Assembly: GCA_947175605.1 (NCBI GenBank)
Contig: CAMWNH010000015.1
Location: 1-34,673 of the forward strand
Length of the DNA: 34,673 nucleotides
Reading direction: 5' to 3'
Origin: an uncultured Porphyromonadaceae bacterium
GTDB lineage: Bacteria; Bacteroidota; Bacteroidia; Bacteroidales; Muribaculaceae
Part shown: in pieces, positions 1 to 34,673 of the stretch
Position numbering within the stretch: the stretch's first letter is position 1
Layout: each line of letters starts with the position of its first letter
The notes under the pieces: model-generated
Database searches by the model: none
Told to the model about the DNA's origin: nothing
Seen by the model: only the letters and a program-made list of their open reading frames with translations
Position numbers and translations under genes: made by a program

Positions 1-90
1 CGAATCCTGCAAATGGATGCGACCCTAATTTTTCCCCACCTCAAATATTTTTATCAGACAGCAATAAAATAAATTAGAACAACTCTTAAA

Positions 91-121
91 ATAAATAGTT
101 TGGCTCTGGACGACTATTTAT
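91..121. repeat. AT-rich inverted repeat in the left-edge intergenic stretch
   Basis: Arms ATAAATAGT (91-99) and ACTATTTAT (113-121) are perfect 9-bp complements around a 13-nt loop. It lies beyond the MCE gene terminator. It may be a weak second terminator or belong to a gene outside the window. I see no coding sequence in 1-200. Confidence 0.35.
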
Positions 122-136
122 GAGGGGGAAATAAAG

Positions 137-170
137 AAACTGTGCCGTAAGCGAGGTTACGACACAGTTT
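137..170 (-). terminator. Terminator of the nqr-amidase-MCE transcript
   Basis: The left arm (137-150) and right arm (157-170) pair over 14 positions with one C/A mismatch, around a 6-nt loop. Read on the minus strand, the hairpin is followed by CTTTATTTC. It sits about 30 bp past the stop codon of the MCE gene, as expected for the end of the minus-strand operon. Confidence 0.7.
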
Positions 171-200
171 GAATGAATCTGTCGGGACAAGTGCCTTCTA

Positions 201-1100
201 TTAGAAGACCTTGATATTTATGTAGCGCTTGGGGTGTGCTTTGATATCGGTGAAGAGCGAGTCGAGCGAGACGACTGTTTTGTTGATATTCTCGTATAGC
301 GCGGGGTCGCGGGTGAGAAGGCCGATGCTCGAATTGGGGTCGTTGAGCTGTTCGGTGAGGGCATGTACATTTGCGGCTGTAGCTTCGAGATCGCGCAAGA
401 TGCTGTCGACATGTGCCTGGCTGAGTTGCGTGCTGACATCCGCGAAATTGCCGGTGATGGTATCGACGTTCTGCGTTATGGAGCGGATATTGGCCGTGGC
501 CGGACCCAGATCGGCAAGCATGCGCGATAGTGTGGCGGTGCTTTTGGCCAGCTCGGCGGTAATGGCGTCGAGGCGAGTGATGGATGCCGTAAGTGCGGGG
601 TTACCCGTTATGGCGTTGAGGTTGGTCAGAAGAGTATCGATTTTGGGGACTACAGCTCCGACGGAGGGCAGTAGTGTCTCGGTGACGGAGCCCATAAGAC
701 CGGGATCGGTCATGCCTTTGAGGGTATCACCTACGGATAGATATCGCCCCTGTTTTCCGAGCTCGAGCACGATGGATGCCGTGCCCAGCAGGTCGGACGA
801 CAATTTTGCCACGGTGCCTTCGGGAATCTGCAGGCTCTTGTCGAGGTTGAGTTCGACCACCACGTTGCCGGGACGGTCGTACTGATAGATGATTTCATGG
901 ACCTGTCCTACTTTGAACCCGTTGAGAGTGACGGGAGCAGACTGGGCAAGGCCTTCCACATTGTTGTAGGAAGCGTAGTAGTAATTGGCGGGATGAAAGA
1001 GGTTGATGCCCTTGAGGAACTGTATTCCGAAAATGAGAATGAGCAGGGCGACTATGGCGCAGAGACCGATGATAACTTCTTTACGGAAGATTTTTTTCAT
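201..1100 (-). CDS. MCE/MlaD family lipid-transport protein
   Basis: 299 residues with one N-terminal membrane segment (about 9-28), an MCE domain (about 38-120, with the typical stretch APVTLNGFKVGQV) and a long helical C-terminal part. MCE proteins form hexameric rings that carry phospholipids or other hydrophobic molecules between the inner and outer membranes. The protein is expected to be anchored in the inner membrane facing the periplasm. It follows the amidase gene by 39 bp and is the last gene before the hairpin at 137-170. The usual permease (MlaE-like) and ATPase (MlaF-like) partners are not in this window, so they are either elsewhere or off the left edge. The family call is firm; the substrate is unknown. 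Confidence 0.88.
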   Translation of the reverse strand: MKKIFRKEVIIGLCAIVALLILIFGIQFLKGINLFHPANYYYASYNNVEGLAQSAPVTLNGFKVGQVHEIIYQYDRPGNVVVELNLDKSLQIPEGTVAKLSSDLLGTASIVLELGKQGRYLSVGDTLKGMTDPGLMGSVTETLLPSVGAVVPKIDTLLTNLNAITGNPALTASITRLDAITAELAKSTATLSRMLADLGPATANIRSITQNVDTITGNFADVSTQLSQAHVDSILRDLEATAANVHALTEQLNDPNSSIGLLTRDPALYENINKTVVSLDSLFTDIKAHPKRYINIKVF

Positions 1101-1139
1101 ATGTAATTATGTCTGTGTTTACGTTTATATGACGAGGCT

Positions 1140-1955
1140 TCACGAGGCATTGGGCCTGTGGTGGCGGTAGTATTCCTTGAAGGCGCGGAACAGGGCTTCG
1201 GCGCATTTCTTCTGTCCGTTTTTCGAAGCGAGAAAGCGCTCGGCCTGCGGGTTGCAGATGAAATCGAGTTCGACCAGTACGGAGGGCATGGATGTGGACC
1301 AGAGTACCCAGAATCCGGCCTGGCGCACGTCCTTGTCGGCACGGCCTGCATAGCCGGTGAGCTGTCCTTGCATCAGGGATGCCATTTCGAGGCTTTGTTT
1401 GATGTTTGCATCCTGACTTAGCTCGAATATGATGTAGCTCTCGGAGGAGTTGGGGTCGAAGCCCTGATAAGTCTCCGAGAAGTCTTCTTCAAGTTCCATC
1501 ACGGCATTCTCGCGCATGGCCACCCCGAGGTTGTTCTCGCTCTTATGGAGGCCGAGTGTATAGACGGAGGCTCCGGTGATGTTGCGTCGCCCGGGGGAAC
1601 GCTTGTCGACCGAATTCACGTGTATGCTTACGAAGAAATCTCCTCCTGCACGATTGGCGATATTGGCCCGCTCCTGCAGGGAGATGAAGGTGTCGGAATT
1701 GCGGGTGAATACGGTCTTCACACTGTCGCCATAGGCCTCCTTGACCATTTCGCCGAGCATCTTTGCAACATTCAGGACTATGGTTTTCTCATTGCTTATA
1801 TCGCCCACGCAGCCGCTGTCCTTGCCGCCATGACCTGGATCGAGCACCAGTGTGAATGGTTTCTGCGCGGCGCTTTTATCAGAGGTGCGGGCCCAGAGCG
1901 GCCCTACGGCTCCAATGATCAGCGATGCAGCGAGGATAATGGTACGGATGCGCAT
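1140..1955 (-). CDS. N-acetylmuramoyl-L-alanine amidase (Amidase_3)
   Basis: Zinc amidase that cleaves the bond between N-acetylmuramic acid and the stem peptide of peptidoglycan, usually during daughter-cell separation. From the chosen start the protein has 271 residues and a signal peptide ending near WA22. The Amidase_3 motifs are all present: DPGHGG with zinc ligand H42, E56 in SNEK, H112 in SIHVN, and the catalytic glutamate E229 in VELDFI. An upstream start at 2021 would overlap nqrF and bury the signal peptide, so the ATG at 1955, 22 bp past nqrF, is preferred. There is no LysM or SPOR domain. It is probably co-transcribed with nqr upstream and the MCE gene downstream. Confidence 0.92.
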   Translation of the reverse strand: MRIRTIILAASLIIGAVGPLWARTSDKSAAQKPFTLVLDPGHGGKDSGCVGDISNEKTIVLNVAKMLGEMVKEAYGDSVKTVFTRNSDTFISLQERANIANRAGGDFFVSIHVNSVDKRSPGRRNITGASVYTLGLHKSENNLGVAMRENAVMELEEDFSETYQGFDPNSSESYIIFELSQDANIKQSLEMASLMQGQLTGYAGRADKDVRQAGFWVLWSTSMPSVLVELDFICNPQAERFLASKNGQKKCAEALFRAFKEYYRHHRPNAS

Positions 1956-1977
1956 GGCAGGATGGTGGCGTAGAGAT

Positions 1978-3285
1978 TTATCCGCCGAAGTTGTCGTAAT
2001 GGATGTTTTCGGGGTCGACACCGAGAGAGTCGAGCATTTTGTTCACGGCCTGGCTCATCGGACCGGGGCCGCACATATAATATTCGATATCTTCGGGATT
2101 GTCGTGGTCCTTGAGATAGGTGTCGTATATGACCTGGCCGACGTATCCGGGCGTATATTTTATGCCGGCGGCATCGGCTGCGGGATCGGGACGGTCCAAA
2201 GCGAGATGGAACTTGAAGTTAGGGAATTCCTTCTCGAGTTTCAGGAAGTCGTCGAGATAGAACACCTCGTTGAGCGCACGCGCGCCATAGAAGAAGTTCA
2301 TCTTGCGGTCAGTGGTCTTGAGGGTCTTGGTCATGTGCATGATCTGTGCACGCAGGGGTGCCATACCAGCGCCGCCGCCTATCCACATCATCTCTTTTTT
2401 GGAGTCGAAAATCGGATGGAAATCGCCGTAAGGGCCGCTCATCCTTACCTTGTCGCCGGGTTTAAGCGAGAAGATATAGCTGGAAGCGATGCCGGGCATC
2501 ACGTCCTGGAAGCCGACTTCGGGTTTGGGCTTGAAGGGTGGGGTGGCAATACGCACTGTGAGCATGAAACGATCGCCCTCGGCCGGATAGTTGGCCATGG
2601 AGTATGCGCGGACAGTCGTCTCCGTGTTGCGGCATTTGAGGCTGAAAAGGCCGAATTTCTCCCACGAGGGCAGGTATTCCGGACCGATGGATGCCTTGTC
2701 GATGTCCTTGTCGTAGTCCATCTCGTAGGGCGGAATCTTGATCTGCGCGTAGGAGCCGGGAATGAAGTCCATGTGTTCGCCCGGGGGGAGCGCCACGATG
2801 AATTCTTTGATGAATGTGGCAACGTTGTTGTTAGAAATTACTTCACATTCGTATTCCTTGACATCCAGGGCGGCAGCGGGGACTTCGATGGTCATATCCT
2901 GCTTGACCTTGACCTGACAGGCGAGACGCCAGTTGTCCTTGATTTCCTTGCGTGTGAAATGCACGGTCTCGGTGGGGAGAATCTCGCCTCCTCCTTCAAG
3001 CACGCGCACGCGGCACTGGCCGCATGAACCTTTTCCGCCGCATGCCGAGGGGAGGAATATGTCCTTGTCGGCCATAGCGGAGAGAAGCGGTTTGCCGGAG
3101 GGTACGATGGCTTCGCGGCCGTCGTTGTATGTGACTGTGACGTCGCCCGACTGTACAAGGAAGCGCTTGGCCACGAGCAAAAGGATCACGAGCAGAAGCG
3201 TCACACCCAGGAAGAATCCTACACCGGCGAGGAATGTGAGGCCGGAGGCAGACATCAGCGGGATATAGAGCGATAACATGTTCAT
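1978..3285 (-). CDS. nqrF: Na+-translocating NADH:quinone reductase subunit F
   Basis: Electron-input subunit of Na+-NQR: it oxidises NADH in the cytoplasm and passes electrons through FAD and a 2Fe-2S cluster. The 435 residues contain one N-terminal membrane helix (about 15-40), a ferredoxin domain with ligands C82, C88, C91 (CGGKGSCGQC) and C123, an FAD-binding stretch RAYSMANYP (226-234) and an NAD-binding stretch GGGAGMAPLR (303-312), with CGPGPM near the end. It is the last nqr gene, 5 bp after nqrE. A second ATG two codons downstream (3279) is an equally possible start. Confidence 0.97.
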   Translation of the reverse strand: MNMLSLYIPLMSASGLTFLAGVGFFLGVTLLLVILLLVAKRFLVQSGDVTVTYNDGREAIVPSGKPLLSAMADKDIFLPSACGGKGSCGQCRVRVLEGGGEILPTETVHFTRKEIKDNWRLACQVKVKQDMTIEVPAAALDVKEYECEVISNNNVATFIKEFIVALPPGEHMDFIPGSYAQIKIPPYEMDYDKDIDKASIGPEYLPSWEKFGLFSLKCRNTETTVRAYSMANYPAEGDRFMLTVRIATPPFKPKPEVGFQDVMPGIASSYIFSLKPGDKVRMSGPYGDFHPIFDSKKEMMWIGGGAGMAPLRAQIMHMTKTLKTTDRKMNFFYGARALNEVFYLDDFLKLEKEFPNFKFHLALDRPDPAADAAGIKYTPGYVGQVIYDTYLKDHDNPEDIEYYMCGPGPMSQAVNKMLDSLGVDPENIHYDNFGG

Positions 3286-3290
3286 CTTTG

Positions 3291-3908
3291 TCAGATTTTA
3301 ATGCCGAGGAAACTCATGAAAGCAATGCCCATAAGTGCCGTCAGGATGAAGGTGATGCCCACTCCGCGCAGGGGGGCGGGAATATTGGAGTATTGTGCAA
3401 TGCGCTCGCGCATGGCAGCGATGGCCGTGATGGCCAGAAGCCAACCGATGCCCCATCCGCCGCCGGCGCAAACGGCTGTCCAGACGGAAGTCCATTCGCG
3501 CTGCTGCATGAAGAGCGAGCCTCCGAGAATGGCGCAGTTCACTGCGATAAGAGGGAGAAATATGCCCAGCGAGGCGTAGAGGGCGGGAGCATAGCGCTCG
3601 ACAGCCATCTCGACGAGCTGAGTCATCGAGGCTATCACGGCGATGAAAACTATCAGCGACAGGAAGCTAAGGTCGACATCGGCATATTCAGGCCCAAGCC
3701 AGCTAAGGGCGCCGGCACGGAGCACGTATGTCTCAAGCAGGTAGTTGATGGGCAGAGTTATCGTGAGCATGAATGTCACGGCGATTCCCAATCCGAAGGC
3801 TGTGCGCACGTTCTTGCTCACGGCAAGGAAGGAGCACATGCCCAGGAAGTAGGCGAAAATCATGTTGTCGACGAAGATCGACCGTATAAAGATATTGAAA
3901 TTCTCCAT
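3291..3908 (-). CDS. nqrE: Na+-translocating NADH:quinone reductase subunit E
   Basis: Integral membrane subunit of 205 residues with about six hydrophobic helices. C25 (GMCSFLAVSKN) and C125 (AVNCAILGG) lie in the two inverted half-helices. In the family these cysteines, with the matching pair in NqrD, hold an intramembrane iron-sulfur centre that carries electrons across the membrane. The stretch EYADVDLSF is typical of NqrE and separates it from the RnfA paralogue. It sits between nqrD (41 bp gap) and nqrF (5 bp gap) in the standard ABCDEF order. Confidence 0.97.
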   Translation of the reverse strand: MENFNIFIRSIFVDNMIFAYFLGMCSFLAVSKNVRTAFGLGIAVTFMLTITLPINYLLETYVLRAGALSWLGPEYADVDLSFLSLIVFIAVIASMTQLVEMAVERYAPALYASLGIFLPLIAVNCAILGGSLFMQQREWTSVWTAVCAGGGWGIGWLLAITAIAAMRERIAQYSNIPAPLRGVGITFILTALMGIAFMSFLGIKI

Positions 3909-3949
3909 TGTCTGACTCGTGGAATTGGGGAGAAAATATTGTCTTGGGT

Positions 3950-4576
3950 TTATTGTTCCTGAAGATCTTTATTGTAGCTGCGGTGTACCCAGATGATGCA
4001 TGCCACAACGATCAGGGCCATAGGAGGCAGAATCATGAGACCATTGTTCACGTAGCCGGCTTCGTAGAAAGCATCGGGGACAACCTGAAAGCCCAGGAGT
4101 GTGCCCGAGCCAAGAAGCTCGCGGAAGAAGCCTGTGATGATGAGAATCATCGCATAGCCGATGCCGTTGCCTATACCGTCGAGGAAGGAAGGCCAAGGCT
4201 TATTGGCCATGGCGAATGCTTCGAGACGCCCCATGAGTATGCAGTTGGTGATGATCAGACCGATGAACACGCTCAGCTGTTTGCTAACATCGTAGGCATA
4301 AGCCTGGAGCAGCTGCGATACAATCACGACCAGACCGGCCACGACTACAAGCTGTACGATGATGCGTATATTGACGGGTATAGTGTTGCGGATGAGGGAA
4401 ATGATGACATTGCTGAACGCAAGCACCACGATTACGGACAGTCCCATGACAATTGCCGGCTCCAGCTTGGCTGTTACGGCCAGTACCGAGCAGATGCCCA
4501 GGATCTGCACGATCACCGGGTTGTTCTTCGAGAACGGATTGAACAACACGCTGCGGGATGAAACTTTTTCTGCCAT
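3950..4576 (-). CDS. nqrD: Na+-translocating NADH:quinone reductase subunit D
   Basis: Integral membrane subunit of 208 residues with about six helices, paired with NqrE. C29 (GICSVLAVTAKLEPA) and C112 (ITNCILMGRLEAF) are the conserved iron-coordinating positions. The gene starts 5 bp after the nqrC stop codon and belongs to the same transcript. Its length and motifs are normal for the family. Confidence 0.97.
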   Translation of the reverse strand: MAEKVSSRSVLFNPFSKNNPVIVQILGICSVLAVTAKLEPAIVMGLSVIVVLAFSNVIISLIRNTIPVNIRIIVQLVVVAGLVVIVSQLLQAYAYDVSKQLSVFIGLIITNCILMGRLEAFAMANKPWPSFLDGIGNGIGYAMILIITGFFRELLGSGTLLGFQVVPDAFYEAGYVNNGLMILPPMALIVVACIIWVHRSYNKDLQEQ

Positions 4577-4581
4577 ACTAC

Positions 4582-5298
4582 TTATTTTTGAGAGTTAGCG
4601 CGCACGGATTCGAGGAAGCGTGCGTAAGGTTTGAGACAGTTGTCGATCATTGCGCCTACGCCTTTGGAGGTGATGGTGCCTCCGGAAACGCCGTCCACGT
4701 AGTCTTCATCGCCTTGCGGCTTCTGTCCGGCTTTTACTACGGCAATAGGCATGAACTCGCCGTTCTTGAAGAGTTGTTTGCCGGCGAATTGATCGGAGAA
4801 CGCGGGCTTTTCGATTTCGGCGCCGAGTCCGGGAGTCTCTCCCTGGTGTGCGAAGTACGCTCCGTATACCGTGCTGCCGTCGGCGTCCAGCGAAACGTAG
4901 CCCCAGATAGGACCCCACAGACCTGCGCCATACATGGGCAGGATGTATTTGAGTGCGCCATCGGCTGTACGGCATACGTAGACGGGGAGCTCGCGGGAGG
5001 AGTCGGCCTTCTTTATTTCCTGAGCCACGTTGACGCCGAATGCATCCACGCCGTCAATGTGCTGTCCTTCGTCATTTACGGCGTAGCTTTCGACGACATA
5101 TTTGTTGTAATCCGAGATAATGGCGTCGGATGCGGGATAAATTTTTACGGAAGCAAGAATCTGGCGCATCTTGTCGGCATCGGCGTTGGCCTGCTGTCGG
5201 TCTTTCAGCGATATGGATGTAAACGCAAGTGCTGCGCCCGTGACAACCACCAATATTATGATGTAGATGAGTGTGTAGGTATTACTTTGCTTGTTCAT
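4582..5298 (-). CDS. nqrC: Na+-translocating NADH:quinone reductase subunit C
   Basis: Subunit carrying a covalently bound FMN on the periplasmic side. From the ATG at 5298 the protein has 238 residues: one N-terminal membrane helix (about 9-28) followed by an FMN-binding domain. The flavinylation site is SGGT (205-208), with T208 expected to be linked to FMN by ApbE; no ApbE gene is in this window. A longer frame reaches 5346 but would overlap nqrB and add a hydrophilic tail ahead of the membrane helix, so the shorter start is chosen, leaving a 28-bp gap. Confidence 0.96.
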   Translation of the reverse strand: MNKQSNTYTLIYIIILVVVTGAALAFTSISLKDRQQANADADKMRQILASVKIYPASDAIISDYNKYVVESYAVNDEGQHIDGVDAFGVNVAQEIKKADSSRELPVYVCRTADGALKYILPMYGAGLWGPIWGYVSLDADGSTVYGAYFAHQGETPGLGAEIEKPAFSDQFAGKQLFKNGEFMPIAVVKAGQKPQGDEDYVDGVSGGTITSKGVGAMIDNCLKPYARFLESVRANSQK

Positions 5299-5326
5299 CG
5301 TTGCTTTGGTATAAGGTGGTTTGCAC

Positions 5327-6535
5327 TTATTTTTGTGAGCGCACAAGGCGTGCGAGGCGCCGGCGTGCGTTAGCCTCTACGATACACCAGTCGATAAGCG
5401 GTGCGAAGCAGTTCATCAGCAGCACGGCAAGCATGGCGCCTTCGGGATAGCCGTTGTTGTATGTTCTGATAAGTACGGCCACGACACCTGTGAGGAAGCC
5501 GTAGATATACTTGCCTTTCGATGTGCGAGCGGACGTGACGGGGTCAGTGGCCATGAACACAGCTGCGAAAGCAAGGCCGCCGTACAGAAGCTGTTGGAAG
5601 GGCTCGACGGAAGCCATGGGATATGTGGGCGTGGCAAAGATGTTGGCAACCCAACCCATGCACAGTGCGCCGGCAAAGACCGTGAGCATTACACGCCATG
5701 AGGCTATTCCGGCAAGCATCAGAAGCAGGCCGCCGACGAGAATAAACAGTGTGGAGGTCTCGCCCATGCAGCCGGGCATGAGCCCCAGAAAGGCATCCCA
5801 TGTGGAGATGGCATGGCTGCCAACGCCTGTAATGTCAAAGGTGCCCTGCGAGATCTGGCCAAGCGGCGTGGCGCATGTGAATCCGTCGGGCACAGCGGGA
5901 CCGAAGCCAAAGGGCTGGCCGGTGGCAACGAATACCTTATCGCCCGACATGTGGGCCGGATATGCAAAGAAGAGGAATGCGCGCGTGACGAGCGCCACGT
6001 TCAGCAGGTTGTAGCCCGTGCCGCCGAATACTTCTTTCGCGAATATCACGGAGAATGCGGTTGCCACGGCAAGCATCCACAGCGAAATCTCCGGCGGGCA
6101 GATCATGGGAATGAGAATGCCGGTCACGAGGAAGCCTTCCTGAATTTCCTCATGTTTCTTCTGTGCGACTATAAACTCTATGCCAAGACCTACGACGTAG
6201 GACACGACAAGACGCGGAAGCACCGTCAGGAAGCCGTAGAAGAGCTCTTCCCAGAAGTGTCCCGAGGGTTCGAGCCCGGCGGCAAGCCAGTGCTGATAGC
6301 CGATGTTGTACATGCCGAAGACGAAGCAGGGCAGAAGGGCCATGATGACTATCGTCATCGTTCGCTTGGAGTCTATCGAATCGTGGATGTGGGTGGTGTA
6401 GCGGGCGGCAGAGGTAGTCCGCGGGGAATAGAGAAAGGTCTCGAAGCCATCGAACACAGAATGGAGCGCCTGAAAGCGGCCTCCCGGCTCGAACTGGGGC
6501 TTGATTTTATCGAGATATTGTCTTAGACGTGCCAC
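5327..6535 (-). CDS. nqrB: Na+-translocating NADH:quinone reductase subunit B
   Basis: Largest membrane subunit (402 residues, about ten helices). It carries a covalent FMN and riboflavin and takes part in Na+ translocation and quinone reduction. The N-terminus (LDKIKPQFEPGGRFQALHSVFDGFETFLYSP) is characteristic. The expected FMN attachment site reads DGFTCATPL (217-225) with T223 as acceptor. Cysteine stands where the common S/T-G-A-T motif has glycine. The start is a GTG at 6535, supported by the family N-terminus beginning right there. It follows nqrA by 42 bp. Confidence 0.96.
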   Translation of the reverse strand: MARLRQYLDKIKPQFEPGGRFQALHSVFDGFETFLYSPRTTSAARYTTHIHDSIDSKRTMTIVIMALLPCFVFGMYNIGYQHWLAAGLEPSGHFWEELFYGFLTVLPRLVVSYVVGLGIEFIVAQKKHEEIQEGFLVTGILIPMICPPEISLWMLAVATAFSVIFAKEVFGGTGYNLLNVALVTRAFLFFAYPAHMSGDKVFVATGQPFGFGPAVPDGFTCATPLGQISQGTFDITGVGSHAISTWDAFLGLMPGCMGETSTLFILVGGLLLMLAGIASWRVMLTVFAGALCMGWVANIFATPTYPMASVEPFQQLLYGGLAFAAVFMATDPVTSARTSKGKYIYGFLTGVVAVLIRTYNNGYPEGAMLAVLLMNCFAPLIDWCIVEANARRRLARLVRSQK

Positions 6536-6577
6536 TTTTCTTGAGTTGAAATGTGTGGTTGATGTGTTTGATGCTGA

Positions 6578-7960
6578 TTATTCTAATTCTTTGCGGAGGT
6601 AATCCAGTCCGTCGCGTACGATTTGCTGAAGCGGGAGCTTGGATGTGTCGGCAAATTCCGCCAGTGCGAAATCCTCGGGCGCAACTTCGTAGATGCCAAG
6701 TTTTTCCATGCCCTCGACGTCTTTTGCAAGAATAGCCTTGATGAGATATTCGGGCAGGATGTCCATGGGGATGTAGCGTTCGTATTCGCCACTCATTATC
6801 ATGGCGCGGCGACCGCCATTGAGGCGTGCGTCAGGATTGAAGATCTTGCGCATGAAGCTGAGAGGGAAAGAACGGTTGACGCTCACTTTCGACGGTGCAA
6901 GGCTGGCCCAACCCATGAATTCGTCCTTGTCGTCGCCTTCGGGAATGATCGTAAGCTGGCGATAAGGGAAGCGGAGGTAGCCGTCTTCGCTCTCGCTTAC
7001 GCCCGTGAATACGTTTCCGCTGATTATTCGCTTGTGCTCCGGGCTCTTTTTAAGATGACCGTTCACGAGAGCCTTGATGGACATGCCGTCGCACGCTTTG
7101 GCATAAAACGGCTTTTCGACTTCGTAACCTACGACAGCCACGGTGTTTTCGAAGCTATAGTGTCCGCAGGCCTTCAGCTCGCCGATGCGCAGGGCTGTGG
7201 TAAGATCAAGCGACCATACGCGTTCGCCTTTATTGAGTGGAGCCGTCGCGGAGATGAGGCTGCCGGGCAGGCTGGAGGGGTAGAGACCGGCAACGGACAG
7301 AACCTCTATGCCTTTGCCTCCGGCTGCGATTCGTTCGGCAATCGCTGCGAAAGACGAGCCTGCGCGCACAGCCAGATAGACCTTGCCGTCGGTGAGGCGG
7401 GAGAGGATTTCGAGTCCGCCGGCGAGGCGTTTCTCAACCTCGGTGCCTTCAACGCATTCCGCCGGGTCGACGGCCAAGGGCGCGGAGTCGAAGCAAATTA
7501 CATAAATATCGCGAACCTTGCAAACCCCGGCCGTGGGCACAACATCGTACGGGCGCTCGCGGAAGCGGGCCAGAAGACCTTTCGAGGCAAGGACATCGAC
7601 GGTGGCCTGTGCATCGGCATTGTCAAGTATGCCGGTCTGTTCAGTAGCGGGATCGACTTTGGCCGGCTCGATTTCTACACGAAGAATACGGCGTCGGTCG
7701 CCACGGACCACTGCGCGCACCTTGCCGTCGATAGGCGAGGCAAGAGCCATGGTCTCATAGTCCTTGTTATATAGCACGGCGTCGCCGGCATTCACCAAAG
7801 TGCCTTCCTTGATCGAGGTTTTGGGCTTGAACCCGGGAAAGTCTTCCGGGCAAAGCGCGCATACACCTTCGACAGCCTTAAGCCCGGCGCATGCATTCTT
7901 GGGATTCTCGATGCCGCCGACCAGTTTCAGGTCAAGTCCTTTTTTGATTTTTATATCCAT
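6578..7960 (-). CDS. nqrA: Na+-translocating NADH:quinone reductase subunit A
   Basis: Cytoplasmic subunit on the membrane face of Na+-NQR, involved in quinone interaction. From the ATG at 7960 the protein has 460 residues beginning MDIKIKKGLDLKLVGG, the usual NqrA N-terminus. The frame is open to 7999, but the extra residues do not resemble the family. A biotinyl/lipoyl-like fold at the N-terminus is suggested by GTLVNAGDAVLYNKDY and ASPIDGKV. It is the first gene of the six-gene operon, with a -7 promoter box about 50 bp upstream. Confidence 0.96.
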   Translation of the reverse strand: MDIKIKKGLDLKLVGGIENPKNACAGLKAVEGVCALCPEDFPGFKPKTSIKEGTLVNAGDAVLYNKDYETMALASPIDGKVRAVVRGDRRRILRVEIEPAKVDPATEQTGILDNADAQATVDVLASKGLLARFRERPYDVVPTAGVCKVRDIYVICFDSAPLAVDPAECVEGTEVEKRLAGGLEILSRLTDGKVYLAVRAGSSFAAIAERIAAGGKGIEVLSVAGLYPSSLPGSLISATAPLNKGERVWSLDLTTALRIGELKACGHYSFENTVAVVGYEVEKPFYAKACDGMSIKALVNGHLKKSPEHKRIISGNVFTGVSESEDGYLRFPYRQLTIIPEGDDKDEFMGWASLAPSKVSVNRSFPLSFMRKIFNPDARLNGGRRAMIMSGEYERYIPMDILPEYLIKAILAKDVEGMEKLGIYEVAPEDFALAEFADTSKLPLQQIVRDGLDYLRKELE

Positions 7961-8009
7961 AGCAGGAAAGTTGAGCGTGTTGTGGATATTATTATGCACA
8001 ATACATCTG

Positions 8010-8017
8010 CAAATTTA
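8010..8017 (-). promoter_or_regulatory. Probable -7 box of the nqr operon promoter
   Basis: Minus strand reads TAAATTTG, a full match to the Bacteroidota -7 consensus TAnnTTTG, placed about 50 bp before the nqrA ATG. No TTTG is seen at the normal -33 distance, because that region is taken up by the terminator stem of the upstream gene. Confidence 0.55.
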
Positions 8018-8029
8018 CAAAAAATATTA

Positions 8030-8058
8030 AAGCATGTGGCATAAAGTGCCACATGCTT
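8030..8058 (-). terminator. Terminator after the cyclo-ligase gene
   Basis: Perfect 11-bp inverted repeat, AAGCATGTGGC (8030-8040) and GCCACATGCTT (8048-8058), with a 7-nt loop. On the minus strand it is followed by TAATATTTTTTG. It lies 33 bp past the stop codon of the cyclo-ligase gene and directly upstream of the nqrA -7 box. Confidence 0.8.
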
Positions 8059-8091
8059 AACATATAATAACAATAAGATGTCTGCGTGCGA

Positions 8092-8655
8092 TCAGGCTTT
8101 GACGCGTCGGCAACGAATGACGCCGTTACCGTCAGTCACTACAAAGTCCACTGCAACATCAAATGGCTCCGAATCGATGTCCTCGACCAATTGGAAGCCA
8201 TAGCCTACACCTATGGTGGTCAAGGCGCGGGCGGTGGAAAGAAGACGATCGTAGTAGCCCTTCCCTCGACCTACACGATTACCCCGGCGATCATAGGCCA
8301 CAGCAGGGACTATTACGAGGTCAATGTCGTTGATATCCACGGTCTCCGTTCCATCGGGTTCTTCAATCTGGAACGCGCCGAGATGAAGCCTCGAGCGGTC
8401 GTAAGGAAGGATCTCGAGATTCAGGCCGTTCACACGCGGAAGGAAAAACTTCTTGCGCTCGTGCCAGCGGTCGATGAACTCCCGGGTCGACAGTTCGTCG
8501 GGCAAAGAATGATACATCAAAATGCGCTCCGCCATAGTGAATGCAGCCATATTCTGTACGGCTTCAAACACTCTTTCGGCTGCTTCCACGCATTCTTCAG
8601 CGCTCATAAGCGCCTTGCGTGCTCGTATTTTTCTTCTTATCTCGTCTTTTTTCAT
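8092..8655 (-). CDS. 5-formyltetrahydrofolate cyclo-ligase family protein
   Basis: Cytoplasmic enzyme that converts 5-formyltetrahydrofolate to 5,10-methenyltetrahydrofolate using ATP, returning this folate to the one-carbon pool. At 187 residues it has normal length. The family signature GRGKGYYDR lies at 129-137, preceded by LVIVPAVAYD and by a basic N-terminus. The start ATG overlaps the stop codon of the protease gene by four bases (ATGA), so translation is probably coupled. It is last in a three-gene operon whose first gene is the dCMP deaminase; both end genes serve nucleotide and one-carbon metabolism. Confidence 0.93.
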   Translation of the reverse strand: MKKDEIRRKIRARKALMSAEECVEAAERVFEAVQNMAAFTMAERILMYHSLPDELSTREFIDRWHERKKFFLPRVNGLNLEILPYDRSRLHLGAFQIEEPDGTETVDINDIDLVIVPAVAYDRRGNRVGRGKGYYDRLLSTARALTTIGVGYGFQLVEDIDSEPFDVAVDFVVTDGNGVIRCRRVKA

Positions 8656-10307
8656 TTGTTCTGTTCCGGTTGGATAGGGAAATCCGCTCCGCCTTTATCA
8701 AGTTGTTTAAGAGCCTCTTTCACCACGGGATCGGAGGAGTTGACAACTTCGTAATAGCTCGAGATGCCGAGAATATCGCGCGCTATGAGGCCCTTTATCT
8801 GGTTAACAATCAGACGGCGCGAAGGTTCAATGTAATACCAGCGCGGACGCACATTGCCCACTTCGTTGGCATACTTCACAAATGACTGCAGGATGACCGC
8901 ATCCGACGGAAGCAGGTTCAGCAGCTCCTCCGTATTATTTGCCTCGGACAGGTTCTCGCGATTGAGGTCGCTGAATTCAAAGGCATATTTCTGGAGCAGG
9001 CCGGCATTGGCTACGCTTAGATAATAGGGCGTTACACCGGTTGTGTCAGCGGGAACAAACACGTCCGGCATGATGCCACCTCCGCCGTAGACCGTTCGGC
9101 CTGTGACGAGTGTGCTGAAGACCTGTGTGGAGTCAACTTTTATGCTGTCGGCGATGAAGCTTTCGCCATGGTTGTAGCGCTCCATGAGGTCCATGGCATA
9201 TTCGGTGTTTTTGCCGCGTTCGAAAGTCTTCTGGATGCAACGTCCGGAGGGGGTGTAATAGCGTTGGACTGTCAGCCTTATCATCGAGGAGTCCTCAAAC
9301 TCGAAAGGATGTTGCACGAGACCTTTACCGAAGGAACGTCGGCCCACTATGAGTCCTCTGTCATTGTCCTGAATAGCTCCGGCAAAGATTTCACTTGCAC
9401 TGGCAGTATACTCGTCGATAAGCACCACGAGACGTTCACCTCCGAAAGAGCCCGTGCGATCGGACCCCAGCACCGTATTGTCGCGCCATTGACGACCGCG
9501 AGTGCTCACAAGCACGGTATTATTGTCGAAGAACTCGTTGGCCATCAGCACAGCAGGCTGCATGTATCCTCCCGTATTGCCGCGGAGGTCCAGAACGAGG
9601 GCTTTGGCACCTTTGAAGCGCAGTGCATTGAAGTTGCGGATGAAGTCGGGATACGTAGCATCGGAGAACTTGCTGATTTTAAGGTATCCAGTCGAATCAT
9701 TCAGCATATAGGCCGCATCCACGGGAGTCACCGGAATCTGGACGCGAACAAGATTGAAATCGATAAGCGCCGGAGAGTTATAGCGTTTTACGCTCACATC
9801 GACGTGCGTGCCTTCCGGACCGCGGAGCATGGAAAATACACTGTCCGTAGTTATCTTCGGTCCCGTGATGTCACGGCCATCGACCTTCACGATGCGGTCG
9901 CCGGCCAGCATTCCTGCCGTTTCAGCAGCTCCTCCCGGAATAACTTCGACCACATACACTGTATCCTTCTGCATTTGGAACTGGATACCGATGCCGAAGA
10001 AGGAGCTTTCAAGTTCGCGTTCCGAGCTTTCGCGTTCACCGGCCGAAATATACACAGAGTGTGGATCGAGATTGGTGAGAATCTCATGCAGGGAAATATC
10101 CACGAGACTGTCAAGCGACACATCGTCCACGTAGTTTGCTTCGATGATATCGAACACCTCGTTGAGTTTCTGTCTTGCGGCCGAGTGGTCGGCAGAGCGT
10201 GAAAGCGCCATCCCAATCCATATGCCTGCGGCAAGAGCCAGCGCCGTTACGGCGGGCAACATATATAAGTACTTGATGTACTTGTTCTTTTCGTTAGTTG
10301 AGCTCAT
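8652..10307 (-). CDS. S41 family C-terminal processing protease (CtpA/Prc type)
   Basis: Periplasmic serine protease of 551 residues. It has an N-terminal membrane anchor or signal (about 12-35), a PDZ domain (about 95-175) that recognises substrate C-termini, and an S41 catalytic core. The core shows LRGNTGGYMQPAV (241-253), the serine motif TASASE (301-306) and SFGKGLVQ (325-332), with lysine K328 as general base and Q332 four residues on. Whether S303 or S305 is the nucleophile cannot be settled by eye. A C-terminal region of about 140 residues follows the core. The ATG overlaps the dCMP deaminase end by 14 bp. Substrates are unknown. Confidence 0.93.
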   Translation of the reverse strand: MSSTNEKNKYIKYLYMLPAVTALALAAGIWIGMALSRSADHSAARQKLNEVFDIIEANYVDDVSLDSLVDISLHEILTNLDPHSVYISAGERESSERELESSFFGIGIQFQMQKDTVYVVEVIPGGAAETAGMLAGDRIVKVDGRDITGPKITTDSVFSMLRGPEGTHVDVSVKRYNSPALIDFNLVRVQIPVTPVDAAYMLNDSTGYLKISKFSDATYPDFIRNFNALRFKGAKALVLDLRGNTGGYMQPAVLMANEFFDNNTVLVSTRGRQWRDNTVLGSDRTGSFGGERLVVLIDEYTASASEIFAGAIQDNDRGLIVGRRSFGKGLVQHPFEFEDSSMIRLTVQRYYTPSGRCIQKTFERGKNTEYAMDLMERYNHGESFIADSIKVDSTQVFSTLVTGRTVYGGGGIMPDVFVPADTTGVTPYYLSVANAGLLQKYAFEFSDLNRENLSEANNTEELLNLLPSDAVILQSFVKYANEVGNVRPRWYYIEPSRRLIVNQIKGLIARDILGISSYYEVVNSSDPVVKEALKQLDKGGADFPIQPEQNK

Positions 10308-10740
10308 CTATATGAATACATTCGATTCCGGCGCGCCGCATCAGGTCGATACCGTCGCTCAGACGATACAGTTCGTTGAATACCACGCGGCGGATACCCG
10401 ACTGAATGATAAGTTTCGCACATTCGAGACATGGCGAAGCCGTCACGTATAGCGTGGCACCCTCGCTCGAGTTGTTGCTTCTTGCCACTTTTGTAATAGC
10501 ATTAGCTTCGGCGTGCAGCACATAGGGCTTGGTCAGGCCGGTTTGTTCGTCCTCGCACACGTTCTCAAAGCCTGCCGGAGTGCCATTATAGCCATCCGAG
10601 ATAATCATTTGATCCTTAACGACTATCGCACCCACTTTCCGGCGCTCGCAGTATGAATTCTCAGCCCAGATACGGGCCATGCGCAGATACCGCTTGTCAA
10701 GAAGCAGCTTTTTATCTTCGTTCGACAACTTATCGTTCAC
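10294..10740 (-). CDS. dCMP deaminase family protein
   Basis: Zinc enzyme of 148 residues that most likely deaminates dCMP to dUMP, supplying thymidylate synthesis. Zinc and catalytic residues are visible: H76-A-E78 and the pair C104/C107 in SPCLEC. The stretch YNGTPAGFENVCEDE is typical of the dCMP branch of the cytidine deaminase fold. The start codon is GTG at 10740; the next in-frame ATG would remove the conserved start of the domain. It is first in an operon with the protease and the cyclo-ligase. Confidence 0.93.
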   Translation of the reverse strand: MNDKLSNEDKKLLLDKRYLRMARIWAENSYCERRKVGAIVVKDQMIISDGYNGTPAGFENVCEDEQTGLTKPYVLHAEANAITKVARSNNSSEGATLYVTASPCLECAKLIIQSGIRRVVFNELYRLSDGIDLMRRAGIECIHIDELN

Positions 10741-10762
10741 GTTTTAAAATACAAGTTTTCTA

Positions 10763-10770
10763 CAAAATTA
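10763..10770 (-). promoter_or_regulatory. Probable -7 box of the dCMP deaminase operon
   Basis: Minus strand reads TAATTTTG (TAnnTTTG), 22 bp upstream of the GTG start. No clear -33 element is seen at the usual distance. Confidence 0.45.
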
Positions 10771-10828
10771 CAACATTTCCTTGAAACACCGCACATTCCA
10801 TCTCCCAAAAAATGTCAATGCATAAAAA

Positions 10829-10860
10829 TCCCCGCCGGAAAAAGTATTTTCGGGCGGGGA
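10829..10860 (-). terminator. Terminator of the GH32-MFS-fructokinase operon
   Basis: Arms TCCCCGCC (10829-10836) and GGCGGGGA (10853-10860) pair perfectly. After one G/G mismatch, GAAAA and TTTTC extend the stem to a 4-nt loop. On the minus strand the hairpin is followed by TTTTT, and it lies about 75 bp past the fructokinase stop. Confidence 0.85.
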
Positions 10861-10934
10861 AAAACCTAAATCAATCTTTTACTTTATTGAGAAACCGGGC
10901 TATTAATGAAAACCGTTTCAGGGATTAGTGAATG

Positions 10935-11816
10935 TCAGTTTTCTGTAAGATCTTTGGGGAGGACAGGCATCGCGCCGTTCTGCGTGCACACGAAAGCCGA
11001 GGTCTGCACGGCTTTAGCATGGGCTTCCTGTACGCTCTTGCCTTTGAGTATCGAGGCGATGAACGCTGCAGTGAAACTGTCGCCTGCGCCTACCGTATCG
11101 GCAACCTCCACCGTGGGAGTGGGCTGGAATGATACCGCTCCGGGCGTGAAGACATAGCTGCCATTTATACCGCATGTGAGTATCAGCATCTTAAGGTTGT
11201 ATTTGCCAAGCAGAATCCAGCACTTGTCCTGCAGGTCGATACCCGGATAGCCAAACATTCGGCTCACTGTCACGAGCTCTTCATCGTTGATCTTAAGAAT
11301 ATTGCAGCGCTCCATCGAATTGCAGAGAATTTCTTTTGTATAGAATCCCTGACGCAGGTTCACGTCGAACACGATAAGCTCCTCTCCCGTGTGAGGCATG
11401 GCATCGAGAAAGCGGTTGATCGTGTTGCGCGACACCACATTGCGCTGTGCAAGCGAACCGAAGCAAACGGCTTTAGTCTTGCCTGCGAGATCTTCGAGGC
11501 GTGCCGTATAGGGAATGTTGTCCCAGGCCACGTTCTCCTTGATGTCATACATGGGGATGCCGTCCGGATCCAGTTCCACCTGCACCGTTCCCGTGGGGTA
11601 GGGCACGGTTTCGATCAGCTGATTCAGACCCTTGGAGGTGAGATTCTCGATAATCTCCGCACCTAAAGCGTCGGGGCCTACGGCACTAACAACTACAGAA
11701 GGCAGTCCGAACTGCGATACGTGGTATGCGAAATTGGCGGGCGCACCACCGATTTTCTTTCCTTCGGGAAGGACGTCCCACAGGGCCTCGCCCATTCCTA
11801 CTACAATGTCAGTCAT
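10935..11816 (-). CDS. PfkB-family fructokinase
   Basis: Cytoplasmic sugar kinase of 293 residues, expected to phosphorylate fructose to fructose 6-phosphate. The N-terminal glycine-rich sugar site is GGAPANFAYHVSQFG (23-37), and the C-terminal signature is DTVGAGDSFTAAF (240-252) with D246 as catalytic base. Fructose as substrate is inferred from the neighbours: the gene is 12 bp downstream of an MFS sugar transporter and in one operon with a GH32 fructanase. This is the same logic as BT1757 in the B. thetaiotaomicron levan locus. A different hexose substrate cannot be excluded from sequence alone. Confidence 0.93.
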   Translation of the reverse strand: MTDIVVGMGEALWDVLPEGKKIGGAPANFAYHVSQFGLPSVVVSAVGPDALGAEIIENLTSKGLNQLIETVPYPTGTVQVELDPDGIPMYDIKENVAWDNIPYTARLEDLAGKTKAVCFGSLAQRNVVSRNTINRFLDAMPHTGEELIVFDVNLRQGFYTKEILCNSMERCNILKINDEELVTVSRMFGYPGIDLQDKCWILLGKYNLKMLILTCGINGSYVFTPGAVSFQPTPTVEVADTVGAGDSFTAAFIASILKGKSVQEAHAKAVQTSAFVCTQNGAMPVLPKDLTEN

Positions 11817-11828
11817 GATATTATTGTT

Positions 11829-13007
11829 TTAAGCGTTTTTGATTTTGAATGTATAGAATAGCAAATAGAGCACGCCTATGGTCATTACAGCCACGGCTCC
11901 GGCCACACCTACTGCATCTTGGGCGAAGCCCATGGCAAGCGGGAATACCGTGCCTCCGAAGAGTCCCATGATCATGAGACCCGATACTTCGTTCTTTTCG
12001 TCGGGCTGACGATTCAGTGCCTGCGCGAACACAACGGAGAAAATGTTGGAGTTGCCGAAGCCGATGCATGCTATGGAAGCGAGGATTATCGTCTGGCTTG
12101 TGCCGACAAACAGTCCCAACATGCCGAGCAGCATGCAGCATACACTGAAGGCGAAGAATGCTTTTGCCGGTAACTTGGCAAGAGCCCACGAGCCCAGGAG
12201 GCAGCCGCCGGTGCGGAAGTAGAAGTAGATCTGTGTGCCTATTACGGCTTCTTCTACGCTAAGCCCGAATCTTTCGGCAAGAATCTGGGGAGCGAAAGTG
12301 TTGGTGCCGACGTCAATACCCACATGACACATGATACCTATGAAGCATAGCAGAACGAACGGAATGCTTAGCAGCTTTACGCACTCCATGAAGCCCGTAA
12401 CCTTATCGGCGCGCTCCTCACGTATGGGAGTTGCACCGAGCATGGCAATGGACAGGATGCAGACAATTGCGAAAATCGGGAAGAGCACGCGCCAGCCAAG
12501 TCCGAATGTAGGAAGCAGGGCGGCAGCGCCCCATGCCATCATATAGGGAGCCAGAAGGGAGGCGAGAGCCTTTACGAACTGTCCGAATGTCAGCGTGGAT
12601 GCGAGTTTCGAAGGATTGATGAGACCGGACACCAGCGGGTTCAGCGAAGTCTGCATTACTGCATTGCCTATTCCAAGCAGGGAGAAGGCTGCAAGCATCG
12701 TATAATAGCCGGTGCCGAAGATTGGAATTATGAGGGATACGAGAGTGAGCAGCAGCGAAAGCAGAACGGTCTTTTTGCGTCCGATTTTGTTCATCAGCAT
12801 GCCTGTGGGCACGGAGAAAATCAGGAACCAGAAGAATACCAGCGAGGGAATAAAGCCTGCTTGTGCGGCGTTCAGACCAAGATCTTCCTTGACGAAATTC
12901 GTGGCCGAGCCTACAAGGTCCACGAAGCCCATGGCAAAGAAGCAGAGCATTACTGGGATGAATTGCAGCAGAGAATTCTTTTCTACTGCCTGTGTGTTGG
13001 ATGCCAT
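11829..13007 (-). CDS. MFS sugar transporter, probably fructose importer
   Basis: Inner-membrane major facilitator of 392 residues with about twelve hydrophobic segments. The loop-2/3 motif is present as GMLMNKIGRKK, and the protein resembles the FucP-like sugar:H+ symporter branch used by Bacteroidota PULs. It lies between the GH32 gene (29 bp upstream) and the fructokinase gene (12 bp downstream). It should move fructose released in the periplasm into the cytoplasm, the role of BT1758 in the B. thetaiotaomicron levan PUL. Family and direction of transport are well supported; fructose specificity is inferred from context. Confidence 0.88.
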   Translation of the reverse strand: MASNTQAVEKNSLLQFIPVMLCFFAMGFVDLVGSATNFVKEDLGLNAAQAGFIPSLVFFWFLIFSVPTGMLMNKIGRKKTVLLSLLLTLVSLIIPIFGTGYYTMLAAFSLLGIGNAVMQTSLNPLVSGLINPSKLASTLTFGQFVKALASLLAPYMMAWGAAALLPTFGLGWRVLFPIFAIVCILSIAMLGATPIREERADKVTGFMECVKLLSIPFVLLCFIGIMCHVGIDVGTNTFAPQILAERFGLSVEEAVIGTQIYFYFRTGGCLLGSWALAKLPAKAFFAFSVCCMLLGMLGLFVGTSQTIILASIACIGFGNSNIFSVVFAQALNRQPDEKNEVSGLMIMGLFGGTVFPLAMGFAQDAVGVAGAVAVMTIGVLYLLFYTFKIKNA

Positions 13008-13036
13008 CGTGTTTATGAAGTCAGTTTTTTATGATA

Positions 13037-14899
13037 TTAGTTATTCTTGATGTTGTATATGGTCAGGTTCTTGATTTCAGCAGAGCCTTTATCCGTACTT
13101 ACAAGTAGATTCGAATAAGGTTCATTGGGGAACACAAGATTCGTCATGGCAAAGCGGCCGTCCTTCTCGAAAACCTCGATGCTCGAGCGGTCCACGAATA
13201 TGCGTAATTCAAGGCTCTCCTTGCCTTCGTTGAAAGTCGGAGCTACGGTCACGGCCGGGAAATCCTGACTGAAGTCGGTTATACCGCTTTTCGTACGGTC
13301 GAAACTTAGCGTTCTCGCTGTCGGATCATAAGTCATGACAGCTGCTTCTCCGGCCTTATTTTCAAGAGTCAGCGTGACATTGCCCATAGCTTTTCCGGGC
13401 TTGATGGTCATCACGATCTCGCAGATTTCGGGAATAGCAACGCTCTTGCCCTTGGAGCCTGCGGACATGGATCCAATTTTCTTGAATATGCTGCCACGGA
13501 GGGCTTCAACCTCAGGCGACGGCGTGGACGACACATAAAGCTCGCCATCCATACCTTCAAAGAGGCCAATCTCACGGGGAAGAGAGTTCGCGCTGCGGAA
13601 CTGCATGGTGGGCACCTCGGGTGCATACTGCCAGTTGCTCATCCAGCCTATCACGGTGTTGCGCTTGTCGGGAGCATTGCTGAAGCTTACGGTTGCATAG
13701 TGGTCTTTTCCGAAGTCCATCCATTTCGTGGGCACATTGCCTTCTGAATCCGTATCGACTGTGAAGGTCTTGCCATCGAAGTCGCCCACGAAGTACTGTG
13801 TAGCGCTTCCGCCGAATATACCACCGGGATTGAGATTGCATATCAGCACCCATTTCTCTTTGTCCGTGCCATCGATCTTCACCTTCATAAGGTCGGGGCA
13901 TTCCCATACGCCGTCCTGTGCGCCAAGTCCTTTGCCGAAGGAGCTCTGGAGAGTCCAGGTCTTGAGGTCGGGTGAAGTCAGGATCAGCATTTCATGCTCA
14001 AGGGCATGAGCCAGAAGAAGCACCCATTGTTGGGTAGGCTCGTGCCAGAACATGTTCGGGTCGCGGGCTTCCGAGTCGAGAGTTATGACAGGATTTCCCG
14101 GATAAGGGTGTAAGGTCGTCCCGTTGTCCGTGCTCCATGCGAGGCTCTGCTGCTGCGTTGCAGCAGCTGCGGTGTAGAGTGCGATTACGGCGTCCTCTCC
14201 GAAGCCGGCAGTATTGTTCTTGTCCACAACACTGCTGCCGGAGAATATCATTCCCAATGCGTCAGGCTCCAGTGCGGCCTTAGTCTCGTGATTCCAGTTC
14301 ACGAGATCAGTCGATGTCGAGTGACCCCATGAAAGGTTCTGCCATTTCGAGCCGTAAGGATTCCACTGATAGTAAAGATGCCACACGCCGTCCTTGTAAA
14401 ACATGCCGTTGGGGTCGTTCATCCAGCCCCAAAGCGGAGTGTGGTGATATGCCGGACGGAATTTCTCCGTGTCGGTGCTTGTGAAATCATTGGCGAGTTC
14501 AAGAGCTTTCCAGCAAGCATCGTTCTGTATATCGCGGGTTGTCGAACGTCCCTGACGTGTTTCGACCGCAAGCACCAGTCCTTCATTATTGTAGCCGGAA
14601 AGATCGAGGGGTACCATGTAGTCCACCTTGTTTTTGGCAAGGCGTGCGTTCACCACCTTTTCGAGTTTGCCGTTTACGATAATTTCTATTCGGGCATCGT
14701 CTTGGCTCTCCTCGATGGGGAGGAGGAGATACTTGTCGTCCGATGCTACGCGGATCAGAGAATGGTTCGGAGATATGAACTCCACTTTCACACCGTTATT
14801 CTCTGTCGGTGCCGGCCCGGCCGCGATGACAGTTCCGGGGAAAGCCGATACTGCTCCAAAAAGTATCATGGCACTAAGGATTTTGCTTGTTTCAGTCAT
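13037..14899 (-). CDS. GH32 exo-fructanase with N-terminal DUF4980-like domain
   Basis: Periplasmic fructan hydrolase of 620 residues, expected to release fructose from the ends of levan or inulin oligosaccharides. It has a cleavable signal peptide (to about 27) without a lipobox cysteine. An N-terminal beta domain (about 35-125) resembles the DUF4980 module of Bacteroides exo-fructanases. The five-bladed GH32 propeller carries all three acidic residues: nucleophile D162 in WMNDPNG, stabiliser D280 in ARDPN, and acid/base E333 in WECPDL. A C-terminal beta-sandwich includes IFVDRSSIEVFEKDGR. It is the first gene of the minus-strand arm, divergent from the regulator. Levan or inulin preference cannot be read from the sequence. 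Confidence 0.94.
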   Translation of the reverse strand: MTETSKILSAMILFGAVSAFPGTVIAAGPAPTENNGVKVEFISPNHSLIRVASDDKYLLLPIEESQDDARIEIIVNGKLEKVVNARLAKNKVDYMVPLDLSGYNNEGLVLAVETRQGRSTTRDIQNDACWKALELANDFTSTDTEKFRPAYHHTPLWGWMNDPNGMFYKDGVWHLYYQWNPYGSKWQNLSWGHSTSTDLVNWNHETKAALEPDALGMIFSGSSVVDKNNTAGFGEDAVIALYTAAAATQQQSLAWSTDNGTTLHPYPGNPVITLDSEARDPNMFWHEPTQQWVLLLAHALEHEMLILTSPDLKTWTLQSSFGKGLGAQDGVWECPDLMKVKIDGTDKEKWVLICNLNPGGIFGGSATQYFVGDFDGKTFTVDTDSEGNVPTKWMDFGKDHYATVSFSNAPDKRNTVIGWMSNWQYAPEVPTMQFRSANSLPREIGLFEGMDGELYVSSTPSPEVEALRGSIFKKIGSMSAGSKGKSVAIPEICEIVMTIKPGKAMGNVTLTLENKAGEAAVMTYDPTARTLSFDRTKSGITDFSQDFPAVTVAPTFNEGKESLELRIFVDRSSIEVFEKDGRFAMTNLVFPNEPYSNLLVSTDKGSAEIKNLTIYNIKNN

Positions 14900-14954
14900 G
14901 TCTTTTATGTTTAGATTCAGGGTGGCTTGGCTATGAGTGTTTCCGAAGCCGATG

Positions 14955-14962
14955 CAAAACTA
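14955..14962 (-). promoter_or_regulatory. -7 box of the GH32-MFS-fructokinase operon
   Basis: Minus strand reads TAGTTTTG (TAnnTTTG), 55 bp before the GH32 ATG. The nearest upstream TTTG is 24 bp away instead of about 19, which fits a promoter that needs an activator. Confidence 0.6.
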
Positions 14963-14972
14963 ATACATAATA

Positions 14973-14999
14973 CGCACAATACCTATCAAATTTTGTGCG
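14973..14999. repeat. Inverted repeat CGCACAA-N13-TTGTGCG, candidate operator
   Basis: Perfect 7-bp arms at 14973-14979 and 14993-14999. They lie just upstream of the -7 box of the GH32 operon and include its candidate -33 region. It could bind a dimeric regulator; which one is unknown. Confidence 0.4.
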
Positions 15000-15007
15000 C
15001 CGGATGA

Positions 15008-15019
15008 AAAAAATCGTGC
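15008..15019 (-). promoter_or_regulatory. Candidate regulator site upstream of the GH32 operon
   Basis: Minus strand reads GCACGATTTTTT, 45 bp upstream of the -7 box at 14955-14962. A 10-of-12 match occurs at 17878-17889, also exactly 45 bp upstream of the susC -7 box. Binding by the hybrid regulator is inference. Confidence 0.45.
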
Positions 15020-15049
15020 ATAGCCCCCTTTTTTATATTCCATTCACGC

Positions 15050-15079
15050 TTTGTTATATCGTAAAATTCTATAACTTTG
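15050..15079 (+). promoter_or_regulatory. Promoter of the hybrid two-component regulator gene
   Basis: TTTG at 15050-15053, an 18-bp spacer and TAACTTTG at 15072-15079 give a near-perfect Bacteroidota promoter. The predicted transcript starts within about 15 bp of the ATG at 15099. Its standard spacing suggests steady expression of the regulator. Confidence 0.75.
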
Positions 15080-15098
15080 TGTTCGTAATGCAGAAACC

Positions 15099-17825
15099 AT
15101 GAAAAAATATCTATTCCTGATTTTCATATCGCTCTTGTCCTTTTCTTGTTCGAAGGAAAAGCCCTATCGTATTGCTGTCTCCCAGCCGAGTCAGGACGAT
15201 TGGCGCGCCAAGATGAATGCCGAGATACTGCGGGAGATCATTCTTCACGATGATGTCGAAGTCGAAATTCGTTCGGCGGATGATAGCAATGAAAAGCAGA
15301 TTGCGGACATACGCGATTTTGCAGCCCGTGGCTTCGATATTATAATTGTATCGCCCAACGAAGCGGCGGCGCTTACGCCTGTTATTGATGAAGTGTATGC
15401 ATCCGGAATCCCTGTCATAATTTTCGATCGCAACATCCTTTCCGAAAGCTACACTGCACGATTCGGCGCCGATGACGAGGGCCTTGGCCGCAGTGCGGCC
15501 GACTTTGCATCGCATATCCTTCCACGTGGAGCAAAGGCAATAGAAATCTACGGACGCATCGGCTCAACTCCGGCCGAAGGGCGTCATGATGGCTTTGCCG
15601 GCGCGTTTTCCAAGGCCGGAGGCAATCTTCTGGCCTCCGCCACAGGCAATTGGAATAAAGATGAGGCCGCACGGGTGGCCGATTCCCTCCTTAAGATATA
15701 TCCGGATGTAGATCTGATATATGCCCACAACGACCGTATGGCCATCGGAGCGTCCGAGGTCGCACGACGCATGGGGCTCGATAGTGTGCGCGTTATAGGT
15801 ATCGATGCTGCGCCCGGCATAGGCATTAATGCCGTTGCCGACGGTACGCTTGACGCTACATTCCTATATCCGACGGAAGGAGATATAATCGTGCGGACAG
15901 CGCTTGCTATTCTTAAAGGTGAGCCATACGACCGCGAGACCGTCTTCCCGCTGAGTTCCGCTGTAGATCGGACCAATGCCGATATACTTCTCCGTCAGAA
16001 TGAGGCACTTGCGCGAGAGACGGAAAAGATGTCGCGTCTCAAGAGTAAAATTGATGTTTACTGGGCCCGTTATTCCACACAGACCACCTTGTTTTATTCC
16101 AGCATCGTCATTATTCTCCTTCTCATTGCCGTGACGTTCCTGCTTCTGAAAGCGTTCTGGCAGCGCGATAAACATCGTAAGGAGCTTCTTGCCCGTAACG
16201 TTCTGCTGCAGGAGGAGCGCGATAAGCAGGAAATGCTGAACCGTCAGCTCGAAGAGGCGACTCAATCGAAGCTCATTTTCTTTACAAACGTATCCCACGA
16301 CCTGCGCACGCCTCTCACGCTTATAGCCGAACCTGTCAGCCGGCTTTGCGCGGCCTCGAATCTTACACCCACCCAGGAGCGGCTCGTGCGCATAGCGGAT
16401 AAGAATGTGAAGATCCTGCGCAGACTCATCAATCAGATCCTCGATTTCCGAAAATACGAGAATGGCAAGCTCGAACTCAATATCGCTGAAGTGGACTTCT
16501 CGCGAGCTGTTGAAGACTGGGTTGAGAGCTTTGTGGCCACGGCGAGGGCCAAGGATATATCGCTAAATCTCGAGGGACCCGGGCAGCCCGTTGTGCAGGC
16601 ACTCGATGCCGAGAAGATAGAGCGTGTGTTCTTCAATCTTCTTTCCAATGCAATTAAGTACACCCCCCGCAACGGGGCGATTACAATAAGATATGGTGTG
16701 GACGGTGATGTCCTGCGTTTTTCGGTGATTGATACGGGCGAGGGCATAAGCGAGCGTGATATTCCCAATATTTTCGACCGTTTCTATCAGGTGGACCGTC
16801 TCCACCCCAAGGGTTCGGGCATAGGACTTTCTCTTGCCAAGGCCTTTGTGGAGTTGCATGGCGGAGAGATAAAGGTAGAGAGCACTCCCGGAAAAGGCTC
16901 TGTCTTCACTGTTGAGATTCCTATACGCCATGTCGGGGATTGCTCGGCTCCGCTTGTCCCCGAGGCGCAGATTACTTCTGACGAGATAGAGTCCGAACTT
17001 GGCAGTATCAGTGGCGAAGGCGTTTTCAATCAGGAGAAGCCCTTGCTCCTTGTTATTGACGACAATGCTGACATCCGCAGCCTTATCACGGACATCATGA
17101 GCGATGATTATAATGTCATCTTGGCATCCAACGGTATGGAAGGAGTGGGCATGGCCGTGAAGTATGTGCCTGACCTCGTCATATGCGATGTGATGATGCC
17201 TGTGCTCGACGGATTCGAATGCTGTCGCAGGATAAAGTCAGAAGTTTCCACGAGCCATATTCCGGTCGTCTTGCTCACGGCCTGTTCTCTTGACGAGCAG
17301 CGTGTACAGGGCTATGAGAGTGGGGCCGACGGCTATGTTTCCAAACCTTTCAGTTCGGATGTTCTCAAGGCCCGCTGCGCTTCCATGCTCGAGAATCGGA
17401 AGCGTATCCTCAATCTTGTTGGAAACGGCGACTCGGAGCTGCAGGCATCGTCGGCTGCCGATCCCAAAAAAGCGGTCGAAGCCGCAGGCGCCGGAATCGA
17501 GGATGAGTTTTACAAGAAATTCCTTGAAATATTCTATTCCGAGATGGCGAGCTCGCAACTTAGTGTCGACATGCTTGCTTCGCGTATGGGACTCGAACGT
17601 TCGCAGTTCTATCGCAAGATAAAAGCCCTCACGAACTATTCGCCCGTCGAGCTGATCCGACACCTTCGCCTCAAGGAGGCAAGGAAAATGCTGTTGACAT
17701 CCGATCGCACTGTCAGCGAAGTGGGCTATGCCGTCGGGTTTTCCACTCCGGCCTACTTCACTAAGTGCTATCATGAAGCTTTTGGGGAAACTCCCTCTGA
17801 TACACGCGAGCGACTCGGCCGATAG
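15099..17825 (+). CDS. Hybrid two-component system regulator with periplasmic sugar-binding sensor
   Basis: Single-protein signalling system of 908 residues in the inner membrane. Domains in order: signal/anchor (1-17), periplasmic-binding-protein type-1 sugar sensor (about 22-300, with AHNDRMAIGA and VIGIDAAPG), membrane helix (about 332-351), HisKA with H400 in VSHDLRTP, ATPase domain with N514/N517, DTGEG (545-549) and GSGIGL (572-577), receiver domain with phospho-acceptor D697 in ICDVMMP and K749, and a C-terminal AraC-type DNA-binding domain (about 805-908). This architecture, rather than the more common beta-propeller sensor, is that of BT1754, which binds fructose. Fructose is therefore the likely inducer. 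It sits between the two arms it probably controls. Confidence 0.95.
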   Translation: MKKYLFLIFISLLSFSCSKEKPYRIAVSQPSQDDWRAKMNAEILREIILHDDVEVEIRSADDSNEKQIADIRDFAARGFDIIIVSPNEAAALTPVIDEVYASGIPVIIFDRNILSESYTARFGADDEGLGRSAADFASHILPRGAKAIEIYGRIGSTPAEGRHDGFAGAFSKAGGNLLASATGNWNKDEAARVADSLLKIYPDVDLIYAHNDRMAIGASEVARRMGLDSVRVIGIDAAPGIGINAVADGTLDATFLYPTEGDIIVRTALAILKGEPYDRETVFPLSSAVDRTNADILLRQNEALARETEKMSRLKSKIDVYWARYSTQTTLFYSSIVIILLLIAVTFLLLKAFWQRDKHRKELLARNVLLQEERDKQEMLNRQLEEATQSKLIFFTNVSHDLRTPLTLIAEPVSRLCAASNLTPTQERLVRIADKNVKILRRLINQILDFRKYENGKLELNIAEVDFSRAVEDWVESFVATARAKDISLNLEGPGQPVVQALDAEKIERVFFNLLSNAIKYTPRNGAITIRYGVDGDVLRFSVIDTGEGISERDIPNIFDRFYQVDRLHPKGSGIGLSLAKAFVELHGGEIKVESTPGKGSVFTVEIPIRHVGDCSAPLVPEAQITSDEIESELGSISGEGVFNQEKPLLLVIDDNADIRSLITDIMSDDYNVILASNGMEGVGMAVKYVPDLVICDVMMPVLDGFECCRRIKSEVSTSHIPVVLLTACSLDEQRVQGYESGADGYVSKPFSSDVLKARCASMLENRKRILNLVGNGDSELQASSAADPKKAVEAAGAGIEDEFYKKFLEIFYSEMASSQLSVDMLASRMGLERSQFYRKIKALTNYSPVELIRHLRLKEARKMLLTSDRTVSEVGYAVGFSTPAYFTKCYHEAFGETPSDTRERLGR

Positions 17826-17847
17826 TTTTCCGGGGAAATAGCATTTT

Positions 17848-17904
17848 TGTTGCAGGAGATATTACAAACAGTGTTTCGCACGGTTTCTTATCTCTCCTGC
17901 AACA
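17848..17904 (+). repeat. 12-bp inverted repeat between the regulator gene and susC
   Basis: TGTTGCAGGAGA (17848-17859) and TCTCCTGCAACA (17893-17904) are perfect complements separated by 33 nt. Shorter complementary pieces lie inside (AAAC with GTTT, GTG with CAC). It starts 23 bp past the regulator stop codon, so it may be its terminator, or an operator for susC. Confidence 0.55.
17878..17889 (+). promoter_or_regulatory. Candidate regulator site upstream of susC
   Basis: GCACGGTTTCTT, 45 bp upstream of the susC -7 box. It matches the motif upstream of the divergent GH32 operon at 10 of 12 positions and the same distance. Function is inferred. Confidence 0.45.
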
Positions 17905-17934
17905 TTTGTTATTATCTGATACATGTGGTCTTAT

Positions 17935-17942
17935 TAATTTTG
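17935..17942 (+). promoter_or_regulatory. -7 box of the susC operon
   Basis: TAATTTTG (TAnnTTTG), 40 bp before the susC ATG. The closest TTTG upstream (17905-17908) is 26 bp away, well over the usual spacing, as expected for an activator-dependent PUL promoter. Confidence 0.6.
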
Positions 17943-17982
17943 TGCCATCAAAAAATCAAAACTAACCCCAAAATCAATTCTC

Positions 17983-20900
17983 ATGAAAAGACCAATCCTC
18001 AGTGCAGTGCTGATGTTTCTGATGGCAGTTATCATGCAGGCCCAGAACATCAACGTCCATGGCACAGTGATGGCCAAGACCGACGACGAGCCCCTGATCG
18101 GCGCATCGGTCGTGTGCGACAATCCGAAAGCCGCAGCCGTTACTGACATCGACGGTAATTTTGAAATCAATGTCCCGGCCGGCGCATCCTTGCGTTTTTC
18201 CTATATAGGATACCGCGAGACAATCGTTTCGGCTCATGAAGGCCACATGGTCGTCTATCTTGAAGAAGACTCCGAACTCCTCGACGATGTGGTGGTCATC
18301 GGTTATCAGACAGTCCGCAAGGCCGACCTCACCGGCGCTGTTTCTGTGATGGATCTCAAGGACCCTCTTAGCGAAAATTCGGGCAACATCATGAACTCCT
18401 TGTCCGGTAAGCTCCCCGGCGTGCTCGTTATTCCTGACGCAGCTCCCGGTGGCACCGGTTCGATTCGTGTGCGCGGTATGTCGACTGCCAATTCCAGCAA
18501 CGACCCCCTCTACATTATCGACGGTGTGCCCACTGATAACATCAATATGATCAACCCCGCCGATATAGAGACGATGCAGGTCCTCAAGGATGCAGCTTCC
18601 GCATCCATCTATGGTTCGCGTGCGGCCAACGGTGTTGTCATCATCACTACTAAACAAGGCAAGGGCGACCGTATGACAATCAACATCAACTACGCAGCTT
18701 CCGCCCAGACCATTGCCAAGCGCTACAATATGCTCAACGCCGAGCAGTGGGGCGAGGCTTATTGGGCTGCATCGCGCAATTCCCACATTGCGCCCTCTCA
18801 TGTCCTCTACGGCTCCGGCGAGACTCCCGTGCTTCAGCAGTATGTTGCCGGCGATCCCAACTTCCCCACAACCGAAACCGACTGGCAGGATCTCGTCTAC
18901 CACACGGCTTGGACCAACAACCTCACGGCTTCGATTTCCAACAGCTCCGATAAGGGCTCTGTAATGTTCTCGCTCAACTATATCAATCAGAACGGTAACA
19001 TACAGAAGACCTACTACGAACGTTATTCGGCCCGCATCAATTCGCACTACAACTTCAACAAGTACATTGCCGTAGGCGAAAACCTGCAAGTGGCTCGCTG
19101 GAGCAACCGCGGTATGGATGTTGCCGGCGACCGTGGTATACCTTTCCTCGCGATGAGCCAGCTTACGGCCCTCCCTGTCAAGGGCTTGAACGGCGATTGG
19201 ATGCGTCCTCTTAGCCTCGTAAGCTCCGACCTTCAGAATCCCGTGCAGATGATTGAAAATGCTGCCGACAACTCCTCGCAGAGCTGGAGAATCCTCGGCA
19301 ATGCCTATCTGCAGGTGACGCCTGTCGAAGGCCTGACGGTCAAAACCAATATCGGTATCGAGCATAGCCAGTATTTCAACAACACGCTCGGCCGTGCCAC
19401 CAACCCCGGCGATGTCAACTCCTTCTCCAGTGCGTTCGGCAACGGCGATCAGTGGACCTGGACTAATACAGCTAACTACAACCGCACCTTCGCCGACAAG
19501 CATCATCTCACCGTCCTGCTCGGCACCGAGGCTATCGGCTATACATTCCGCGACCTCAGCGCATCGCGCGAAGGCTATGCATTCGAAGACGAGGAATACA
19601 TGCAGATAGGTTCCGGCACAGGCACCCGAAACAATGGCGGCGGCAAGACGCAGTGGAGTGTATTCTCCCTTTTCGGCAAGGTCGATTATAACTATGCCGA
19701 CCGCTACCTCGCATCCTTCACCATCCGTCGTGACGAGAACTCACGTTTCGCCAAAGGGCATCGTGCGGGCGTCTTCCCCGCTTTCTCGCTGGCATGGCGT
19801 CCCTCGCAGGAATCCTTCTTCCCGAAGAACAACGTGCTCACCGACCTTAAGGTACGCTACTCGTGGGGTCAGAACGGTAATGCCAACATCCCGCCCCTGT
19901 ATCCCGCATACTCCACATATCGCTTCAATACGGGAAATGGTGCTTACGACCTCTCCGGCACCAACTCCTCTACTACATCGGGTATCACTCTTGCCTCCAC
20001 CGGCAATCCCGACCTGAAGTGGGAGACGACCTATCAGAACAATATCGGTCTCGACATGCAGTTCTTTGGCGGCGCACTCAACCTCACGGCTGATTACTTC
20101 ATCAAGAAGACCAAGGACATGCTCACCAATCCCCCGGCCCTCGACGTTGCAGGTGAAGAGGCCACAATGTGGCTCAACACGGGCGATATGAAAAACACCG
20201 GTTGGGAAATCTCGCTGGCATACATCAGCCCCATCTATGGCGATTTCTCCTGGAACGCATCTGTCAACCTCTCTCAATACAAGAACAAGCTCATCACGCT
20301 CAATTCCCGCCAGAAATTCATCGGTGGTGATCAGCGCCTCATCCCCGGACAGCCTATGGGTGTGTATTACGGCTACGTTTGCGACGGCATTTTCAACTCC
20401 GACATCGAAGTTGCCAATCATGCCATACAGCAGGGTGCCGCTCCCGGCCGACTCATCTTCCGTGACCTTGACGGCAACGGCGTGATCAACGATGACGACC
20501 GCTGTATCATCGGCGACCCGAATCCCGATCTCACTATGGGCATCAACCTCGGTTTCAAGTACCGTGCGTTCACCCTCGACATGTTCTTCTCCGGCGACTT
20601 CGGCTTCGATATCCAGAACCACATGAAGCGTCAGCTCTACTTCATGGACTATGGCAACATCTCCACCAATCGCGGTGCTGATATCCTCAACGCATGGCGT
20701 CCCGACAATTTGACATCCGACATTCCTGCTCTCTCGCTTACCGACGATAACAACGAGCGTCGCTTCTCGACCTACTTCATTGAGAACGGTTCATATATGA
20801 AGATGAAATATCTTAAGCTCTCATACACCGTGCCTGCCAAGGTAATCCGCAAGATCGGTGCAACCAACCTCGATGTTTACGGTCAGGTGGAGAATGTCTT

Positions 20901-21024
20901 CACAGCCACCAAATACAAAGGTCTCGATCCCGAGATTCTCCCCGGCGAGTTCGGCGCACGTATCGACAATGGCGCATACCCCCGTCCTCGCACATTTACG
21001 ATCGGCCTTAACCTTCAGTTCTAA
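17983..21024 (+). CDS. susC: SusC-like TonB-dependent fructan oligosaccharide transporter
   Basis: Outer-membrane importer of 1013 residues. It has a signal peptide (to about 20), a carboxypeptidase-regulatory-like domain (about 24-95), a probable TonB-interacting stretch DDVVVIGY (101-108), a plug domain (about 112-225, with LYIIDGVPTDNI and ASIYGSRAANGVVIITTK) and a 22-strand barrel ending in the terminal phenylalanine of GLNLQF. It forms a lidded transporter with the SusD protein encoded 21 bp downstream, taking up fructan oligosaccharides with energy from TonB. Substrate is inferred from the GH32 genes and the fructokinase in the locus. The gene uses many C-ending codons, in line with high expression. 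Confidence 0.95.
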   Translation: MKRPILSAVLMFLMAVIMQAQNINVHGTVMAKTDDEPLIGASVVCDNPKAAAVTDIDGNFEINVPAGASLRFSYIGYRETIVSAHEGHMVVYLEEDSELLDDVVVIGYQTVRKADLTGAVSVMDLKDPLSENSGNIMNSLSGKLPGVLVIPDAAPGGTGSIRVRGMSTANSSNDPLYIIDGVPTDNINMINPADIETMQVLKDAASASIYGSRAANGVVIITTKQGKGDRMTININYAASAQTIAKRYNMLNAEQWGEAYWAASRNSHIAPSHVLYGSGETPVLQQYVAGDPNFPTTETDWQDLVYHTAWTNNLTASISNSSDKGSVMFSLNYINQNGNIQKTYYERYSARINSHYNFNKYIAVGENLQVARWSNRGMDVAGDRGIPFLAMSQLTALPVKGLNGDWMRPLSLVSSDLQNPVQMIENAADNSSQSWRILGNAYLQVTPVEGLTVKTNIGIEHSQYFNNTLGRATNPGDVNSFSSAFGNGDQWTWTNTANYNRTFADKHHLTVLLGTEAIGYTFRDLSASREGYAFEDEEYMQIGSGTGTRNNGGGKTQWSVFSLFGKVDYNYADRYLASFTIRRDENSRFAKGHRAGVFPAFSLAWRPSQESFFPKNNVLTDLKVRYSWGQNGNANIPPLYPAYSTYRFNTGNGAYDLSGTNSSTTSGITLASTGNPDLKWETTYQNNIGLDMQFFGGALNLTADYFIKKTKDMLTNPPALDVAGEEATMWLNTGDMKNTGWEISLAYISPIYGDFSWNASVNLSQYKNKLITLNSRQKFIGGDQRLIPGQPMGVYYGYVCDGIFNSDIEVANHAIQQGAAPGRLIFRDLDGNGVINDDDRCIIGDPNPDLTMGINLGFKYRAFTLDMFFSGDFGFDIQNHMKRQLYFMDYGNISTNRGADILNAWRPDNLTSDIPALSLTDDNNERRFSTYFIENGSYMKMKYLKLSYTVPAKVIRKIGATNLDVYGQVENVFTATKYKGLDPEILPGEFGARIDNGAYPRPRTFTIGLNLQF

Positions 21025-21045
21025 TCCATTTCAAAGACATTGACG

Positions 21046-22722
21046 ATGAAAACCATCAAATCCATCATATGCAAGAGTGTAGGCGTTCTCGCCGTTGCTA
21101 CACTCGGCCTTGCGTCCGCCTCTTGCAACGACCTCCTCGACACTAAGCCGCAGGGCGTCTTCACCGACGAGCAGATTGGCTCCGACGAGGCCACAGATCT
21201 CATGACGGCTGCTTACGCAACCCTCCTGAACCACTACTTCGGAAACAACGAGTCCTTCGCCGGACCCATCAACAACTGGGTTTTCGACCTTCGCTCCGAT
21301 GACGCCCTCAAGGGTGGCGATGGCGTAACGATGGAAGGATACATGCACCAGCTCGAAGTGGGCAACGTCCAGAGCGACAATGATATCGCAAACTTCAAGT
21401 GGCGCAACAACTTCTTCTCCATCAGCCGCTGCAATACCGCTATCAAGGCCATCCTCGCCTCCGACAAGCTTTCCGAAAGCGAGCGGGCTTCTTTCGCGGC
21501 CGAGATGCGAACGCTCCGTGCATACTACTATTTCGATATGTACCGTATCTTCGCCAAGTTCCCTTACTTCGACGAGACGGTCGCCAATCCCAGCGAGTGC
21601 CGTGCCGACCAGTACAGCCGTGAAGAAATCGTATCCTTCATCAAGGGCGATCTCCGTGACGCATATGAAACGCTGCCTCCCGTGCAGGAGCAGGTTGGTC
21701 GCCTCAACAAATATGTCGCTGCTGCCATCCTCGCAAAGGTGGACCTCTTCACATCCGACTGGGCTGAAGCCGAGAAGTACGCAGGCTACGTAATTGATTC
21801 GCATAAGTACGAGCTCTATCCCAACTTCCTGGACATGTCCAAGCCCGAGTTCAACAACATGTACGAAAGCGTATTCGCCGTGCAGTTCTCCTCCGCTAAC
21901 TCTCCCGACCAGTACAACTTCAACAACTGTCTCAACTGCACCTGGAGCGAAGGCAACCTCTACGGCAACGGCGATGATTTCTATCTTGCCTCCCAGAATC
22001 TCGTCAATGCGTTCCGCACCGATGAGAATGGCCTTCCCTTCCTCGATGGTTCCTTCAACAGCGAGAATGTCGAGAGCGCTGATTATCCCGGCAACGTCGA
22101 TCCCCGTCTCGACTTCACACTCGGTCGTATCGGAATGCCCTGGCGCTCGCACACCTACAATGAAAAGTGGGTTCGCAATATGGAGCTCTACGGTCAGTAT
22201 TCCGGCAAGAAGCCTTATCCCGCTCCCGAATCGCCTTACGTGAAGCCCGGTATCGTGCCCTGGGGTGCTTCCTCGCTCAACTACATCATCATCCGTTATG
22301 CCGACGTAATGCTCATGAAGGCTGAAGCCCTTATCGAGCAGAATAAGGATCTCGATCAGGCTCGCACGCTCATCAACGAAATCCGTAGCCGTGCATACCG
22401 TTCCGTTGATGCAGCTTACACGCCCGTCGACTGCAACCCCATGATCGCCACCTACGCTGTCGGCGAATATCCCGCCACGGGATGGTCGCAGGAATATGCC
22501 CGCCGCGCAGTCCGCATGGAACGCCGTATCGAGCTCGCAATGGAAGGACACCGCTGGTTCGACCTCGTACGATGGGGTACGGCCGTTGAAACTGTGAATG
22601 CTTATTACGCATCGGAAAGCAAGATCCACACCTATTATCAGGGTGCGAATCTCACTGCCGACGAAATATATCTGCCTATCCCCGTAAATCAGGTCGACAA
22701 TGCAGGCGACCTCTACAAGTAA
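21046..22722 (+). CDS. susD: SusD-like surface glycan-binding lipoprotein
   Basis: Outer-membrane lipoprotein of 558 residues that closes over the SusC barrel and captures the glycan. The signal peptide ends with a lipobox-like ASASC, lipidated at C27, followed by NDLLDTKPQ, typical of SusD. The N-terminal TPR-like helical region and the C-terminal RagB/SusD region (with YADVMLMKAEALIE and RRIELAMEGHRWFDLVRWG) are intact. An in-frame TTG two codons upstream is less likely as start than the ATG at 21046. It is translated 21 bp after susC. Confidence 0.95.
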   Translation: MKTIKSIICKSVGVLAVATLGLASASCNDLLDTKPQGVFTDEQIGSDEATDLMTAAYATLLNHYFGNNESFAGPINNWVFDLRSDDALKGGDGVTMEGYMHQLEVGNVQSDNDIANFKWRNNFFSISRCNTAIKAILASDKLSESERASFAAEMRTLRAYYYFDMYRIFAKFPYFDETVANPSECRADQYSREEIVSFIKGDLRDAYETLPPVQEQVGRLNKYVAAAILAKVDLFTSDWAEAEKYAGYVIDSHKYELYPNFLDMSKPEFNNMYESVFAVQFSSANSPDQYNFNNCLNCTWSEGNLYGNGDDFYLASQNLVNAFRTDENGLPFLDGSFNSENVESADYPGNVDPRLDFTLGRIGMPWRSHTYNEKWVRNMELYGQYSGKKPYPAPESPYVKPGIVPWGASSLNYIIIRYADVMLMKAEALIEQNKDLDQARTLINEIRSRAYRSVDAAYTPVDCNPMIATYAVGEYPATGWSQEYARRAVRMERRIELAMEGHRWFDLVRWGTAVETVNAYYASESKIHTYYQGANLTADEIYLPIPVNQVDNAGDLYK

Positions 22723-22746
22723 TCCACTCAAACGCTTATAATCGAA

Positions 22747-24210
22747 ATGAAGAAAAATATAATTTGGAGCATCGGGCTTCTTACCTCGCTCCTGATGATG
22801 CTCTTTAGCACCGCTTGCTCGGATTTTGAGCCGAAGGATCTTCCCGAGGTTCCCGAACTGACTCCGGTAAGCAACCTCCAAGCCAATATCGAAGGCTTCA
22901 ACGTTGTCCTGTCCTGGACTCTCCCGCAGGGCCGCATCACCGGTGTTAGAATCACCAAGGAGGGCAACAACTATGCGCCTATCAACCTCGAGGGGCCCGC
23001 AACAAGCTATGTTGTCGAGGGTGCACCCATGAACGAAGAGCAGTTCTATACCGTCAAGGTCATTTACGAAGGCGATTACATCAGCGAGGGCGTGTCCGTA
23101 ACGGCAACCCTTCCCGAAGTTGCCCGTCCGGCTGCTTCGAATCTCACCTCTTCCATTGAGGGCCGTACAGTCACTCTCAGCTGGACTCTTCCCACCGGTC
23201 CCAACATCACGGGTGTCCGTGTCCTTCGCGATGGCGAGCCTGTTGCAGAGCTTCAGGGTGCCGCAACAAGCTACGAACTCAAGGGGCAGCCCATGGATCG
23301 TGAGATGGCCTATGGTGTAGAGGTGGTTTATGCAAACTACTACTTCTCCGAGCCCGTCACCATCAAGACCACGGTTCCCTACATCACTCCGAAGATGGCA
23401 TACCTCCTTCTTGCACCTTCCGTTTCCGAACTCCCCGACGACGATGAACGCGCAGCCGCCTCGTGGTTCGTGGCACAGGATAATGCCGAGCTTATCACTC
23501 CTTCGCAGATTGCCGATCTCGACGCCGACCTCTATCCCGTAATCTGGATTGAAATCGATCGCGTGGGCCTGCCCATGGGTTGGGAAAATCTCCCCGTTGA
23601 GGTCGCTAACCCCACGACCATCGCAGATCTTCGCGAGTACACCGCACGCGGCGGCAATTTCTTCCTCGCCAACATGGCCACGCAGCTTACCGTGCCCCTC
23701 GGTTTCGTACCCGACAACATGGCTCCCACTGTATTCGGTAATGGTGAAGGTGGTTCCGGTGATGATGTATGGGTGCTCAACGCTTATCTCGGCTGGGATT
23801 TCCGAAATGGTTCAGACCAGGGTTTCTACGACCGTACGGCCCACGAAATCTATAAGGACCTCACCTTTTCCGACCCCAACGGTTATGGCTATGACAACCT
23901 TCCCCTCATCGGTCCCGGTCAGCGCGAAGATCACAACTGCCTCTGGGATTGTAATCTCTACGGCCGTGGAAATCAGCCCGACGTGATCCGTAATTTCGAA
24001 GTCACCACCAACTCCCTTGTTCTTGCCACATGGGGCCATGTCCGCGACCACTGCGTTGCAGGTATCGTTGCCTTCAACTCCAATGCCGAGCATGGACGTT
24101 GCGTAGCTGTCGGCCTCGCCGCTTACGAATGGAATCAGAATTCGGGCGTGAACCCCTATCAGCATAACATTGAACAACTGACTCTTAACATCCTCGATTA
24201 CCTCAAGTGA
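22747..24210 (+). CDS. DUF4960-type surface glycan-binding lipoprotein
   Basis: Lipoprotein of 487 residues with a lipobox at LFSTAC (C24). Two tandem FN3-like repeats follow (about 42-121 and 131-209), sharing SNL, IEG, LSWTLP, ITGVR and ATSY at equivalent positions, so they arose by duplication. The C-terminal half (about 215-487) is a DUF4960 domain. Its position right after susD and its domain order match BT1761, the levan-binding surface protein of the B. thetaiotaomicron levan locus, so it probably binds fructan outside the cell and feeds SusCD. The sugar preference of this version is not visible. Confidence 0.88.
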   Translation: MKKNIIWSIGLLTSLLMMLFSTACSDFEPKDLPEVPELTPVSNLQANIEGFNVVLSWTLPQGRITGVRITKEGNNYAPINLEGPATSYVVEGAPMNEEQFYTVKVIYEGDYISEGVSVTATLPEVARPAASNLTSSIEGRTVTLSWTLPTGPNITGVRVLRDGEPVAELQGAATSYELKGQPMDREMAYGVEVVYANYYFSEPVTIKTTVPYITPKMAYLLLAPSVSELPDDDERAAASWFVAQDNAELITPSQIADLDADLYPVIWIEIDRVGLPMGWENLPVEVANPTTIADLREYTARGGNFFLANMATQLTVPLGFVPDNMAPTVFGNGEGGSGDDVWVLNAYLGWDFRNGSDQGFYDRTAHEIYKDLTFSDPNGYGYDNLPLIGPGQREDHNCLWDCNLYGRGNQPDVIRNFEVTTNSLVLATWGHVRDHCVAGIVAFNSNAEHGRCVAVGLAAYEWNQNSGVNPYQHNIEQLTLNILDYLK

Positions 24211-24261
24211 TCAGAGACGTACCAGGAACCTTCGTCAAGGTATATTAAATTGTTTTGACTC

Positions 24262-24293
24262 CGGCTGCGGGGCCTATAAGGGCGCCGCAGCCG
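24262..24293 (+). promoter_or_regulatory. Strong intergenic hairpin ahead of the second GH32 gene
   Basis: CGGCTGCGG (24262-24270) pairs with CCGCAGCCG (24285-24293). After a G/G mismatch GCC pairs with GGC around a 6-nt loop. It is followed by ATTTCC, not a real T-run. It may weaken read-through or stabilise the upstream mRNA. Confidence 0.5.
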
Positions 24294-24311
24294 ATTTCCA
24301 CCTTTCGCACC

Positions 24312-26687
24312 ATGAAAAAAACTTCCCTTCCTCTTCTTCTTGCTGCCCTGAGCCCGAGCTTCGGCGCGAACGCAGGAATCGTTGCAAACTTTCCTATGGA
24401 TGTCCGCGACGGAAAAATAACCGAGACCGTCAGCGGGGATCGTTTCGATGTTCTCGGCCATTTTGCGCCCGAGAATCTACCCGGTGCAGTCGGACAGGCC
24501 CTGCGCTTCGATGGCTACACATCATGGATCGATGCACGCATCGGAGACATCATTCCCGCAGGCTCCCGACAGATGACGGTTGCCATGTGGGTTGCGCTCC
24601 CGTCATACCCCATTATCAAAATAGATGACCCCACCACGGAGAAGACTGCAATAGCGACGTGTACGGATGACACTGCCCGCACGGGCTTTGGCTTCTATAT
24701 TGGATTCGACGGCAAGTGGTGCTTCCGCACATATGTCGGAGGCTGGGCCGTGGAAGTGCCGGTCGATGCTCCGCTCCCCACATATCAGTGGAATTATCTC
24801 GCTGCAGTGGTCGATGCCGATGCCAAGACCATAACCCTCTACAATAATGGCGAGCCCGTCGCTTCAACTCGCTGCAACGGCACTGTCAGCGTGGCTGCCT
24901 CTCCATTCACTATAGGGCGGGGACCTCTCGAAAACTATTCGGGCCCCTTCCTCCTCTCGAGCTTCAACGGACTTATCGACGATATTACGATCTGGAACGA
25001 AGCTCTCCCCGCCGCATCTCTCGCATCCGCTCGTCCCGAAAATCTTGCCGACCTCGATATTCCGAAGTCCCGTTTCGAGAATGACATCCTGCGTCCTCGC
25101 TTCCATGGTATGCCCGCAGCTGCATGGACCAACGAATGCCACGGCATGGCCTATGCCGACGGGCGCTATCATCTCTTCTTCCAGAAAAATGCCGATGGCC
25201 CTTACATGGCACGACTGCATTGGGGACACATTTCCAGCGAGAATCTCTACGATTGGCGCGAAGAAAAGATTGCGCTTGCACCCGGCACGCCATACGACAT
25301 AAAGGGATGCTGGAGCGGATGCGTCTTTTCCGATCCGGTGATTACAGGCGGGATGCCCAATATCATTTATACTGCCGTAGATTATGCTAAAGCCACGATA
25401 GCGCAGGCATATCCCGACGATGAGTCTCTGCTGAACTGGACCAAGAAAGCCGGGAATCCGATTATCGGCCCTCGTCCGTCAACGCTCACCGATGACTTCC
25501 GCGACCCCTACTTCTTCCGGAATGGCAATGACGCATATATCATTGTCGGAAGCTCCAAGGGTGGGGTAGGAGCTACTTCGCTCCATAAATATAACCCGGC
25601 AACAGCCATGTGGATCAATGATGGTGCGCTCTTCTTCACAGGAGCGAACGCCGCCGTCGACGGAAACTTCTGGGAAATGCCCTCGATCACACGGATGAGC
25701 GATGGCAAGTGGCTCTTCACGGCAACCCCGCTGTCCACCTCTGCAGGAACAAAAACGATATATTGGACGGGCTCGATTGGAGCGGATGGTAAGTTTGTTC
25801 CCGATGCAGCGTCCGCGCAGCCGCGCGATGTCGAGCTTGTGGCCCGTGCCGGATTCGGTCTCCTTTCGCCCACGGTGTTCCCTCACGAAGGCAAGACTAT
25901 CGTTCTCGGCATAGTGCCCGATAAGCTTGGTGCACAGGAAAACTGGAATCTCGGTTGGGCTCATTGCTATTCTCTGCCGCGCGAATGGTCTCTCGGAGCC
26001 GATGGCGCTCTCGTGCAGAAACCCTTCGAAGGCCTGAAAGGCTTGCGCACCTCCACGGCTTTCTCCCGTTCGGCCTTTGCCCTTGACGGTACTTTGCCTC
26101 TTGGCCCTGTTGAAGGTCGCGAAGTGGAGCTCTCGGCGGTATTCACGCTTGCGAATTCTCCGGTTGGTTTCAATTTCTTCAAGAACGCAAACGGCGAAGC
26201 CTCGCTTCGCTATGATCCGACTCGCGGAACTCTTACCATCGATTTCTCCTCCGTCCATCGCCTCGTGAATGACGGCGGCGTGTTCAATGGCGTTTATTCC
26301 TGCTCTCTTCCCGAGACTCTGCGCGCAGGCTCGACTCTGAAGCTCAATGTTTTCATTGATCACTCCATTATCGACGTCTTCGTAAACGATCGTTGGGCCA
26401 CGTCCGTGCGTATTTTTGCCACGGATGCCGACGCTTCCGGCGTGGAAGCATATGCCGGTGGAGCCACACAGGTGCAGTCTCTGGACGCATGGGTGCTCTC
26501 TCCAGGCGAAGGTCAGGGGAGCGGTGTCGGACAGGTTTGTGTCTCATCGGAGAATGAAGCCCCTTTCGTCGATGTCTATAATATTTCAGGGGCGTGTGTG
26601 CGGCGAAATGCACCTCGTGCAAATGCCGTCGACGGTCTCGCCCCCGGAGTGTATTTTGTAGGAAGCAGAAAAATGATGGTTCGCTGA
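24312..26687 (+). CDS. Divergent GH32 protein with N-terminal LamG-like domain
   Basis: From the ATG at 24312 the protein has 791 residues: signal peptide (to about 21, no lipobox), LamG/concanavalin-like domain (about 22-240), GH32 propeller (about 262-560), GH32 beta-sandwich (about 600-730, with FIDHSIIDVFVNDRWATS), and a short C-terminal tail (about 750-791) like a secretion-sorting domain. In the catalytic core, stabiliser D398 (FRDPY) and acid/base E455 (WEMPS) are kept. However, the nucleophile motif WMNDPNG reads W-T-N-E275-C-H-G, and the usual C after the acid/base is M456. It is therefore either a GH32 with changed activity or a non-hydrolytic binder. It is probably co-transcribed from susC, after a 101-bp gap containing a hairpin. 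Confidence 0.88.
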   Translation: MKKTSLPLLLAALSPSFGANAGIVANFPMDVRDGKITETVSGDRFDVLGHFAPENLPGAVGQALRFDGYTSWIDARIGDIIPAGSRQMTVAMWVALPSYPIIKIDDPTTEKTAIATCTDDTARTGFGFYIGFDGKWCFRTYVGGWAVEVPVDAPLPTYQWNYLAAVVDADAKTITLYNNGEPVASTRCNGTVSVAASPFTIGRGPLENYSGPFLLSSFNGLIDDITIWNEALPAASLASARPENLADLDIPKSRFENDILRPRFHGMPAAAWTNECHGMAYADGRYHLFFQKNADGPYMARLHWGHISSENLYDWREEKIALAPGTPYDIKGCWSGCVFSDPVITGGMPNIIYTAVDYAKATIAQAYPDDESLLNWTKKAGNPIIGPRPSTLTDDFRDPYFFRNGNDAYIIVGSSKGGVGATSLHKYNPATAMWINDGALFFTGANAAVDGNFWEMPSITRMSDGKWLFTATPLSTSAGTKTIYWTGSIGADGKFVPDAASAQPRDVELVARAGFGLLSPTVFPHEGKTIVLGIVPDKLGAQENWNLGWAHCYSLPREWSLGADGALVQKPFEGLKGLRTSTAFSRSAFALDGTLPLGPVEGREVELSAVFTLANSPVGFNFFKNANGEASLRYDPTRGTLTIDFSSVHRLVNDGGVFNGVYSCSLPETLRAGSTLKLNVFIDHSIIDVFVNDRWATSVRIFATDADASGVEAYAGGATQVQSLDAWVLSPGEGQGSGVGQVCVSSENEAPFVDVYNISGACVRRNAPRANAVDGLAPGVYFVGSRKMMVR

Positions 26688-26716
26688 TATTGTTTTTATT
26701 GTTCATTAGACTTTTG

Positions 26717-26745
26717 AGCGGCGTTCTGCGGAGCGCCGCTTTTTG
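26717..26745 (+). terminator. Terminator at the end of the fructan PUL
   Basis: A 10-bp stem (26717-26726 with 26731-26740, one G/T wobble) and a TGCG tetraloop are followed by TTTTGATTTTT. It begins 29 bp after the GH32 stop codon. The T-run overlaps the -33 element of the mltG promoter. Confidence 0.9.
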
Positions 26746-26773
26746 ATTTTTAGCGCGAAATTATTTACCTTTG
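26742..26773 (+). promoter_or_regulatory. mltG promoter
   Basis: TTTG at 26742-26745, a 20-bp spacer and TACCTTTG at 26766-26773. The box ends only 4 bp before the GTG start codon, so the transcript should have almost no 5' leader. Confidence 0.65.
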
Positions 26774-26777
26774 CATC

Positions 26778-27806
26778 GTGAAACAAAACACCCGGAAATA
26801 TATTGTTCTCGTCCTTGTAGCTCTTGCAGGAGTCTTGCTTGCCGTGTTTATCCGTGTAAGGCCTATGCTGCGTGCTTATGCCGGTCCGGACACGGCTGTT
26901 CTTCTCGTTCCCGATCGTGCAACTGAGAGTCAGATAGCCGATTCTCTTTATGCCGCTACAGGCGACCGCGCTTATGCCGAAGGCGTCATTCGGGCATGGA
27001 AGCTTCTGAAAGGATACCCCGAAAGCGCCAACGGACGATATGTCGTAGAGCCGGGAACGCCGGCCTATAAGCTTGCCCGCAGATTGCAGACGGGACGTCA
27101 GACTCCTGTCCGCCTTACCTTCAACAATATCCGCACGCTCGACCAGCTTGCCGAGCGTGTGGGAAGCCGGATGGAATTCGGCCCTTCGGATTTTCTTGCG
27201 GCTTGCGATTCCGTCCTTCCCGCACTTGGCTTCCGCAACCGAAGCGAGTACCCTGCGGCCTTCATTCCCGATACTTACGAGTTTTATTGGAATACGGGTG
27301 CGGATCAGGTCGTGGAGCGTTTGGCTGCTGTTCGCTCGGCCTATTGGTCGGACGAGCGTCGCGAACGCGCGCGGGCGCTTGGTCTTAATCCTGTAGGCGT
27401 AGCCACTGTGGCGTCCATTGTCGAAGAGGAGACGGCCGCTAAAGACGAGCGCCCCCTTGTAGCACGACTCTACCTCAACCGTCTTGCCGCGGGAATGAAG
27501 CTCCAGGCCGATCCTACCGTGAAGTTCGCTGTAGGCGATTTCTCTCTCCGGCGCATTACGGGCACTCATCTGCGAGTATCCTCGCCCTACAACACCTATC
27601 TTAACGAAGGCCTTCCGCCCGGCCCGATACGTATCCCCGAGCGTGCTACTCTTGAGTCTGTGCTTGATGCTCCTGAGCACAATTACGTCTACATGTGCGC
27701 TAAACCCGATTTCTCGGGCCGACATAATTTTGCTACAGATTTTGCCTCTCATCGGGCCAATGCCGAAGCATATCGCAAGGCCCTTGATGCCCGTGGCATA
27801 AAATAA
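26778..27806 (+). CDS. mltG: Endolytic murein transglycosylase MltG
   Basis: Inner-membrane enzyme of 342 residues that cuts nascent glycan strands of peptidoglycan and so sets chain length. It has an N-terminal membrane helix (about 8-25) and a periplasmic YceG/MltG domain. The catalytic glutamate is probably E216 in ASIVEEETA, matching E218 of E. coli MltG in ASIVEKETA. LQADPTVKFAVG (242-253) and YNTYLNEGLPPGPI (271-284) are further family signatures. The start is GTG at 26778; no ATG lies upstream that would keep the helix. It begins a new transcript after the PUL terminator. Confidence 0.94.
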   Translation: MKQNTRKYIVLVLVALAGVLLAVFIRVRPMLRAYAGPDTAVLLVPDRATESQIADSLYAATGDRAYAEGVIRAWKLLKGYPESANGRYVVEPGTPAYKLARRLQTGRQTPVRLTFNNIRTLDQLAERVGSRMEFGPSDFLAACDSVLPALGFRNRSEYPAAFIPDTYEFYWNTGADQVVERLAAVRSAYWSDERRERARALGLNPVGVATVASIVEEETAAKDERPLVARLYLNRLAAGMKLQADPTVKFAVGDFSLRRITGTHLRVSSPYNTYLNEGLPPGPIRIPERATLESVLDAPEHNYVYMCAKPDFSGRHNFATDFASHRANAEAYRKALDARGIK

Positions 27807-27816
27807 ATTCGACTGT

Positions 27817-29241
27817 ATGAAATTGAATCATTTATATTTTGTAAGATATACACTCGCCTCTCTGTTCCTCGCGTCGGCACTCATTGCACATGCAGCTCCC
27901 ATTGACGATGCACGTCGGCTCATTGAAGCCGGTCAGAATGAAGAGGCAGTGACGGCTTTGCGTAAGATTGTCAAGTCCAAGCCACGCGATCCCGCCGCCA
28001 ATTATCTCTTGGGCCTGGCTCTTATCGGTACAGGCGCTGATGCCGAAGGCATAAAATATCTTTCCACGGCCGAGAGCCGTGGAAGTGTGGAAGCCTCCGA
28101 ACTTCTTGCACGTCGTGCATTCGAGAATTACGAGCCCGAAGAAGCGCAGGAGCACCTTGATTCCTGGGAGAGCTCCGCGTCCAAAGCGCGTAAGCAACTT
28201 CCGGCATCATACGGCGAACTCGCCTCGCGCGTGGTGGCGATGGACAATATGCTCCGACGTGTGGAGAAGATAGAGATTATCGACACTCTGCGCGTCGATT
28301 CAACCCGATTCTTTACTGCTTACCGTCTTTCCCGCGAAGCCGGATCTCTCGTTCCCGGAGAAGCGCTCGGCCGGGATTCGAAAGCGTCCGTCGTCTTTAT
28401 TCCCGAAAGGCGTACGGAAATGATCTGGGCCGCGCCCGACTCTATGGGGCATTCATCCCTCTTTTCTTCCGCAATTCTTGATGACGGCACGGTTGAACAT
28501 CCGGAGCGTGCGGAGCTCGGTGGCACCGGCAACGCCTCATATCCCTTCCTTATGTCCGACGGCGTTACGCTATACTATGCGGCAGACAAAGGTCCTGAAG
28601 GGCTCGGGGATTATGACATATATATGACACGCCGTAGCGACGACGGCGGCTTCATGCAGAGCCAGAATATGGGCATGCCCTACAATTCGCCCTACAACGA
28701 TTTCATGCTTGCCATAGACGAAACCACCGGCCTTGGTTGGTGGGCCTCCGACCGCGAGCAGATCCCCGGCAAGGTCACAATCTATATCTTTGCTCCTTCG
28801 GAGACGCGAGTGAACTATTCTCCCGACACCGAGAACCTTCCGTCGCTTGCTCGTCTCGATGATATTGCCCTCACCCGGGTTGCCGACAAGGACTACAAGG
28901 CCGAAATGCAGCAGCGTCTTGACCGCATGGCTGATTCGGCTGCGTCATACTCCGCTTCTCCGTCCTTTGAGTTGGATATGGGTGCCGGGGGCTTGTACAC
29001 GAGCCTGAATGACTTTCGCGATGAAAATGCACGTCGCACAATGCTTCGCTATCTTGCCGATGAAAAGCAGCTGCAAAAGAATCTGGAGAAGCTATCGAAC
29101 CTGCGTGAGGCATATTCGAAAAAAGCTTCCGGAACTCTCCGCGAGCAGATCCTTCGACTCGAGAGCGAAGTAGCTCAAGCTCGTACGGCCCTGCGTACTA
29201 CGCTCAACAACGCAATACGTCAGGAAACTACGCACAGATAG
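27817..29241 (+). CDS. TPR and beta-propeller-like exported protein
   Basis: Protein of 474 residues with a signal peptide (to about 27). TPR-like helices follow (about 28-110; DDARRLIEAGQNEEAVTALRK is a clear repeat unit), then a beta-rich region (about 180-345) with PD40/propeller-like strands such as YPFLMSDGVTLYYAADKG and DYDIYMTRR. The C-terminus (about 415-474) is a charged helix likely to form a coiled coil. The layout resembles the N-terminal part of PorE-like periplasmic proteins, but no OmpA-type peptidoglycan-binding domain follows. It starts 10 bp after mltG and is probably co-transcribed. Its function is unknown. Confidence 0.8.
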   Translation: MKLNHLYFVRYTLASLFLASALIAHAAPIDDARRLIEAGQNEEAVTALRKIVKSKPRDPAANYLLGLALIGTGADAEGIKYLSTAESRGSVEASELLARRAFENYEPEEAQEHLDSWESSASKARKQLPASYGELASRVVAMDNMLRRVEKIEIIDTLRVDSTRFFTAYRLSREAGSLVPGEALGRDSKASVVFIPERRTEMIWAAPDSMGHSSLFSSAILDDGTVEHPERAELGGTGNASYPFLMSDGVTLYYAADKGPEGLGDYDIYMTRRSDDGGFMQSQNMGMPYNSPYNDFMLAIDETTGLGWWASDREQIPGKVTIYIFAPSETRVNYSPDTENLPSLARLDDIALTRVADKDYKAEMQQRLDRMADSAASYSASPSFELDMGAGGLYTSLNDFRDENARRTMLRYLADEKQLQKNLEKLSNLREAYSKKASGTLREQILRLESEVAQARTALRTTLNNAIRQETTHR

Positions 29242-29282
29242 TTTCAGGCTGCCATTTCCCGATGCTGCGGAAGCAGTCACGC

Positions 29283-30377
29283 TTACTCACCCTCGCGGGC
29301 GAGATTCCTCCATTTATCTATCAGAGCCTGCATGTCCGCGGGTACGGGGGCCTCGAAGTCCATTTCCACCCCGGTGTCGGGATGGCGGAAGCCCAACGTG
29401 CGCGCGTGCAGCGCCTGACGCGGACATAGTGCGAAGCAATTGTTTACGAATTGCGTGTACTTCCCCGATGTATTTCCGCGCAGAATCTTGTCGCCCCCAT
29501 ATCGCGCGTCGCTGAATAGCGGATGTCCTATGTGGCGCATGTGTGCGCGGATCTGATGTGTACGGCCGGTCTCAAGCACACATTTCACAAGCGAAACCGG
29601 TCCGAAATCCTCAAGCACCTCATAGTGCGTCACCGCAGGCTTTCCATATTCTCCTCCTGCCGGAAAAACGTCCATCTGCAGACGGTCGCGGAGCGAGCGT
29701 CCGATATTGCCCTCTATGCGCCCCTTGGCAGGTTTAGGCGAGCCCCACACCAGCGCTATGTACTCGCGTCGAGTGGTCTTGTGAAAAAACTGTTTGCCCA
29801 GATCCGTCTTCGCATCCGGCGTCTTGGCCACGACAAGCAGCCCCGATGTATCCTTGTCTATTCGGTGCACCAGACCCAGACGCGGATCGTTTACGTCATA
29901 GTCCGGCGTGTCGCGGAAGTGCCATGCAAGAGCATTCACAAGCGTCCCCGAATAATTCCCGTGGCCCGGATGCACAACCAGTCCCGCAGGCTTGTTCACC
30001 ACCAGCACCGTCTTGTCCTCATATACGATATCCAGAGGAATATCCTGCGCCACGATCTCGCACTCGTATCGCGGACGGTCCATCACCACCTGCACCACAT
30101 CCAGCGGTTTCACGCGGTAGTTGCTCTTGACCGGACGACCGTTTACCAGAATACAGCCTGCATCGGCGGCTTGCTGCACGCGATTCCGCGATGACTTCTG
30201 AAGTCGCTCCACCAGAAATTTGTCCACACGCAGCAGTGCCTGTCCCTTGTCGGCCACGAAGCGGAAATGCTCGTACATCTCCGTGCCGTTCACATCCACG
30301 AGCGCGCTTTCGCCCGAAGCTTCACATTCGGGCTCGTCCCCTTCCAAAGGGCGGAGGCTTGGATTTATGTCCGCCAT
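29283..30377 (-). CDS. rluD: RluA/RluD-family 23S rRNA pseudouridine synthase
   Basis: Cytoplasmic RNA-modifying enzyme of 364 residues. It has an S4 RNA-binding domain (about 48-105; DKFLVERLQKSSRNRVQQAADAG region) and a pseudouridine synthase domain with the catalytic aspartate D174 in HRIDKDTSGLLVVAKT. GRTHQIRAHMRHIGHP is also typical. The S4 domain and length favour RluD, which modifies helix 69 of 23S rRNA, but RluA-type paralogues look similar. The N-terminal extension of about 40 residues is acidic and not part of the family core. The start overlaps the stop of the PASTA gene by one base (TGATG), so translation is probably coupled. Confidence 0.9.
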   Translation of the reverse strand: MADINPSLRPLEGDEPECEASGESALVDVNGTEMYEHFRFVADKGQALLRVDKFLVERLQKSSRNRVQQAADAGCILVNGRPVKSNYRVKPLDVVQVVMDRPRYECEIVAQDIPLDIVYEDKTVLVVNKPAGLVVHPGHGNYSGTLVNALAWHFRDTPDYDVNDPRLGLVHRIDKDTSGLLVVAKTPDAKTDLGKQFFHKTTRREYIALVWGSPKPAKGRIEGNIGRSLRDRLQMDVFPAGGEYGKPAVTHYEVLEDFGPVSLVKCVLETGRTHQIRAHMRHIGHPLFSDARYGGDKILRGNTSGKYTQFVNNCFALCPRQALHARTLGFRHPDTGVEMDFEAPVPADMQALIDKWRNLAREGE

Positions 30378-31009
30378 CAGTCTTCTCCTAATCCTTCGAT
30401 TGTCGAATAGTCGTATTCCTCCTCTATCGAATCCGACTCCTCATGCGTTACGACCGGTGCCGTTCCTATTTCGAGCGTCACCGTAGCCGTTACGGGCATC
30501 ACCGTACCCACGGTTATAGGCGTATCGCCATAGCGCGCGCCCACCACGAGATTGGAATACTCCGACGGCACATACACCGTGCGTATGTCTGAAATCCCCA
30601 GGCCGCGGAGATACGAGATTGCCTGACGCTCCGATACATTGCCCTGCAAAGGCATGGCCACGGTCACCTGCTTGGGCGAGAAAGCCGTTACCGTAACATA
30701 CACCTGACGCCCTTTCTTCACCACTGCCCCCGTGCGTGGCATGGATTCCACGACCGTACCGCGGGGCACCTTCACGTCGTATATCGAATCCGAAATCTCT
30801 ATTTCCAGATTTGCAGCCTCCAGCGTCCGCCGAGCATCGGCATACGACATATTCCTGACGTCAGGCACTACCGACGTTTCGCCATGCATGGTCCAGTGAT
30901 CGAGATACAACATTGTCAGCCACACGAGCACGAACGCCGTGAGCGAGATGAGTATCAGCGTGCCTATGATAGGATGTTTGGCATAGAAGCCGCGGAGTGA
31001 TATTGCCAT
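30377..31009 (-). CDS. Membrane-anchored PASTA domain protein
   Basis: 210 residues with a short cytoplasmic start, one membrane helix (about 14-33) and two PASTA-like repeats facing the periplasm (about 45-109 and 113-182; VVPDVRNMSYADARRTLEAANLEIEI is the start of the first). The tail is acidic. PASTA domains bind peptidoglycan or beta-lactam-like structures in other bacteria. In Bacteroidota, short proteins of this type are commonly found beside an RluD gene, as here. There is no kinase or penicillin-binding domain. Its role, perhaps cell-wall sensing, is inferred. Confidence 0.87.
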   Translation of the reverse strand: MAISLRGFYAKHPIIGTLILISLTAFVLVWLTMLYLDHWTMHGETSVVPDVRNMSYADARRTLEAANLEIEISDSIYDVKVPRGTVVESMPRTGAVVKKGRQVYVTVTAFSPKQVTVAMPLQGNVSERQAISYLRGLGISDIRTVYVPSEYSNLVVGARYGDTPITVGTVMPVTATVTLEIGTAPVVTHEESDSIEEEYDYSTIEGLGED

Positions 31010-31030
31010 AGTTTCGTCTTGCGTAGCAGA

Positions 31031-32617
31031 TTAATAGTCGTAAAGCAGCTCGATGTCGTCAAGCCACAGCACCGAGCCCGCGCCACCGGTGAAGTAATCG
31101 CCATATTTGCTGGCCGAAGCCGTCATAAGCAGATACTTCGGCACGCGCGAAGTCGAGGTGTATTCAATCGGGAATTCGAAGGGGATATAGCCCTCCACCG
31201 ACTCGCCGTATTGAATCTTGCCGTATCCCACAACATATGACCCCGCAGGGTCGAACAGCTGACGGTTGTTGGGATTGGTTCGGATCTCGAACGGCTCGTT
31301 CTGATCGATAAGCGCACACCACACGATACACGTATCCGGCTGCCCTATCAGGTTCTTATAGTCCGAGCCCGAATGTGAGATCGTTGCGCAGTTATATTTC
31401 AGGTAGCCGCGAACGCGGGTCGGACGTTGCGTGAACTCGCGGCCGAAGCTCAGAATGCCGTTCGTGCCGTCGGTCTTCACATAGCGTCCCACGAAGATAT
31501 TGCCTGCAGCGAGCTTGCCTATGATGCCTATGCCCACAAAGCGCGTCTCGAGCTGTGCCGCAAGGCCTGTACCCGTCGGAGTATCCTCGGTCGGGAAGGT
31601 ATTCGACGTGCCGAGTGTCGTTGCGCCCTTGTTGCCCGTGTCCCACACCTGCGGACCGCCTTCCGGCCATGGATTCCACACCTTGCCGTCGAGCCACCAT
31701 GAGTCGAAATCCGAATTCGGAATCTGTACTATCGAGCCCGTAGTGAACGTCAGGGTATTGCCCTTTTCCATGTCCGAGTACGCACGAGCCTCATAAGTCG
31801 TTTCAGGACTGAGATGGATTATGCGTCCCGTGAAGTTGCCGCCGTCGTGCGTCACCTCGCTCGGATCCAGACGTGTCCATTCCGTGTCGCCTGCAAGTCG
31901 GTATTCCACTCCGTTATCCTTACCCGCCTGTCCCAGACCGTGCACCCATGCCACACACGTCCATGCATCCACGCTCTCCGTTGTCACGGTTGATTCTACC
32001 CGGTTCACGTAGACAGTCCAGGTCTGCGAGCGTCCGAAGTCCTCCACGAGGATGTCCAGCGGCCTGTTTAGGTTCACGATTCCACCGTCAGTCAGATCGG
32101 GAGTCATCACCGCGCCTGCCGATTCCAGCTTCGCACGCACTACCTTTACTGCCGAAAGATCAGCATTCATAGGCATATCCACGATGATGCGGTGGCTCGG
32201 CACATCAATCATCGTAGCACCCATCTGCCCCTCGACCTCGAAGTATCGCACCACATCGCGATTAGCGGAGATCAGCCAGTCATATTCCTGATAGAGCTTC
32301 AGTGTCACGATCATCGGCGAAGACAGGTTCAGCGGTTCGGACAGAACATCATCCACCACCTCCGCACCCGGCGTCAGCGTATAGTCCATCACATTCACGG
32401 CATACGGGTCCACGTTCTCGCCAAGCGTAAGCGTGACAGTGCAGTTTATCGAATCTATCACAGCTCCGGCTTCCTGTCCCTCCACATTGATGCTGCGGAA
32501 GTTCGCCTGAATTCTGGGGTAGGGGATATCATTGCGTATGCAGCTCCCGACAAGCATACCCGTTATGCCAACGAGCGACGCCGTAAGCGCAACCTTGGTA
32601 AAGCCTTTGATTCTCAT
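31031..32617 (-). CDS. PCMD domain lipoprotein
   Basis: Lipoprotein of 528 residues with signal and lipobox LVGSC (C26). The N-terminal half holds beta domains with repeated patterns of immunoglobulin-like strands (about 35-290), including an FN3-like stretch ending in SPETTYEARAYSDMEKGNTLTFTTG. The C-terminal half (about 295-528) begins IPNSDFDSWWLDGKVWNPWPEG and ends GSVLWLDDIELLYDY, the marks of the PCMD family (putative carbohydrate metabolism domain, a jelly-roll-like fold). It is probably at the cell surface. It overlaps the upstream barrel gene by four bases. The glycan or partner is unknown. Confidence 0.87.
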   Translation of the reverse strand: MRIKGFTKVALTASLVGITGMLVGSCIRNDIPYPRIQANFRSINVEGQEAGAVIDSINCTVTLTLGENVDPYAVNVMDYTLTPGAEVVDDVLSEPLNLSSPMIVTLKLYQEYDWLISANRDVVRYFEVEGQMGATMIDVPSHRIIVDMPMNADLSAVKVVRAKLESAGAVMTPDLTDGGIVNLNRPLDILVEDFGRSQTWTVYVNRVESTVTTESVDAWTCVAWVHGLGQAGKDNGVEYRLAGDTEWTRLDPSEVTHDGGNFTGRIIHLSPETTYEARAYSDMEKGNTLTFTTGSIVQIPNSDFDSWWLDGKVWNPWPEGGPQVWDTGNKGATTLGTSNTFPTEDTPTGTGLAAQLETRFVGIGIIGKLAAGNIFVGRYVKTDGTNGILSFGREFTQRPTRVRGYLKYNCATISHSGSDYKNLIGQPDTCIVWCALIDQNEPFEIRTNPNNRQLFDPAGSYVVGYGKIQYGESVEGYIPFEFPIEYTSTSRVPKYLLMTASASKYGDYFTGGAGSVLWLDDIELLYDY

Positions 32618-33474
32618 ATCACAACCATTAGACCGAAGTTGATATTGAAGATGTTGAAACGGAAATTGGCGCCCGACGTAAAGCGCGTGCCGTCAGCCAC
32701 ACCGTCCGTCCACTGACGCTCCTTCCTCATGTTCAGACCGAACACACCGAAGCTCACCGTCGCCGCCACATACTCCTGAATGAACACGCACACACCCGGA
32801 CTGAAGTTCAGCGCCGCCTTCGTCACGTTGGTTCTCGTATTCTTTGGCTCGCCGTTGAATATGCGGTTGAAACGCGACGAACCGCTTGAGAATTCCAGAT
32901 CCACCTCGTTGAAAATGGCGAAGCGGCGTGTATTGCCTATGCCTATATAGTTGCGGTAGAATATCGACGTCGCAAAGCTCTGCGAGTAATAGCTCACATC
33001 CTTCACCGAGAAATTCAGATCCTCGTCGAAGTCCACCGAGAGATTTCCAAGATCAAATACCCCGCGCGTATAGTTGAAACGCAGACCCACGCTCTGGTTG
33101 TGCTTGATGAAATACGATAGATAGGGCTTGATCGAGTAAGTCTTCACGTTCATATCCAGCTTCGTCAGCAGCGAAAGTATGCTCGTGTCGTCCGTCACGA
33201 TCTCTCCGTATGAAGCCGTAAGGCCGAAGCCCCACTTCCCGCGTGGAATTATCAGATAATTGAACAGTCCGCGGTGATAACGGCCGAAATTGTGTTCCGG
33301 AATTATTACACTCACAGTGTCACCTCCCACAATCACATGTTCCACACTGTCCGGGTTGAGTGTGAACATGTCCTTGCGCACCACCTCCTGCGCATCCAGA
33401 GACTGCGTCCCCGACAATGCGATGAATGCACCCAGCGCCAGTCCCGCAATTGTTTTTTTCAGTGTCTTTCCCAT
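32614..33474 (-). CDS. Outer-membrane beta-barrel protein, paralogue 2
   Basis: 286 residues with a signal peptide cleaved near DAQ29. After about 50 residues the sequence alternates polar and hydrophobic residues in antiparallel strands (for example KWGFGLTASYGEI, QSVGLRFNYTRGVF, FAIFNEVDLEFSSGSS) and ends with strand NINFGLMVVI. This is the pattern of a small outer-membrane barrel of about 10-12 strands. The C-terminal half is homologous to the preceding gene product: FNEVDLEF/FNELQLQI, FSPGVCVFIQEY/LAPGVVVFLNNY, and NFRFNIFNINFG/NFKINLFSITFG. It overlaps the PCMD gene by four bases. The function is unknown. Confidence 0.83.
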   Translation of the reverse strand: MGKTLKKTIAGLALGAFIALSGTQSLDAQEVVRKDMFTLNPDSVEHVIVGGDTVSVIIPEHNFGRYHRGLFNYLIIPRGKWGFGLTASYGEIVTDDTSILSLLTKLDMNVKTYSIKPYLSYFIKHNQSVGLRFNYTRGVFDLGNLSVDFDEDLNFSVKDVSYYSQSFATSIFYRNYIGIGNTRRFAIFNEVDLEFSSGSSRFNRIFNGEPKNTRTNVTKAALNFSPGVCVFIQEYVAATVSFGVFGLNMRKERQWTDGVADGTRFTSGANFRFNIFNINFGLMVVI

Positions 33475-33480
33475 AGCGCC

Positions 33481-34230
33481 TTAAATATAGAATGCCACAC
33501 CGAAGGTGATTGAAAACAGATTGATTTTGAAATTGGCCTGCTTGCTCTTGCGGTGGGCCACATACACCTGGTCCGACACCGAGCGCGTGCTCGAATAGTC
33601 GAATCCGAGCACACCCACGTTCACTTCCATCGCCGAATAATTGTTCAGGAACACAACCACACCCGGAGCCAGACCCACGTTCATCTTGAAGCTTCGCTCA
33701 TACGTTCCCGTTAGGCTCTCTCCGCTTCCCGAACATAGCTTCGACTGTCCGCCCCCGATTTGCAACTGCAACTCATTGAACAGCCCGAAACGCGTATTCT
33801 TACCCAGACTCAGATACTGGCGGAACGCCGCCATGCCCTCGTAGCTGTGCGATATGGAATATAGATTGTCTATGTCATAGGACGTCTCCGCGTCCAGAAC
33901 CACATTTGCCGAGTTGAGGCGCGTACGTTGACGCGAGTACCCGAAGCGGCCGCCCGCTGCCAGATTGTCCTGAAACGCATAGAAAAACATCGGGCTTACC
34001 TTGAACGTATAGTTGTCACCGTTGATCTTCTCGAAGATAAGAAACTGATAATTATCCTGCGACGATTGCTGGTAGCTCACGCTCACGCCCGTGATGTATT
34101 GTCCTTTAGGCACGAAGGAGATATTGTCTATCTTGCGCTCGAAAACCTCCTGGCCGTTCGCACACCAGGCACACGAGAGCAATACGAAAAGCCCCGACAG
34201 ACAGCTCCTTAGCTTGTTCAGTCTAAACAT
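33481..34230 (-). CDS. Outer-membrane beta-barrel protein, paralogue 1
   Basis: 249 residues with a signal peptide ending near ANGQ27. The rest is a run of amphipathic strands (GQYITGVSVSYQQ, FKVSPMFFYAF, LAAGGRFGYSRQRTRL, FGLFNELQLQIGGG) closing with ITFGVAFYI, consistent with a small outer-membrane barrel. It is the first gene of the five-gene minus-strand operon, 6 bp ahead of its paralogue. It lacks the additional N-terminal segment (PDSVEHVIVGGDTVSV) seen in the second copy. The tandem pair arose by duplication. I do not recognise a specific function. Confidence 0.83.
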   Translation of the reverse strand: MFRLNKLRSCLSGLFVLLSCAWCANGQEVFERKIDNISFVPKGQYITGVSVSYQQSSQDNYQFLIFEKINGDNYTFKVSPMFFYAFQDNLAAGGRFGYSRQRTRLNSANVVLDAETSYDIDNLYSISHSYEGMAAFRQYLSLGKNTRFGLFNELQLQIGGGQSKLCSGSGESLTGTYERSFKMNVGLAPGVVVFLNNYSAMEVNVGVLGFDYSSTRSVSDQVYVAHRKSKQANFKINLFSITFGVAFYI

Positions 34231-34258
34231 CTTGATTCCAATTGCATAAAATATCCGT

Positions 34259-34289
34259 CAAAGTTACTAACTTTCCGCCAAAAATCAAA
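34259..34289 (-). promoter_or_regulatory. Promoter of the barrel-PCMD-PASTA-rluD operon
   Basis: On the minus strand TTTG (34286-34289), a 19-bp spacer and TAACTTTG (34259-34266) match the Bacteroidota consensus. The box lies 28 bp upstream of the first ATG. Confidence 0.78.
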
Positions 34290-34338
34290 ACATTACCCCT
34301 AAAACCCCGGCTTATAAACCAAATAGTATTTATTGCGT

Positions 34339-34369
34339 TTTGTATTTCAAAATTTTATTCGTAACTTTG
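34339..34369 (+). promoter_or_regulatory. Promoter of the HigB-type toxin gene
   Basis: TTTG at 34339-34342, a 19-bp spacer and TAACTTTG at 34362-34369, 23 bp before the ATG at 34393. It is divergent from the barrel operon promoter about 50 bp away. Confidence 0.75.
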
Positions 34370-34392
34370 CAATGTTGTGAAATACTCATGAT

Positions 34393-34673
34393 ATGAATAT
34401 AGTCGCAAAGAAAACCTTGGTGGATTATTACACAAAGCATCCCGGAGCAAGAGATGCTTTGGAGGATTGGTATGCCAGAACCCGTAAAAGCCATTGGTCA
34501 TGCTTTGCCGATGTTAAAGAGTCGTTCAACTCCGTAGACAGTGTTGGTAATCAACATTATGTATTTAATATCAAGGGTAATGACTTTCGTTTGATCGTGG
34601 TCATACAGTTTAGACATGAGTATGTTTACATCAGGTTTGTAGGCACACACGCTGAGTACGATAAGATTAAAGA
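34393..34673 (+). CDS. higB: HigB-family mRNA interferase toxin, 3' end cut by the window
   Basis: 93 complete codons are visible before the window ends. Family features are DALEDWYARTRKSHWSCFADVKESF (residues 21-45 region), YVFNIKGNDFRLIVVIQF (56-73) and VYIRFVGTHAEYDKI (78-92), the last being the hallmark C-terminus of this HigB branch. HigB toxins cleave mRNA on the ribosome and are neutralised by an XRE-type HigA antitoxin, normally encoded just downstream; that gene would lie outside the window. Since such proteins have about 95-105 residues, only the last few are missing. Confidence 0.87.
   Translation, partial: MNIVAKKTLVDYYTKHPGARDALEDWYARTRKSHWSCFADVKESFNSVDSVGNQHYVFNIKGNDFRLIVVIQFRHEYVYIRFVGTHAEYDKIK

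Follow-up and report, generated by a model that had tools for sequence, protein, structure and literature searches.

Introduction

In gut Bacteroidota, HTCS proteins govern many sets of genes that respond to diet, and the geometry of their operators is known mostly as predictions from few genomes. The locus studied here raises the question of where on the DNA such a protein would act when its gene lies between two PUL promoters. The window, by which we mean the whole stretch analyzed, comprises 34,673 nt of an uncultured Porphyromonadaceae bacterium (GTDB lineage Bacteria; Bacteroidota; Bacteroidia; Bacteroidales; Muribaculaceae) and corresponds to positions 1-34,673, forward strand, of contig CAMWNH010000015.1 in assembly GCA_947175605.1.

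A Pfam scan identified a periplasmic-binding-protein sensor (Peripla_BP_4), HisKA, HATPase_c, a receiver, and an AraC-type HTH in one protein encoded on the plus strand (15099..17825). On the minus strand to its left, the same scan placed a GH32 gene (GH32A; 13037..14899), followed by an MFS transporter (11829..13007) and a PfkB-family sugar kinase, the fructokinase (10935..11816). To its right, on the plus strand, are genes for a SusC-like receptor (17983..21024), a SusD-like protein (21040..22722), a DUF4960/fn3 protein in the SusE-like position (22747..24210), and a second GH32 with Laminin_G_3 (24255..26687). The regulator retains the S/CHIP motif, as SHIP, and is best read as a predicted BT1754-type fructose-sensing HTCS (HTCS_Fru). 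We propose that each of the two promoters, ahead of the target genes GH32A and susC of the PUL that also holds the HTCS gene, very probably bears a predicted operator of ~77 bp for this fructan HTCS.

Four half-sites at each PUL promoter

The first-pass annotation had noted two 12-mers, GCACGATTTTTT (15019-15008, minus strand) and GCACGGTTTCTT (17878-17889, plus strand), identical at 10 of 12 positions and each 45 bp from a TAnnTTTG box: TAGTTTTG (14955..14962, minus strand) for the GH32A operon and TAATTTTG (17935..17942, plus strand) for susC. Letters, coordinates, and spacing are exact, and a recount of the longer upstream likeness again gave 19 of 29 identical positions. Within the window alone, such a match is only fairly unlikely by chance, as 0.3% of 4000 shuffled pairs gave a same-offset 12-mer with at least 10 matches, which by an arithmetic estimate corresponds to ~5% over about 15 promoter pairs. 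Orthologous loci settled the matter. We collected 78 GH32A-side (U) and 84 susC-side (S) regions, which duplicate removal reduced to 67 and 69, and separate analyses of the two sets found the same element (dyad r 0.68 and 0.67, respectively; 21 bp as the best direct period of each). In these loci, the motif lies mostly 24/25 or 45/46 bp ahead of TAnnTTTG, two distances that reflect the 21-bp period of the true unit. Adding one such period to the 24 bp between the proximal half-site and the box gives the 45-bp spacing. The shared motif is therefore real, and the reading as one 12-bp site 45 bp from the box was rejected, the 12-mer being only part of one of four half-sites.

The half-site has the 16-bp consensus TGCAnnATTTTTnATA. 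Four copies build a dyad-symmetric operator of ~77 bp, in which L2 and L1 point left and R1 and R2 point right, with 21 bp (two helix turns) within each pair. The operator of the GH32A-MFS-fructokinase operon (14983..15059, minus strand) scores 34.6 bits with the R1 model (E 3.9e-8 genome-wide) and is also marked by a PWM trained on relatives only. It consists of the proximal half-site R2 (CGCACAAAATTTGATA, 14984..14999, minus strand), which ranks in the top four for half-site matches in its region, R1 (TGCACGATTTTTTTCA, 15005..15020, minus strand), which encloses the 12-mer at 15008-15019, and the inverted L1 (AGCCCCCTTTTTTATA, 15022..15037, plus strand) and L2 (TTCACGCTTTGTTATA, 15043..15058, plus strand). 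The susC operator (17838..17914, plus strand) scores 26.3 bits with the R1 model (E 1.5e-5 genome-wide), is likewise marked by the PWM, and comprises the inverted L2 (TGCAACAAAAATGCTA, 17839..17854, minus strand) and L1 (AACACTGTTTGTAATA, 17860..17875, minus strand), R1 (CGCACGGTTTCTTATC, 17877..17892, plus strand), which encloses the 12-mer at 17878-17889, and the proximal R2 (TGCAACATTTGTTATT, 17898..17913, plus strand). The half-sites of the window are imperfect, and susC-side L2, the weakest of its four, is only the sixth-best match of its region. The proximal copy R2 and the inverted copies L1 and L2 were absent from the first-pass annotation.

The dyad ahead of susC begins 13 bp past the stop codon of the regulator gene. 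Base pairing is possible between its outer arms, TTGCAGGAGATA and TATCTCTCCTGCAA, so one could imagine a terminator of that gene that resembles the GH32A side only by coincidence. A terminator scan called no terminator-like site ahead of susC; as it detects loops of 3-8 bases only, it is blind to a hairpin with a loop this long. The decisive point is that the GH32A side carries this dyad too, although no gene ends there, and that the U and S sets fit one profile. We rejected the terminator on this argument and regard it as hardly credible.

Support for the shared element

Of 12 EM runs from random starts, the best recovered the same sites, scoring on average 59.8 (U) and 58.0 (S) bits, compared with 10-14 for 12 shuffled sets of each. 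Symmetry and period were clearer in S, where the period correlation was 0.46 against 0.31 in shuffled sets and the dyad r 0.69 against 0.31, than in U, where the dyad r was 0.73 against up to 0.49 in shuffles and the period correlation at 21 bp (0.54) was barely higher than the top value among 12 shuffles (0.52, at 31 bp). For the profile, 5/67 U and 7/69 S regions with leave-one-out scores of 15 bits or less were removed; of the 121 rows that remained once the window and L009 were set aside, 110 entered the model and 11 were omitted by hand, several of them close to retained rows.

When U-trained and S-trained profiles made without the window sequence were applied to it, the eight best positions of each fell within 14960-15082 or 17836-17916. 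The top four matches of the S-derived half-site profile in the GH32A region of the window lie exactly on L2, R1, R2, and L1. On the U side, it is this placement, and not the period correlation taken by itself, that stands out from shuffles. Across the 2.24-Mb genome, only the two PUL operators were found at E<0.01 by the profile without the window. The third-ranked place (C39:12965-13045, E 0.02), flanked by TolC-like and TPR-like genes according to our frame reading, is probably a chance match.

Promoter boxes and the regulator gene

The last half-site lies 24-25 bp from the -7 box in 66/67 GH32A regions and 67/69 susC regions, the window included in both. Conservation of motif and spacing in related loci had been suggested as a check on the first-pass proposal, which thus passed it. 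A second argument did not hold. It had contrasted the PUL promoters, whose -7 boxes have their nearest TTTG 24 and 26 bp away, with the standard gap of 18-20 bp elsewhere in the window, and took this as a sign of activator dependence. The counts are right: the window has five TTTG-(17-21)-TAnnTTTG matches, with gaps of 18-20 and the regulator promoter among them, and a TTTG 17-21 bp ahead of the -7 box is absent at the PUL promoters (0/66 on the GH32A side and 0/68 on the susC side). However, the regulator promoters of relatives have such a TTTG in only 1/62, so the contrast is no general feature and is a poor guide to activator dependence. The "displaced" TTTG of the PUL promoters belongs to half-site R2.

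On the GH32A side, the regulator promoter points away from the operon, and L2 overlies its -33 region; its -7 box (TAACTTTG, 15072..15079, plus strand) lies 11-16 bp from L2 in 62/67 regions, window included. Given this overlap, the operator probably affects the expression of the regulator itself, in either direction, up or down. The same placement lends some weight to a simpler scheme, in which only R1 and R2 function at the PUL promoters and L1-L2 are leftovers of a duplication or serve the regulator promoter only; HTCS motifs in print are likewise two direct repeats (PMC3878776). We consider this scheme unlikely, as L1 and L2 are conserved on the susC side although no leftward -7 box is conserved among the susC-side regions.

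Distribution across relatives

The operator was found in 112/225 genomes of the family. In a co-occurrence table that takes in the genomes that supplied training sequences, 92 of the 225 have both regulator and operator, 11 the regulator only, 20 the operator only, and 102 neither. The 11 regulator-positive genomes had no operator match at E<=1e-4, and in 10 of them the identity of the regulator is 51% or less. Among the 20 operator-only genomes, 16 carry a shortened ortholog of the regulator. Five hand-picked matches away from a full-length regulator were all upstream of susC or GH32 homologs. The operator is also present in loci outside the training set, all with at most 71% identity to any training row: L137, L138, L139, L190, and all seven g24 genomes opened. 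L136, L188, L189, and L191 coincide with training loci.

Further away, the model gave E<0.01 in only 8/31 Bacteroidaceae sources, three of the eight identical to training loci, and E<=0.05 in 8/39 more distant sources, one of them a training duplicate. The g72 loci with divergent susC and GH32 have tandem half-sites at 21-22 bp in 3/4 cases, two of the three being close relatives. At other HTCS genes (24 sources, of which L238 and L240 overlap), the best match was E 0.034. A second HTCS family, represented by the L238 protein and taken up to see how general four-half-site dyads are, had matches in only 16/225 genomes, and diverged ones; these were too few for a profile, and its loci were used solely as a negative control. 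Fixed -7 spacing, co-occurrence with the regulator, and the lack of a good match at these other HTCS genes together support the motif as a candidate binding site of the hybrid regulator's AraC domain, as first suggested.

These data also bear on whether the operator could belong to another regulator common to sugar operons, such as the Crp-like BT4338, for which a palindrome upstream of sugar operons has been proposed in Bacteroides (PMC3878776); the operator described here is dyad symmetric as well. Yet the core, TATGTTnTAnAACATA, of the BT4338 palindrome wwwTATGTTnTAnAACATAwww has no match at either operator with up to three mismatches allowed, and a Crp-like palindrome was rejected on this ground. 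A global site would also be expected at many operons, whereas below E 0.02 only the two fructan promoters match, and across the 225 family genomes the operator tracks the HTCS gene. Assignment to a regulator other than the HTCS is thus very improbable.

One genus has an orthologous regulator without the ATPase domain, and the operator is still present there. A literature search that reached only a minority of subscription journals, judged by titles and the first lines of abstracts, gave no work on an HTCS lacking this domain.

Comparison with known systems

Bacteroides HTCS motifs are direct repeats with a mean of 21 bp (Ravcheev et al. 2013, PMC3878776). The HTCS_Fru regulon of BT1754 and other Bacteroides HTCS motifs resemble the present case in an AraC-type HTCS with a sugar-binding-protein sensor and in direct repeats that follow each other at ~21 bp ahead of PUL operons; the HTCS_Fru regulon also includes an inner-membrane transporter and a cytoplasmic kinase (PMC3878776). 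The tandem repeat with ~21-bp centers is the known HTCS pattern. However, the Bacteroides motif is one two-site direct repeat, whereas the operator described here, from a different family, joins two direct repeats back to back in a 77-bp dyad with half-sites that start with TGCA; this four-half-site arrangement is not described in the accessible part of that work (PMC3878776). As the operator exceeds the two-site definition, with four half-sites of which two are inverted, we call it a variant of the Ravcheev-type HTCS operator.

For BT1754, ChIP-seq ranks the 3' region of the regulator's own gene first, which is the place of the susC operator here; the promoter of BT1754 itself, in a locus with a different gene order, is reported to show no response to fructose (PMC3404733). 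Receiver-AraC fragments of BT4124 and BT4663, HTCS that share the S/CHIP motif but serve other substrates, bind susC promoters under phosphorylation control in gel shifts (PMC11253607). Our literature searches, which reached only a minority of subscription journals, returned no report of an HTCS with an inverted plus direct repeat and only unrelated work for AraC-type regulators with four half-sites. In E. coli AraC, the I1-I2 half-sites are 21-bp direct repeats beside the polymerase site, as here, but have no adjoining inverted second pair, and sensor and chemistry differ.

Discussion

Read directly from the DNA are the half-sites and their spacing, the fixed distance of 24-25 bp that separates them from the -7 box, and the link to the regulator gene. 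On these features a mechanism can be proposed. Fructose or a fructan product would bind the periplasmic domain of the HTCS, whose kinase would then phosphorylate the receiver. The AraC domains of one dimer would sit on R1-R2, on one face of the DNA beside the polymerase site, and this occupancy would activate susC and the GH32-MFS-fructokinase operon. L1-L2 is probably taken by a second dimer, back to back with the first.

It is possible, and we put this forward tentatively, that two back-to-back fructan-HTCS dimers on the 77-bp dyad set two divergent promoters at once, with PUL activation at one helical phase and control of the regulator's own gene one turn closer. This DNA logic may be robust enough to run in one related genus with a receptor without the ATPase domain, in which case HTCS signaling there would need no cis kinase.

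What began as a hunch from one window has become a defined operator, present in 112/225 genomes of the family. Its half-site can be tested, it keeps a constant distance from the -7 box, and it has a second inverted pair that the two-site model leaves unexplained. The kinase-less orthologs may serve as a natural experiment on HTCS receptor signaling, and, in a family that is dominant in the gut, the operator would give footprinting, promoter engineering, and regulon prediction precise targets.

Probable operators on both sides of the regulator

Two 12-bp motifs (15008-15019 and 17878-17889), alike at 10 of 12 positions and both separated by 45 bp from a TAnnTTTG -7 box, were noted in the first-pass annotation in front of a GH32-MFS-fructokinase operon and of susC, and were put forward there as a candidate binding site of the hybrid regulator encoded in between. 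Letters, coordinates and counts were exact on recheck, and Pfam bore out the neighbouring genes: GH32, MFS and PfkB genes lie on one side of the regulator, a hybrid two-component system (HTCS; 15099-17825, plus strand) with Peripla_BP_4, HisKA, HATPase_c, receiver and AraC HTH domains, and SusC, SusD, a DUF4960 protein and a second GH32 on the other. A same-offset 12-mer with at least 10 matches arose in 0.3% of 4000 dinucleotide shuffles of the two 100-bp regions, and the chance of one over about 15 possible promoter pairs is roughly 5%, so the point is not proved by the window alone.

The window is an entire contig of a 2.24-Mb draft genome. Within the genus, 32 of 49 genomes encode a relative of its regulator (E<=1e-100), as do 103 of 225 in the family (E<=1e-180); among the best 80 matches in named records, relatives stand at no fewer than 79 loci. 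The non-redundant promoter sets held 67 regions upstream of the first GH32 gene, GH32A (U), and 69 upstream of susC (S), the window being included in both. In these regions the distance from the recurring motif to TAnnTTTG mostly takes one of two values, 24/25 or 45/46 bp. The 21-bp difference between them marks the motif as a direct repeat, whose proximal copy is the better one in many species. Run on the two sets separately, EM returned the same long element, a dyad of about 77 bp whose 16-bp half-sites run, in consensus, TATnAAAAATnGTGCA (L2), TATnAAAAATnGTGCA (L1), one base, TGCAnCATTTTTnATA (R1) and TGCAAnATTTTTTATA (R2, proximal to the -7 box).

The separate profiles have dyad symmetry (r 0.68 in U, 0.67 in S) and the same best direct period, 21 bp. 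With random starts and the -7 box unused, the best of 12 EM runs recovered the same sites in 67/67 U rows and, at one constant offset, in 67/69 S rows; its mean score was 59.8 bits (U) or 58.0 bits (S), compared with 36-58 for poorer runs and 10-14 for shuffled controls (12 sets each). Symmetry and period statistics separate less clearly from the shuffles than these scores do: in U, dyad r was 0.73 versus up to 0.49 and period r 0.54 versus up to 0.52, the latter at other periods, and in S the values were 0.69 versus 0.31 and 0.46 versus 0.31. A sharper test was positional, as a half-site profile built from R2 of one set gave its four top mean scores in the other set exactly at L2 and L1 (minus) and R1 and R2 (plus). 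Twelve of the 136 U and S regions did not score above 15 bits.

In the window, the GH32A operator (14983-15059) has half-sites at 14984-14999 and 15005-15020 on the minus strand and at 15022-15037 and 15043-15058 on the plus strand; those of the susC operator (17838-17914) are at 17839-17854 and 17860-17875 (minus) and 17877-17892 and 17898-17913 (plus). These are the four best half-site matches in the GH32A region and rank 1, 2, 3 and 6 in the susC region. U- and S-trained profiles from which the window and L009, its 88% relative, were excluded each have all of their eight top-scoring window positions within 14960-15082 or 17836-17916. A model trained on 110 sequences, none identical to either window operator, found the two in the window's own whole genome at E 3.9e-8 and 1.5e-5 (better strand), the next place being at E 0.02. 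That weak operator-like dyad, before a TolC-like gene (G000:C39:12965-13045; L169 1501-1581), is probably due to chance. The outer arms L2 and R2 of the susC operator also form a long inverted repeat (17842-17905) just past the regulator stop codon, which could fold as a hairpin.

Specificity and distribution

Among the 225 family genomes, 92 have regulator and operator, 11 the regulator only, 20 the operator only and 102 neither (cut-offs E 1e-180 and 1e-4, respectively); Fisher's p of 3e-30 is not to be read literally, since related and training genomes are counted in the table. Ten of the 11 genomes without an operator match have regulators of <=51% identity. Sixteen of the 20 operator-only genomes belong to genus g24 and have a shortened regulator ortholog; in G160 the ortholog is broken, a search found none in G112 and G132, and G121 has a match only to the kinase-to-HTH part (37%). 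At the G160 locus (L179, G160:C11:764500-770500) the ortholog is two short frames with the middle part gone, and operators stand on both sides. Five of five hand-picked operator matches away from a full-length regulator precede susC or GH32A homologs, and in 190 kb of sequence around other HTCS genes, from 24 sources, the best match reached only E 0.034. On three contigs (G012:C36, G020:C341 and G041:C104), the fructan HTCS is present in two adjacent copies, some incomplete or with a stop.

Matches were also obtained at independent loci, with operators <=71% identical to any training row: L137, L138, L139, L190 (E 1.2e-7) and all seven g24 genomes opened. L136, L188, L189 and L191 match as well, though each is a training locus that carries a second name. 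At E<=0.05 the model matches 8 of the 39 more distant sources, and at E<0.01 it matches 8 of the 31 from Bacteroidaceae; many of these stretches end short of a susC promoter. In three of four genus g72 loci with divergent susC and GH32, half-sites such as TGAATCATATTTAATA recur with a 21-22 bp period; two of the three, L230 and L231, are close relatives.

The g24 orthologs are open frames of 731-761 aa that align to the window regulator only over residues about 4-467 and 622-905 (16/16 genomes), a pattern of matches by which HATPase_c is lacking in all 16. HATPase_c was absent by Pfam from all six scanned (L173:1875-4067, L174:1812-4037, L175:1828-4005, L177:1895-4090, L184:1879-4092 and L185:1768-3993), with HisKA, receiver and AraC HTH present. 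In the alignment the ATPase part is missing, and the phospho-acceptor histidine and receiver aspartates are retained. Judged by these sequences, the g24 fructan HTCS would be incapable of the usual self-phosphorylation. The susC operators are intact in 7/7 genomes opened.

Promoter geometry and proposed mechanism

The R2 12-mer lies 24 or 25 bp upstream of the -7 box in 66/67 U and 67/69 S regions. None of 66 U and 68 S promoters carries a TTTG 17-21 bp ahead of that box, a feature that had been contrasted with other promoters of the window, the regulator's among them. Such a TTTG is present in just one of 62 regulator promoters too, so the contrast is peculiar to the window, and the lack of a -33 box cannot be counted here as evidence of activation.

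In the U regions, the -7 box of the regulator is 11-16 bp from L2 in 62 of 67 cases (most often 13 bp, in 46 regions, and once 16 bp), roughly a helical turn nearer than R2 is to the operon -7 box; L2 therefore overlies the -33 region of the regulator promoter. In the window, L2 and this -7 box span 15043-15079. The conserved distance suggests autoregulation, either positive or negative. The S regions have no conserved leftward -7 box and L1 and L2 are conserved there too, so these half-sites cannot exist for the regulator promoter alone.

A single AraC-type domain covers about 16-17 bp, and dimers occupy direct repeats on one DNA face. In PMC3878776, Bacteroides HTCS motifs are direct repeats averaging 21 bp. 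According to PMC3404733, a polysaccharide utilization locus cannot be induced without its known fructose HTCS, BT1754, whose strongest ChIP-seq region lies in the 3' region of the BT1754 gene itself; the susC operator has the corresponding position here. For other HTCSs, PMC11253607 reports binding of receiver-AraC fragments to susC promoters.

We conclude that dimers of the phosphorylated HTCS very probably bind R1-R2 and activate transcription; a second dimer would probably occupy L1-L2, and the regulator promoter would probably be affected as well. In L182 (G134), L181 (G016), L183 (G115) and L176 (G178), the operators are distant from the regulator gene or sit on a different contig, in every case preceding a susC homolog. 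From such distant operators, the regulon may extend beyond one locus.
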